Position numbers and translations under genes: made by a program. DNA of 64,000 nt from Polytrichum commune (lineage: Eukaryota; Streptophyta; Polytrichopsida; Polytrichales; Polytrichaceae): assembly GCA_950295325.1 (NCBI GenBank), contig OX485803.1, forward strand, positions 45,957,554 to 46,021,553. Reading direction: 5' to 3'. Under the pieces are notes generated by a model that ran no database searches, had not been told where the DNA came from, and saw nothing but the letters and a program-made list of their open reading frames with translations. Shown in pieces: positions 1 to 64,000 of the stretch; within the stretch, counting starts at the first letter, position 1; each line of letters starts with the position of its first letter.

Positions 1-1256
1 AGCAATTGCAATGGGAGTTGGTTGGAGCTCATGTAATAAGTACCGTGTATATCTACTCATGAATTTTTTTTGATTAAATTTTGACCCATTTTGGTGATGC
101 TTTATGTAAAAAGTAGGATTTTCAACATGTAAAGTGTTTGCATGTGGTTGTTTAACTTTACAATGGAGTGAGCTCCATGTGTTCCTTCATGGCCAACTTC
201 ACCAAACCTTTGTCTTCAATAATGGAAGATTACTTCATTTACCTAGATTCACAACACCATACACAACATTAGGGTCATGAAACCAACCACGTTAGCATGC
301 ACCATGCAATGTCATGAGACCAAATGAACATGAATTCACATGAATTCTACTAAAAATCTAACTTTGGTTGAGAATTAATGTGGCCCACAAGGACTGTGTA
401 TTATTCTCATTATGGAAATTAGTGTGGCTTGTGGGAAAATACTGTGGCCCACAATAAGAGAACTATTTAGTGTATTATGTCAAATATCCCTACATGTTGC
501 ACTAAATGTCACCAAGTTTTGTCTCTAAATAATTACTTATATTGACAAATAGTATCATGTTGGCAATTAATAGACGTGACACTTTGAGACCTCTAGGCAT
601 GTAGGTTTTGCCCTTCACAAAATAGTGTACTTGACACTGAATACCATGAACGGTGTTCTGCGATCAACTGACACCTCAATATGGAAAATGAAAATGGGTA
701 AGCTTCTTTTGAAAGGATACTGTAGTCCCTGTAAAGGAGAGTATGATATTGAAATAATTTGCACAACAATCTTGAAAATTACAGAAATTAAATATAAAGC
801 ACAACTCTTAGTACTATTTTTTCCACTCAATGACCTTGAGGACCTTCAGTTTGTGCATTAAAATGATAATAATAAGAGCTCCAAAAATCACCTAGAAAAT
901 GGTTATGGGCACACGGTTTGGATCCTCCAACCATTTGCACTAAGTGCATGTTTCATACCCTACAGGAAGTGGAAGCAAGGACAAAAGTGTTTGAATAACA
1001 ACAGTCTGCCTTAATTCATGAAATCATTCCAGAAGTTAATTTTACTTTGTGAGTAATAATATGTGCACTTAGGTTGCATCTATACCCATACAAATAACTT
1101 TGAGTCACAATCACATCACAAAAACTCATAACTTTCTTTCTTCATCTATATAACAACTAGAGTGAAAAAAATTGTCACCACAGTAATTATTATTCAAAAC
1201 GAAGTGGAATGTTAATATTAGTGTGGGGCACTATACTAGTGTATTATTAGTGTAGC
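1..1256. other. AT-rich non-coding DNA
   Basis: No reading frame with recognisable protein content is seen on either strand. Short stretches repeat 'agtgtggcc/cacaa' themes (about 380-480 and 1200-1260), but I could not delimit an element. Longest frames are under 80 codons and overlap antisense, as expected by chance. Confidence 0.5.
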
Positions 1257-1579
1257 CACTAGTAGAAAAATATGCCCAAAAAAATCGCAGCCGAAATCGG
1301 CTGTAGTTCTTTTAACCAGTCTGATCTGCAATCGCTAACGACTACAAACTTTTCTTTTTCGTTTTGCGACTAAAATTTTAAAATGTTTGAACATGTAATA
1401 TATTTCTGGAAAGGTATTTTCATGACCTTTCCAACGGTATATTACATGCCCCAAAATTCCTAAAATTTCAGTCGCTAGACCAAAAAATCAAATCTGCAAT
1501 CATCTAGGGACTGCAAATCAGGCTGGTCAAAACAACCGATTTCGGCTGCAGTTCTGTTTGGCATAGTTTTCTACAAGTG
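1257..1579. mobile_element. CACTA-type foldback MITE with 3-bp target duplication
   Basis: The element starts CACTAGTAGAAAAATATG and ends, read on the other strand, CACTTGTAGAAAACTATG. These are imperfect terminal inverted repeats of the CACTA (En/Spm) class, whose hallmark ends resemble CACTACAAGAAAA. It is flanked on both sides by AGC (1254-1256 and 1580-1582), matching the 3-bp target duplication made by CACTA transposases. The inverted repeat continues inward: the CAGCCGAAATCGG block near 1290 pairs with one near 1540, and GCGACTAAAATTTTAAAATG near 1368 pairs with its complement near 1460. Almost the whole 323 bp can therefore fold into one hairpin around 1415-1425. It encodes no protein and would depend on a transposase elsewhere. 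Ends and target duplication are seen directly; the superfamily is inferred from them. Confidence 0.85.
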
Positions 1580-2981
1580 AGCAAAGAGAATAAAAACAAT
1601 AAACCACATTAGTATGTGCAATTAGGTTGTATTTGCAAATAGGTTGCCTCTTTGCCAAGCCAAATGTCCTTTGGGTCAAAGTCCGGTCAGAAAACTTATA
1701 ACTTTCTTTGTTCTTTTCGTATTGCGCACAAATCCGAATACTAACTTGTATTCAAAAAGAGGATGCATTTTGTTACTGTTACATGCTACAAAGAGTGTGG
1801 AATGTCGATACATTAGCGTGGGCTGACCTAATTGCATAATTGACATGAATTCACAAGGACGGCTAGTTGGACAATAACATAGTTAGAATGCGAATTGTAA
1901 AGGGGGGTCAACAAGGAGTTGCGAGAGAGAGAGAGAGAGAGAGTATGTGAAGTTTGACTATCAATACTAGGTGTTGTGGGCGATGCAATCCAAGCTCTTT
2001 TCGTAGTTCAAGATGTGATTTGCTCCAAACTAATAATAAGTGAAAGATGGACTGTTGTATCCTTCCCCGATCTAGGACCACCATTCACAAGCTCCGTTGG
2101 GGTGCTCACTACAGACTCCGGAGGATAGATTAGTATTGGCATGGGAGACAAAGCAGGCATCAATGACATTGTGGGTTGCAAGTACAGAAAGGGAGTCACT
2201 CAGACACCATGACGAATCACACCCGTGGATTCATAAACCATGATGAAGCAGAGACGTGGAGTTAGAAACCATGACCTGGGATTTCTGGAGCTTCACAGAT
2301 TTGGGCTCACTTGGTGCCACTTCAGAGACGAGATTGATGGCCCGTGACTGTTGAGATTCAAGCACTGCCATTGCTGTAAAGGCGGAGCCTGTCAAGTTCG
2401 TTTCACATTACGATTGAGGGACCAACGGAGGAAGTGAATGTGAGATGCGATGTACAGTCTAACCAGATTCCTACATGGCCATCGCATGGACAATGTTTCG
2501 TGTTCACTTCATCTAATTTCAAAATAGCACCTCTTGGAGGTAGGCCTGTACAGGAGTTTGGAAACTGGGAGACGATGGCACTCCAAAATCCCACATCAGC
2601 TGAATCATCTATTATATTTCAACTAGCGTGAAGACCCTGCACGAATGGAACTTCGTTGAAATTCACATTTGACTCCACAGCTGCGTGTATTGTTGACAAC
2701 CTGTTTGCAAGTTTTGGACATGTGACACACAAATACTTGCACGTAAAAAAAATGCATGTCAATTGACACACACAAAAAGAAATTGACATGTACTAAGAGT
2801 CCCAAAGAAAAAAGCACAAGTCAATTGACATGTTAAATTTTTTTACTAACACATACTGCTAGGGATGCGACATTGTGGTGACATTTAGCCGGAAATGTAG
2901 ATGCTAAATGAGATTCATTTTTGTTTTGGATTTGAAGTTGAACGTCAAATGAAATTTGTCAAACATACCCACTTCTGCACA
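1580..2981. other. Non-coding DNA with a GA microsatellite
   Basis: A (GA)n run occupies roughly 1923-1943. Otherwise I see only short overlapping frames (for example 2434-2631 plus and 2403-2594 minus) without recognisable motifs. No tRNA or transposon ends were identified. Confidence 0.4.
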
Positions 2982-3410
2982 CTACACTTGAGAGCCCCTA
3001 ACAACACTACAAGATCTTGTAACTGTTTTGGGACAGCCTTTGAACACTTCTTTTGGGCCCTGACATTTTAATGGGCACTGCTTGGGCAAGTGCATGCGGC
3101 AGTTGAAGCAAAGCCATAGTCCATCAAGTGTCAGGACCATGCATGAATAGGAAATCATTGAAATAGCAATTGGTTGGGGCCCAGTCACATATGACTTCAC
3201 AGTATAGTTGACAGCCCCTGACCACACTGCATGATTTTGTGAGTGTCTTGGGATGGCCTTTGAAGTTTTTTTTGGGCTGTTACTTTCACGGACACTGCTC
3301 TCGGCTCTTCCTTTGAGATGGTCATGGTCATGGCCTTTATTGGCGAGTGATTTAGCCTTCGTATGTTGATCGTCTGCCCTAGCAGATTTGGACTTCCGAG
3401 CCTCTACATA
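2982..3410 (-). pseudogene. Unrecognised open frame, possible exon relic with internal duplication
   Basis: The minus strand is open stop-to-stop for about 143 codons. The first part is basic and polar (ARKSKSARADDQHTKAKS near the upstream end). The rest is Cys/Pro rich (HLPKQCPLKCQGPKEVFKGC). There is no convincing ATG near its start, so if real it is an internal exon or a fragment. The DNA repeats itself at about 215-bp spacing: the stretch around 2990-3100 resembles that around 3200-3300 ('agcccct-ac-acact' to 'gcctttga'). I do not recognise a family, and it could be a chance frame in a decayed repeat. Confidence 0.22.
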
Positions 3411-6400
3411 TCAGGCCAGAAGTTCGAGGAGGAAAACTACAGAGCATGTTGATATTAATGGCTTCACTTGGACGAATGGGGTACAGAAGGCTTGAAAGTG
3501 AGCTCTAGCAAAGCTGGGATGATGGTGACTTCAAAATTGTGCAAATAGACTTCTGTATGTACGAAAATACTGGCGGAGTGGTAGATTCGGTCAAAATGAG
3601 TTCATGCATTTCAGAGGCAATAGCAGCCAAAAGCAAAGAGAAACTAAGATGGACGCACTGCAGTTGAATTCTGTGAGGAACTTCAATTCACAAGCAACTT
3701 CCATTCCTGAGAAACTTCAATTCAGGACTTCATGAGCATGCAAGAACTCTTCAATAGCCAAAGCAAGGAAATTTCATGTCCAAAGAATCCAAACTTTTAA
3801 TAAACAAGTGAAAATCAGATAGTTTGAGAAAAAAAGAGGGACCCATCACTTGCAATGACACAATGAGTAGTAAAGTGAAAGAGGGCAATGTTCATACATA
3901 TTCTTCCCGCCGTTGTTGGAGGTAATCGGACGATGAGTTTGAGGTGGGAAAGTTGGGTCCGGCCACATTCAACCGAATTTCATCGTAGATAGTATCACTT
4001 ATGGCATCTTGTTCACCTACTTCATGTCGGGACCCCACCCTACTTCATCTGGATGAAGAATTCAAACCTTTTCATACCATTTTGCATTGTCAAGTCAATG
4101 GTGTCATCGATGTTTTTGGGTTTACAAAATTGCAAGATTATTGTGGAGGCGCCAGTGAGTGCTAGTTGTGTTGAAGTTGGCGGTGGGATAGGAAACCTCT
4201 GAAATTTTGTGGCGATAGGTGGGATTCTTGACCCCCATGTTGGGGGTTGCCAGCTACTCGCGTTGGCCTGCCCCGCTAGCTTTGGCAATGGCCGGGCGCA
4301 TGTGACCCCCAACCACCAAGCTCACACAACAACTCGCCCCTTCGCCAAGCTAGGCTTGCCCCCCCGCCCCCCCCCCCAAAAAAAATTAAAAAAATTAAAA
4401 AATAAAATAAAATCTCATGTGCTAGATTGTCCCGCCCTAGCCATGATCCACCCTCCCCTTTGTAGGGCAATCGGTTTCAAGGCCTTTTTTCTTGATTTGG
4501 GTTTGGGCATCCAAATAGATGGCCAAACCCTAAACCCTAAACCCATCATCTATTTGACCAAATCAAGCAATTTCAGTTTTTTTCAAAAATCCCTCACACT
4601 TGAATTATAAGGTTGTTTAAATGAATTTTGGCGCACATAGTAGTAGGCATCACCTTTCACCAATAGATATCTTCCATCCACATAGATCGCACCTAGTGGG
4701 TCGCAGACCCCATCTAAATATTAGGTGGCAATACATTTTGGAATGCATAAGCATTTAAGGGTTAAAGGTGACTTATTCCGTCCAAGTACAATGGGTTTAA
4801 GGATTTGAATTGTGCTATAATGTTGATCCCAAACACTACTATTTTTTTATTTTGGTGTGATGTCTCCATTGTCATATGTGGGGTGTGGAGAAAGTTGGCC
4901 CTTCTTCATTATCTGCCTTCATTTGTTCCGTATTTTGAGTATCTATATTGTCTTCCTTCCATGTATTTTTGTTTGCCATAGTGGTGTTTGTCTTGCTAAA
5001 TTGGTGGCATTAGTAGTTGCTTCTAATCATGGTTGGCTATATATGAGGTTGCTTTGGAAAATGGAGTCCGGAGTGAGCTACTTTCTTGGGCTAAAGAGAC
5101 ATTTTTTTTTGTTTCATGTCAAAGTCGTCGCCATTGATGGTTGCTATTTCTTCTACTCTAGTGGTTTTCCTTGTTATGTGGTGTCTTTCAAATTTCTAGA
5201 TTTATTTGTATATTTTTGAAAATTTGTTAGTAGTGGGCTCAAACATCCTTTTGAAACTTGGATCGTAGGAAAACGCTGAAATTAGTGTTGTCTAGGAGAA
5301 ATAGGGGATTAGTGAACAAAATGATAGAATGTTTTTGAATATGGGCAAGAGATAGAGGGGGCTCTCATAAAGGGCAATAAATATGTATAAAATGGGGAGG
5401 ATTAGAATACCTTTTGTCAGCTTGGCTATGGACCATAAACATTAGTTGAAGGCTAAGTCTCTTGCCTCTCCTATATAGCTCTATAGGCCATAGTCAAGGC
5501 AGTCGCAGAAGACACACAAGTTTTTTTCATAGAGATATCAATTCCCTCTCGAGAAGAGAGTGTATCTTTTGTAATACTCAAATTACTAGTACCATCGTCC
5601 CAATGTAGTAATTAGGTGTGAAGCCCCTTCCATTTGTAATAACATCTTTGAGCAATATATGGCCGTGACCAATCATCATGTTAACTTCTACCATTATCTT
5701 TGTGTGAGTTGTGTAGTAATCGTCCCTCGGGAAGAAAGCACATTGAGTGAGTCAATTGTCTAAAGCACTACCATCATAGGTGAGAGCTCTAGAGCGGCGA
5801 GTCTTGGGGGATTAATGAGAGCTTTTGGGGAAGTATTGATCTTGTCTACTCGACTTGCATGTTGGCCACGAATCAAATCAAGTGAAATGCCGGAAGTCAA
5901 TGTTGAGAGATTGCCACTGTCATATTGGTCAAATACCATTGTCTAAGATACATTTTTGTGTGTGGAATTCTTGCATTCCAAATGAGAATATGTGGTGTGC
6001 AAGGATTCTTAGAGGTGGCAATTATTTTTGTTGTATTGTTCACGCCATTGGTTTAACTTTTGAAAGGAGTACTCAACGTGTATTTGACATTGTTAGTACA
6101 ATGGTCTAACTTCATCCATGGGTATGAAGCCTTTCTTATGGGGAGTTATTTTATGCAACTTGCATTTGAATGTGTATGACCATAATCTTCAGCGAAGTGC
6201 TTGAGTGAGGGAATAAAATTCTCCAGTGATGTTTGAGTTATGCTAAAGGTCTGATGAACTTGCTGGTATATGTGATTGAGTCTCAAGAGAAGGTTGACAG
6301 GTTTTGTCCAACATTTGCTTATTATTATAATTTGTGATTAAATGAAATGGGCGTGAAACCCTGAAATTAATTAGATGAATGGATTTTCTTGATAAAATTG

Positions 6401-9089
6401 ATTCTCGGAAAGAGAGCCGTTTGCACCACAAAGAATTAAGTGTTAAGACCATAGTCCTATTCAATCATAGTATAAAGACTTTGTGTTGCGATTAATGGTC
6501 AAATAACTGAATAATTGGCTAAAACAAAATTATTCATGAAATCTTTGTGTTCAATCATATTTAATAAAGTTTCATATTCAAATTTTAGAAGGAATAAAAG
6601 ACCATGATCAGATAACACATTGTAGATGAAGTGTGAAGGGCCTAAGTTGGTGCACGGTCATGGTTTTTTGGAATTGCAGAGAAGTGGCAAGTGAAGAGGA
6701 GGGATTGTCACTTGTGAGGACGAGGTTGTCCCATAACGAATGGGAGTGGCATTCAGAGCACCCATAAAATGGAGAGTCACGAAAGACCATCAACAAGTAA
6801 CACATATCCGAGACTTGACCATTCCACAATACATCTTAACCTTTGTGTGTTGATTCATTACATAGGCACACATATATACTCAAGTGACATGATCCCATTT
6901 ACTTAGATACTTTAGATTTAAAGACTAATGGTCAGATGAATTGGCCATTTTCTTTTGCAAATTATTTGAATAAGTTTATTTTAATTGATGAACTTACTAT
7001 TGCATAAAAAACATTTAATTTGTGAATCATAAAATGAACTTTAAAAATGATTAGAGCTAAAGGAGTATTCTAAAAGGAATATCATAAATTAATATGTGAA
7101 TCGTTGTAAATATTAATGAGCTTAATCAATGCATAAAGTGCAATTAATTCAAATTAGACTAAAGGACTAACGAACCATGGCATAGGCATGTATACCAATT
7201 TGTGATGGCCTATGGTTCTGAAAACATACAGGATGTTGTTCTTCAATCGGTTCAGATAAGGACAATCGTTTCATTGCCTCATTAAATCAAAGATAAATTA
7301 ATGAACGCAATGTGGGGTTTGTTCTACAATATTTCATGATCCACTAAATGATCAAATAATAAATGAGAGATTATTTTTCATAATAGGCTACCCTCGGCCT
7401 TGATTTTATGTGATTACTAGTTATTAAAAAACAAATTAATGAGCCGTGACTTCCTTCATTGCAATCCCAATGTTCTAGAGAGTCGTTACTACTGGACTAT
7501 GGCTGTAAAGGAGAGACTTTGCAATTGCATCAAGTGCATTGAATGATCCTAATAATCCATTCCTTAATCTCCTAAATCCCTAAAATCCATATGAAAGAGA
7601 ATTTCACCTAAAGTTGACGTTTTAACTCCACTTTGAAGTTGTTGTGACCTATCAATTAACCTAATAGTGACATTTAAAGTTCAATCTAACACTTATTTAG
7701 GTTTTTTCTGTGTATTTTTGTTCAATGAAATCCAATTCAAAAACCTATCTACATGTGATTGTTAGGATAACTCCTCATGTCATTGGGCTATTGGAGGCTG
7801 GATTAGACAATTATGGCCTAGCTCAACCAAGATTTTTCTTTGTGTGACAATTTTTTTGGGGCTACTTGTTGTGAGCTAAAGTGTGTGTCTCTTAGATTTT
7901 GAAGCCAAAGGTGAATTTATTATTACCTTTTCATCACAAATAAATTATGATTAAGGTTCAAAAATCTTGGTGAGATAATGAATTTAAGTATTTTTACTAA
8001 ACGCCTAATTGATCCAACCCAAACTTGGTTGCCGTGGAGTAAGCAACTTCAATTTTTTATATAGAATTTAGTTACTATAATGTAATCCAAGATGGTTTTA
8101 CGCCTAATATGATTCTTTATAAAGTCTAAATTATCCTTAAAAAAAAGAACGAGTAGAACATTTTCTGAGCTATATTATGGAAACATCTATAACTTTGTGT
8201 CAAATATTTTGAGATAAAATAAAATTTATTGGACAAGAAAATTTTAATATTTACATAATAATATGAAGATTGTGGCTACCTGTGATAAAGCTACAAAGTT
8301 GGCTACACTAAAATAGAATATATCTTGTAAAAACATTCATAACTTCTAGACAAAGTTCTACATCGCTAAGGCAATTTAATAAAGTTAAGTGGGCCTTCTA
8401 TTAGTCAACTTCGCTTGGTTCCACTCGTTTTATTGTTTTGGTGCATAATCACCTCAGATCCTCAGAATAATTAAAAACCACATTTTTATCTACCATTTGT
8501 TTTTGAACTTTAGCTTAATTAATTCCAACAAATTCACTAATGATTTTTTGATGCCCATTATTTTAAGATTTTACCCACTTAAGCCAATATTCATTCTAAA
8601 GTTCTCTAACTTACCAACTCATTTATTTTCTAACCTTTATTTGCCACAACGACAAGGTTAATTGATTAAGAAATCAATTAAACCCTTCATACCAATAAAT
8701 TCACACCCTTACAAATATAACAATCTTATTGACTACCACCACCATAATAGAAGCCCAACAATAAACAATGCAATTTGCTAATCTTGGTTGCATAGCCAAA
8801 ACATAAGTCCACAAAATCACCACTAAACGAGCCATTGTCAATTGCAAGAAGTCATCTACAAATACTAGACTGCATTAAATTTCAAACCCAAAGTCATGCA
8901 CAAAAACATATTCAAACCAACCACCACCACCACATAACTTGACTCTCTGAAGGACTCCAACAACAACATACTCACTATCCCACTAGCTATAGCTTGAGAA
9001 AGAATGGAAACCCAACAAAATACCTTCAAATGCCAAACTCCCATTTGTGACAATATCACGGGTCACAATCTCCCACCCCCTACATAGAT
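3411..9089. other. Long AT-rich intergenic tract
   Basis: Nearly 5.7 kb with no gene I can support. The longest frames (4857-5219 plus, 120 codons, hydrophobic by base composition; 4209-4610 plus, spanning a C/A homopolymer run at about 4360-4400) show no domain, conserved motif or splice structure. The stretch 6500-9000 is especially AT rich and stop-dense in all frames. Confidence 0.5.
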
Positions 9090-11360
9090 GCCCCTAGCTA
9101 GGAAAAAATTGATTCATCTTAGATAAAAGAAGACCCTAGATACCAACATTGCCAAACACTTCTCAAGATAATTCTACAAGCCTCAAGAGACTAGCAAGAG
9201 GTAAAACACCTAGCCTAGACAACATTCCAAATAAAATCATCAAGGCTTTATCATCGATGTTTCACAACCACTTTTTTCTCTTCTACCAATAGTATTACCC
9301 ACACAAAAATCCCGAACTATTGGAAATACAGCAAAATAATACTACTACACAAAAAAATGATCATTTCATACTCACAAACTACCGACCCATAGTTTTGGCC
9401 AACACCATATATAAACTATGCACCAACACACGAACCTCACTCCTCACAAGCTATGGACAAAACATAAAAGTTTACACGTTAATCAAGATGGCTTTAGACC
9501 ATACATAAACAACTCAATGCAAGTACATAAGATTATAGGGTCCTAGAAGATGCACGACTCATCAACAATAACATTTACCTCATGTACATAGACTCTCAAA
9601 ATGCTTTCGGCTCCATAGATCATGCGAGACTATTAGCAATAATGGAAGACTTAGGTTACCCTAAAGACACGGTAGAACTCATAGGCAACATAAACACAAA
9701 CTCCATTACCTTTCTCCATGCAGCCACTTTGGCGCCACCCCACCAATCCAAATTATTAGAGGAAGCATTCAAGGCGAGACTTTAAGCCCATACCTATTCA
9801 TCATCTTCCTAGACCCCCTCCAACGATGGCTCAAAAAGGACAATATTGGTGACCACTTCAACACATTTATTGTATTGTTCAATACTATCGCATGTGCCAA
9901 CAATCTAACCAACAATCACGGATAAAATCACTCACATACTACCCCAAATCAACAAACTCCAAATATTCTCTGCATGGGCATATTTGCACCTCAACCTAAT
10001 GAAATGTGCTATCACCGGATGCCTGAACAAATCCACACTCAACCTAGACACATTCAAAGCAAATCATCCAAACACACAACATCCTTTTCAAGAACAAGCC
10101 TTTGCCTACCCTAACCCAAAGTGAACCATTCACATACCTAGGCATTCATCTTGTACTATCATTGAAATGGAAAATACAAAAAGATATCACCATGGCCAAG
10201 GCAAAAAAAGCAGAGAAAATTACTAACTTTTTCACCGGCCTCCCTAAAACAAAAAATTCACATACTAAACATAGTCATAAAATCAAGTATAGCATATGCC
10301 TACTATGTTGTTCCCTTCTCTAAACCCACCATCAAAAAACTAGATGAGATTCTTAGTATACTAACCAAAGAATATGCAACATTCCCAAAAGTATAGCCAA
10401 CATACTAATCCACCTACCACTCGAAGACTTCGGCATCAACACCACATCTTTACTCTCAGACTATGTAAATTGCATAAGGAAAAAATTATACATGCCCTTA
10501 ATGACTGAGACCAATTAGGACAAGTTTACCAAAGCCTAACCATACACATTACCGTCAAACACAGTGGATCTCTCCTCCCACATCTAGAGTACCAGGCATG
10601 CTCACACTCATTTATAGCTAGAAGCTTGTACATGCTAGAAATATAATACAAAATTTACATCAACATTATTAAACGAGACTTCCATGTACACCAAACCCCA
10701 ATTGAAATAGCATGGAAAACCTCCACATATTACAATTTGCTCACACTAGAACAAAAAATGAACTCCAAAAAACACCATAACTAATTATACATGTATAGCA
10801 TTACAACCAAAACCCAACCACAAAAGCAATCATATCCCCTGAAGAGTTAAAAAACAAATACAAAGGTGTCCCATAACTCATCAAAGAAGATATTCAACAA
10901 GCAACCACAAAACTCGACACCACCTCAATATCCACACAACTGCAAACCAACAACACCAACACCCAAACCAATAGAATGCACATACAAACCATCATCCATT
11001 CCAAAACCTCAACAAGGAAATATGGATGGGGGGCACAAGCTATTAAAAAGAAAAATACCTATGCCAAAATGGAACACCCAACGACACCCCACCACGAGAT
11101 GGATAGATGAATCTCAACTACTACATCTAGATAATATAGCCTTCGACCACAACCTACTTCTGACAAATGTATTATTCAAAACACACATATTAACTCCTCC
11201 CTTGATGCATTCAAATTTTGTATCAAATTCTCACAATTTAAAGATCATAAATTCATAAGACTGCCAATCGACACTCCCAATCTAACATTATCCATATAAG
11301 AATGCAACCTAGATAAAGACATTGTCACCAACATACCTACCGTGAAGACCTCACGGAGGT
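9090..11360 (+). mobile_element. Decayed LINE retrotransposon, reverse-transcriptase portion
   Basis: Translating across frames gives a recognisable L1-type reverse transcriptase broken by many frameshifts and stops. In order I see GKTPSLDNIPNKIIK (about 9205-9250, the GxSPGxDGxP motif), NYRPIVLANTIYKLCT (about 9378-9425), a SQNAFGSIDHARLL stretch near 9590 (the YLDFxKAFDSVxH equivalent), QGETLSPYLFIIFLDPLQRW near 9770-9830, and further downstream stretches to about 11350 resembling the C-terminal part of such proteins. The sequence is rich in A and C on this strand. No endonuclease domain, 5' end or poly(A) tail was found, so it is truncated and internally decayed. No product is expected. 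The superfamily call rests on the ordered RT motifs. Confidence 0.75.
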
Positions 11361-12703
11361 TAATAAAAGAGGTAGCAATAACAACCCCAAACGGGGGGCA
11401 CCATCGGGTCCCTCACACATAAGGGCCCTCAAGGTGGCGGGGGGCAAAAACAACCCAGAACGGGCGGGAGAGTTCTAACTAACAAACATAATTGGAGGGG
11501 GGGTCAAAGTCGTCGCAACAGGAGGCCATAGGGGTTGAACCTTGCCAAAGGCCGGTGGGCGAGCCCCACTGGGAATGCCATGGAGCCAAAAAAAATGGGG
11601 GGAGGGGCTAGGGCGTTGTGAGCTTGCTGAGACTGGGGCGCCAACTCCATGGGCACTGCCAGTTGGGTCACCCACTAGGGCGAAGGGAAGGGAAGGGGGG
11701 GAGGGGGAGGGGGAGAGCCCGACCGTCGCAATGTCAGGTGGCCTCTCGGGCATTGCCTAGCGCTGATGGGAGTCCGTCCCCATGGTCGAGGTGAGCATTC
11801 AACAAACACATCCCGAAAACTAGAGGTGGGATAGCTTCCCAAGGGGCCTCCGGCGTCGTTAGTCGTATGCGTTGAGAAGATCAATGCTCTGTGGGTCAAA
11901 ATCAATGTCGACGTTTAAGCGAGCAACCCCAAAGTCGGATGCCCACCTGTAGACCCGAGCATTGCCCCCGTGGTAAGAACGTCATGAACACGGAAGTAGC
12001 GTAAGCAATCCTCTTTGGTGAAGGAAGTCATAGCCATTGTAAGGGTGTTGTGCTTCCAGGCAAAGGCCGAGTCACTCAAGAGCTTGTCAACCTCTAGAGC
12101 AATGCATTCCTCAAAAGCCGGTTTTGTGAAGCCAAAGTGGTGAAGTGTAAAACAGTATGGATTGAGTCCAAGCGCGGGGGTGGTGGTGTCTTTATATTTG
12201 TCGAGGGGGGAAGTGCGGGTGGGCTCCGGATACGCGAGTGTGATCCACTCTGCCCTTTGAGACACTGAGGCGACCTCTGAGAGAACCGGTTGGTCGGTGG
12301 CTGCCTGTTGATTGCTTTCGGTGGGATGTGATGGGCATGATGGCTCGCCACCTTGCCACCTTGGAGGTTTATGGGCAACATGATTGGAGAGTGGCAGGGA
12401 TGAGGATGGATTGTGTCCGGGCGGCGAATCCTATGTCGTTCTCTCACGTCCACCACAAGGCCGTGGCCCAAAGCAGCAACGTACATTGGGCCTGCTCTTG
12501 GGTTTTAAAGAGGTAAGAGGTTCCTCACTCAAGTCAGACTATGGTCTTTGTGGGTCAGGTGGTCTGGACAGATGAATCGTAAGGTCCTTTTGGTGTTTGG
12601 GGTCCTGGTTAAAGGTTGGTGTGTCATGCCCCGTTGGTCTTTGTGATTTATTAGAGCGGGTGTTGTTGAATTTGTTCCTTGTGTTGGTGTAAGGTTCTAG
12701 GGT
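11361..12703 (-). mobile_element. Minus-strand LINE fragment, 3' part downstream of the solo LTR
   Basis: The minus strand encodes a Pro/Thr/Gln-rich stretch (about 12700-12270) followed by an open 116-codon piece at 12265-11915 that contains GFTKPAFEECIALEVDK and a SFTKEDCLRYFRVHDVL segment. The opposite side of the solo LTR (13668 onward) carries the same kind of Pro/Thr/Gln-rich minus-strand coding. Because that LTR is flanked by a target duplication, the two sides were once contiguous, and I read this as the C-terminal region of the LINE described at 13668-15310. The family of the 116-codon piece is not recognised on its own. The region around 11475-11760 is a GC-rich low-complexity tract with frames open on both strands by composition only. 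Confidence 0.4.
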
Positions 12704-13667
12704 TGTTGCACACCTCTTCATGAGGAGTGCCCGAAACACCATGGGCACAAGGGAGACCTTGGAGTGACACCCGGGATTTGTGGAGCCGTTGGTGAGAGGG
12801 CCAAAGTGATCTTAGTGTGGGTGAGGGCCCCAGGCGTTGGGAACGCCTCTCACCCACGGAGACTAGGAGTCACAAGGGGAAGGCCATAATTTTTGCGTAG
12901 CTTATGCCGTGCAAATTCTAGAATGCTCAAGAACACCTTAATCAAAGGTGTGAGCAAGAAGATATGGCAATTTGAGTGGGGCGTTGTCCCGGTGTAGCAG
13001 TGTCCTGGGAGTGATTCCCGGGACTGCCAAGGTTTGAACAGGCATAACGTCCTTAATACTTGCCCGAATGGGGCATGTGACGAGTCCATCGGCATCTATA
13101 TGAAATGTAGATGAGGATAAAGTAGTTTTTTTGTTTGCATCAGGCATCATACAAGGAAGTTATGGTGTTCTAAAGCTGCTAGGGGCTTCCAGCCCCAACG
13201 GCTAAGGGAAAATGTCTACTTGGCCCCAATTCTTGGTAGAGAGACAAAAGGCTTCTTGACGGTGAGGTAGGGGCTCTGTCAAAAGTTCTAGAGGCTTATA
13301 TGGGTGAGGTGGTATGGCCAAAGCACCTGAGGCCGAACGGCACGGTCTCCATGGGCATTGGCCCAATGTAAGGGCATAGTTGCCTAGTATGGTTCGGGTT
13401 GTTGTAGTGTTGCTCCGGCAACGCGATGATCAACATAAGATTGGCCTTTCATGAAATGAAGTCCACATCTAAGAATTGATTACCGATTAAAGGGTGAGTC
13501 CCGAAAACAAAGTAGGAGAATTGGTTCCCCTCCTATGAACTATAAGGTCCGCGCTTTGGGGAGCTAACCATTTGCATGGCGGAATTCGAAGGGTTAGCAC
13601 TCGTGACCCTTGCTAGAATTGAACAAATGACCAAGTTAGTTAAGAGGAGCTAGCGAGGGTTGTAACA
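12704..13667 (+). mobile_element. Solo LTR of a gypsy-type retrotransposon
   Basis: A 964-bp sequence beginning TGTTGCACACC and ending TGTAACA is closely similar over its whole length to the LTR at 16425-17397. It is flanked by the same five bases AGGGT on both sides (12699-12703 and 13668-13672), a perfect 5-bp target-site duplication. No primer-binding site follows it and no polypurine tract precedes it, so this is a solo LTR left by recombination between two LTRs of one insertion. The flanking DNA on both sides looks like one minus-strand LINE that was interrupted by the insertion. The orientation given is that of the related 5' LTR. Confidence 0.88.
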
Positions 13668-15310
13668 AGGGTGGTGTTGAGTGTCTAATCTGTGAGTAGT
13701 TCTTGTCTCATAATCTGCTTGATTTCCCTCAATAATGCGTCAATGTACATGGTGTTGTTGTTGTTAGGTGAATTTGACAATCCATCTCCTCTTTGGTGGG
13801 CTGCTTTGGGTGAGCTCCGTTGTGTCACGTACTTGGTATGGTCAATTCTTTGAACTTGGGCCACCTGAAGACGTGTTTGTGTGGTGGGAGAGTGTGGGCT
13901 CTCCGCTTGGCGATGTGTGTTGTTGGTGTCCCACTCTCCTTGGTAGGGTGGGAGGGGTGAAGCGTTGTATGAAGTCCTTGGATCCCCTTCTTGTTGGTGA
14001 GGAGTACTACTTTTCTTCCTAGTGACCAATTATGAGTTACACGAAGCCCGTTGCAGGTTTGGTCATTCTTGTCCCCCGCTTGGCCTTGGGCCAAAATGAC
14101 AACGTTTTTTCTGTCGACTGGTTGGTTTGATCCTTGGTGGGGGGTGTGTGGTGTCGTCAAGGTCTTAGGTATTGGTGTTTTGTCTGGAGGTTGTGATCGC
14201 ATGTTGTCAGATTCATTACGGTCATGTTTCACTGGCCCGGGTATGTGCCATTGATCTTGAGTGTTGGTTTGCAACTCTCCCAAGACACCAGTCGCTTCTC
14301 GCCTTCCCTGTATATGTCCCGAGGTCCATTGCTCCTTCTCAGGAGGGGAGATTAGTGGTTGTCGTCTAACATGATAGCTTGATGGGTGATGTAGTTGTCA
14401 AGGGCAACATTTCTTGGGACGGCTTGTCGGTCTAGTTGGGGCACGGGATTCCCCTTGTGTTGGGAGTTGGTTCTCCTTGGCTAAGTGATTTGTGTCTTCT
14501 TGCATAGCATGGCTTGTCAGTTTCACGAGGGTGTGTTGTGTGCCTAAGAGGGGCTTGTTGTGTGTGTGGTGTGTGGTAGATTGGCAAAGCTGCATCTGGC
14601 ACGTAGTGGCACCATCGCCCCTGGTGTTATGGTTGCTGCGTTGGTTTTTTTGTTGGGTTGTGTCTTGTGGTGCAATATTGCCCTCTTCCCAATTCTCAAT
14701 GATTTGAGGCTGATTGTTATAAGGTGTTGATGAAGAGGGTTGTTGATGTGGTGATGTAGGGGGTGGGTCATTGTGATTGGGCGGCTCTGGCGGTATCTGC
14801 AATTCTTCGCTCTTGCTCCTTATTGGTGGTCTCCAGTTAGCCCCTAGCTCCTGTAGAAATTTGTGGATGTGGTTTGGGAAGTCTGCCCTTGCTGTAAATT
14901 TTGCTTAAGGATCCGGGGATAAATAGCCAATTAATGCAAATAGGGGGGGATTTTCTAGGCTCCTAATTCCCTCGGGAGAAATTCTTGGTGAGGCGTAATG
15001 TTCCACTTAATCTCTATGCCGTTAGCTTTGCCAAGAATGTTGGTAGCAGTCCATATCTTTTGGAAACTTGCTATCACTTCTTGCCATTTTTCCTCGTTTC
15101 ATTTATGTCTAATGAGCTCTTTGTATGCTTCCATCGTACAATGGATTGTGTTTCTCCATGCATGTCATAGAACTGCTTCGAGTTGAAATATCTCATCATG
15201 GAATGCGTGTGCTAGTCGTTGACACCAAATGGACCATAGTAGTTGGGCACAAAATATGTCCCATGGGGTGTCCGCATTGATAGTGAAAGTTGTCGCAGTA
15301 TATATCCTAT
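13668..15310 (-). mobile_element. Minus-strand LINE fragment: zf-RVT-like region and Pro/Gln/Asn-rich tail
   Basis: Reading leftward from about 15290, the minus strand encodes TPWDIFCAQLLWSIWCQR, then a helical stretch containing HAWRNTIHCTMEAYKEL, with several stops. This resembles the Cys/Trp-containing C-terminal (zf-RVT-like) region of plant LINE reverse transcriptases. It is followed by a Pro/Gln/Asn/Thr-rich linker open at 14802-14398 and 14283-13685. No RT core is present here. The solo LTR at 12704-13667 interrupts the downstream end. Decay is clear from stops near 15170, 15115 and 14955. Family assignment is by motif resemblance from memory. Confidence 0.5.
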
Positions 15311-15710
15311 AACACTATATTCGGTATTGGAGACTTTTTGTTGATTATGAGACTATATAAGGATGCACATTTCAAAATTGGACCGGTAATGACGACTAAA
15401 AATCCCATATGTATAATGGTATGCTACTATTATTATACATAAAGGCATGGAAGTGAACAAAAATGTGAGGCATACATGAAAATAGTTGCGTATGAAAGAC
15501 AACTCGTTATGAATGGAAGGGAAGATGCGAAGAATGAATGGAAGTTGAATGAATTAATTGGGATTGAAATACAATTATAATGGAAATACCATCAATGTCT
15601 TGAGTAACTTGCAATAGCATAGAAAGTAAGCACTTAAATATGTTCTACACCTAAGCCCATTTAGGGAGTCCGTCCCACTAGTACGCTTCTAGTCACACTA
15701 GTCCGACCCA
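15311..15710. other. Short AT-rich spacer
   Basis: I see no feature here. It separates the LINE fragment from a GC-rich block and is compositionally distinct from both neighbours. Confidence 0.4.
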
Positions 15711-16424
15711 CTATTTTTTTTTTGCGGCTAAGTCCTTTTTTTTGGCAGCCTCCATGGCTCTAAAAATCTCAGGCCCACGACTGTATCCTTGTGTGTTGCC
15801 TGGACATGAATATGTGTCGTTCTTGCATGTTTCAGGACGCGCTCCCGAATTGTAAGAGGTGGTATTATAAGTAGAATGCGAGGGTGTTTGCGAAAGGGAA
15901 CGTCTTGCGCTTCTCCGGAGGGCCAGACAACGATCGGACTCGGAAGATGCGGCCCTGAGGGCGTGCCTATCCAAGGAGGACGTGGAGGAGGGCCGGGCAC
16001 CAAGCGAGCGGGTAGCCACCTGCGAAACAACGTCATAGGAAGATAAAAATAGGAATGGAGTGGGGAAAATAATGAGGGCGGTTTGGGATGGGCGCTCGTA
16101 AAGAGAACGGCACGCAAACGGAAGACAAGGGAAGCAAAAGTGGGAAAGGGGTTTAGGGTTGAGGAGGGCACCTTGGCTTTGGGGACGTCCATGCGGGGAA
16201 CGGTGGGAACGAGGGGGGCGTCGACGGGAGCATCCGGAGCCGATGGAACTATTGCACTGTTGGATGGCGGGGGGGAGTCGAGGCGTGGAGGGCCCACGAT
16301 GGCGGAGGACGTTGCGGGGGGAGGAACGGAGTCGGCGGGGGAGGTGTGGCAACGGGGGCCTTCCATGCGGAGACGCCGGCTCGGCCCGCGACGAGTGACG
16401 CCGTCGTCCTTAGAGGGCGAGAGG
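15711..16424 (-). pseudogene. GC-rich block with long overlapping frames, possible LINE 5' region relic
   Basis: Two minus-strand frames (15711-16352 and 15728-16657) and a plus-strand frame (16083-16610) all stay open because the DNA is very GC rich. The second and third continue into the LTR at 16425, so they cannot be intact genes as drawn. The minus-strand composition (Pro/Ser/Arg rich, starting near MEGPRCHTSPADS at about 16360) would fit the disordered start of a LINE first ORF, and the neighbouring minus-strand LINE relic makes that plausible. No diagnostic motif supports it. The gypsy 5' LTR inserted at its upstream edge. Confidence 0.25.
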
Positions 16425-17397
16425 TGTCGCGCACCTCTCCATGAGGAGTGGCCGAAACACCATGGGCACAAGGGGGACCCCGGAGTGACACCCGGGACTT
16501 GTGGCGCCATTGGTGAGAGGGCCCAAGTGATCCTAGTGTGGGTGAGGGCCCCGGGCGTTGGGAACGCCTCCCACCCACGAAGACTAGGAGGCACAAGGGT
16601 AAGACCATGAGCTATGCGTAGCTCATGGCGTGGTGATTCTAGAATGCTCAAGAACACCTCAATCGGAGGTGTGAGCTAGGAGTTATGGCCATTTGAGTGG
16701 GGCGCTGTCCCGGGACAGCGCCCTGCTACAGCAGTGCCTGGGAGTGATTCCCAGGACTGCCAAGGTTCAAACAGGCATAACTTCCTCAAGACTTGCTCGA
16801 ATGGAGCAAGTGAGGAGTCCATCGGCATCTACGTGAAGCGTAGATGAAGATGGAGTGGTTGGTTGTTATGATCAGACATCATACAAGGAAGTTATGATGG
16901 TCTGAAGCTGCTGGGGGGTTCTAGGCCCAGCAGCTAAAGGAAAATGTCCACTTGGCCCCAACTCTTGGTAGGGAGACAAGGTGTTGGTTGACGGTGGGGT
17001 AGGGGCCCCGCGTGAAGTCCTAGAGGCTTATATGGGTGAGGTGGTGTGGCCTCACCCACCCGAGGCCGAACGGCAAGGCCTCCATGGGCATTGGCCCATT
17101 GTGAGGCCATAGTTGCCTAGTATGGTTCGGGTTGTTGTAGTGTTGCTCCGGCAATGCGATGATCAACATGGGATTGGACTTCCATGGATGGAAGTCCACA
17201 TCTAGGAATGGGTTACCGATTAAGGGGTGAGTCCCGAAAGCAAAGTAGGAGGGTTGGTTCCCTCCTATGAACTATAAGGTCCGGGGTAGGAGGAGCTAAT
17301 CATTAGCATGGCGGAATGCGAATGGTTAGCGCTCGTAACCTTTGCTAGAATTGAAAATTGGCAAGATTGTGAAGGGGGGCTAGCAAGGGTTGCGACA
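16425..17397 (+). mobile_element. 5' LTR of a truncated Ty3/gypsy element
   Basis: This 973-bp sequence starts TGTCGCGCACC and ends GGTTGCGACA, giving the short inverted terminal repeat TGTCGC/GCGACA typical of LTRs. It is closely similar to the solo LTR at 12704-13667. It is followed after two bases by a primer-binding site complementary to initiator tRNA-Met, which fixes it as a 5' LTR in plus orientation. The matching 3' LTR is not in the window; the internal region is cut at about 20132 by the next element. Confidence 0.87.
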
Positions 17398-17399
17398 CT

Positions 17400-17419
17400 T
17401 GGTATCAGAGCAGGGTTCC
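17400..17419 (+). promoter_or_regulatory. Primer-binding site, initiator tRNA-Met type
   Basis: TGGTATCAGAGC followed by AGGGTT matches the complement of the 3' end of plant initiator tRNA-Met (TGGTATCAGAGCCAGG) with a small gap. It lies two bases after the LTR end, the expected position for priming minus-strand DNA synthesis. Confidence 0.85.
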
Positions 17420-20132
17420 AATTTTTGAGCTAGTACTTTGAGGGAAGCATGGCTATCAAATAAGCGGGTTGTGATGGTGACCCGGGGTTTCCAAAAGGTT
17501 GTGAGGCTCAAATTGGAACAAAGATCATGTGTTAATGTAATTTGACCATACCATTGGTTCTAATGACAATGGTGGGCATGATGGTGGATTTGGTAAGGAA
17601 AATGGTGGAGTCCTTTGAAAGGGCTCCCGCACACCTCAAAAAGCATTTGAGGCCTAGAATACCGAATGCACCCAAAACCTTGGAGGGCATTAATGTTGGA
17701 TTGAAATTCCAATTCCAAATGCTTGGAAGGTATTGATGTTGGAATGAAGTTGGTGGAAATGAGGCGTCCGGGCCTCTTAAGGCGTATATGCGCGCATTTC
17801 ACACCCAAATGAATAGTACATCTTTGATGAACGAGCTTTCTAAGAAATGCATCGTTTTAGGTGGGTTTCAAAAGCAGGTGGTGAATACCAAGTTCAAATT
17901 TCCAAAGTTTATTGAGGTTGTGGCGGGGATCATCAAAATTGCCATGAGCATCAAGGCCGATGACCCCATTAAGCAATTTGGCGGTGCGTTACAACAATGG
18001 ACGTTGAGGGGAGATAGGTTCCCCGCCAAATAATACTTGTGCCGCGAACCGAATGTAAGACGATGGCATTGTGGGCAAGGCTAGTAGCCTTAAGCCGAGG
18101 CCAAGTCTTTTGTACCTTGAGGCTCAAATGAATGGGAGAAATGTCTCACGTATTGATAAAGAGGCTACCACTTCTTCTTGAGCCCAAAACTCACAAGGGA
18201 GTTGGGGCTTGCCGATTGGTAGAGCGGGCAAGCCCACCAAGGGTGCGGTTTGGAAAGGGCGATCCGCATGAGACAAAGGAGGCCGCGATGCATGTAACCT
18301 TTCAATGTGGGACATTGGATTTTTGTCAAAATTTCACACCAAGTGAAATAGATAAAATGCATGTCATTGTGAAGGCCGCCTTCTTTGAAACTCACATGAT
18401 AGATGTGAGGTGCAAGCCGGTGTGCTTGCGGTGCATTATGATGTGTCATAATGGCAAAGAATTCAAGTTCAAATTAACAATGACTCCTATGGTAGGAGGA
18501 CCTAAGTTGAATTTGGTCTTAATGGACCGAATGAAAAAAAATAAAAAAATAAAAAAATAATGGTCGTGGTTCAATTGGAGCAACTCCAAGGAACGTATGG
18601 GGAGGCTAGGAAAGATGGCCCTCCCCCAAACAACATTGGTGTGATGTTGGTGAGATACAAGGATGTATTCACCAATGTGTTGCCCAAAAAAAAAATTACC
18701 GCCAAGGAGTGAAAAATAACTTTGCTCAATGAGAGATTGAGTTCTTGAGGTATGTGGTGACAAAGGAAGTTGGTGGACGAACATGAAGAATGTCAAGACA
18801 ATCCAAAAGGAGAATTGGCCCTTGATTCAAAAATGGCTTAGGTCATTTGTTGGCCTAGCCAATTAGTACCACCACTTCATTCGAGAGTTTTCTAAGGTTG
18901 CTAGGACCTTATTCAACTTATTGAAGAAAATGGCTATCCCAAAAGTGGGATGAGCCTTGTCACCAAGAATTTGGGGAGCTCAAAAACAAGTTCTCTTCGC
19001 CGCCCGTGCTTAAGTTCGCGGACTTTTGACAAACCTTTTGAGGTGCATACGGGGGCGAGTGACTTTACCATTGGTGGATGTTGATGCAAGATGGATGGCC
19101 ATTGTATATGAGAGCATGAAGCTCGATGGTTGTCCAACTTTGTGCGACTAGTGAAAGAAATGGATATCCCAAGAGTGGGTTGAGCCTTGTCTCCAAGTCT
19201 TTGGGGAGCTTAAGACTAAGTTCTCTTCGCCGCCCGTGCTCAAGTTTGCGAAATTTGACATACCTTTTGAGGTGCATACGGGGGCGAGTGACTTTAGCAT
19301 TGGCGGATGTTGATCCAAGATGGATGCCCATTGTATATGGGAGCATTAAGCTTAAAGGTTGTCAAACCTTGTGCGACTTGTGAAAGAAATGGCTATCCCA
19401 AGAGTGGGATGAGCCTTGCCACCAAGTCTTTGAGAAGCTTAAGAGCAAGTTCTCTTCGCCGCCCGTGCTCAAGTTCGCGGAGTTTGACAAACCTTTTGAG
19501 GTGCATACGGGGGCGAGTGACTTTACCATTGGCGGATGTTGAGGCAAGATGGATGGCCATGGCATATGAGAGCATGAAGCTCGATGGTTGTCCCACCTTG
19601 TGCGACTTGTGGAAGAAATGGCTATCCCAAGAGTGGGATGATGTTTGTCACGAGTCTTTGGGGAGCTTAAGGCCAAGTTCTCTTCGCCGCCCGTACTCAA
19701 GTTCGCGGAGCTTGACAAACCTTTTGAGGTGCATATGGGGGTGAATGATTTTGCCAATGGTGGATTATGTGTAAGATGGATGGCCATTGCATATGCGAGC
19801 ATGAAGCTCAATGGTTGTCAAAGAAGACAACCAACTCATGACAAAGAACTTCTTTGCGGTAGTGCATTGCTTGAAGATGTGGCGACACTAGTTGGGATCG
19901 CACAAAGTAAAGGTCTACAAGGACAATGTGTCCTAAAAGTATTTTGACATACAAGCGCAAGTGAGCGCCAAATCATTGCGTTGGCATGATAGCTTGGCGC
20001 TTATTAAGGTGGATTTGATCCACAAACCGGACCGTGGAAATGTGGTGCCGGATGTGCGAAGTAGACCGGAAGAGTTCCAAGCAATGAGAACCATCCAAAA
20101 GTTGTGGCTAATGTGTGCCGGCGAAGGAAACT
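17420..20132 (+). pseudogene. Ruined gag-pol region of the Ty3/gypsy element
   Basis: Fragments appear in gypsy order across changing frames. Gag-like pieces lie at 17542-18033. A protease-region relic spans 18124-18530 (LEAQMNGRNV before the lost DTG site, then CHNGKEFKFKLTMTPMVGG). A short linker follows (MLVRYKDVF near 18640). Then comes the end of the reverse transcriptase (FVGLANYYHHFIREFSK-like near 18850) and an RNase H region with PFEVHTGASDF-type and, after the tandem array, THDKELL...YKDNVSLKYF-type motifs, ending near 20130 with HKPDRGNVVPD. The RT catalytic core is missing, so an internal deletion has occurred. Stops and frameshifts are numerous and no product is expected. Order and motifs give the superfamily firmly. 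Confidence 0.8.
18925..19830 (+). repeat. Four tandem copies of a ~229-bp RNase H-connection segment
   Basis: The phrase TTCTCTTCGCCGCCCGT recurs at 18991, 19221, 19450 and 19678, a spacing of 230, 229 and 228 bp. Each unit runs from 'AAATGGCTATCCCAAGAGTGGGATGAGCC' type sequence (paraphrased; bases differ between copies) through the PFEVHTGASDF coding stretch to 'TTGTGCGACTTGTGAAAG'. The units differ by point changes and small indels, so the amplification is not brand-new. A single copy is the normal complement of a gypsy polyprotein. Confidence 0.88.
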
Positions 20133-23009
20133 TGTGATGCAAGATACGGGAGGGTAATTTAATTACCCCTGTGAACCCTTTGAGTGGTCCACCACTCTGC
20201 GGGATCACTTTTAGTTAGAATGTTAGCATTAAAAGTTAGAATTGATAGGGAATTTAGGGAAAATTAGTTCATTTAGCATTTAGCCTAGAAGAAGGAAGGT
20301 CAAAATGAAACTAAGTAGTGCTAGAAGATAGCAAAGTAGAAAAAATATGCTAGCTAGTAAAAACAACTAGCTAAGCAAATATTAGTAGATGCTAGCTATT
20401 AAGCAAATGTTAGTAAATGCTAGCTAAGCAAGTGTTAGTTTATTAGTTAGTGTGAGGCACACAAGACTATTAGAGGTGGTTTAGGTAAGAAGATAAAATC
20501 GGCTTGAAGACTTTTGAAGACAAAAAAGAAAGAGAGCAAGGGGGCTACTTGCCCACTTGCCCCCTTGCCAACTCGATGGCGGAAAAATTAGAAAGATTTC
20601 TAAAGGTTTTTTGTCGGAGCCACCTCGGCGAGAGGATGGCAACCTCAACCGGGAAAACCCCCGAGCCAAAATTTCGGGAAAGGGTTTGAAAAATGGATCC
20701 GGTGGAGGAGGGGTCCAACCCTTTTGTGAGAGGGTTTAAAAACCCCTCCTTCCACCTTGTAGCTCTCTCTCTTTCTCTAGTTTTTGGGCGAAGCCCTGCT
20801 TCAATGTAGTTAGGAAAAAATCCTTTAGCATGTATTCTCAATGGTCTAAAAGAAAGGCTTGAGAACCTCCTCTACTCTCTCTCTCCTAGTTAGGTTGTGT
20901 GTTTATTAACACACCAACAAAATTATTCCTTCTTTTGTAGAGGTAGGTTGGATGGTAGAGTTTTGAGTAGAGGCATTATAGACCTCATCTGCCAATGCCC
21001 TGAAGGCTTAGTTCAAAAGCTAGAACAAGATACTTATCATTTTTTCTCTTAGAGAGATTTCATATAGCTATCCATAGCCGTTTCCCATTTGTGATTTGGT
21101 TGAGATGACAATTAGTTATGGATTTTCAAAGATGGAGTAGAAAAACTGGGTGGTCTTGTGGGTAGCGGCTGCTGGATCAGACCTGCGAGCCCAATAGGAA
21201 TTTTAATTCCAAGAAATTATATTTTTCCCAAGTAGAACTTTTGTGTAGCTTTCCAAAATGGCTTAGAACATTTGATTTGAGCATGATTTGAATTAGATAT
21301 GAATTGTGCAAGATGGGACACATAGTTTGAGAACTTTTGGTTGACTGCTGCATTACAGAGGACCTGCTGGGTTCACTTCGGCTTACCTTTCTAATCACAT
21401 ATTTTTATCAAATATATCTTTTTAATATCTCTCCAGGGTCATATAGAACGTTTGATTTGACTAAGATTTGAATTAGATATGAATTGTTGAAGGCGAGATA
21501 CATAGTTTAAGCCTTCTTGATTGACTGTTGTGTTACAAGGAGTCCGCTGAATTTCTATTAGCTTAACCTGCTGATGTCATAATTTTTCTAGTTAGAGTTT
21601 GTTCATAGCTTTCCAATGGTATAAGGAAAGCCTAGATCCAAGTAGTAAGGAATGTGCTATGAATTCTTGAAGTTAGAAGGTAGATAGGTGGGTTGGAAGG
21701 GTCGGTTGAATCGACCTCACACTTCCAACCCTCATAACTTTTGCATTTCTTATCCGATTAGAGTGATTTTTAGATCATTGGAAAGATAATTTGGTGCACT
21801 AAGTATAAATATTATGCTTAGGATTAAATTACAGGGCAGAATAACACTTTATATTTTAATTGTTAACTAAGGTACGCTTACTACCAAACTAGTTACAAAG
21901 AAGGAGGCAAGGTCGACGCTCGGAAAGTGGAGCAAGGAAGGAGGTAGCGGTTCGGCCTACATCAAGCCCAAATCAACCGAGGAAAATTGAGGTAAATTAA
22001 CTAACCTTAAGCCTTCCATTTAGGATTGGAGGGAGCACGGCTAAGGTACGCATCTCTAAACCCACTCACCTATCTCGTAAGGTCAAGTGGCTCGACCACT
22101 TGACCGCCAAGGGAGTACCCAATTCCATTATTTTCGGGGCCCTTGGTATGTTTTGTGGTAGTAGCTTCATTTATTAGCAAGTTTCGTGTGTGGTAAGTCG
22201 GATTAATCACCGACACGACCACTCTGAATGTTGTTGGTGGAAAGGTGGGGTTAATGACCCGCGAATCCACTATTATGTTGTTGGCCCCATAGATTGGGAG
22301 TAATGGCCCCAATTTATGAAGATTGCGCAACAGGTTGAACCTACAGGTCGCCCGTCACCCTGGTCCCATTGAGTTGCATTTCGTGGTCTATCCAGTGTAA
22401 ACACATTTAACAATCAAAACATACAAAATAAATCGTAAACGCTTGTTGGCAAGAGACCCGAGGTAAGGGGTGATGCCTAATATGTTAATGTAGTAAGTTA
22501 GGACGTGCAAACAAAAGTAAGTAATTAAGAAGGAATTTGTGTGAAGGGTGGGACTTAGGCCAAATTCCCCCGCTTAGAAAACTAAATAGAACTAAATAAA
22601 GAAATAGGAAGAATTGAATGGTCCATCAAATTGTCGTTATTCCGTTCGTTGAGTTAGGGTGGTATGAGTCACACCCGGTTGGGTGTATCAGAACCATCCC
22701 AATTCACAAATTAGGATTGCCTTGGTTTCAAGGCTGGTGCGTCTGCGCGTAGAATAGGTTGTAGGTTAAGGTTAGAACTAGATATGAAATTGGTTAGTGG
22801 AGTTTAAAGCCACACTAGTAAAAAACTAAGGCCTAACCTCCGGAGGTACTACGACGCATATTTAATCTCCCTTAAAAATCTAACTACTCACGTTATACAC
22901 CTATCATCCGGGTTCGGCTTGGGCGCCTGCAAATGCAGGCCACCTTCACCGAAGGGCTTGTGTGATACTTTTAGGCTCCCTCGAAAGGGGGTGGCCCAAA
23001 AGTACCACA
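20133..23009 (+). mobile_element. LTR-like leader of a second gypsy-type element
   Basis: This stretch precedes a primer-site-like sequence and an intact gag, so most of it is probably a long 5' LTR. A candidate start is TGTGATGCAAG at 20133 and the end is ...AGTACCACA at 23009, giving TG...CA ends. A promoter-like TTTAAAAACCCCTCC followed by CT-rich sequence lies at about 20735-20790. No second copy of this sequence is in the window, so the left boundary and the LTR assignment are not proven. No gene is seen in it; frames at 20481-20841 and 22070-22330 look like chance. Confidence 0.45.
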
Positions 23010-23013
23010 TAAT

Positions 23014-23031
23014 TGGTGCGTCTGCTGGGAG
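23014..23031 (+). promoter_or_regulatory. Primer-binding-site-like sequence
   Basis: TGGTGCGTCTGCTGGGAG sits four bases after the presumed LTR end. It resembles the TGGCGCCGTCTGTGGGAA-type sequence that follows the 5' LTR in many plant Tat/Athila-lineage gypsy elements. The match is imperfect and from memory, so the tRNA is left unnamed. Confidence 0.5.
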
Positions 23032-23147
23032 GGTGGATGCCCCTGCCATGCTCGAATGATATTTCTTTGAGTACTTATACGTTTAGACTAAGAGAAGAAG
23101 AGTTTAGTCCAATAGAAATTAGTCATACGTCATGGGCCACTTGTGCT

Positions 23148-25856
23148 ATGGTTAGTACTAGGGGACGATCGTACGACACCCCAACAACAACAACCGCATT
23201 TGCATCGGAGGCAACACCAGGTAAGAGGTCGAAGAACGAACCACCAAAACCCGGAAAGACTAAGGAAAATAAATATCAAGGTCTAGGTCCAGAGTCCGAG
23301 CGCGAGAGGGAGAAATCCCCCACCCCACAAAGTCCGGTTAGGGTGGCACGACCCCAACTCATGGCGAATCCTTTGGATGCAATGATGGCTCCTAGAGGGC
23401 CTCCCATTGTAATGCCACAAGCATTAGCGCCAAGGGCGATGCCGAGTTATTTTCCGAAGTTCGGTGGCCTCCCGCATGAGGATCCTTCAACCCACATTGA
23501 ACGATATATTGAGGTAATGTTGGCCAACGTGATAGCCGAAGACACGTATAAACTCGTTTGGTTTTCTACTACGCTAGAGGGTATAGCGTATGAGTGGTAC
23601 CGATCCCACGATGAGGGGACATTTAGGGACTGGCGAGCATTGCAGACGGCATTCCTTAGACAATTTAGACCGGAAATGGGCCAACAAAGCGCACTCGTGG
23701 CGTTAACGAACATGCGGCAAGGCCCATCCGAGGGTATTACATCATACATCCGACGGTTCGAGACGGTGGTAACTCGTTATGTAGGAACCCTTCTCACAAA
23801 TGACACGATTAAATTCTACTTCATACAAGGGTTCAACAAACAAGGTACAATCCGAGAAATTCTTAACTCCAACCCTCAGGATTTGGAAGAAGCTAAAGCC
23901 GAGGCTAGGAGGATCGAAGGTGTAGACAAACAAAATGAGCGGATGTGGAATTGCACTATTGCACCTGTGCCAGCCTTCCTACCCACAACCTACATTCCTC
24001 CCGAGCAGAGTAAGCCTCCTCAGCTGGAGCCATCCCGACCGGATGCATACGCAGTCCACCGAGCGGCCCCGGTTCCTTTGGCTACGAGGCCACCCCCTGA
24101 GCTCTTAGCACTCCCTAGCCCTCCGAGCCACACCACGATCGAGGAGCTAGAACTTAGAGTTAAGAAGGCCAACGACGAGTTGAGGAGCGATGTCATGCAG
24201 TCGCTCAAGACCCTCACAGAGCAGCTAACAATGGCAATCACGTCTAGGCCCTTAGCACAACCAGTTCCGCCGGCCTCGGAGGCGGGTAATTATGGCACCA
24301 ACATTTGGTGTCGTAATTGCAACAAACCTGGCCACAGTAATCAATTTTGCACGGAGCCTAGGTTCACAGGTAACCTAGTAGCCCCACCCCCCCGTCCACA
24401 ACAAGGCCACTCCCAGACTCAAGCCCGGAACAACGGTAAAGGAGTTTGTCCCACTTGCGGCAAGGTTCACATTTTGGGGCCAGGTAAGTGTTGGATCGAG
24501 ACGGGGGTGGTCTGCAACCATTGTGGGGGTAATCACCCGGTCGATAATTGTCGTAGGATTCTCGCGGAGCGACCCTCCCATTACTCTCAGCTGAATCAAC
24601 AACTTCCGGCATTCTTCTATGATAGGAATCAACAGAACCAAGGAGGAATGTCGGTTAATTATCACCAAGGTAACCCACAAAGCAATGGCCAACAAAACTA
24701 CGGTCCACCCAACCACCAAAACCAAGGTAATAGGGGGAACAACTATCAAGGTCCACAAAATTTGTACCCTCAAAACCCCCCAGCCGGTGGTAGGCAAGCC
24801 GACTCGAACTTGGTAGGAATGGTAAGCCAACAGTATGTCCCTCAGATGGGCCGGAACCAACCAAATAGGTTCAACAATGGACCCCAAGTTGCACAACAAG
24901 GTAATACCTTCAATAACTCCCCTAATGAAGGCAACCCATTCTATGGGTACCAAATGAACCAAGGTCAGGCTTATGGTCTTAACGGTCAGTATATCGACAA
25001 CCCTCCTCAACATCTTATGGGGAGTGGACAGGATACTAACCAACAATGGGCGCAAAACATGAATGGGCCTCCAACATCCCAAGGTCCCCTTAACCTTGGT
25101 CATGCACAAACCCAAGACGCGAGGTTCATTGATAACAATAGGGCGAGCACAAGTTGTTCAGCTCCATTCCTTCCTATCCCAAATGATAGTCATAGCAACT
25201 TCATCTCTCACGAGCTAGCCGATTCTTCTTTACGGGCTATCCTGGTTCCCCCTAAAAAACTAAAGCAGAAAATAGACGTGGCAGTGGTCACTAGGGCTCA
25301 GAAGAGGGCACAAACCGTGATGGGTGAAGGTTCCGAGAAGTCGAATGAGTCTGAAAAGTCACCAAAATTCGCAGAACTTCCAGAGTTCTTGCAGAACGCA
25401 GCCCTTAAGGCTAAGGTTCCCACAACTTCCCTAGAGCCTAACCCTGATGACGAACCGGTAGAGGAACCATTACTGGAGGAAGAGGAAGACCTCTTCCGAT
25501 TTGTGGATAGACGAGACACATGGGGCAATGGCCTGCCCGCTAACTTCCCACCGAAACCCCGGCCTAGTCGCGCCTTTAACCCGGCCGAGGACTACGACCT
25601 TTGGTCAGACCTTTCTAGCCTACGAGCCAACATTTCTTTGGCACAACTAATTCAAGTAGCTCCCGCCTTAAGAAAGGAATTCAAGGAAGGAGCCACCCAG
25701 GTTAGGAAGGCTAAAATCCCAACGATGGCAGTTGAGGTCCGAAGAACCCCCCTAGGGGACGAAGGACCAATCGAGGTGGAGGTTGAGATTATGGACAAAA
25801 TAATTCTGAAATGTGGCCCAGAATGCTACCTCAATTCATACACTCCAGAATTCTGA
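23148..25856 (+). CDS. Gypsy-type Gag polyprotein, three zinc knuckles, fused to satellite at its 3' end
   Basis: This is the capsid/nucleocapsid protein of an LTR retrotransposon. I start at the ATG giving MVSTRGRSYD, because the frame upstream lies in the primer-site region. Residues about 100-265 form a Retrotrans_gag-type capsid domain (YFPKFGGLPHEDP, then EWYRSHDEGTFRDWRALQ and FLRQFRPEMGQQSA). Zinc knuckles follow: CX2CX4HX4C at 388-401 (CRNCNKPGHSNQFC), a Cys-rich CPTCGKVH stretch at 434, and CNHCGGNHPVDNC from 456. Residues about 485-650 are very rich in Gln, Asn, Gly and Pro. The C-terminal part is charged. The last 17 codons (from about 25803) are satellite sequence and end at a stop in the first units. 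No protease or RT follows, so pol is lost or displaced. The frame is intact over 902 codons, which suggests a fairly young insertion. Confidence 0.85.
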   Translation: MVSTRGRSYDTPTTTTAFASEATPGKRSKNEPPKPGKTKENKYQGLGPESEREREKSPTPQSPVRVARPQLMANPLDAMMAPRGPPIVMPQALAPRAMPSYFPKFGGLPHEDPSTHIERYIEVMLANVIAEDTYKLVWFSTTLEGIAYEWYRSHDEGTFRDWRALQTAFLRQFRPEMGQQSALVALTNMRQGPSEGITSYIRRFETVVTRYVGTLLTNDTIKFYFIQGFNKQGTIREILNSNPQDLEEAKAEARRIEGVDKQNERMWNCTIAPVPAFLPTTYIPPEQSKPPQLEPSRPDAYAVHRAAPVPLATRPPPELLALPSPPSHTTIEELELRVKKANDELRSDVMQSLKTLTEQLTMAITSRPLAQPVPPASEAGNYGTNIWCRNCNKPGHSNQFCTEPRFTGNLVAPPPRPQQGHSQTQARNNGKGVCPTCGKVHILGPGKCWIETGVVCNHCGGNHPVDNCRRILAERPSHYSQLNQQLPAFFYDRNQQNQGGMSVNYHQGNPQSNGQQNYGPPNHQNQGNRGNNYQGPQNLYPQNPPAGGRQADSNLVGMVSQQYVPQMGRNQPNRFNNGPQVAQQGNTFNNSPNEGNPFYGYQMNQGQAYGLNGQYIDNPPQHLMGSGQDTNQQWAQNMNGPPTSQGPLNLGHAQTQDARFIDNNRASTSCSAPFLPIPNDSHSNFISHELADSSLRAILVPPKKLKQKIDVAVVTRAQKRAQTVMGEGSEKSNESEKSPKFAELPEFLQNAALKAKVPTTSLEPNPDDEPVEEPLLEEEEDLFRFVDRRDTWGNGLPANFPPKPRPSRAFNPAEDYDLWSDLSSLRANISLAQLIQVAPALRKEFKEGATQVRKAKIPTMAVEVRRTPLGDEGPIEVEVEIMDKIILKCGPECYLNSYTPEF

Positions 25857-28400
25857 AATGTGGCCTAGAATGCTACCTCAATTCATACACTTTAGAATTC
25901 TGAAATGTGGCCTAGAATGCTACCTCAATTCATACACTCCAGAATTCTAAAATGTGGCCTAGAATGCTACCTCACTTCATACACTTTAGAATTCTGAAAT
26001 GTGGCCTAGAATGCTACCTCAATTCATACACTCCATAATTCTAAAATGTGGCCTAGAATGCTACCTCACTTCATACACTCCAGAATTCTAAAATGTGGTC
26101 TAGAATGCTACCTCACTTCATACACTTTAGAATTCTGAAATGTGGCCTAGAATGCTACCTCAATTCATACACTCCAGAATTCTAAAATGTGGCCTAGAAT
26201 GCTACCTCAATTCATACACTCCAGAATTCTAAAATGTGGCCTAGAATGCTACCTCACTTCATACACTCCAGAATTCTGAAATGTGGCCTAGAATGCTACC
26301 TCACTTCATACACTTTAGAATTCTAAAATGTGGCCTAGAATGCTACCTCAATTCATACACTCCAGAATTCTAAAATGTGGCCTAGAATGCTACCTCACTT
26401 CATACACTCCCGAATTCTAAAATGTGGCCTAGAATGCTACCTCACTTCATACACTTTAGAATTCTGAAATGTGGCCTAGAATGCTACTCATTTCATACAT
26501 TCCAAAATTCTGAAATGTGGCCTAGAATGCTACCTCAATTCATACACTCCAGAATTCTAAAATGTGGCCTAGAATGCTACCTCACTTCATACACTCCCGA
26601 ATTCTAAAATGTGGCCTAGAATGCTACCTCACTTCATACACTTTAGAATTCTGAAATGTGGCCTAGAATGCTACCTCAATTCATACACTCCAGAATTCTA
26701 AAATGTGGCCTAGAATGCTACTCATTTCATACATTCCAGAATTCTGAAATGTGGCCTAGAATGCTACCTCAATTCATACACTCCAGAATTCTAAAATGTG
26801 GCCTAGAATGCTACCTCATTTCATACACTCCAGAATTCTGAAATGTGGCCTAGAATGCTACCTCACTTCATACACTTTAGAATTATGAAATGTGGCCTAG
26901 AATGCTACCTCACTTCATACACTGTAGAATTCTGAAATGTGGCCTAGAATGCTACCTCACTTCATACACTCCAGAATTCTAAAATGTGGCCTAGAATGCT
27001 ACCTCACTTCATACACTCCCGAATTCTAAAATGTGGCCTAGAATGCTACCTCACTTCATACACTGTAGAATTCTGAAATGTGGCCTAGAATGCTACCTCA
27101 CTTCATACACTCCAGAATTCTAAAATGTGGCCTAGAATGCTACCTCATTTCATACACTCCAGAATTCTGAAATGTGGCCTAGAATGCTACCTCACTTCAT
27201 ACACTTTAGAATTATGAAATGTGGCCTAGAATGCTACCTCACTTCATACACTTTAGAATTCTGAAATGTGGCCTAGAATGCTACCTCAATTTATACACTC
27301 CAGAATTCTAAAATGTGGCCTAGAATGCTACCTCAGTTAATACACTCCAGAATTCTAAAATCTGGCCTAGAATGCTACCTCACTTCATACACTCCAGAAT
27401 TCTAAAATGTGGCCTAGAATGCTACCTCAATTCATACACTCCAGAATTCTAAAATGTGGCCTAGAATGCTACCTCATTTCATACACTCCAGAATTCTAAA
27501 ATGTGGCCTAGAATGCTACCTCAATTCATACACTCCAGAATTCTGAAATGTGGCCTAGAATGCTACCTCAATTCATACACTTTAGAATTCTGAAATGTGG
27601 CCTAGAATGCTACCTCAATTCATACACTTTAGAATTCTAAAATCTGGCCTAGAATGCTACCTCACTTCATACACTCCAGAATTCTAAAATCTGGCCTAGA
27701 ATGCTACCTCACTTCATACACTCCAGAATTCTGAAATGTGGCCTAGAATGCTAGCTCACTTCATACACTCCAGAATTCTAAAATGTGGCCTAGAATGCTA
27801 CCTCACTTCATACACTTTAGAATTCTGAAATGTGGCCTAGAATGCTACCTCAATTCATACACTCCATAATTCTAAAATCTGGCCTAGAATGCTACCTCAC
27901 TTCATACACTCCAGAATTCTAAAATGTGGCCTAGAATGCTACCTGACTTCATACACTTTAGAATTCTGAAATGTGGCCTAGAATGCTACCTCAATTCATA
28001 CACTCCAGAATTCTAAAATCTGGCCTAGAATGCTACCTCACTTCATACACTTTAGAATTCTGAAATGTGGCCTAGAATGCTACCTCAATTCATACACTCC
28101 AGAATTCTAAAATGTGGCCTAGAATGCTACCTCACTTCATACAGTCCAGAATTCTAAAATGTGGCCTAGAATGCTACCTCACTTCATACACTTTAGAATG
28201 CTGAAATGTGGCCTAGAATGCTACCTCAATTCATACACTCCAGAATTCTAAAATGTGGCCTAGAATGCTACCTCACTTCATACACTCCAGAATTCTGAAA
28301 TGTGGCCTAGAATGCTACCTCACTTCATACACTCCAGAATTCTAAAATGTGGCCTAGAATGCTACCTCACTTCATACACTCTAGAATTCTGAAATCTGGC
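25803..28400. repeat. 47-bp satellite array, about 55 units
   Basis: The unit is about GAATTCTGAAATGTGGCCTA plus GAATGCTACCTCAATTCATACACTCCA, shown here in two pieces. TGTGGCC recurs every 47 bp (25813 and 25860 for the first two) through to about 28395. Variation is concentrated at three positions: CTCA(A/C/T)TTCATACA, ACT(CCA/TTA/GTA)GAATT and TCT(G/A)AAATG. Rare units have ATCTGGCC or lose one base (CTACTCATTTC). The 47-bp period is not a multiple of three, and TGA or TAA in GAATTCT(G/A)A closes each frame within 47 codons, so short ORFs here are not genes. The array starts inside the gag reading frame. After 28400 the motif fades through degenerate pieces (ATCTGGCCAAGTGAG, AATGTGGCAATGAGA, GATTTGGCCGAGAGA) to about 28560. 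Confidence 0.97.
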
Positions 28401-29300
28401 CAAGTGAGTAGCATTTACACAAGGATTCAAGCAATCTGAAATGTGGCAATGAGATAAACCCACACAAAAAGATTCTAAAATTCAGAGATTTGGCCGAGAG
28501 ACACACCTGAACTCAAGAATGCAACCTTTGTCAAATGTGGCCGAGAGAGGCCAAACCAAAACTTCCATTTGTTATATAGCATTTGGGATAGGAAGTCGTC
28601 CAATGTGAAAAGGGTGCACGTGGAGGCAAACATCATGGGCTAAATATTTGATTGGATTCCAATAAAGTAATGGGGTGAATCTTGCCTTGAGTGGGGGATG
28701 CGATCTTCAAAAGTATGACTATAATGCCACATGCAACATCTGGTGCAATGACCACAACCTTTGTGCTAATACTTAACACAAAAATCAAACCATTCAAACC
28801 ATGCAAAGTCACTCACAACCTTAGGTACTCTCAAGTACAACTAAAGTAAGCAACCTCCAAAGTATATTCAACCCGTCCACCCAAACCTTTAAAGAGAAAT
28901 CAAATTTGTGGTTACGGCTCTTGGGTCGTGTGTGAAGTAGCCCTTAAATGCACTTAAGTGTTCTTAAATAATTTAGTCCAAAGTGATACATTGCCCCAAG
29001 TAGCTAGGGTACTCCATACAAGTATTCTAAACATAACATATCAATCAAAGTTGAGGACGTGGTTCACACATATAGTCTCTCGGAACCGACAAAGTAGTTG
29101 AACCTATCAACCAACTAGTTGAACATATGTACAAAATTAAAACAATCCTTCAAACTTCAAGAGCAATTGAAAATAAACAACATAAAATGAAGAAGGAGTT
29201 GAATGTGGTTTGCAAAAGGCACAAGGAAATTCAACAAATGAACTTATAAAAAACTCAAATATAGACAATATAAAGGAGGTTCCAAATGCAAGAGGCGCAG
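28401..29300. other. Non-coding DNA after the satellite
   Basis: The first 160 bp hold degenerate satellite-like pieces. The rest has no recognisable feature. It is probably the 3' flank of the minus-strand gene at 29617-33578; no retrotransposon protease or RT motifs resume here, so the gag element does not continue on this side. Confidence 0.45.
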
Positions 29301-29545
29301 TCAAGAACTCGGACTACCATGTCTATCACTATCCTCACCATGCTCGGCCTCTATGTCTAGAAAATCCAAAACTAGTTTGTTGAAAGGTCTGATGGGACTA
29401 GGAGGTGGAGATGGAGCTTCCGCTAACAGATTGGCAAGCTCAGCAGCATACGAAGGGAGCTCGAATGTCTTGGAAGGACTGGAACACATGCCTCGACGAA
29501 GGTCGGCGTTCTCCACTTGCACTCTGAACCCCAAAGACAAAAAAT
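29301..29545 (-). CDS. Possible alternative last exon of the ParB/methyltransferase gene
   Basis: A minus-strand frame begins just after a good acceptor (TTTGGGGTTCAG, about 29546) and reads VQVENADLRRGMCSSPSK... to an acidic tail ending DSDRHGSPSS and a stop at 29301. Its Pro/Ser-rich, acidic composition fits a protein tail. I could not find a donor in the preceding exon that keeps this frame, and that exon reaches its own stop at 29617. It may be an alternative 3' end, a UTR exon or chance. Confidence 0.25.
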
Positions 29546-29616
29546 TAGAAACGAAATGACACAGGAAGATGGAAAAACGACATGAACGTAAAAATGTGAA
29601 AACATATGAAGCAAAC

Positions 29617-32600
29617 TTAGGCACAAAGAAAGCCGAACGCGCGTTTGGTCATCTTTTGAGGCGGATCAAAAATAGAGGTAGACGGTGGGGCAACAGAGCG
29701 AGATGTACGAGCAAGCTGGGGATCGCGCATGGGGACCAGAAGTGCATTGAAAATGATGGGGTCACTCTCTAGTGCCACAATATGCCGCTCAAGGGAGCGA
29801 CAAGCTACAATCGATCCACCTAAAGCAAAGAAAGGTAAAATGTTAGTATGGAAGGTAGTGAAGCAAAAATAACGGAAAATTCAAAGTAAAGGTGATGCCG
29901 AAAAAGAAGGCGTACCTACACCACACTGCCAGTCCATAACAACATCATTCTTGTCGGTGAGAGTAGCGACAAGGATAGAGAAGAAAACATGATGTTTTTC
30001 TCGAGCACCTCTCCAAGGTATCCCATCAGAGCGCATCGCCTGGCTCTTCTCATCGGTGAAGGCATTTAACCATCCATCTCGCTGGAGGTTGTAACCATAC
30101 TCTTGAACGGCCTCCTCCCGCATTTTGAGAACGGAGTTAACTCGAACAAGAACCTTGATGCTGAATTTCCGAGTCTGAAAAAAATCAAACAAATTTCATT
30201 AAACTCGGAAGAAATGAAATGAAACATAAATACACAATCGTATGAAGAGACATAGAGTTGCTTACCACTCCAGAGGGGACCACAGGGGATTGGAGGTCCA
30301 AATCATTCATACCAAACCAATCCTCTGCGACGTAGAAATCATAAGTGTGTGCCCAATCAAAAATAATCTTAAAAACAGAGGAGCTTGCACAATGGGCAAG
30401 GACGAGGACACCATGATCATAGAGGTTAGATTTCGCAAATGCAAATAGACACTCATAGTATGATTCATGGAGCTTGTTCCAAGTAGGAACATCAGTGGAG
30501 ATATTTGGCACAGGCAAATTCTCTGGAATGTCAGCAAAGAGCAGATCGAGGCCCTTGTGAGTTGTAGTCGAGGTGTTCACACAGGAACGACCTGCCCCAA
30601 CCTACAATAAAAAGTTCATGAGAAAAACAGAACAAAGGAAAAATAAAAAAAATCAAAAGGAAAGAAACCAAACAAATGACGAAGGGAAAGATACAAACCT
30701 TGGCTATAAACTCCTGTATGCGGGTATAAGCTGGGAGGGGACCTCCTGCAAGCTCCGAATCGAGCATGAGTTGCACCATGTCCACATTTTCGATGAGGGT
30801 AAGCGTGGTAGGCGACTCCGAAGAGGTGGCACTCGTATCCAAGAGGGCGGCCTTCCTCTTGCGAGGCAAGGAGAGAAAAGAAGTGCCACTGTGAGAAGGA
30901 GCAGCAATAGTTTGTGGACGAAACGCCGAGGGAGTACCAGAGGGGGCAGCCGATGGAAGAACGGAGGGAGTGATGGAAGGACTCCGTAGTACGGTGGGTG
31001 GCTGAACAGGGGTCTTTGAAGCAGACCGAGTGACAACTTGGGAAGATGCCTGAGTGGCGGTATTCTTTCCTCTCTCCTTTCCCTTTGGTGCCTTAGGTGG
31101 AGGAGGAGGAAACTCAACGATGTCGGGCTCCTCAAAGGGAACAATGTTCTCATCGGGAGTACTACTCACTAGGCTGGCAAAAAGAGGCTTCTCCTCCCCA
31201 GGCACAAATCCTCCAGAACAGTCCAAGTACCATCCCCCAGCCTGCAAGTGAGAATGAGGAAACCTGTTTGTCTGCGTAGTCGTGTACACGCAAAGACTAG
31301 AATGGACGTTCACCCAATCCGAGAGGTAGGTGGGCAAGGAAGATGATGCTAAGGCATTCTTAGCAACCAACTCTCTCATGATATACCTACAAAATCCAAA
31401 AATATTTGACAATGAGAAAGAGCATGATATGGAGTGAAAGAATGTAAAAATTAAAGAGCGAAAATGGGGAATAAGTGCATTACCGATAGGCGACACGCTT
31501 GATAGCGAGAACACTCTCCTCGAATTCTAAGAGGTTATCACCTTTGGCAAAGGGAATGTCAGGATTAACGCCGAGGTAAGGCTTGAAGGCTCTGTCCCAA
31601 AGGAGAATCCTCCAGTGATCAACATATTCACGAGGGCGTAAGATAGTCTCTGATGCGTCCCAATCGATATCGATGGTGAGGTCGTCCTGAAATGAATCAA
31701 TCTGGACCGCGACTTCTTTCTCCAACTGAAATGAGGGTGAGAAAGAATGAAATTAGATATGAACCAAGAGGAAAGAAAAAAAAATCAAGAAGCCAATGAA
31801 TGGATATACCTGAGCCCAGAATGACGCCTTGTGAAGCCAGTCGTCTAAGGCCTTCTCTCTCATAGGCTTGTCAACAGGGAACTTGTTCTCCGACCTCTCA
31901 CGAATTGAGGCGTTCCACCAATGAAGCCACTTGGCTTTGAATGCAGCTTCAACCGGACAAGTGACAATTTTTTACAACTTTTCAATTGTCATATCGGTCG
32001 AGGCAAACTCGTTAAAATGCCTGTCGATCTGCGCACGTCCAAATAAAAGAAATAAGTTCAAGAATGCACATAAATAAATGGGTTATTCATATGAAGGAAA
32101 CCATGAAGAAATCCATGAAGAAGAGATACCTCGTGAAAAAATTCCTCCCCATTCTCAGGGTGTGCGACTGAGATGTACTTTTCAAACGTGCGTGCTCGAA
32201 TGCTCTTGATCGTCTTCTCTTGGGCCTTGGTCATGACATTCCAAATCTCTGTAGCAGTTCTCCCGGCAACCGGAGTGGTTTCACGGTAATGCCTCACCGC
32301 AAGGTCAGCTTGAGCCGAAATCTCTCTCTGCGAAAATTGACATTGTCAGCAAATACAATCGGTATGAAATGTAAAATGAAATGCAGCCCGGGAAATAGAG
32401 AAGGCATACCTTGTAAAAGAATTTGACGAAAACATCCGCGGTGAGAGTGTACCAAGTAGGACGACTCTCCTTAATCTTTTCGCATGCTTTGTAGTCAGCA
32501 GGAGATATGAGATCCTTGAACGTCGATAATTCCAACCTCCCAAACGTACGAATTTGAAGGAGCTTGGCAAGAATGTTCGCCTTCACATAATCATGCTCGG

Positions 32601-33578
32601 TAGACCTAAGAGGAAAAAAGAATATGAGAATCGACCAATGAAATGAACGGATGAAATTAACAGAAAGAAAACTATGCTTACCAATTAATGTCGCTCATTG
32701 CGTTGAGGAAGACACCAGTGCATCCCCTAGGGTCGACCACAATACAATCCACCGACACATGCCAACTCTTGTCGTCAGCGTGGTTGTTATTGATGTGCCT
32801 CCACCATGCTGTAAGTCGATGGTTTCCTTCCCACACGAAGAACATCTTGCCACAGAAATGTGCAAGATCCGGATCCTCCTTCAGCTTAACATCGAAATCC
32901 GCGGAAGCCCCTTGCCAGAGAGGACTCCAGGAGGCCATAATGGCAGGGGAAACCGGGAGGTCTACCGGAATGTCATTGAAAACCGAAACGTACATTACCC
33001 GATCTCCCTCTCGGTATCCCATAACAAACTCACATTCCAAACGCTGGACCTCCACCTCGCTGATTGGACGGACAAGTGGAAGGGCTCGCAAGCGGCACAA
33101 AGGAATGGAGAAGCGGGACTTACTAGTGGGCTTAATACGGAGGCGTTGAATAACGCCGTTGGAGTCCTCCTTTTGTGATTTGCGGAGCTCAAGCTCACAC
33201 ACAATAGGATCCGTGTCGGCAACAGCAACGATGTTATCATGGCCAATAGACATCACCTCTCCCTGCATTTGGCCTTGCGAATTAGCACTCTCAACCTGGG
33301 CGGCCTCAACCTCGACCGCGGGGGCAGCAATGACAACGTCTTCTGCAGATTGATGTTGCTCCTCCGCAACTTCAAAAGATTGAGAATCCTAAGAAAATAA
33401 AACCATATGAGACCTTCCCAACGAACAATCAAATAACCAATATCCCAAATAGCTATCAAAATTATCAAAATCCCAGTAGCTATCAAAAAAATAACTCCCA
33501 AATTAGTTTGAACACAAAGTAATACTGTTATCTATTAGGAGGAAAAAGTGCACCAACCACATTCAAAGCCGCCATCAT
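29617..33578 (-). CDS. ParB-like domain + beta-class DNA amino-methyltransferase-like protein, ten exons, one in-frame stop
   Basis: I assemble exons 33578-33558, 33388-32682, 32605-32410, 32327-32130, 32028-31810, 31725-31484, 31386-30699, 30601-30266, 30174-29916 and 29819-29617. All introns are GT-AG and all phases agree, giving 1,022 codons from MMAALNV to FGFLCA. Residues about 90-225 resemble a ParB/Srx-fold domain with the signature FFVWEGNHR (G195-R198) and an IVVDP strand. Residues 528-757 are a Pro/Ser-rich linker with a basic PRKRKAA patch. From 758 comes a methyltransferase-like domain in beta-class order: motif IV position LDLLFADIPE (775-784; usual DPPY altered), a VLVLAHCASSS strand, AEDWFGMNDL, then motif I VMDWQCGVGGS (948-958) followed by IVACRSLERHIVALESD. 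ParB-methylase fusions are familiar in phages and bacterial mobile DNA. Codon 393 (31974-31972) is TAA. Either a recent pseudogene or a sequence error; activity is doubtful given motif IV. Function inferred from motifs only. Confidence 0.62.
31972..31974 (-). other. In-frame TAA in exon 5 of the ParB/methyltransferase gene
   Basis: Exon 5 starts at 32028 with IDRHFNEFASTDMTIEKL, and the nineteenth codon is TAA; the frame then resumes KIVTCPVEAAFKAKWLHWW to a good donor at 31809. Because both sides are clearly coding and no intron can remove it, this is a point nonsense change rather than a misplaced exon boundary. Confidence 0.7.
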
Positions 33579-33748
33579 GATGAGATAAACGTGTCAAAGA
33601 GGTCCTCGAGAATGTAAATAAAACAAATGCCTGATAGAAAATCAAGGCCGAGAGCAAACACATGAGCCATAACCACATGATTTTTCAAACACATAATTCT
33701 GAAACAAGCAAAACATGAATTTACAAGCATCTACCCTGCCACAAAAAA

Positions 33749-33772
33749 AGAGGCCTCGGATCCGAGGCCTCT
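33749..33772. repeat. 24-bp perfect palindrome, copy 1
   Basis: The half-site AGAGGCCTCGGA is followed directly by its own complement, giving a spacer-free palindrome centred on GGATCC. It is preceded by a CACAAAAAA run shared with copy 2. Confidence 0.9.
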
Positions 33773-34012
33773 GCATCCCTGGCTTCAAATGCCGAAATGA
33801 CCTACTTATGAACTTAACAAAACTTGAAAGGCCTAAAGCAAACTGATGAGGCATAACAACCTGATTTCTTAATGGCACCTACTTCTGATGTTAAGCAAAC
33901 AAGATATGCCTAAAGCAAACTTATGTGGCAACACCTTCTGATGTCTCAAGCGCCTGACACTCTGAACTTAAGCTAAACATGATTTGACAAGCACCTCCTC
34001 AGCCACAAAAAA

Positions 34013-34036
34013 AGAGGCCTCGGATCCGAGGCCTCT
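34013..34036. repeat. 24-bp perfect palindrome, copy 2
   Basis: Same half-site AGAGGCCTCGGA and same upstream CACAAAAAA context as copy 1; the downstream flank (CTGCGTCC-TTGGCTTCAA) is also shared, so these two copies moved or duplicated with about 40 bp of flank. Confidence 0.9.
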
Positions 34037-34794
34037 GCGTCCTTGGCTTCAACTTCTGAACTCAACAAAACTTCTAATGTCATAATGGCCTATTACTGAA
34101 CTTAACAAAACTTGAAATGCCTAAAGTAGATTGATGGGGCATAACAACATGATTTTCCAGGCACCTACTTCTGATGTTAAGCAAACAAGAAATGCCGAGA
34201 GCAAACTGATGAGGCTTAACCTCCTAGTTTCTTTATGGCCTACTTCTGAAGATTAACATTACTTGAAATGCCTGAAGCAAACTGATGAGGCATAAACCTT
34301 TGATGTCTAAATGGCCTACTTCTGAACTTAACAAAACTTGAAATCCTAGAAGTAAAGTGATGAGGCATAAACTTCTGCTGTCTTAATGGCCTACTTCTGA
34401 TGTTAAGCAAACAAGAAATGCCGAGAGCAAACTGATGAGGCTTATCCTCCTGCTTTCTAAATGGCCTACTTCTGAACTTAACAAAACTTGATATGCCTAA
34501 AGTAAACTGATGAGGCATAACAACCTGACTGTTCAGGCACCTACTTCTGATGTTAAGCAAACAAGAAATGCCGAGAGCAAACTGATGAGGCTTAACCTCC
34601 TAGTTTCTTAATGGCCTACTTCTGAACTTAACAAAACTTGAAAGGCCTAAAGCAAACTGATGAGGCATAACAACCTGATTTCTTAATGGCACCTACTTCT
34701 GATGTTAAGCAAACAAGATATGCCTAAAGCAAACTTATGTGGCAACACCTTCTGATGTCTCAAGCGCCTACTTTTGAACTTAACATTTCTTGAA

Positions 34795-35290
34795 ATACCG
34801 TGAGCAAACTCGAAACCCTACATCTCACATACTCTATGCCATGAGCAACCCAAGTGAACATTTCATTTAGTCTGAGATAGCAAGAACCTCACCACACTCA
34901 AAACCCTACCTCCCACATAGTCACTAAACCCAAATCAAGACAAGGCCATGAGCAACCCAAGTCCACATTCCATGTGCTTTGAAAATCAAGAACCTCACCT
35001 CACTCCAAACCCTACCTCTCACATTCTCACTCAACCCAAATCATGGCAAGGCCGACAGCAACCCATGTCCACCTTCCATGTACTTTGAAAATCAAGAACC
35101 TCACCTCACTCCAAAGCCTACCTCTCACATTCTCACTCAACCCATTTCAAGCCAAGGCCGAGAGCAACCCATGTCCACCTTCCATGTACTTTGAAATTCA
35201 AGAACCTCCCCTCACTCAAATCGCTACTCCTCACATTCTCAGTAAACCCAAATTCAATTTGATATTCGATGTACTTTGAGAAATCAAGGT
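34795..35290. repeat. About five tandem copies of a ~106-bp repeat
   Basis: The motif ATCAAGAACCTCACCTCACT recurs at about 34877, 34985, 35091 and 35196 with a partial earlier copy near 34800, spacing 105-108 bp. Each unit also carries CTCACATTCTCACTCAACCC and GGCCGAGAGCAACCCA. Frames that stay open across it (34979-35279) are repeat-driven. Confidence 0.85.
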
Positions 35291-35415
35291 AATACAAAGG
35301 CCGACATGTAGTTTTACCCCACCTGGTTCACTTACCCTAAACATACCAAGGCCGATAGCCGTAGTCATGTAGACTAGTCTTTTACCTTGATATCAACAGT
35401 AACCCTCGGCCAAAT

Positions 35416-35439
35416 GGAGGCCTCGGATCCGAGGCCTCC
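35416..35439. repeat. 24-bp perfect palindrome, copy 3
   Basis: The core half-site GAGGCCTCGGA is identical to copies 1 and 2, but the outermost pair is G/C instead of A/T, so pairing is kept although the bases changed. It lies in a different sequence context, 70-100 bp 3' of the minus-strand exon ending at 35507. Confidence 0.9.
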
Positions 35440-35506
35440 TTCCCCCACCCTCTCATTATGCGCACTTCTAAACCAACATAGCATTCCCGAGAGCCCGACA
35501 GCTTAC

Positions 35507-36442
35507 CAGGATTTGGAGTATGCCATCCACTGAAGCCCCAATATCCGCGCCGCTATCTTCCGAGCTCCCGTCCTCTGTCGGCGTTATTTGAGTGCTCCTC
35601 ATGTCACCGAGGTTGACCTGCGCTTTTCCTCTCCCGTGGCGACGCCCTCGCTTCGATGTCTCTTGTGTTCCGCCCACCTTGCTTCGCAACAATCTTGAAG
35701 CAGGGGTCACAATATCCATATTTAGGGTTTCAGTCCCTGGGCCTCCTCCTTCAGCTCTTTCGCGGCCTCCCAGTAAATTGGATTTCAGATCTTCCTCAGC
35801 CGCTTTCCTCTTCGACACCTTCATTTTTTCTCTTCTCTGAATCGTTGGCTGTCCCGACAGCGGTCCTGTCTCTTCTAACGCCTTTTCAGTTTGTTGTGCT
35901 ACCTCCACGTTGTCTTCTTCTTCGTAGCTATTTCCACTCTCTCCACTCACCCCTTCCTCCTATATTTTAGACATAACAATGTTTAGGGCAATGATGACAA
36001 ACCATAATATTTAAGATAAAGTTGTTTCACAATTCAATATTTTCCTCCATTTTAATTGTGTGCTCAGACAACTGAATATATGGAGCACCCGAATAATACG
36101 TACAACACTTGTAGAGTTCGTCTCCTTGCGTGAGTCCTCTTGGATGTTGTCATTTCCCAACTCTTCCACTTCTGCCATTGTCTGTGCTTTACTTCCGTCC
36201 GCCTTCTCTACAATCGGTGATAAAAGGAAAGGCCGTATCTCACAGTCTAGCCTCCACGAAGATTTAGGATGCCTTAAATCCTTGGGCGTTCCACGGTCCT
36301 TGATTGGCGCATTCGTTGACTGTGTCTTTTGTATCCTCACTGTCTTCCTCTTCTTGTCTGTGTAATGTATAGACGATCGCCTCCTCTTCTTCTTCTTTGA
36401 TGGTTCCGCTGTCGGAGGTTGTGAATTGCCTATTTCCTTCAT
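35507..36442 (-). CDS. Two minus-strand exons of an unrecognised nuclear-type protein
   Basis: The first exon is open from ATG 36442 (MKEIGNSQPP) and contains the strong basic cluster KKKKRRRSS and DKKRKTVR, typical nuclear-localisation composition. It can end in phase 0 at a donor in ACAAGTGTT|GTACGT (about 36096). The second exon, 35959-35507, starts after AAAATATAG, keeps the frame (EEGVSGESGNSYEEEDN...), is Glu/Arg/Lys rich, and ends at a strong donor ATCCTG|GTAAGC, also phase 0. The next phase-0 minus-strand acceptor that leads into clear coding sequence is exon 2 of the ParB/methyltransferase gene (33388). These may therefore be alternative 5' exons of that gene, or a separate gene. The ATG lies only 198 bp from the divergent transposase start. 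I recognise no domain. Confidence 0.4.
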
Positions 36443-36640
36443 GTGTTCAGGCCTCCAGCAATTTAGACCCAATCGCTATATTTCCTTTCCACAACCTCAC
36501 CACATCAAACTCGCACATTGGAAAGTGAGTGAGCTTGCATTCTTCTCAATTTATAATTCATGTTTAGGGTTTTCATCTTTCTGACAGTCGTTCCGTTTTT
36601 TCCATTTTTGGCATCATTAATCTGTTCACTATATATCTCT

Positions 36641-39600
36641 ATGGCTTCCTCGTCTTCTGTGCCTTGTTTGTCAGAGATGGCGGAGCTCCGTGCCAATGGC
36701 TTTGGAGTGCCCATCCTCTTTCCTATAGATGCAGACGGATTTGCACATGTCTCTTCCCTCCACCTTAGCATCAGGTTCTCCTTGCAGGATGGTTCAATCT
36801 GGGTCGAACGCGAAATTTATGATCCCCTTACCTCTTTGTTGTCCTTGACCATGCGTGAGAATCGCATTCTTGCCGACAACGGATCATTTGTGTGGAAACT
36901 TCCCGCAGGTAATTACAGAGTCTACGGACTCCCTGAATCTCGGCCACACGTTTCCACCGAGATCCGTACCCCTCCTTATTCTTCCGCTTCCACGTTCAAC
37001 ACCCCTCCCGCCGTTCGTGTGAAGATTGAACCTGGTATTCATACTGTCATACATCTTTCTGATTCATCTGATAGTGATGAGCCCGTTCATTCCACTCCTA
37101 ATATCGTGCCATCTTCATCCTCCTTCAGTCCCCCCTCCTTGTCCCCCCCCCTGTGCACCTTGATCCTATGTGTCATCTTCCCCCATCCCCTACCAAACAC
37201 ACCCCTTCCATTCTTCAATGTCTTCGTTCTCTTGCTTCCATGCCCGGTAAGAAAAACATCCTTAAGAAGCTAGATTATGACACCTTGCGAACTAAAGAGG
37301 TGAATTATCTCCCCCCTCGATTTGATGGTGATCTTATGTTTGTCCTTCCCCCAGTCGGTGTCTCTTCCTCTCATAAGAAGGCCCAATCTATGGACGGCAT
37401 GGACAAACGCTATGACGGCCATGTTTGGACTAAGACCCAGACCACCAATATCACCAATGACATGGACCTTGCTTTTCGCTCCTCCATTTGCGTTGGCCAC
37501 CTCCAGTGCCAAAATCCTCAATGCGATTCCTACAACGTGCTCATCGGACTTCCCCGGTCAATGATACTGATTTCGACGGATTCACCAAGGAGCCATTCCC
37601 CGTTGGTGGACCCTTGCCTTTGGGATCCACTCTAGTGTGCCGGATATGTAAGAACCCTCCCAAATGCATTGCACCATGTCCTGCCAAAATCTTCTACGTC
37701 CACGGCAAAGGCACCACTCAGCGTGCCTGTATTCATCTAGGCAACCATCATCATCCCGTCAAGGTTGGCAACTGCAGAGATAGCCGCAAACGCATCGACG
37801 CCCTGATCGAGGAGCACGTCGAGCGAACGCCCCAAGCCACTCATAGCAAAATCGTCCTCGAAGCCAGCAAGGACCTTGTGGGTGAGTTCCTCCTCCGCAA
37901 TGATAGTGATCCTCATCACATTCTCTCCTTGGAAGAACTTGAACCAGTTTTTGATCGTTGCAAGGAGTTGAATTACCCCCACCTCCGTAACAAGGTTACC
38001 AATTTCAAATACTTACGTAGGTTAGGGGTTATGGATGGAATTGCCAAGCTTCGAGGTGTCAGCAACTAGGCCTATGTCCAGCGTAATCAATTCCCGGGCC
38101 AGGGTGATGATACGGACAAAGTTTTCGTTTTCAAGATGTTCGAAGTCGGCCCTGGTAGTGGGGTCGACTTGGTTAAGCGCATGCAACCTGGTGGGGATCT
38201 CGAGCATGCTTGGATGATGTCTGACCATGTCAAACGCGTCTCCAAGTGGACCACCATGGCCTGCCACGTATACGACGGTACCTACCAGCGCGTCATGACC
38301 ATCGCTTGCTGCGACTTCCAATCCGAAGACAAGGATGCTCAAGTTCTTTTTTGGCATAACCTCAACCACGTCATGGCCCGCCATGGATTCCCCAAGCCCC
38401 ACTTCAAAGGCTTCATGGCCGACAGTGCCCAAGCCAATTGGAATGCCGTGAGGATTGTTTACGGGTCCGGAGACCCAAAGGTTCCCATCGATAGGCGTGA
38501 GAGAACGTGCTACTTCCATTGGACCCAGTCTTTGGAGAAACACACCAAGCTATATATCAAGCATGACTTGCAAGACCAACACAAGCGTCTCTGCCTGCAG
38601 TATCGCGACGCATCCTCTATGCTCGAGGCGGAAACGAGGTACCTCGCCATCAAGGCCTGGTGGGCTTCGTCTAACTGCACCTCAGATGAGGGGCTCAAAC
38701 ACCTTCAGCTTTGGCTGGCCTTCTGGCACTTTCGTTATCGACAATGGGGTGGCTTCATGAAATTGGTGCGTCTTTATTGTTATTGCTTTTTGTTTTGTGT
38801 TTTATCTTTTTTTTCAAGCTTTTCTTATTTCTTGCACACCCTTTCCATTTCACAGGAGAAAATCATGACCGCCGAGGAATTTGCACAAATGCCCAATTGC
38901 AACCTTGCCGAATCCATTCACAACAAATGGCTCCAAGCGTCCGGCAACAAAGGTGGCGATCTATACGTGGCCACTGTGGATGACTATATTCGAGTTTTCC
39001 TCCAAGTTGTGGCGTACCATCAGTTCCTTAAGGGTGGCATTGGGGGCGATGGCCCTAGCAAAGAAGAACTCAAGCTTCGTGCCGCTCAACGTCGTGCTCA
39101 ACGTACTGGTGACCCCGCTGTCCTGCAGAAGGTTCTTCTCGACATGCCTGGCGGAAAAGAATTTTGTACTCGTAGTCCCCACCTTGAGGGTGCCGAGGTC
39201 TTTGGCTCCCAGAAACGCAAGCCTGACACTCCCATTGGAGCTGACGATGAAACCCACCGCCCCGACACCCTCAACTTCTCTCGCCCTCATGTCGCACAGA
39301 GAACCACAAGATCTCAAACTTCACCTTTGCCTACCATCGTCGAGGAGTCCTCCCCGACATTGCTCGAGGTTCCACCACCCCTTCCCACTGGTCTGGATTT
39401 TCGCCGTGTCACTGCTGTCCAAGAATCTGAAGTGGACGAGAAGCTCTGGCATATTGCTCGTGTTCCTTACAATTCCTCAAAGGCATGTTGGGCCATGCAT
39501 GCTGTCACCAAGAAGAAATGCACTGCCAAAATCGTCTCCAATTCCAAGAGCACCCCTGCACCGGCTTACCTTGGAGTTTGGAACTATTACAAATTCACCA

Positions 39601-40313
39601 CACCTAAATCTAAAAAGTTCTTTTTCTGCCCCGACGACATTGAGCGTTGTGTGAAAGGTTCACGTTGCAAGTGGGTCGACAAATTCTCTGCTGACCAAGA
39701 ACGACCTCCGATTCCTCCCGTGTGGCCTGTCAAGCTTGGTACCAACCTCACTCGTCCAGAGATACTAAAGCTTGAAAATGCCGGATTCCAGCTCCCGCAG
39801 AAAGAACGCATCACGCCAACTCGCCTCTTCAACACTTCAGCTCCTCCCCTTGACCTCTCCGGAATAGATGTTCCTGCCAACCCCGACTCTTATCCTTCTT
39901 CCAGGCAGTCCAAGGCTACGAGACGGTCTGCTACTGCACCGTCAACAAAACAAATGCAGATGGTCGCATCTGCACGAGCTATGGACGGGACCATTTTGAA
40001 GGTTACTATGATTCCACGCCCTGGATTTGGTTGCGTGCTCACGTTGCAATCCAAACCTGCACCTACACAATCTATTTACCAACTGACAGTCAGTTCCTTG
40101 CCCGAGTGTAATTGCCCGGCATTCAAGGATATGATATCAAAGTTTGGCCGGAAACGAAATTCGTTCTTGCACTGCAAACACATGTACTTCATATTTGTTA
40201 AGGTGTCTAATGCAGACCTTGAAGTTGATTTGTTCATACACGCCCCTACCTTTAGCTTCAATGAAGTCAAACTCATCCTAGAAGAAGGCCTCTTGACACA
40301 ATCTACTTCCTAG
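36641..40313 (+). pseudogene. SWIM-domain Mutator-like transposase gene, two frameshifts and one stop
   Basis: The protein would bind element ends and catalyse cut-and-paste transposition in the nucleus. The N-terminal part (MASSSSVPCLSE...) lies in one frame to a run of nine C at 37143-37151. A second frame follows to about 37535 (LPPRFDGDLMFVLPP). A third carries the Cys/His region LVCRICKNPPKCIAPC...CIHLGNHHHPVKVG and, after TAG at 38067-38069, the catalytic core: MMSDHVKRVSKWTTMACHVYD, GFMADSAQANWNAVRIVYG (second acidic residue), RERTCYFHWTQSL, WLAFWHFRYRQWGGF, and CNLAESIHNKW (candidate catalytic Glu). A GT-AG intron at 38766-38855 is 90 nt with no stop, so the frame is kept spliced or unspliced. 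A SWIM finger (CNCPAF...CKHMYF, 40106-40190) closes the protein. AATAAA lies near 40400. The mutations are few, so decay is recent or partly sequencing error. Superfamily is inferred from DDE-like order plus SWIM. Confidence 0.68.
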
Positions 40314-40474
40314 AATTCCTCTCAGCCTAGCACTACATTAGGCTATGATATATGTGTCCATTTCTGGACCTCTTGTGCAATCATAATTGATTGATATAAT
40401 AAATTTATAATCTCATGGATTATTTTTATTCATTTCAAAATTTTGTATTATAATGTTTCCTATGTCTATCAACT

Positions 40475-40942
40475 CTATTTCCGTTTTGCATAATTCTTCG
40501 ATGATTCCGAGGGAGGTGGACCCGGTCGAAGCAAGTCAATATAAGAAATTGTTTTATCTTTCATTCGATCCTTCAGTGGACGACGATGCGGCGACAATCC
40601 TCTCATCCTTTCGCGAAATGAAAGAGACTTGGAAGATTCGCCTACCACCTTCACCTCCTGCTCCGTTTCGTTCGGTTTGTCTTCATCCAAATCAACGTCC
40701 TTCTCCGGTACATCTGCCTGCCTCTTTTCATTTTTCTCATATTCTTTCTGCTCCCCCTGCATCCTCCACCTCCATGCTTGTATAGACTGCGAAAATGGAG
40801 TCACCTCGTAGTCATCACTACTTCGATTTCCAGCAACAAACTCAAATTCCGGCGATGGATTAAAGAAAATATGAGGATCTCCTAGACTTCTAATTTCCTT
40901 CTCCCATCCTAGTCCAGCAAACATGTCTCTCTCATCTCCCAT
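40475..40942 (-). CDS. Small unrecognised protein gene, convergent with the transposase
   Basis: The frame runs 155 codons from ATG 40942 (MGDERDMFAGLGWEKEIR) to a stop just after NYAKRK. The first half has folded-looking sequence (SLGDPHIFFNPSPEFEFVAG, QAWRWRMQ). The second half is charged and basic (EKNEKRQADVPEKDVD; SFRERMRGLSPHRRPL). The coding-like amino-acid use, good ATG and length make it better than chance. It ends 162 bp from the transposase stop, tail-to-tail, and AATAAA-like signals for both strands lie between them (near 40400 plus; near 40430 minus). Some two-gene Mutator-like elements carry such an accessory gene, but I have no motif evidence for that here. Confidence 0.45.
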   Translation of the reverse strand: MGDERDMFAGLGWEKEIRSLGDPHIFFNPSPEFEFVAGNRSSDDYEVTPFSQSIQAWRWRMQGEQKEYEKNEKRQADVPEKDVDLDEDKPNETEQEVKVVGESSKSLSFRERMRGLSPHRRPLKDRMKDKTISYIDLLRPGPPPSESSKNYAKRK

Positions 40943-40963
40943 TGTGTGCAAGTGTATATACAA

Positions 40964-41384
40964 TCATGTCGGGTATGAGTTCAATTTATAATCTATTCGG
41001 CCAAAAACGATAATTGCTCCAGTCCAAGCTATAGAGTTGACTCACATATAGGACAAAAATAAAAGTGATGGAATAAAAACGAAGCAAATTGATTATTTTG
41101 ATTGACTCATTCTTCAATTATACCAATCTCATAAAATTCATTTTCATTGATTATTTCTTGTAATCATCATTGGTTTTAATAATTCAACGACCTCACGGTT
41201 TCCAAACTTAATGAGACCATTTCAAATTCAGGGCATTTTCTTAATTTTAGGACCTATACATCCCACGGAAATAGGTCCAAATTTTTTTACCATTTTTTAC
41301 AGATTCTAGAATATTCCAGGTATATTCCTGTCTATTTTTTAAAAACCTTATTTTAGTCTGTCAAGTTTGCTATTTTTATTTCTT
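40964..41384. other. AT-rich non-coding DNA
   Basis: No gene is seen. A transposon end for the transposase block could lie here, but I found no inverted partner for it near 28-36 kb by eye. Confidence 0.4.
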
Positions 41385-41720
41385 CTACGCTCTCCGCTCT
41401 CCAAATCTCCGCTCTACGCTCACATAGGAGTGTCGTCCAGTGAGCACGTGAATCATGCCTTCCGATAGATTGAAGGTAACCTCAAACAGATTGATAGCTT
41501 TGAATGAAAGAAGTGCAAGGGATGGGTGTAGGGTTTCCCAGGCCCTAGCTGTAAGAGCTTTGAGCCCGGGGTGCTTACCTTGAATCCTTCTAAGGATGGT
41601 TAAAAGTCCGCTTTGGCAGTGCATGTTGATCGCAGGGATGCTAGTAGCTACTCTGGTATGGAGATGACTAACTTGCGGTTGGCCTCTTGTTTTGTGCTCG
41701 CATGCGGCTCCGGGCCGTTA
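41385..41720 (-). pseudogene. Unrecognised minus-strand open fragment
   Basis: The minus strand reads TRGQPQVSHLHTRVATSIP, then MHCQSGLLTILRRIQGK at 41624 and HPSLALLSFKAINLFEVTF, to a stop at 41385. The composition is protein-like and the style is reminiscent of retrotransposon ORF pieces, but I cannot name a family. No splice sites were worked out. Confidence 0.22.
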
Positions 41721-42220
41721 CATGGGGTGCTCTCCATGGCAATAAGTATTGGGGGAGTGAAGATTTGTATCTAGGGCAAGTCAATCGATCTGGCTGCTAG
41801 CTTCGAAGGATTGTCCACTCCTATTTGTGCAGTTGATCTGCTACGAGTGATATGAGTTGGTGTTGTTGTGTGTGGCCGCGTGAGCCGAAACCCTCTTGTG
41901 CAACCGTCCTCAACTCCTTCGCAACTCCAAATGTTGTTGTTGGGATGTCCAACTTGGTGACCTAGGAGTTCGTTAGAAGCAAACTTCCTTCAGCAATCGC
42001 ATGGTAGCAACGTCGATCCATGATACATCTCTTCCTGCAAGAAATCCTACATTCCGAGAAAACCGAACCTCACCCAGTTTTCACAGAGCTCCCCACCCGA
42101 GTTAGACGCGCTACCATCGCAAAGTGAGTCACCAACGTACCTACCATCCAATTCTAGGGACTAGAGGAAAATGTATTCAATCAAATAGGGGCCTATACAC
42201 AACCCTCCACACAAATACAC
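41721..42220. other. Non-coding spacer
   Basis: No feature could be supported; all frames are interrupted. Confidence 0.35.
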
Positions 42221-43120
42221 TACAATGGTTATGGAAAAAGAAACAATCAAAATATTGCACACCCTGTGGCCAACTTCCTCCAACCACCACCACAAAACTT
42301 TGACACAAAAATTCTATGCCAATACATCTCTATCCTTCCTAGAAAGAAACCCAAAAAAACACAACCCCAACAATAAACACCAAACACTCCACTCAACAAT
42401 CCTCACTACCTTATTTGACACATACAACATCACCAATTCATACTACTCCTCACCCCTTACATGCCCAATGAACCTAACACAATACAATTCCTCACATAGT
42501 TGAGACATAATCTTTAGGTCATCTAGACTCTCACAATCATCAAAATGGGAAGAAAACAAACCGGCCCATCCACCTAACATGAACCTAGCCATGGAAACAA
42601 TCCATTGGGCGAGAATGGTTGCAAGAGAAAAGACACATCCACAACCTTAGTCATGATTAATCACAAACAAAGAAAGCACCAAACAAATACCACACAAAGA
42701 TGTACACACCATCCTCACTGTCTTGCCCAAAACTGTGGAATACAACCAGAGTGGCCACAATACCTACACATGCATGAACCCAAACACACCTTCATCACAT
42801 GCATCCATAATAAAAAAAACCCACCAAGGCAACCAACAAATTCTATACATGCTCACAACCGTCATACTTGAACTCTACAATGCACATGTTAAAACCAACC
42901 ACATACAAGGAACGCCCCCCGAATACAAACTCACGCTCACAAAAAAAATTCATTGCTTTAATTACCAACCACACATGTGCGTCTATACCAAAGGTTCATT
43001 CACCCCCCCCCCTCCCCAATGATCACGGTAGAGGAAGCACTGCCAGTTCCGGAGTCTACACCCCACACACAAACCTACAAATAGCAAAAAAAACTTCTTG
43101 GACAACAAAACATATTGTAT
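42221..43120 (+). mobile_element. Probable LINE endonuclease-region relic
   Basis: The plus strand has the same A/C-rich composition as the LINE at 9090-11360. It contains an open stretch with NKHQTLHSTILTTLFDTYNI followed by SPLTCPMNLTQYNSSHS and, after a stop, a SRLSQSSKWEEN segment. This layout resembles the part of an APE-type LINE endonuclease where '...LIDTYRxLHP...THYNS...SRIDYILxS' occurs. Downstream frames (42605-43122) are open but only compositionally similar. The call is tentative and no intact domain exists. Confidence 0.35.
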
Positions 43121-43429
43121 GAATACTTCTATGAAAGTAGAAGGTATTAACTATACTAAACAAACTAAAAATAGAACTCTAATTTTAGTTCCATTCTGGA
43201 ATGACAATGCCCCTTTCAATGGTAAGTCACAATAAATATAACCTTAATGCTAATGAGGCTTTTGTAATGTTTTTGACTTCCAAGTTAATTACATGCTTTA
43301 TTGATGGTTTCACTTCGAAAAGGAAATCCCAATCAATTGTTTAATTACTCAATGGAAGTGAACATATATACTGGATTTTGGACCTTGAAGATGAAGTGCA
43401 CTCAATATGGGTTACATGGACAAGCGGCC

Positions 43430-43640
43430 TTCAATCATATTGAGGGACAATAGGCATGAAGGACAAAAGTAAGTATTAAAGGACAATCGCAGTGAAGGAC
43501 AAGAGTGATGAAGGATAACCACACTTAAGGACAATAGTGATGAAGGACAATCACAATGCATGACAAGATTGACTCCTGAAGGACAATCGCATTAGGACAA
43601 GACTTATGAAGGACAACACCATGGTATTGAAGAAATCACG
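43430..43640. repeat. Degenerate minisatellite based on GAAGGACAA
   Basis: GAAGGACAA or close variants (GAGGGACAA, GAAGGATAA, TAAGGACAA) recur about ten times with 15-35 bp spacing between 43437 and 43620, often followed by TCGCA or AAGAGTGAT. No coding content. Confidence 0.7.
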
Positions 43641-46600
43641 CTAAAAGGCAATTGTTATTCTCTTGAAGTGGGGGACATCAAGGAAGAGAGGTGTTTGGGA
43701 AGAGATGGGGCAACCTTGCCCGGGCCATGTGGACAGGGATACGAAAAGTTTCAAGGGGCAGAGGTGGCGATGGACCCCACTAGCGTATGTCACGCCGGAC
43801 AAAGCTCGTTGGGGTCCCTTTAGCGTCCGGCCATACTTTTTACATTCTAGGAAACGAAACCGCAAACCACCAACTTGGTTCAAATTTCTCCCCATTCACT
43901 GTGCATAACAACATAAAATAATGCCATTGTAATTAGTGAATGGAAAGTACGGGTTGAAGTTTGACCCAGCACTTGGTTGTGAAGGACACACACCTACTGT
44001 CCGTTTCCAGTCAGGTGGATTCTGGACCAGAATACTTAAGGCTGGCTCACAACATTGCAACAGGCAATATTAATGCAGATGTGGGTAACGTACACATTGT
44101 CTGCATTTGAGGCTCTGTTATGGACAAAGATTAGCAGTGCCTTGAGCACCAAGGTATGTGGGTGTTATTTGGTTCCTTCTCATGTTCTCCAACTTCTACC
44201 GATTAGATATATACATAACAATACTTGTGTTGCATTAGCAAAACTACGATGAAATATATGTAAAAATTGGACTTCTTTTGTTTTGGTTATGGTTATTAAA
44301 AGTGTATGTTTGTTGATTTCTCAACTTGATACTTAAGTCCTCCCAACTGTGTTCATTATTGAGTGTAGAGGAGTTAACATTATTTGAAGACGTAGTCCAA
44401 TCTCTTTTAAAGATGTGTCTCTATGATGTTTGCTCTTTGATCCTCGTCGAACCACGTACCAATCATATATAAGGGTCCGATTAAGAGAAGTAACCGCATA
44501 AAACCTGCATACCTTAAACACTAATGCCACACTTCCATGTGCCAGTCATTTTGGCAAATTAATAGAGAGGTCACTGACATCGGCGAAGCTTTTGTCAACA
44601 TTTTCAAGCATGTGGTTGTTCAAGCACTTCCGTGGGGATCAGAATGGGGGCCAACATAGTAAGAGATTATATTTGTTTTGTTGTTCAACATAAGAGTTGG
44701 ATTGTGGTTGTCTTTGCACTTATTCATTATGAATGTTGCATTAGTGAGTTTTATTAACTTCATATCTTGAGATCATTAAAGAAAAATAAAAATAAATTCA
44801 AGAAACATGAAAATTGTGGACAACATTTGAATATAAACATATGCCAACATGAAAAACATTAGCGTAAAGCATAATAATCTTGGGCCCACACTAATATGTT
44901 AATGGAAATCAAGTTTTGTACACTAGATGAAGCCAATTTTTAGGTTATGAAATAAAGAGGTGGCCAAATAAAGTTGAAGTCCCCCTCCTCGAACTTCAAC
45001 TTTCTCTTATAATATGGAAACCGTTTTTAGTTTCCAATATGAAAAACTAACACACACTTTCATGTGGAAATAGGTCTGAATTTTTGTCATCTAGTGCTTT
45101 TCACTAGCTTTGCTAGCACATGGAAGTTTGCCCTAGTTAGGATTGATCAAGTGCATTCATGCAATACAACACATGTTGATTAGATCAATATCACAAAATG
45201 GTTCATGTGCATGACCATTAAAACGGTTGACGGTAACTGAATATAGAATCGACGGTATGAGGGCTACAATGACGTGGTGTCTTTCAAGTAGCTATCATCT
45301 ACACATGTCGTGCAACTATGTTTATAGCATGTCCACTTGCGGTGCCTGTGGGTTGTAGAATTGCAAATGAACAAGGTCAAATGTCAAAGATTGTTTTCCA
45401 AAAGAAACATGTGACAAAGAAAGAGGAAACATAAGTGGAAAGGTGGCCAGGGGAGAGGGGTAGGGGTTAGGATGGAGACTATGCGTACAAAGAATGGGTA
45501 TCGTGGGGGAAGTAAGGGGAGGTGGTGGGCATGGAGCCAAGGTGGCGACATGCCATATGACAAAAATATTTAAAGTAGGACAATTTAATCAAAAAATAGG
45601 ACAAAGAAAATTCATTTTGTCCTCAAAGCACTCCATGGGGGCTTATGAGCATGGGCATGGGCATACATGCATATGATGGGTACACATAGGCATGGAAAGC
45701 ATATGGTTGCATGGGGTTGGATTCATTCTAGATATTAATTCATATGCACAGGTGCAATGGGCCAAGACAACACAAATTGAAGCTAGTGTTTGAAAATAAA
45801 ATGAGACTATATTCTCAAACTAGGTATATTTGTTGATCATACTAGGTTCCATCCAACAAATGAGAGGGCCTTTGTGATCACTTATAGAAAGAGATGATTT
45901 TCACTCAGGCCCCCTCTTACTTTTGCATCTCAACCTTGATTCTTGAACTAAAATGTTAATTTTTGCGATTGGCAATTGCTAACCATTATTGGATGAACCA
46001 ATTCACCCTAGTTTTCCCCACCATCATGCACACCTTTTGCACTTGTAGTCCCCCACCTTTTGTTTTGGGGGTTATGGGTGGTGAAGGAATAAAACATTAT
46101 CTTGCAGATTGTTAGAGTTATTCTTTACACATGGATACTACATATTAACATTGGCTAATTCAAGGCATTGGTATCAGCTTTTGGCAAGGGGTATACAATG
46201 TCTACATAAGCTCATCTGGTAATGAATTTTGGATAAGTGTGGATGGGTGGGTTGCAAGTTGAAAGTAAGCCCTCGTCAAACAAAAGACGAAAACAAAAAA
46301 ACTTGTGTCATGAGCCAAAGTGGATAGGAGGGTATATATGATGTGCCTTTGATTCTTGTTAAAATTGCGCAATTAATCAATGTTGATTGTTAAGAGATGT
46401 TAATTGATGTTTATTATTAATTTACCTTGCTTATTGGGTTGCTCATATCTATGAAACCCTATTAAAAAACCTAATTTTTTCCTTTAATTGTTGAAAAATG
46501 GACACATATCTTCTTCAACAACATTATTGTCTTTATTGTAGAACACTATGGTAGTTATAATGTTTTTTACTATAAGCATTAAATTATTAAGATTCCTTAT

Positions 46601-47690
46601 TAAATACTAATATATGGGGTTGTTATTTCACACACCACGTGCTAAATAATATCAAATGCATATGGAAGGGTATATATCTAGAGGTGTTTGTGAAGAAGTA
46701 CCCTAATTAATAATTTCATTTTTTAAACACCTAACACAGTATATACACCAAACTTATATTTTGAAATATCATCAATAATATCTTTCCTTCATCAATTATG
46801 TTAGTTGGAATTGTCTAGTTTCATCATGATTCATTCATGCATCTTCTAGTTGGAACTGCCAATTCAAACTTGATTCATTCAATCATTATGCTAGTTGGAA
46901 ATAATATCTAATTTTGATTACATTCATTTATTATTGAGAGTTGTCTAACTCCAATGAATAACATCCATCCCGCTTGAAGTTGTTTTTTATTCGTATCTTC
47001 TAATTGGAGTTGTCTAACTCCAACATAATGATCATACATATTTTTTGTATTGTTCAAAATCCCAATGCAATAAAAGAGGTTATAAAGTAATCCAATGTTA
47101 AAGTATGAGCAAATATGTATTTTGAAAAAACCACTTAAGGAAATTGGATCCAATGAGAAATTCAAGATCAGAAGAGAGGTCCATGGACTGAGACTAAGTT
47201 AGATCAAAGATAGAGTCGAGAGAGTCGAGAGAGTAAATTGTATCTGATAGTGATTTAAAGTAGGATACGAGAAAGAGTTTTGATATCAATCCAAAGCTAG
47301 AAGATTGAAAAACATCTTCTAATGATTTAAAGTAAAGAGACTGAAAAAAAGATTTTGAGAGAAAGAGAGAGAGCAAAGAGAAATCCAAGAATGAATAAAA
47401 GCTAGGATACTATGAGATATCCAAGACGAAGAGAGACCCAACAAAAATTCGAAGTTATAAGAGTAACAAAAATATTGATGATTTAAGAGGGATCCAATAG
47501 AGAAACCCAACAATGATCCAATTTATGATATTAAGAGAGATTCAACAATGATTCAAAACTAATAGACTAAAGGAGACCGATTAGATATTAAGCCTAAATA
47601 CAAAAGTCCTAAGCTCATCAATAAATGGTCACAATCATTAGATTTAGCACACATCAAAAGCCCCTCATAGAATCAGCCGAGAGCTACAAC
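43641..47690. other. Gene-free intergenic tract
   Basis: About 4 kb without a supported gene. Frames such as 43663-43908 and 45494-45676 lack motifs. A short motif (GTTGTCTAACTCCAA) recurs near 46935 and 47005, and a GAGTCGAGAGA repeat lies near 47215. No transposon ends were recognised. Confidence 0.45.
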
Positions 47691-47694
47691 CAAC

Positions 47695-48932
47695 CACTAG
47701 TAGAGGTCATGGTTCCTTTGTACACTTGGAATGAACACAATGGTTATTTGTGTTGTCTGGACCACGCTCATTTTGGATTGTCATTAAGCCATTTTGTCAT
47801 ATGGGCCACCACTAAATTTGTGTTATTAATCTTGTACATTATAATCATATTTTTGTGCGCCGTGGTGCCATCTTGCTATTTTGTTGGCCATGCGCAAGGT
47901 CCGTGAAGTTTCCATTATATTTTTGGCTACTAATTAGCCCTTACACACTAGATTTCATGTTTATTATTGAATGTCCATGAAGGAATGTTCTATCATTGTT
48001 TTGATTTTAAAGATTTTGTAGATCTAGATGTGAGCCACCTTCCTAGGTAATTACCAATGTGAGGGAAGAGAGGAAATTGCCACATACAAGTGTCCTTCAT
48101 TCATCCAACAAAGAAGCCTTGAAATAATAAACTATATGCATTTTAATATTTTTAGTAATTTAGACACTGGATTTATTAGGTTCAAAGACCCCACATTAGT
48201 CTACTCACATTCCTAAGTATTACCAATGTGAAAGAGAGGAAACTACCGCATACAAGTATTTTTCAATCATCCAACAAAGAAGTCCTCAAATAGTACACAA
48301 GCCGCAATTTATAATTTTTAGACATTTTGACACCGGATTTGGGTTCAAAGCCCCAAATTAGTCTAGTCCAAGTCATTTGAGCCGCCAAAAATCTATAAGG
48401 GACAAGTTTTTATGTTGGAAGGATGAGAGGTATTTTACTATCTACACTCTTCAAATACAAGGTAAAAGTGGCCTTCCCATATAGAGAGCTTCAAAACCCA
48501 TTCTTTGCGTGTGTGAGGTGTAATGGGTTGGTGGCCAAGGTGTTGGAAGTAGGGCTAGGAGGTCCAATATTCGAACCCTTGGCCCAACACTTCTTGGCCT
48601 CATATTGTAGGCCGGAGGGCCCTACCTGTGTGTCAGATTTAGTTTTAATTAGATATATTCATTTTCTAAAATTTATCACAAAAATTTACTGCCGACCAAA
48701 AATTACTATGTCAAAAAATGAATTTGGTAAGTACTAAAAATGAGATTACCGTTTGCATATAAGAATATATTTGTGTGAGGAGCCATTAGAATTAATTTGT
48801 CATTAAATCTGGGGTGGACCCGAGCAATTTTGACAAAGCCAACAATAGGTGGGGTTTGTGTCAAAGGGGGCATGACCCTTAGAACATGACATGAACAACA
48901 TTTTTTGGACTAGCTGGACCAAGATTTAAACA
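47695..48932. repeat. Dispersed ~1.24-kb repeat, copy 1
   Basis: This copy is colinear with 52496-53742 from CACTAGTAGAG(G/A)TCATGG to ...CCAAG(A/T)TTTAAA(C/T)ACTA. It has point differences and small indels throughout. Both copies carry an uninterrupted 65-codon frame near the left end (here 47709-47906, MVPLYTWNEHNGYLCC...). The sharp, shared ends suggest a transposable element or its non-autonomous derivative, but I found no terminal repeats or target duplication. Confidence 0.8.
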
Positions 48933-48935
48933 CTA

Positions 48936-50283
48936 GGTAAAATGGCTCTTTTGTGTTAAAATGGCTATTTTTTCATGTTCAAAAGAGTCATGACCTGTAC
49001 TAGTGAACCTCATTGCAAATCGAGAGTTTAAAAACACCTCTTTCATAGGCAAAATCCACAAACATCTAGTGCAAAAGCAAGAGCCACAACCATCAAGAGC
49101 TTCAAAAGTATGAGCAAAAGAGAAATAGAAGAGTGCCACAAAGGCCTTTTATGAAGTCTTTTGGGTGGAGGGTGGGACAAGAAGGGCTCGTTGGGGCTTC
49201 TTATCAAGACTTGAGGCATGTTACTTGTGGGTAGCTAAACTTCTAAATCCAAATTTTAGTCAAGATAAAAACAAGAACCCTTAGACATGGGGCCGTCTCA
49301 CACTCTTGAGACAATCATAGTAAAGAGCTAATGAGGCTCCGTTTGCACATGGTGAAAGTCCATGGGCTCCAATTAAATGAGAATTCCTAGATGTTGCAAA
49401 ACTTGAGCCTTAGCGGCAGGGCTTGGGATTTGTGGCATCTTTGTAAGGGACTTTAGGGAAAACAAGTTCCGTACAAGGTTTGGGCTAGTGATTGGGGAGA
49501 TTTTTGGACATGATTGGTTGAGATCCTAGTGTTTAATTTGCAAGTCCGACCGGTTACATGTTGACATCCTCCGGTTTTCCTTTATTAAATTGAGGTATAT
49601 TCTATAAACTCCTCTAAAATGATCGATAATTCTCCTGCAGTCTTAAGCTTCAACCGGTTATTTCTCAAACTCAACCAGTTCTCCCTCATCATAGGTTCGG
49701 GCTGAAGCATTCCAAGAGGACACCTTCAGACTTCTAATTTGGGGTCTCTAGCCCAACTTTTGGCATGCACCTAATTAAAATTGTACTATATATTGTAGGG
49801 TGACTCGTACAATTCATATCGCTATCCAAACCACACCCACACGAAAGGCTAATTGGAGACATTTGAAAGAAGGTGAGTACTATATAAGTTATTACAATAA
49901 TGTATAATATCATACTTACAACAAGTTGACTTGAGTTAAAGAATGGATCCCTATTTATGAATCATATTTAATTGATCACTGAGCAATTCTGGCATGTAAA
50001 ACATCATATTCAACAGCTGGGATGCATGTTTTAACACCACTTCCAAAGCATGCATAAATTGGGGGGAGTACCTAGAGTAGGTAATCGGTGTCATTAGAGG
50101 CAAGGCAGATATTTCGGAGAGTATTATAAATAGCACAGGGGTGGGATGCTTCCAGGGAGCTCACAGAAAAATGATATTCTTTTGCTCTAACAATGATGAT
50201 GATGAGGCAGGCCGTGTGTTTCATATACAGCTGTACTAGAGGTGCATAGAAATAAATAAGTACGACTTACGAATGCAGATTTC
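48936..50283. other. Intergenic DNA with one isolated unit of the 51.6-kb tandem repeat
   Basis: The stretch 49610-49690 (CTCTAAAATGATCGATAATT, then CTTCAACCGGTTATTTCTCA) matches the start of the tandem array at 51625-52110. Otherwise no gene is seen. Confidence 0.55.
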
Positions 50284-50942
50284 ATGGCCGAACCAGATTT
50301 TAACACTTGGCACAAATCAATAATCATGCGGAAGACATCGTGGGGTCTATCTCATTGGGAAACCCAAGACAACCCAACAATAATAAAAACCGCGTTAGAT
50401 GATGTCAAGGAGGCTATTCTTGCTATAGAGTGGTATTCTTTCCATCTCTTAAGGAAGAAAGTAGATTACCTCCACCCAGTGTTCAACACCTGTCAAATGC
50501 CATTTTGGCCGTCAATTTATTTATTTATTTATTTGTTTTTGGCACTGCACAAAAATGTGCTCTGCAAAGTTTCCAGCCTTCATAGTGAAGGCATCTCCAA
50601 AAATTGCATGTCACAAAATACACTGGCTGTAATTTGCAAATAGAAACATAGTTGGACTACAATCTTGGCACTCTGGCAGACACTTCCAAATTCCAATAAC
50701 TCCTGCAATTTCGACTCTACAACTTCGACTCGGCACCAAGCACAACTATATGTGAACGTGGATTTTCCAAACATAATTGGGTGAAGAGTGATTGCAGAAG
50801 TCGATTGAAACTTGAAACATTGGATGCATTGATGCGAGTGTCATTATGCGGTCTTCCGATGGAAAATATGGTTTGGGCTAGAATTTTTTTAGAATTGGAA
50901 ATTGACCAAAAACCGGAGGGCTTTGCCTTTGGAGTTGGATGA
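50284..50942 (+). pseudogene. hAT-type transposase C-terminal relic
   Basis: The frame from about 50730 to the stop at 50940-50942 reads ICERGFSKHNWVKSDCRSR, LKLETLDALMRVSLCG and LPMENMVWARIF. This is the C-terminal dimerisation region typical of hAT transposases in plants (usual pattern xxCERxFSxxxxIKxxxRxxLxxxxLxxLMxI). Upstream, 50284-50640 is open (MAEPDFNTWHKSIIMRKTSW...) and may derive from the same element, but I see no match there. The catalytic part is absent, so this is a fragment with no product. Confidence 0.6.
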
Positions 50943-51620
50943 TGCTTAAATGCATTATGTAGGGAATCTAAATAATTTTAGTGCATCATTTTATTTCATG
51001 TACTTCTTCAATATAGCGAGACATCATATTATTTTCATATTCAATGCAAAACGGCCAATATCAAGTGAAGTGTTGCAAAAAAGTTTGAAAGTTTGAGTGA
51101 AGTGTGATTATTTTGAAGCCCTTCACATTGAAATGCATGTGCACACTTCAAACTTAAACATTGCCTCCACCTCAAGGATTTTCTCATACATGAATGTGAG
51201 TTATACTTGAAGCAATCATGCAGTGACACTATCATAATGCAGGAGCATCACTGCTTATCGCATTGTGAACCATAGACTTGTAATTGAAATTAGATGGTAG
51301 TCAAACTATCCCTATATCAAGAGATAATAAATCCATTTATAAAGACAAGTATATTTGGCCGGCAACGAAAGCTAAACAATTGCAACAAGTGGATTGTATA
51401 CAATAATGCTTGCGGCCCTCACTAATGTTCTTCCACAAAATATTAATGGCCACAGGCTGAAGGCTCTTTGTAGGGCCAAAGGGCTTTAAAGCAAGCCTAG
51501 TTGTTCTTGGATCAACATCTGTATCCGGGAATAAAAAGTGGCCTTTGTCCATGATGCAGATGTAGACCCAAGAAAAATTGCCACTCATCTTGCATTGTTT
51601 TCAATACTAACTTTTAAATT
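50943..51620. other. Non-coding DNA
   Basis: No gene or repeat was recognised in this stretch. Confidence 0.4.
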
Positions 51621-51624
51621 TCCT

Positions 51625-52110
51625 CTAAAATGATCGATAATTTTATGAAGTCATGAACTTCAACCGGTTCTTTCTCAAACTCGTCTGGTTCATTTTTTAT
51701 GGTTAATTTTATGAAGTCCCAAATATCAACCGGTTATTGCTCAAACACATCTTGCTCATCTGTAACTAGTAATTTTCCTTAAGTCTCAAATCTCAACTGA
51801 TTAGTTCTCAAACTCCATTTGGTTCAGCTGTAACTAGTATTTTTCCTAAAGTCTCAAACTTCAACCAATTAATTTTCAAACTCATCTGGATCATCTGTAA
51901 CTAGTTCTTACCTGAAGTCCCAAATCTCAATTGGTTATTTCTCAAACTCAACTGGTTTATCTATAACTAGTAATTTTCTTGAAGTCCCAAACCTCAACTG
52001 GTTATGTCTCAAACTCATCCCAATCATCTATAATTAGTAATTTTTTTGATGTCTCAAACCTCAACTGGTTATTTTTCAAACTCATCCCGTTCATCTATAA
52101 CTAGTTGATC
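51625..52110. repeat. About seven tandem copies of a ~67-bp repeat
   Basis: CAACCGGTT or variants recur at 51661, 51728, 51794, 51862, 51928, 51994 and 52062 (spacing 66-68 bp). Each unit also has TCTCAAACTC(A/G)TC and ATCT(G/A)TAACTAGTAATTTT. Units differ by roughly 15-20 percent by eye, so the array is old. Confidence 0.88.
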
Positions 52111-52495
52111 CTAGAGAATAGTAAGTCGAAGGTTTAAAAAAAATTATAGTCCTATCATATATAACCCTCCCCGCATATCTCTCACATATGCAAGGAACTT
52201 GAGGCTTTTGGCATAAAATTTCATATGTGTTTGATATTTATGTCAGTGAGTGGGTGACTTCCATGCATTTGCATTTGCATTGCAAATGTTAAAGTGCAAA
52301 TGCAGATATGGATGTAAGGAGAGTGGGCTTGTTCTTAGTGGACACTCTCTCTAGGTACGGCTTTAGCTCTATCTCTTTGTTGCCATGGGTTTTGGCCGTC
52401 GCCTGCACAAATAGTCGGACGCAACTTGGCGATAACCAATAAAAACAAGAAGCCCTCTTATTAATTAGAATTAATGAAGACGGTGGTATAGAGCA
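52111..52495. other. Non-coding spacer
   Basis: No feature identified. A short GCATTTGCATTTGCATTGCA run lies near 52265. Confidence 0.35.
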
Positions 52496-53742
52496 CACTA
52501 GTAGAGATCATGGCTCTTTTGTACACTTGGAATGAACATAATGGTTCTTTGTGTTGTTTGGACCACGCTCATTTTGGATCGCCATTGAGCCATTTTGTCA
52601 TACGGGCCACCACTAAATTTGTGTTATTAATCTTGTACATTATAATCACATTCTTGTGGGCGGTGGTGCCGCCTTGTTATTTTGTTGGCCATGCGCAAGG
52701 TCCATGAAGTTTCCATTATATTTTTGGCTACTCATTGAAGTTTACACAGTAGATTTCATGTTTATTATTAAATGTCCATGAAAAAATGTTCTATCTTTGT
52801 TTTAATTTTAAAGATTTTGTAGATCTAGTCCAAATCTAGATGTGAGCCACCTTCCTAGGTAATTACCAATGTGAGAGGGAGAGAGGAAATTAGCACACAC
52901 AAGTGTCTTTCATTCATCCAACAAAGAAGCCCTGAAATAATAAACAATCTATATTGTATTATTTTTAGTAATGTAGACACCAGATTTAGGTTCAAAGACC
53001 CCAAATAAGTCTACCTATATTCCTAAGTATTGCCAATGTGAAAGAGAAGAAATTACTGCATACAAGTATTTTTCATTCATCCAACAAAGAAGCCCTGAAA
53101 TAGTACACAAGCCGCAATTTATTATAATTTTTAGACATTTAGACTCCGGATTTAGGTTCAAAGCCCTAAATTAGTCTAATCCAAGTCATTTGAGATAAAT
53201 CCACCAAAAATCTATAAGGGACAAGTTTTTATGTTGGATGGATGAGAGATATTTTACTATCTACACTCTTCAAATACAAGGTAAAAGCGGCCTTCCCATA
53301 TAGAGAGCTTCAAAACCCATTCTTTGCATGTGTGAGGTGTAATGGGTTGGTGGCCAAGGTGTCGGAGTAGGGCTAGGAGGACCAAGGTTGGAATCCTTGG
53401 CCTCATATGTAGGCGGGAGGGCCCTATTTGTGTGTTAGATTTAGTTTTAAATGAATATACTCATTTTCTGAAATTTATCACAAAAATTTACCACCGACCA
53501 AAAATTACTATGTCAAAAAATGAATTTGGTAAGTACTAAAAACAAGATTACCGTTTGCAAACAAGAATATATCTGTATCAGGAGCCATCATAATTAATTT
53601 ATCATTAAATCTAGGGTGGACTCGAGCAATCCAACAAGGCCAACAATAGGAAGGGGGTTGTGTCAAAGGGGGCATGACCTTTAGAACACAATCCGAAGAA
53701 CATTTTTTGGACCTGTTAAACCAAGTTTTAAATACTACACTA
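52496..53742. repeat. Dispersed ~1.24-kb repeat, copy 2
   Basis: Same orientation and ends as copy 1 at 47695-48932. The shared 65-codon frame is at 52510-52707 (MALLYTWNEHNGSLCC...), with nine amino-acid differences and no indel relative to copy 1. Similarity stops at ...AAATACTA. The inverted repeat bounding the oxidase segment begins within the last few bases of this copy (53735). Confidence 0.8.
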
Positions 53743-53790
53743 CATATGATATTTAGTGTTGTTACCACCCTACCCTGCTAGACACTAATT
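53735..53790. repeat. Left inverted repeat of the oxidase-bearing segment
   Basis: CTACACTACATATGATATTT to ...CTGCTAGACACTAATT is the reverse complement of 57760-57832, apart from one 17-bp indel and two or three mismatches. The outer part is itself nearly palindromic (ACACTA-AATAT/ATATT-TAGTGT in the right copy). Confidence 0.85.
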
Positions 53791-54480
53791 GCACTCCATC
53801 ACTCTCAGAAAATAGTTGGTTTGAAACCATCCTAATGCACTTTCAGTCCCATTTAGCCTTTTGGCTTCCCGGAATCTAAAATTAATATAATTTCAATGCA
53901 ACATGAATCCACCGAGCATGTCCACACTGTCTGTATCTTCGGCACAGGAATGCCGGTGATGCGAACACATGAAGCCCCCGGAGGGTCTATTTATAGTGAC
54001 TTCAACTTGAAACAGGTCAAAATTGACGAGAGGAGTTAAAAAGTTACTTAATGAATGCTTTTAACACGTATTATATTACTACGGCTTGGCGGCAAGGAAG
54101 TTGACTGGGAGAGTCCGAGTTTTGGGCACCTGCTAGTTGCCAACATGCTTGGCGCTACAAAGGAGAGGAGTCCTTCATTGAATATTTGGAGTTTCAGAGG
54201 AGTTTGGAGCTCCCCAGAAATTATAACCAGCGTTGGGTTGGAGTTCGGTTTTGAGGTACTTGGCATCAACTTTTATCTAGACTGCAGGAGCATTTGTGAG
54301 TTTGGTCATATATACAGTCTCTCAGCTCATCAATCCTCCCTCATGATCATCAAGCTGGACCGTACTGCAGCACTGATGTGAGTTATGCATGAATGCATGG
54401 TATATATGTTTGTGTTTTGAGCCTCAAGCCTTTCAGTATATGAATCTTCAACCGGTCTAATAAATCTCCTGGTCTCATCG
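53791..54480. promoter_or_regulatory. Non-coding leader of the oxidase segment, with a TATA-like site
   Basis: A CTATTTATAG element lies at about 53986-53996 in otherwise non-coding DNA 1.6 kb upstream of the oxidase start codon. It could drive a transcript with a long or spliced 5' leader, but nothing in the sequence proves this. Frames here (54055-54381) have no motif. Confidence 0.25.
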
Positions 54481-55600
54481 GCTTTAATAATAGAGATTGA
54501 AGTATATTAGCTGTGAAACTGGAGCTGCGTTGCTGTATGATACATTTCTACTGCGTAGACATTGAGTTATCAGTTTTCCTGAATCTTCACGGGTTTGAGC
54601 TGGTTGTGCTGATTATCTCAGGCTGTCCTATTGATTCAGTAGTTGATGCCATTGGGGTTACGCTGGAAATTCGAAATTCTTCCGCAATGCCGGGGTTGAG
54701 TAGTTCACTCATCTGGTTAGATATTCAGTGTAGGTTGCTCCTTTCCATTTTATGGAGCAACGACTTCATAAAATGATGCTCATTTAAACTAGTCTTGTTG
54801 ATGGGTGCACCAAGCGACTTATCAATCTCCTTTCACATGGCTCTGTAGAAGGTTAAGTGTATCAGCTGTAAAGTATGTTTTTGTTTGATATACTTCTCGT
54901 ATGGGATGGGCAAGTGAGATCCTAAGGCTGATTTCATTATTTGGTTCTGCTCAAATAATCTCAGGCTGTCCGACTGATCAGTAGTTGATGTTGCAGACAA
55001 TACACTTGGGGTTAACCGAGCTTAAGGAATTTAATACTTATCTACTTAGAGATTCAGTGTAGCCCGCTCCAAGTTTCTAATGAGTCATATAGACTCAGGG
55101 AGAGGGGACACCATCCCCTCATATGTACGTTTACTGTACATTTCGAGTGGTGCAGAAAGGAAGGGTGGTCCCCTCGCCCTTAGTCGTCCCAGCCTTTTAA
55201 GGTGCAACTAGCTGGGCAGGATGGCCATTAGTAACAGAACCGTTGCAGTGCTTGCTTAGAAATCAGCCCAGCATAAGCAGTCTTATCAATCTCCGCTCAG
55301 ATGGATCTGTAGAAGTTAAAAAATGTCAGCTGTATAACTGTGCCTGTTTCTGTTCGATGCATTCCTACTAAATGGACATTGAGTGAGTCTCCCTGATTTT
55401 TCATGGGTTAGCTGGTTGTGCTGATGATCTCAGACTGTCTGACTAAATGGGTAGGTAGTTGATGTTGCAGAGACAATGCACTTCGGGCTAACCTGGGTAT
55501 ACAGGATGCCTTCATCCTAGCTGTTGATTTTCCAAAATGCGGACCTTAAGAGATCTCTTTGACATCTAGTTACATCTCGCTCTAAGTCTCCACCGAGGTA
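54481..55600 (+). repeat. Three diverged direct copies of the oxidase upstream region
   Basis: Shared phrases in the same order mark three copies, at about 54490-54775, 54795-55100 and 55270-55600. They are TATCAATCTCC-TC-CATGG-TCTGTAGAAG (second and third), (A/G)T(A/T)TCAGCTGT-AA-TG, a TACATTTCTAC or equivalent, CTGATNATCTCAGGCTGTC, CAGTAGTTGATG, and CACTTNGGG-TAAC. The first and second share ATTCAGTGTAG-TTGCTCC. The third copy directly abuts the oxidase coding start. The copies are substantially diverged and partly deleted. Confidence 0.7.
55204..55260 (+). pseudogene. Truncated extra copy of the oxidase coding start
   Basis: AGCTGGGCAGGATGGCCATT followed by AGTAACAGAACCGTTGCAGT and GCTTGCTTA aligns without gaps to the oxidase start region at 55625-55680 (AGCTGGGCAGGATGACCATG...). 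The frame ends at TAG after 12 codons, and similarity then stops. The first ATG of the functional gene is not preserved, whereas the second one (55636) is. Confidence 0.75.
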
Positions 55601-55620
55601 TAATTAAACACTCAAGGAGC

Positions 55621-57264
55621 ATGCAGCTGGGCAGGATGACCATGAGTACCAGCAACATCGCTGCAGTGGTTTGCTTACTTTCAATCCAGGTTGCGGTGAT
55701 CAACCCTGCATTTGGAGCAGCTCTGGATTCCTGGAAGCTGGTTGTACCAAATGCAGGGGTGTCCGCTATGCACATGACCACCGCGCACACAGACAAAGTC
55801 ATCTTCTTCGACCGCACCAACTTCGGCAAATCGCAAATTGACCTCCCGAACGGCACTTGCCGTGACAACCCACTGGAGAAGGTGCTCAAACATGACTGCA
55901 CCGCGCACTCGGTGGAATATGACTCGCTCACGAATGCCATCCGGCCGCTGTTCATCTTCAGCGACACATTCTGCTCATCAGGCACCTGGCTGCCCAATGG
56001 CACACTGCAGCAAACCGGTGGTGACAACGAAGGTGACCATGTCACTCGGACAATTGGCCCAGGACCCAATGACAATTGGGTGGAGACACCTGGGGGGCTG
56101 TATACCCGCAGGTGGTATTCCACTGACCAGATCTTACCCGATGGCCGTGTGATCATCATCGGTGGAACATATCAACCGACCTACGAATTTCTCCCCAGAT
56201 CTGGGTACTGGGCGACTTCTCTTCCATTTCTGCAGAAGGCATTCGACCCGATCTCGCAGAATAATATTTACCCCTTTGTGCACCTTACTCCAGACGGAAA
56301 TCTCTTCATTTTCGCAAATGTGTACTCTATTCTCTTCGACTACAAAAGCAACCAAGTGGTGAAGACATTCCCTGATTTCGGCACGGACCCAAGGGTTTAC
56401 CCTTACTCTGGAACCTCGATGATGCTCCCGCTCACCGCAGCTGATAATTTCACCAACGTGGAGATTTTCATATGCGGAGGCGGCCCAAACGGCTCCTACG
56501 CGCAAGCTTACCAGCGGAACTACTGGCCTGCGCTGAACACATGTGGCAGGATGGTCATCACTTCGGCGACACCTAAGTGGGCGGTGGAGACGATGCCCTC
56601 CCCAAGGATTATGTCTGATGGGCTCCTCCTGCCCACTGGGGAATGCTTGATCATCAACGGTGCGCAGGCAGGAGTGTCTGGCTGGAGCACCAACAGTAAT
56701 CCTGCGTTCGCACCGTTCCTGTATGATCCCGTGACACATAAGTTCACGGTGCAATCCGCCACCACCATTGCCAGAATGTACCATTCCTCAGCCAATGTGC
56801 AGTCGGATGGAACCATCTTGGTTGGTGGTGGCAATGATCAGAGTGGCTACGTCTTCACCGGTGTCAGGTTCCCCACCGAGCTTCGACTGGAGAAATACTC
56901 CCCTTACTACCTTAACCCCAGCTATGACAAGAAGAGGTTCACAATTTTGGACGTGCCAGTCACTGTGCAGATAAGTTCAGTGTTTCTTGTAAAATTCAGT
57001 TGCCCCGTGCGGGGAGGCCCCAAAGCTGTGCAGATCAGCTTGTATTTCCCCTCCTTCACCACCCATGCCAACTCCATGAGCCAGAGAATGGTCATCCTGG
57101 CTGTAGGCCCCATCACTCAACCAAAACGTGGCGTTTGGCAAGTGCCTGTGACCGCCCCTCCCAGTGCCACCATCACCCCTCCGGGTTACTACATGCTCAC
57201 GGCCCTCAACAAAGGGACGTCGCCTGCCATCCCCAGTACAGCAAAGTGGGTGCAAATATTTTAG
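55621..57264 (+). CDS. Secreted glyoxal/galactose oxidase-like copper-radical oxidase
   Basis: An intronless 547-residue protein of the plant glyoxal oxidase-related family. It would act in the apoplast, oxidising an aldehyde or the C6 alcohol of a sugar and releasing H2O2; the substrate cannot be read from sequence. Residues 1-33 are a signal peptide ending near NPAFGA. An N-terminal beta-propeller domain (about 36-410) and a C-terminal Ig-like domain (about 425-547, DUF1929 type) follow. Expected cofactor residues are present: Cys118 in SDTFCSSGTW and Tyr166 in RRWYSTDQILPDG (the Tyr-Cys pair), Tyr387-His388 in ARMYHSS, and His482 in FTTHANSMSQR. The ending PPGYYMLTALNKG is typical. Length fits the family. 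The start is ATG 55621; ATG 55636 is equally possible and is the one conserved in the upstream partial copy. The gene lies alone between inverted repeats. AATAAA follows at about 57383. Confidence 0.93.
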   Translation: MQLGRMTMSTSNIAAVVCLLSIQVAVINPAFGAALDSWKLVVPNAGVSAMHMTTAHTDKVIFFDRTNFGKSQIDLPNGTCRDNPLEKVLKHDCTAHSVEYDSLTNAIRPLFIFSDTFCSSGTWLPNGTLQQTGGDNEGDHVTRTIGPGPNDNWVETPGGLYTRRWYSTDQILPDGRVIIIGGTYQPTYEFLPRSGYWATSLPFLQKAFDPISQNNIYPFVHLTPDGNLFIFANVYSILFDYKSNQVVKTFPDFGTDPRVYPYSGTSMMLPLTAADNFTNVEIFICGGGPNGSYAQAYQRNYWPALNTCGRMVITSATPKWAVETMPSPRIMSDGLLLPTGECLIINGAQAGVSGWSTNSNPAFAPFLYDPVTHKFTVQSATTIARMYHSSANVQSDGTILVGGGNDQSGYVFTGVRFPTELRLEKYSPYYLNPSYDKKRFTILDVPVTVQISSVFLVKFSCPVRGGPKAVQISLYFPSFTTHANSMSQRMVILAVGPITQPKRGVWQVPVTAPPSATITPPGYYMLTALNKGTSPAIPSTAKWVQIF

Positions 57265-57382
57265 AAGTAGGGTTTTGCTCTTGCTCTGGTTCCTAGACAT
57301 AACTTAGCTCTAGAGATACTTCGTCGCTCGTGAGTGGGGGATACAGTCTTTTCACTAGCATAATGAAACCTTGGGGGCCCTG

Positions 57383-57388
57383 AATAAA
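57383..57388 (+). terminator. Polyadenylation signal of the oxidase gene
   Basis: AATAAA in GCCCTGAATAAATCTTGT, about 120 bp after the stop codon, followed by T-rich sequence; the spacing suits a plant 3' UTR. Confidence 0.55.
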
Positions 57389-57759
57389 TCTTGTAATTTC
57401 CATCGGGTGCGCAGCTAGAGTTGGATGATCAAACTTGAAGGGAGGATGCACCAGGTTTGAGAACAACGCCTTTGGCTGCAAAAAGCTAAGCCCTAGTCCT
57501 CAAAGACGCACATAAGATCTGGAATTCTTGCCAATTACTTTGATCATCTGAGTTGGAGTACTGTTGTTACAATAATTATTAGCAAGTAGTTTGTGAACAA
57601 GCATTGTTTAGAACGATGCAGCTAGGCTGGTCGACGACTTTTTGGAAGTAAAGATATGGGAAAAAATTAAAAATTAAAAAACAAAAACAACAATGATAAA
57701 AGGAGAATTCCAGCATATCTTCTAGCATATCTTCTAATACTAATTGTCAAGGAATTGAA

Positions 57760-57832
57760 AATTAGTGTCTAGCAGGGTAGGATGGTAACAACACTAAATA
57801 TAATCAAACACTAAATATCATATTTAGTGTAG
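57760..57832. repeat. Right inverted repeat of the oxidase-bearing segment
   Basis: AATTAGTGTCTAGCAGGGTA and the following GGATGGTAACAACACTAAAT match the reverse complement of 53735-53790. This copy has an extra 17 bp produced by a second ACACTAAATAT. No target duplication was found outside the pair. Confidence 0.85.
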
Positions 57833-58111
57833 GGAGTAGTTATTAGTTACCTTCGTTCTCCCCTTGTTAGATCCATTACCAGGTAGTTTAGTCTATTGTT
57901 GGTAGGACTCTGTAATGTGACGTCCTGTCGTTTTGCAATAAAGATAGGAATGCACTATTGACAACGCATTTTTACTCTAATTATGAGGTTTTGTGCCGGG
58001 ATAGTGGAGGTAAACTTACTCCAGCATGCAATAGCATAGAGTTTGTTCCTTGTTGTATCTGAGATCTCACATGGTAATTGCTTCAGGTCAAGAGGATACT
58101 AATCACTACTC
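57828..58111 (+). mobile_element. Possible copia LTR and leader preceding a gag relic
   Basis: TGTAGGGAGTAGTTATTAG has the look of a copia LTR start, and AATAAA at 57937-57942 would be its polyadenylation signal. A short leader then leads to the gag relic at 58112. The LTR end and primer site were not identified, so the limits are uncertain. Confidence 0.3.
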
Positions 58112-59035
58112 ATGGTAGAAAACAGTGTCATTTCCGATATTCGAGAGTCTAGCTCAGTCGACAAGTGCAATGGTACCAACTTCCAACTCTGGAAGATGCA
58201 TATGAGTTTGTTTTTCTATCCTGTGAACTCTTTCCCATTGTCAATAGTGCTTTGAAGAAGTCTGCCCTCGCCACTGCTGCCGAGAAATTATTATGGGAGT
58301 AGGATAAACAGGCCATTGTGGCCATTCTTGCTACCATTGATTCTTCCCACAAAGCTTAGGTTATTAATTGCACAACTTCCCATGCTATGTGGACACACTA
58401 ACAGGCGTATCATGATCAACACTCGGATGAGTGTACCATCGTGCTGCAGGATAAATATTAAATATTATGGTTGCAGGCTTCTTGCGGGAGAGTCGACTGC
58501 GCCTTTTATCCCGTCCTTGCAAAAACTGGCCAAACAATTGAAAGACCTTGGTCAACTGATTACTGATTAGCAGTTGGTTAGTAAGATCAAATGTGGCTTG
58601 CCATCTGTGTTTCATCCGATACACTTAGCCTGGGATCGCGTTCCTGTGGTGATCAGACGCTCATTTCCTTTCAAACACGGCTAGTCGAATTCCAGAGTCA
58701 ATTGCGTGATCGGGATATCGCGCATGAGGTGTCTCTTGATAAAGCCTTCTGCGTTCACGGCTTCTGCTCCACCAATGTCCACCTTTCGTTCCTCCCCTAC
58801 TGTTGATCAGAAAAAGGAACGAGCCGATCGGTTAGCACGGCAGAAGCGTCAATTCTCTCGTTGTACGTTACAACCGTGGGAAACGTGGCCATTATGGCAA
58901 GGGGTGTCCTCATGCTACAGATAGCTCCTCTTCCTCAGTGTCTCCGAAGCGGCACAAAGGTCCAGCGTCTGCTCGGCACACGTCCTCCAAACACAAGGAG
59001 CATTATAAGATTGGCAAGCGGAGTCAAGCAAATTA
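58112..59035 (+). pseudogene. Copia gag relic (plus strand)
   Basis: Starting at ATG 58112, the frame reads MVENSVISDIRE...KCNGTNFQLWKMHM, the N-terminal signature of copia/UBN2-type Gag. It is then broken by frameshifts, with recognisable pieces (CTTSHAMWTH near 58370). A zinc knuckle survives in another frame near 58865-58905 (YNRGKRGHYGKGCPHAT, first Cys displaced by one base). It ends where the 3' LTR region of the minus-strand copia element begins, so that insertion, or a later deletion, removed the rest. Confidence 0.6.
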
Positions 59036-59059
59036 AAGAATTTAGATACAGGAGTTACT

Positions 59060-59270
59060 TGAGAGAATATCAAGCTTTATTAAAGTGTTGCAGAATGCAC
59101 CACTGAATCAATCCACAACAGATTAGCAATCTAAGAAAGCAGGACTATCACTCTACTTCGTGTCGCTCTGTCTACGATCGGAAAGACTAAACTACAATCT
59201 GTGCACAATGACAATATAGCTAAACTACTTCTAACAGAAAAGAGTGGATGAAGAATACTTACATCCAACA
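59060..59270 (-). mobile_element. 3' LTR of the minus-strand copia element
   Basis: On the minus strand the LTR begins TGTTGGATGTAAGTATTC at 59270, immediately after a polypurine tract (AGTGGGAG, 59278-59271). AATAAA occurs at 59081-59076. A CA end at 59060 is my best guess; the left limit could be up to 25 bp further. The 5' LTR is not in the window, so it cannot be checked. Confidence 0.55.
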
Positions 59271-59340
59271 CTCCCACTTATTCTTCAGACTAAAATCTAC
59301 TCTTGAATGTTCTATCTAAACTAAGCAGATAAACTCCCAC

Positions 59341-61452
59341 TCATTCAGAGGAGAGTGTAGTCATGCCCATAGCTCGACAGAGCTGTTGAAACCTGTCTCT
59401 AGGTAGAGGCTTTGTAAACAAATCGGCAAGCTGAGCATTGGTGTTAATATACACATAATCAACTTCCTTCTTCTCCCATAATTCACGAACGAAGAAATAC
59501 TTCAAATCAACATGTTTGGTTCGCCTGTGATAAACTGGATTCTTCACAAGTTGTATAGCACCTTGATTGTCACAATGAAGAACAACAGGAAGGGTCATAT
59601 TACAATTGAGATCAGAAAGGAAACGGGATAGCCAAATGGCCTCTTTAGATGTTTCCGCCATCGCGATGAATTCCGAGACCGTGGTAGAATCAGCTACAGA
59701 ACCCTGTTTGCGGCTTGTCCAAGAAATTATACCGCCCCCAAATAAAAAACAATAGCCAGTGCGCGATTTCCGATCATCAGTATCACCTGCGAAATTAGCA
59801 TCTGAAAATCCAACCATCGATAGATTGGTGTTGGAATAGAGAATACCCAAAGAAGTTGTGCCTCGCAAGTATCGAAAAATGCGTTTGACGGCTTGCCAAT
59901 GGGATTTTCGTGGGTGAGCTTGAAACTGTGCAACTTTGCTAACAGCATATGCCAAATCAGGTCGAGTGCAAACAGTAAGGTACATCAAACACCCTATTGC
60001 TTGAGAATAATCCTCCTGTATAAGCTCATCCGCAGGGTCATTACAAGCAGACAAAGTCTTGTTAGCCTCCGCAGGTGTAGTCACCGCATGAGAGTCTTGC
60101 ATAGAAAACCGGACTAATATGTCCTGGATATACCTGGTTTGATGAATAAATATGTTGTGGTTGATGGGATTTTGGGAAATTTGAAAACCCACAAAACAAT
60201 CAACATCTCCGTGCACGACCTTGAAGGTAGTCTCAAGATAGGCCACAATCTCATCAATATAAGTTGGTTTCAAAGAACAGATTAAACCATCATCAACCCA
60301 GATCCCCAACATGGTGTGGATAGTCCCTGCATTTCGATAAACACAAGGGTCCCCTGAACAAGGAATGAGATCAAAATGCTTCAAGAAAGCATCAAAAGTC
60401 TTGTTCCAATAGCGAGCAGATTGTTTAAGGCCATATAAGCTTCGGAGAAGTAAACATACATGGTCAGGATAGGTGGAGCTTTGAAACCCCAGAGGCTGAA
60501 TCATATAGATGGGTTCAACGAGGTCACTATTGAGATAGGCGGTTCCTATATCAAACTGCTTCATCTTCATTTTGAGTGCTGCGGCAATAGCAAGCATGAT
60601 GCGAATGGACTGATGCTTGACAACCGAACTATATGTCTCAAAGTAATCGATGCCATGTTTTTGGGTGAATCCTTTGGCTACTAAACGGGCTTTATACCTA
60701 TCAATAGTGCTGTTAGAGTGATACTTGATTTTATAGACCCATTTGCACTGAACTGGTGTTCTACCTGGTGGCAGGGGAACAAGTTTCCAAGTATTATTGG
60801 CCTCCAAAGATTCATACTCACGCTCCATTGCTTTTTTCCACTCGCGAGCTTGATCGGACAGCAGAGCTTGCCGATAACTTTGGGGTTCAAGAAACTGTGC
60901 ACCCATAGATGCCATACAGGAAATCGATGGAAGTACCGATGTCGATGTAGAGGCTTCAGGTGGAGTCGTAATTTTGGATGTAGAGTCCAAAAGGTCTTGT
61001 ATGCTCCGGAATTTGGGAACAGCAGGTGAACTGGAGTCATGAGGATCAGGATGAAGGGATAGAGAGGGAGTAGATGAAATATCAGATGAAGGGTGTGGAC
61101 ATTCATGACCAGAGAAATCATATGGATCATCAGAATCGTATCTGAGATTAGGGGCTTGTGTATCCAAAGATAGTTCAACGGAGGATTGTGCCACATCTGG
61201 TTCCACAGTTGGAATATGATCAGGCACATCTGAAGATGATGAGCTCCCACTGTTTGAGGTACCAGGAGAAGATGATGGACTCCCACTGTTTGTGGAAGGA
61301 ATAATACAATAATCCATAGGTTCCAGAGTGGGGAATAAGGCAAGATTAATCCGTCTGGGACGTTCATCAAAATGAACATCATTACTCTCGATAATCTTAT
61401 CAGAACGTGGATCCCACAAACGATATGCTCGAGAATGAAGACTATAACCCAC
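59341..61452 (-). CDS. Copia reverse transcriptase and RNase H
   Basis: The 703-codon frame begins GYSLHSRAYRLWDPRS (end of the integrase module), passes through a Ser/Pro-rich linker, then RT (residues about 225-470, KWVYKIKYHSNSTIDRYKAR, GLKQSARYWNKTF, WVDDGL) and RNase H (about 550-690). It ends LADLFTKPLPRDRFQQLC, the normal copia C-terminus. RT active site is WVDD instead of the more frequent YVDD. Confidence 0.9.
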   Translation of the reverse strand: MGYSLHSRAYRLWDPRSDKIIESNDVHFDERPRRINLALFPTLEPMDYCIIPSTNSGSPSSSPGTSNSGSSSSSDVPDHIPTVEPDVAQSSVELSLDTQAPNLRYDSDDPYDFSGHECPHPSSDISSTPSLSLHPDPHDSSSPAVPKFRSIQDLLDSTSKITTPPEASTSTSVLPSISCMASMGAQFLEPQSYRQALLSDQAREWKKAMEREYESLEANNTWKLVPLPPGRTPVQCKWVYKIKYHSNSTIDRYKARLVAKGFTQKHGIDYFETYSSVVKHQSIRIMLAIAAALKMKMKQFDIGTAYLNSDLVEPIYMIQPLGFQSSTYPDHVCLLLRSLYGLKQSARYWNKTFDAFLKHFDLIPCSGDPCVYRNAGTIHTMLGIWVDDGLICSLKPTYIDEIVAYLETTFKVVHGDVDCFVGFQISQNPINHNIFIHQTRYIQDILVRFSMQDSHAVTTPAEANKTLSACNDPADELIQEDYSQAIGCLMYLTVCTRPDLAYAVSKVAQFQAHPRKSHWQAVKRIFRYLRGTTSLGILYSNTNLSMVGFSDANFAGDTDDRKSRTGYCFLFGGGIISWTSRKQGSVADSTTVSEFIAMAETSKEAIWLSRFLSDLNCNMTLPVVLHCDNQGAIQLVKNPVYHRRTKHVDLKYFFVRELWEKKEVDYVYINTNAQLADLFTKPLPRDRFQQLCRAMGMTTLSSE

Positions 61453-61464
61453 AAAAATAACTGG

Positions 61465-62379
61465 TCAACTCTTGGGGTCAAGCTTCGTACGCACCTCTTT
61501 GTTGATATGAACATAGGCCAGAGAACCAAATACTCGGTAATGTGAGACTGAAGGTTTGTGAGCAAACCATTTCTCATACGGTGTAACTGAACCAAGTTGT
61601 TTGTTCGTTGTCCGATTGAGTAAGTATACAACACAATTGATAGCTTCTGCCCAAAGATGTGTAGGAAGAGAGAAAGCATGAAGCATGCTTCGAGCACATT
61701 CCATGACTGTTCGGTTATCACGCTCGAGGAAACCATTTTGCTGTGGGGTATAAGTGGCAGATAACTCATGATGTATACCATGTTGATCCAGAAAAAGAGT
61801 GAAATCTTTGTTAAGAAATTCACGACCCTGATCAGTGCGTAATTTCTTCACCTCAATGCCTTGATCGCGTCGAACAATCTTGACCACCTTTTGAAAGAAA
61901 GGGAAGGCAGCATCCTTGTTGCTTGCACATAAAACGAATCTGTAACAAGATGTGTCGTCTTTATACAGAATAAAGTACTGTGCTCCACCGAGGGAAGGGC
62001 AAGCGATTTTTCCAGAAGTATCGCCATGCAAGAAAGTACCCACGGGTAGGTTTCGAAGTTTGTGAACATCTGTAGGATAACTCGCCTTACTGTGCTTGCC
62101 TTGCATGCACCCGTGACATAGTTCCTGAGGAATCGTGGTGTTCTCGAGGTTGAAATCTTGAAGAGAATTTTGTGAACTCATATGCTGGATAGTTTTGTAA
62201 TTGACATGTCCCATTCGGAAGTGCCACAGTTGCATGTCATTATAATCTGACCACTTGGATGTATCACTTGGATGTGTCACTAAAGCAACTGAGGATGAGG
62301 CTGGAGAGGTTATTGTAGGAGGTACGACTGTCAGAGACAGCTCATACAATTTGTTAACTCGTTTGCCTTCCATAACCAA
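61465..62379 (-). CDS. Copia integrase segment
   Basis: The 304-codon frame contains the HHCC zinc-binding motif (H-X-H in LWHFRMGHVNY, Cys pair in CHGCMQGKH) and the catalytic core with D, D and E as expected. The GKx-type C-terminal region ends VFGSLAYVHINKEVRTKLDP. A TGA at about 61464 separates it from the RT frame. Confidence 0.85.
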   Translation of the reverse strand: MVMEGKRVNKLYELSLTVVPPTITSPASSSVALVTHPSDTSKWSDYNDMQLWHFRMGHVNYKTIQHMSSQNSLQDFNLENTTIPQELCHGCMQGKHSKASYPTDVHKLRNLPVGTFLHGDTSGKIACPSLGGAQYFILYKDDTSCYRFVLCASNKDAAFPFFQKVVKIVRRDQGIEVKKLRTDQGREFLNKDFTLFLDQHGIHHELSATYTPQQNGFLERDNRTVMECARSMLHAFSLPTHLWAEAINCVVYLLNRTTNKQLGSVTPYEKWFAHKPSVSHYRVFGSLAYVHINKEVRTKLDPKS

Positions 62380-62394
62380 TTCTCCATTCTTAGT

Positions 62395-62823
62395 TCAAAA
62401 CTCACAATTACCAGGTTGAGTAAGGGACTCAGATAGAAATATAATCCCAGCATCGGAAACTGTCCCAACAGACAAGAGGTTGCGAGCCAAATCAGGGATA
62501 TAGATGATATTGCGGAGGATACCTGTTAATTGGCGACCATTGACATGTCTGATGATTTTGATATCCCCTCTACGTTTGACCCATATTGTTTTGTTGTCAG
62601 CAACAACAACTGGCCAAACTCCTTCATCAACCGAGTTGAAAGTTGTGAACCACTCACGACGATTGGTCATATGCTCTGTTGCAGCTGAATCAGCATACCA
62701 CTTGTCTGAGAGCAGAGAAGATGTTAAAAACGCAGTGGAACAAGTAGAAACCATGAATGCTATTTCAGGTTCATCATCAGAAGGATGAGTATCTGAGTTA
62801 TCAGATAAGGTTGTTGTATACAT
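62395..62823 (-). CDS. Copia protease segment
   Basis: This open segment starts at an internal Met and carries the aspartic protease site in DKWYADSAATEHM and the LxxVLYxPxLxxNLLS-like motif NIIYIPDLARNLLSVG. It stops at TGA near 62395, one codon after EF, and integrase coding resumes directly after. The frame upstream of the Met is open too, back to the zinc knuckle. Confidence 0.75.
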   Translation of the reverse strand: MYTTTLSDNSDTHPSDDEPEIAFMVSTCSTAFLTSSLLSDKWYADSAATEHMTNRREWFTTFNSVDEGVWPVVVADNKTIWVKRRGDIKIIRHVNGRQLTGILRNIIYIPDLARNLLSVGTVSDAGIIFLSESLTQPGNCEF

Positions 62824-62963
62824 GGCTTCTGCAATATTAGCAGCACTAAGGCCGGAATAGGGTTTGCCACCGGGTTTGGGAAGAGGTTTTTTGTGAGGTT
62901 TTGGACAATCAGCAGTCCAGTGGGCACCTCGTTTCCCGCAATTAAGACACTTCGCTCGACTCT

Positions 62964-63701
62964 TCAGGTCTTTGAGATACTCAACATCCTTTCGATGTTG
63001 TTCTTTCCTTGAGAAGCGTTGGCGAGGTGTTGTTGAAGATCCCCAGCAGATCGTGTAAAAAATGCCTTATCACTGCTTTCATCAAAATGACCTTGCCCCT
63101 TTAAGATTGCCTCATGTCGGAGCAAACGCTCTTCAAGAAGATCAGCAGTTTGTTTGGATTTATCCACATTCGACCGAGCAGCAATAACGCTGTTATAACT
63201 GGGAGGTAGACTCAAAATAATCTTTGCCATAATCATGCTCGGAGTTAGTGGTTCTTTAAGATCAGCCAGTACCACAGCCATGTTGGTAATATTTTGAACA
63301 TGAGAGGAAATATCATCAGTCTGACTCATCTTATAATCGTAGAACTTTGCTTGAAGGTTGAACACATTCTCTTCAGTCTTCTTCAGATGAATCGCATTAA
63401 GCTTTGTCCACATCGCATGAGTATCTTGACAGGTGGTAAGCTTACCAAGAATTCGTGTAGATAAGCTACAGCATAAGAGATATTTTGTTGTTGCATCCTT
63501 GTCATCCCAGATTTCTTGTTGTTTGATGTCTTCAGCAGAGGGAACTTGGCCTGTAGGTATAACTGGTCGGAGCTCTTCGCCGTTGACCAGGCGAATCAAT
63601 TTCTTGGCCGCATACATGGTTTCCATTTGGAATTTCCATACAGAGAAACCATCTCCATCAAAAATCTTGAGGTGTAATTTCTCATTCTGGACAGAGTCCA
63701 T
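62964..63701 (-). CDS. Copia Gag
   Basis: The intact 245-codon frame encodes the capsid part of the copia polyprotein. Features are FDGDGFSVWKFQMETMYAA near the start, then IWDDKDATTKYLLCCSLS and TCQDTHAMWTKL, the DUF4219/UBN2-type order, and LPPSYNSVIAA. It ends by frameshift just before the zinc knuckle. This is the element's 5' part; the ATG lies after a leader that extends past 63760. Confidence 0.8.
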   Translation of the reverse strand: MDSVQNEKLHLKIFDGDGFSVWKFQMETMYAAKKLIRLVNGEELRPVIPTGQVPSAEDIKQQEIWDDKDATTKYLLCCSLSTRILGKLTTCQDTHAMWTKLNAIHLKKTEENVFNLQAKFYDYKMSQTDDISSHVQNITNMAVVLADLKEPLTPSMIMAKIILSLPPSYNSVIAARSNVDKSKQTADLLEERLLRHEAILKGQGHFDESSDKAFFTRSAGDLQQHLANASQGKNNIERMLSISKT

Positions 63702-64000
63702 CTCTCAAGGAGAGTGTGACACAATCAGCAACTAAAGCCTACGACACCTGAACCACAAGGTTTGAGAACATCCAGAATCAAGGAGTGTCTATCCTAAACA
63801 ATCAAGAAACATATAATCGGAGAAATTTTGTTATCTCCAGTAATGATCCTATCGAAAAGCCACTGAGAGTTGCAGGTTTGTAGTAAGAATTTCTATGATC
63901 TACTAAAGACCACCGAATCTGCTAAAGACCACCGAATTTGCAGTAACAAATGATTTGCAGTGTGAGTCGGAGTCGGAGTTCTATCATCTGCTAAAATGGA
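63702..64000 (-). other. 5' leader of the copia element, no LTR reached
   Basis: This should hold the primer site and possibly the 5' LTR of the minus-strand element, but no sequence here matches the 3' LTR at 59060-59270 and no tRNA complement was recognised. A short direct repeat (CTAAAGACCACCGAAT) occurs near 63902 and 63920. Confidence 0.4.

What the first reader, a model, noticed from the sequence alone, without database searches (positions are those of the whole stretch)
29617..33578. Plant nuclear gene joining a ParB-like domain to a DNA amino-methyltransferase-like domain
Ten exons with GT-AG introns and mutually consistent phases give a 1,022-codon protein. It has an N-terminal FFVWEGNHR ParB-like signature and a C-terminal region in beta-class methyltransferase order (motif IV position, then motif I DWQCGVGGS). 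ParB plus methylase fusions are known from phages and bacterial mobile DNA; a spliced land-plant version beside transposase genes would be an unusual domesticated or mobile DNA-modification module. The domain calls are by motif only.
Basis: partly seen in the sequence, partly recalled or inferred. Interest (0 to 1): 0.78.

Follow-up and report, generated by a model that had tools for sequence, protein, structure and literature searches.

The report
ParB-methylase-like gene in plant transposons
The gene is one damaged copy of a large family carried by plant DNA transposons; its protein joins a ParB-type fold to a phage/bacterial-type DNA-methyltransferase domain with an altered catalytic motif, and different subfamilies carry different repeated DNA palindromes beside the gene, as if these jumping genes bring their own DNA-marking or anti-silencing system.

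Summary
The exons exist and are conserved, but the window copy has an in-frame TAA in exon 5, and an eleventh exon is likely. Both domain calls stand. The N-terminal exon folds (AF2 pLDDT 85.7) like the ParB/sulfiredoxin superfamily, though no sequence profile finds it. The C-terminus is a beta-class N6_N4 methyltransferase: a D-type relative passes Pfam's cut-off, and profile comparison with 12 phage/prokaryotic ParB-methylases gives 97.9%. Motif IV is D[ILV]P[ED] in 15 of 19 copies and DPPY in none. The gene belongs to a DNA transposon (19.4 kb in one copy; perfect 10-bp target-site duplications in three of four copies read at both ends) with a divergent, MULE-like transposase. Both domains are under purifying selection (dN/dS 0.04-0.18 in pairs with usable dS). 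New here: noncoding arrays beside the gene carry palindromic iterons that differ between subfamilies (2,214 and 1,441 exact sites genome-wide; reversed controls 0) and are better conserved than the repeats around them. Best reading: a transposon-encoded, site-specific DNA-binding protein with a repurposed methyltransferase domain, acting on the element's own DNA as VANC anti-silencing proteins do. Function is untested.

The parts
25802..41438 (.). Extent of the transposon copy in the window; MT-side terminus not found (the 47-bp array abuts a Ty3 gag ORF), transposase-side terminus intact
25802..28401 (.). 47-bp tandem array (about 55 units) on the MT side of the element; a shorter stretch of the same repeat lies there in the C5 copy
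29304..29516 (-). Probable exon 11, conserved acidic C-terminus
29617..29817 (-). Exon 10: second half of motif I and what follows
29914..30174 (-). Exon 9: ends in VVMDWQCGVG (motif I position)
30266..30601 (-). Exon 8: LLFADIPENLPVP (motif IV position, DIPE in place of DPPY)
30699..31385 (-). Exon 7: linker with basic PRKRK (NLS-like, by eye)
31483..31725 (-). Exon 6
31810..32028 (-). Exon 5, with in-frame TAA at 31972-31974 in this copy
32130..32327 (-). Exon 4
32410..32605 (-). Exon 3
32682..33388 (-). Exon 2: ParB/sulfiredoxin-like domain with FFVWEGNHRLTAW
33558..33578 (-). Exon 1 as modelled (MMAALNV); uncertain
33579..35467 (.). Noncoding stretch with tandem repeats between the MT gene and the rest of the element
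33749..33772 (.). 24-bp palindromic iteron, core GCCTCGGATCCGAGGC
34013..34036 (.). 24-bp palindromic iteron
35416..35439 (.). 24-bp palindromic iteron
35468..36475 (-). Conserved two-exon ORF (basic, KKKKRRRSS and RGRRHGRGK); own gene or 5' exons of the MT gene
36557..40313 (+). Divergent transposase gene, MULE-like by eye: FMADSAQANW...CYFHW and C-terminal CxC-CxH
41417..41438 (+). Transposase-side terminus CGCTCACATAGGAGTGTCGTCC

Best explanation
Shown: the gene is the accessory gene of a large plant DNA transposon (19,379 bp in the B2 copy; imperfect terminal inverted repeats; 10-bp target-site duplications). It lies divergently from a transposase, and tandem arrays beside it are full of a palindrome that differs between subfamilies. 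The protein is a ParB/sulfiredoxin-fold domain, a long linker with a basic patch, and a beta-class (permuted) N6_N4 amino-methyltransferase domain, an architecture known from phages. Both domains are under purifying selection. Inferred: the ancestral gene came from a phage or prokaryotic ParB-methylase. In the plant it works as a site-specific DNA-binding protein that loads at the palindromic iterons, perhaps with the ParB fold as a nucleotide-gated clamp (the HR of [DE]GNHR is invariant in 49 sequences), and changes the chromatin or methylation state of the element so that its genes stay expressed, as VANC does for Arabidopsis VANDAL elements. The methyltransferase domain is probably not a standard enzyme, because D[ILV]P[ED] replaces DPPY, and may serve as a DNA- or SAM-binding scaffold. 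Order of certainty: transposon gene (very high), folds (high), iterons as cis sites (likely), this protein as their ligand (moderate), anti-silencing as the outcome (less than even).
For: Multi-copy: at least 200 matches of exon 2, 150 listed, on all seven large contigs. Transposase partner: 84 of 150 listed MT places have a listed transposase within 25 kb upstream on the opposite strand, against a mean of 0.8 and maximum of 5 in 1,000 random placements; also in the one D-type and one E-type element read. Transposition: perfect 10-bp duplications in 3 of 4 copies read at both ends; the same transposase-side terminus, in two variants, in 6 of 7 copies where it was sought. ParB fold: AF2 pLDDT 85.7, pTM 0.81 with 49 sequences; PDB Foldseek ranks 1-43 are sulfiredoxin, ParB, PadC, Noc, KorB, SerK/SbnI or two hypothetical proteins (that the named ones share one superfamily is partly recalled). 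MTase: PF01555 29.9 bits against a cut-off of 26.7 for D-type L043; hhalign 97.9%, E 3.8e-13 over 196 columns; PHROG methyltransferase in 6 of 6 members, best E 1.6e-4. Selection: dN/dS 0.04-0.12 for the ParB-like exon and 0.12-0.18 for exons 8-10, pairs with usable dS. Iterons: A/B core 2,214 sites, C type 652+789, reversed controls 0; the 50 A/B sites listed all lie within 6 kb of an MT exon listed. E type GTGTCTCGG-GA-CCGAGACAC, D type TTGTGCGYTGGCGCACAA. 47 of 47 sites in the B2 element lie in the array. The palindrome is 0.91-0.94 conserved against 0.67-0.72 for flanking repeat bases in three arrays. VANC targets likewise form tandem repeats in noncoding regions and differ between related elements (PMC5735166, abstract and section 9).
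Against: No direct evidence links this protein, rather than the transposase or a host factor, to the palindromes. The match of palindrome to subfamily is not strict: A and B share one, L045 (E type) holds one A/B-like site, and 5 of the 50 listed A/B sites lie beside E-type exons. The ParB-like domain shows no sequence similarity to phage/prokaryotic ParB domains: hhalign 0.2%, no Pfam hit in 15 of 15 members, no PDB sequence hit. Foldseek E-values are weak (best 0.03 in the PDB, 0.0025 in the viral library; none at 0.001) with query TM scores of 0.31-0.42 in PDB ranks 1-43. No methylome, RNA-seq or binding data exist here. B1, a copy 99% identical to B2 over 8 kb, has two stop codons in the MT gene. 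62 of 150 listed MT copies have no listed transposase within 25 kb, partly because both lists stop at 150. One of four copies read at both ends has no target-site duplication.
Confidence: 0.45

Rival explanations
1. Active self-methylation: the domain is a working 6mA or 4mC methyltransferase that marks the palindromes or the element, as phage methylases do against restriction or as bdelloid N4CMT does at transposons.
For: Homology over the catalytic core to phage/prokaryotic ParB-methylases; SAM loop close to canonical in D-type L041 (ILDLFVGTG); purifying selection on exons 8-10; N4CMT precedent (PMC8885841, passages).
Against: Motif IV is DPPY in 0 of 19 copies and has an aromatic fourth residue in 1 of 19 (L042, a damaged copy), against an aromatic in 12 of 12 phage/prokaryotic relatives. 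Changing SPPY to APPA abolishes N4CMT activity (passage). SAM loop altered in A-C (DWQCGVG) and E (DCSTTTG, DCTAATG). GATC occurs in the A/B palindrome only, not in the C, D or E ones.
Confidence: 0.15
2. The palindromic iterons are transposase or host-factor sites (promoter, enhancer, replication or fold-back sites) and the ParB-MT protein does something unrelated, for example helps transposition or target choice.
For: The array lies between divergent genes, a natural control region; the transposase also differs between subfamilies (D type 63% identical to the window's); A/B-like sites also occur beside E-type genes.
Against: No iteron lies in the termini or genes of the B2 element (47 of 47 in the array), and the termini carry a different short repeat (GCTCTCC).
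Confidence: 0.25
3. A captured gene that hitch-hikes without function.
For: Some copies have stop codons, including the window copy and B1; transposons often carry dead captures (recalled).
Against: dN/dS 0.06-0.18 between subfamilies in both domains where dS is usable; the same pairing with a transposase in A/B, C, D and E types.
Confidence: 0.04
4. A host gene family that transposons happened to insert beside.
For: Not every listed MT copy has a listed transposase (62 of 150 lack one within 25 kb).
Against: Both genes lie inside the same termini and target-site duplications in three copies; divergent pairing 84 of 150 against a random maximum of 5.
Confidence: 0.03

Closest known systems
Phage/prokaryotic ParB-N6_N4 methyltransferase fusions (PF02195 + PF01555)
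   Same: Domain order ParB fold then permuted methyltransferase; methyltransferase homologous over 196 columns; fusion reported as frequent in phages (PMC12704722, passages)
   Different: Plant nuclear, spliced, about 500-residue insert, motif IV altered, ParB part not recognisable by sequence, carried by a DNA transposon
VANDAL MULEs and their VANC anti-silencing proteins (Arabidopsis)
   Same: Plant DNA transposon with accessory gene; short motifs in noncoding tandem repeats that vary between related elements (PMC5735166, abstract and section 9)
   Different: VANC has DUF1985/DUF287 domains, not ParB or methyltransferase; the VANC21 motif YAGTATTAC is short and not palindromic; no binding or hypomethylation shown here
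Bdelloid rotifer N4CMT
   Same: Bacterial-type PF01555 amino-methyltransferase established in a eukaryotic nucleus (PMC8885841, passages); weak PDB profile hits include chains titled DNA cytosine-N4 methyltransferase (8s9m, 8s9n, E about 1; that these are N4CMT is recalled)
   Different: N4CMT is a host gene with SPPY and a chromodomain; ours is transposon-borne, multi-copy and lacks an SPPY or DPPY motif
DNMT-bearing retrotransposons of dinoflagellates and charophytes; TET/JBP-bearing fungal DNA transposons
   Same: Mobile elements that carry DNA-modification enzymes (PMC5890265, abstract; PMC12730594, search listing only)
   Different: Other enzyme classes and other element classes

Membership tests
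N6_N4_Mtase (PF01555, beta-class amino-methyltransferase) | Pfam gathering score | tested here: met
   D-type L043 29.9 bits vs 26.7, E 6.7e-7. The window's own subfamily stays below it: 14 bits, E 0.048; 3 of 6 members of A1 match, best E 0.016
N6_N4_Mtase (PF01555, beta-class amino-methyltransferase) | Permuted order: motif IV before motif I, aligned as one domain to true members | tested here: met
   hhalign 97.9%, 196 columns covering both motifs
N6_N4_Mtase (PF01555, beta-class amino-methyltransferase) | Catalytic (D/S/N)PP(Y/F/W) | tested here: not met
   19 copies: DIPE 8, DVPE 3, DLPE 1, DIPD 3, DIPY 1, DILE, DIPK, DMPE 1 each
N6_N4_Mtase (PF01555, beta-class amino-methyltransferase) | Methyl transfer to DNA | not testable with these tools
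   No methylome or assay
ParB_N (PF02195) | Sequence profile match | tested here: not met
   0 of 15 members at E 10; none in the 5 further ParB-like exons scanned; hhalign to 12 phage/prokaryotic ParB domains 0.2%
ParB/sulfiredoxin superfamily | Fold | tested here: met
   AF2 pLDDT 85.7; named PDB Foldseek ranks 1-43 are of this superfamily, probability up to 0.99 but E at best 0.03
ParB/sulfiredoxin superfamily | G-x-x-R nucleotide-contact arginine | tested here: met
   H131 and R132 invariant, G129 and N130 at least 90% in 49 sequences; that it binds nucleotide is inferred
Mutator-like elements (MULE) | 8-11 bp target-site duplication | tested here: met
   10 bp in 3 of 4 copies; range from PMC6446971 (passage)
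Mutator-like elements (MULE) | MULE transposase domain PF10551 | tested here: not met
   No Pfam hit; hhalign to five MULEs of this genome aligns the D...CxxH stretch but at 0.2-0.8%
Mutator-like elements (MULE) | SWIM-type CxC-CxH | tested here: inconclusive
   CNC...HCKH present by eye, no profile match
VANC-like anti-silencing system | Motif in noncoding tandem repeats of the same element, differing between related elements | tested here: met
   the match of motif to subfamily is not strict
VANC-like anti-silencing system | Protein binds the motif and causes hypomethylation | not testable with these tools
   Needs EMSA, ChIP, bisulfite data

The most novel reading that the evidence does not exclude
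Plant transposons captured a phage ParB-methylase and turned it into a ParB/parS-like system: a nucleotide-gated ParB-fold clamp that loads on palindromic iterons inside each element, spreads over it, and keeps it from being silenced, with the methyltransferase domain kept as a non-catalytic or re-tuned DNA module. Protein and palindrome diverge together, largely giving subfamilies separate channels. (Probability lowered from 0.25 to 0.22 on recheck, because 5 of the 50 listed A/B palindromes lie beside E-type genes.)
Probability: 0.22. Interest if true: 0.93.

Novelty: new variant of a known kind. Interest (0 to 1): 0.8.

Why it matters
In a recent survey the commonest eukaryotic ParB-fold protein is sulfiredoxin, and N6_N4 fusions are a phage feature (PMC12704722, passages). 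The bdelloid N4CMT paper reports no eukaryotic homologues of its PF01555 enzyme (PMC8885841, passage). Here a plant genome holds hundreds of diverged copies of both domains in one protein, under selection where tested, inside a mobile element and next to palindromes that can be tested directly. If the protein binds them, this is a second, independent route to transposon anti-silencing in plants beside VANC, with several protein-site pairs ready to compare. If the domain still methylates DNA, it would bring an unrecognised source of a base mark into a plant nucleus.

Tried and rejected
Rejected: single-copy domesticated gene; contamination (elements on all seven large contigs, spliced, target-site duplications); free-riding gene capture (dN/dS); methylation of GATC in the A/B palindrome as a general rule (the C, D and E palindromes lack GATC).

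Led nowhere: the first AF2 run on exon 2 with 15 close copies gave pLDDT 39.8, the second with 49 diverse exons worked. A pattern search of viral contigs with the ParB-like alignment gave 11 stretches and no relative. tblastn of the methyltransferase part against phage records gave 73 records, none covering 80% of the query, best E 6e-4 among the 15 rows shown. Pfam gave nothing over cut-off for the transposases, the upstream ORF and the ParB-like exons scanned. MULE profile comparison was not significant. Eight answered literature searches showed, as far as titles, abstract starts and the passages read go, no ParB-methyltransferase gene in a eukaryotic transposon; 'methyltransferase' occurs 0 times in the MULE review PMC6446971 and in the gene-capture review PMC13317346. 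The library lacks most subscription papers. I recall a Marchantia N4-cytosine methyltransferase (DN4MT1); the three papers found do not hold that name and I could not compare it.

Full report
What was checked. The window is G000:C1:45957554-46021553 of an unnamed 408-Mb assembly with seven large contigs. Reading the minus strand reproduces the ten exons of the finding. Their lengths give 1,022 codons, but exon 5 carries an in-frame TAA at 31972-31974. Most other copies seen have Q there; L027 also has a stop. So this copy is a damaged one. The same exon-wise comparison shows an eleventh exon at 29304-29516 in 10 of 19 other copies.

It is a transposon family. The exon-2 protein has at least 200 matches in its own genome (150 listed). 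A transposase query lists 150 places. 88 of the 150 listed MT places have a listed transposase within 25 kb, and in 84 it lies upstream on the opposite strand, median distance 8.7 kb; 1,000 random placements gave a mean of 0.8 and a maximum of 5. Both lists are capped. The transposase-side end was found in 6 of 7 copies where it was sought (window 41438, B2, L034-L037, in two variants; not in the 1 kb fetched for A2). The MT-side end, GGGAAACTCAAGTATGTGAGCG or a variant, was found in 6 of 8 (B1, B2, A2, and the copies at C3:8.69, C2:56.50 and C1:62.62 Mb; not in the window or at C5:43.38 Mb). Of four copies read at both ends, three have perfect 10-bp duplications (TCAAATGAAC, CCCACCCGAG, CCGAGTTTCT) and one, at C1:62.62 Mb, has none. 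The B2 element measures 19,379 bp. In the window a 47-bp tandem array runs straight into a Ty3 gag ORF at 25802.

The domains. The window's exon 2 gives no Pfam or PDB sequence match. A PF01555 search of the genome (118 matches, some on contigs C10 and C12 that look like bacterial or phage contaminants) exposed more distant subfamilies: D type with the methyltransferase in one exon (L041-L044) and E type (L045, L046). A D-type ParB-like exon query listed 150 of 1,016 first-look candidates, down to 36% identity; an E-type methyltransferase exon listed 150 of 1,115. With 49 ParB-like exons AF2 gives pLDDT 85.7 and pTM 0.81. Foldseek ranks 1-43 in the PDB are sulfiredoxin, ParB, PadC, Noc, KorB, SerK/SbnI and two hypothetical proteins (Atu1540 and a Pyrococcus protein); rank 44 on is unrelated or mixed, and E is never below 0.03. 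In the viral library rank 1 is an uncharacterised Cafeteria roenbergensis virus protein (E 0.0025), rank 3 a 479-residue mycobacteriophage DNA methylase, and many of the named hits are ParB-like, though not all. Yet hhalign to the ParB domains of 12 phage/prokaryotic ParB-methylases gives 0.2%, so the claim rests on structure and the [DE]GNHR motif, not on sequence homology.

The methyltransferase. D-type L043 passes PF01555 (29.9 bits). Ten plant sequences (four D, four A-C, two E) against 12 phage/prokaryotic fusions give 97.9%, E 3.8e-13, 196 columns from motif IV to motif I. Choices behind this: of the six A-C rows in alignment A1 only four entered the script, apparently because rows shared names; the 12 references are L039 plus 11 of the 31 loci (partial matches and two repeats of the same contig were left out); L039 itself comes from contig C12 of G000. 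Profile A1 finds DpnA in the PDB at E 0.0047. Motif IV is D[ILV]P[ED] in 15 of 19 copies; the exceptions are DIPY (L042), DILE (L020), DIPK (L022) and DMPE (L026). All 12 references have an aromatic fourth residue; 10 of 12 have PP, the others being DIPF and DFPY. So a replaced first proline occurs among phages, but an acidic fourth residue was not seen there. I infer weakened or altered catalysis.

Selection. Nei-Gojobori dN/dS for the ParB-like exon is 0.04-0.12 in six pairs among window, A2, B2 and L033 and 0.05-0.09 in three pairs of C copies; for exons 8-10 it is 0.12-0.18 in six pairs, some with dS above 1.5. Most more distant ParB pairs have saturated dS and give no ratio; four between distant types give 0.21-0.33. 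The upstream ORF gives 0.22 and 0.44.

The palindromes. The array beside the gene carries perfect palindromes with core GCCTCGGATCCGAGGC: 3 in the window, 27 in B1, 46 in B2 (at least 16 bp; shuffle expectation for B2 0.15), 2,214 in the genome with 0 for the reversed pattern. Of these only the first 50 sites are listed, all on C1: 45 lie within 6 kb of MT exons, 5 lie beside E-type exons. C-type elements instead have ACCCTCTCGG-AA-CCGAGAGGGT, 652+789 genome-wide, control 0 (first 100 listed). The E-type array read has GTGTCTCGG-GA-CCGAGACAC seven times and the D-type region TTGTGCGYTGGCGCACAA three times exactly and once roughly. A/B, C and E share CTCGG-nn-CCGAG; D does not. The E-type locus L045 also holds one A/B-like site. 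So palindrome type follows gene type largely, not strictly. In B2 47 of 47 sites lie in the array. Within arrays the 24-bp palindrome is better conserved than the repeat around it (0.94/0.67 over 54 sites, 0.94/0.70 over 62, 0.91/0.72 over 16); the seed allowed three mismatches over the central 12 bases, which inflates the centre, but in B2 the ten nearest bases outside the seed are still at least 0.9. No such test was made for the D type.

Interpretation. A protein kept by selection in a transposon, with a ParB fold and a DNA-methyltransferase-like domain, beside repeated palindromes that are themselves conserved, is best read as a site-specific DNA-binding accessory protein acting on its own element. 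The nearest functional parallel is VANC of VANDAL elements, whose targets form tandem repeats in noncoding regions (PMC5735166, abstract and section 9). The nearest architectural parallel is the phage ParB-methylase (PMC12704722, passages). Neither was tested here beyond architecture. The transposase is called MULE-like from the duplication length, a D...CxxH stretch and a CxC-CxH tail; no profile confirms it, and none of the PF10551 places listed is one of the transposase places.

Novelty. TE-borne DNA-modification genes are known (PMC5890265, abstract; PMC12730594, listing), and ParB-N6_N4 fusions are known from phages. I found no report of the combination in a eukaryotic transposon in the searches named in Tried and rejected. 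I rate it a new variant of a known kind.

Noticed in passing
L116 783-1892 (G000:C5:16868501-16876000): A D-type element carries protein-kinase-like exons (PF07714 E 1.7e-5) between the transposase and the ParB-like gene.
   Followed up: partly
L040 1-1845 (contig C10): A PF01555 methyltransferase on a probable bacterial/phage contaminant contig is interrupted by what looks, by eye, like an intein.
   Followed up: no
L039 820-2148 (contig C12): Probable phage contaminant contig in the plant assembly with a true ParB_N + N6_N4_Mtase fusion.
   Followed up: yes
window 35468-36475: Conserved basic two-exon ORF with a strong phase-0 donor at its end; may be the real 5' exons of the MT gene, which would put the iteron array in an intron.
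   Followed up: partly
window 25802-28401: 47-bp tandem array of about 55 units fused directly to a Ty3 gag ORF, marking a rearrangement.
   Followed up: partly
G000:C1:2490251-2497088 and C1:13839478: A/B-type palindromes beside E-type genes: palindrome types may spread between subfamilies.
   Followed up: no
window 18928-19819: 229-bp tandem repeat that looks, by eye, like a piece of retroelement coding sequence.
   Followed up: no
window 55570-57264 and 59341-63704: Glyoxal/galactose-oxidase-like gene (PF07250) and, by eye and Pol_BBD match, a Ty1/copia element.
   Followed up: no
G000 C4: 48 of 150 listed MT copies lie on contig C4, more than on any other contig, though it is only the fourth longest.
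   Followed up: no
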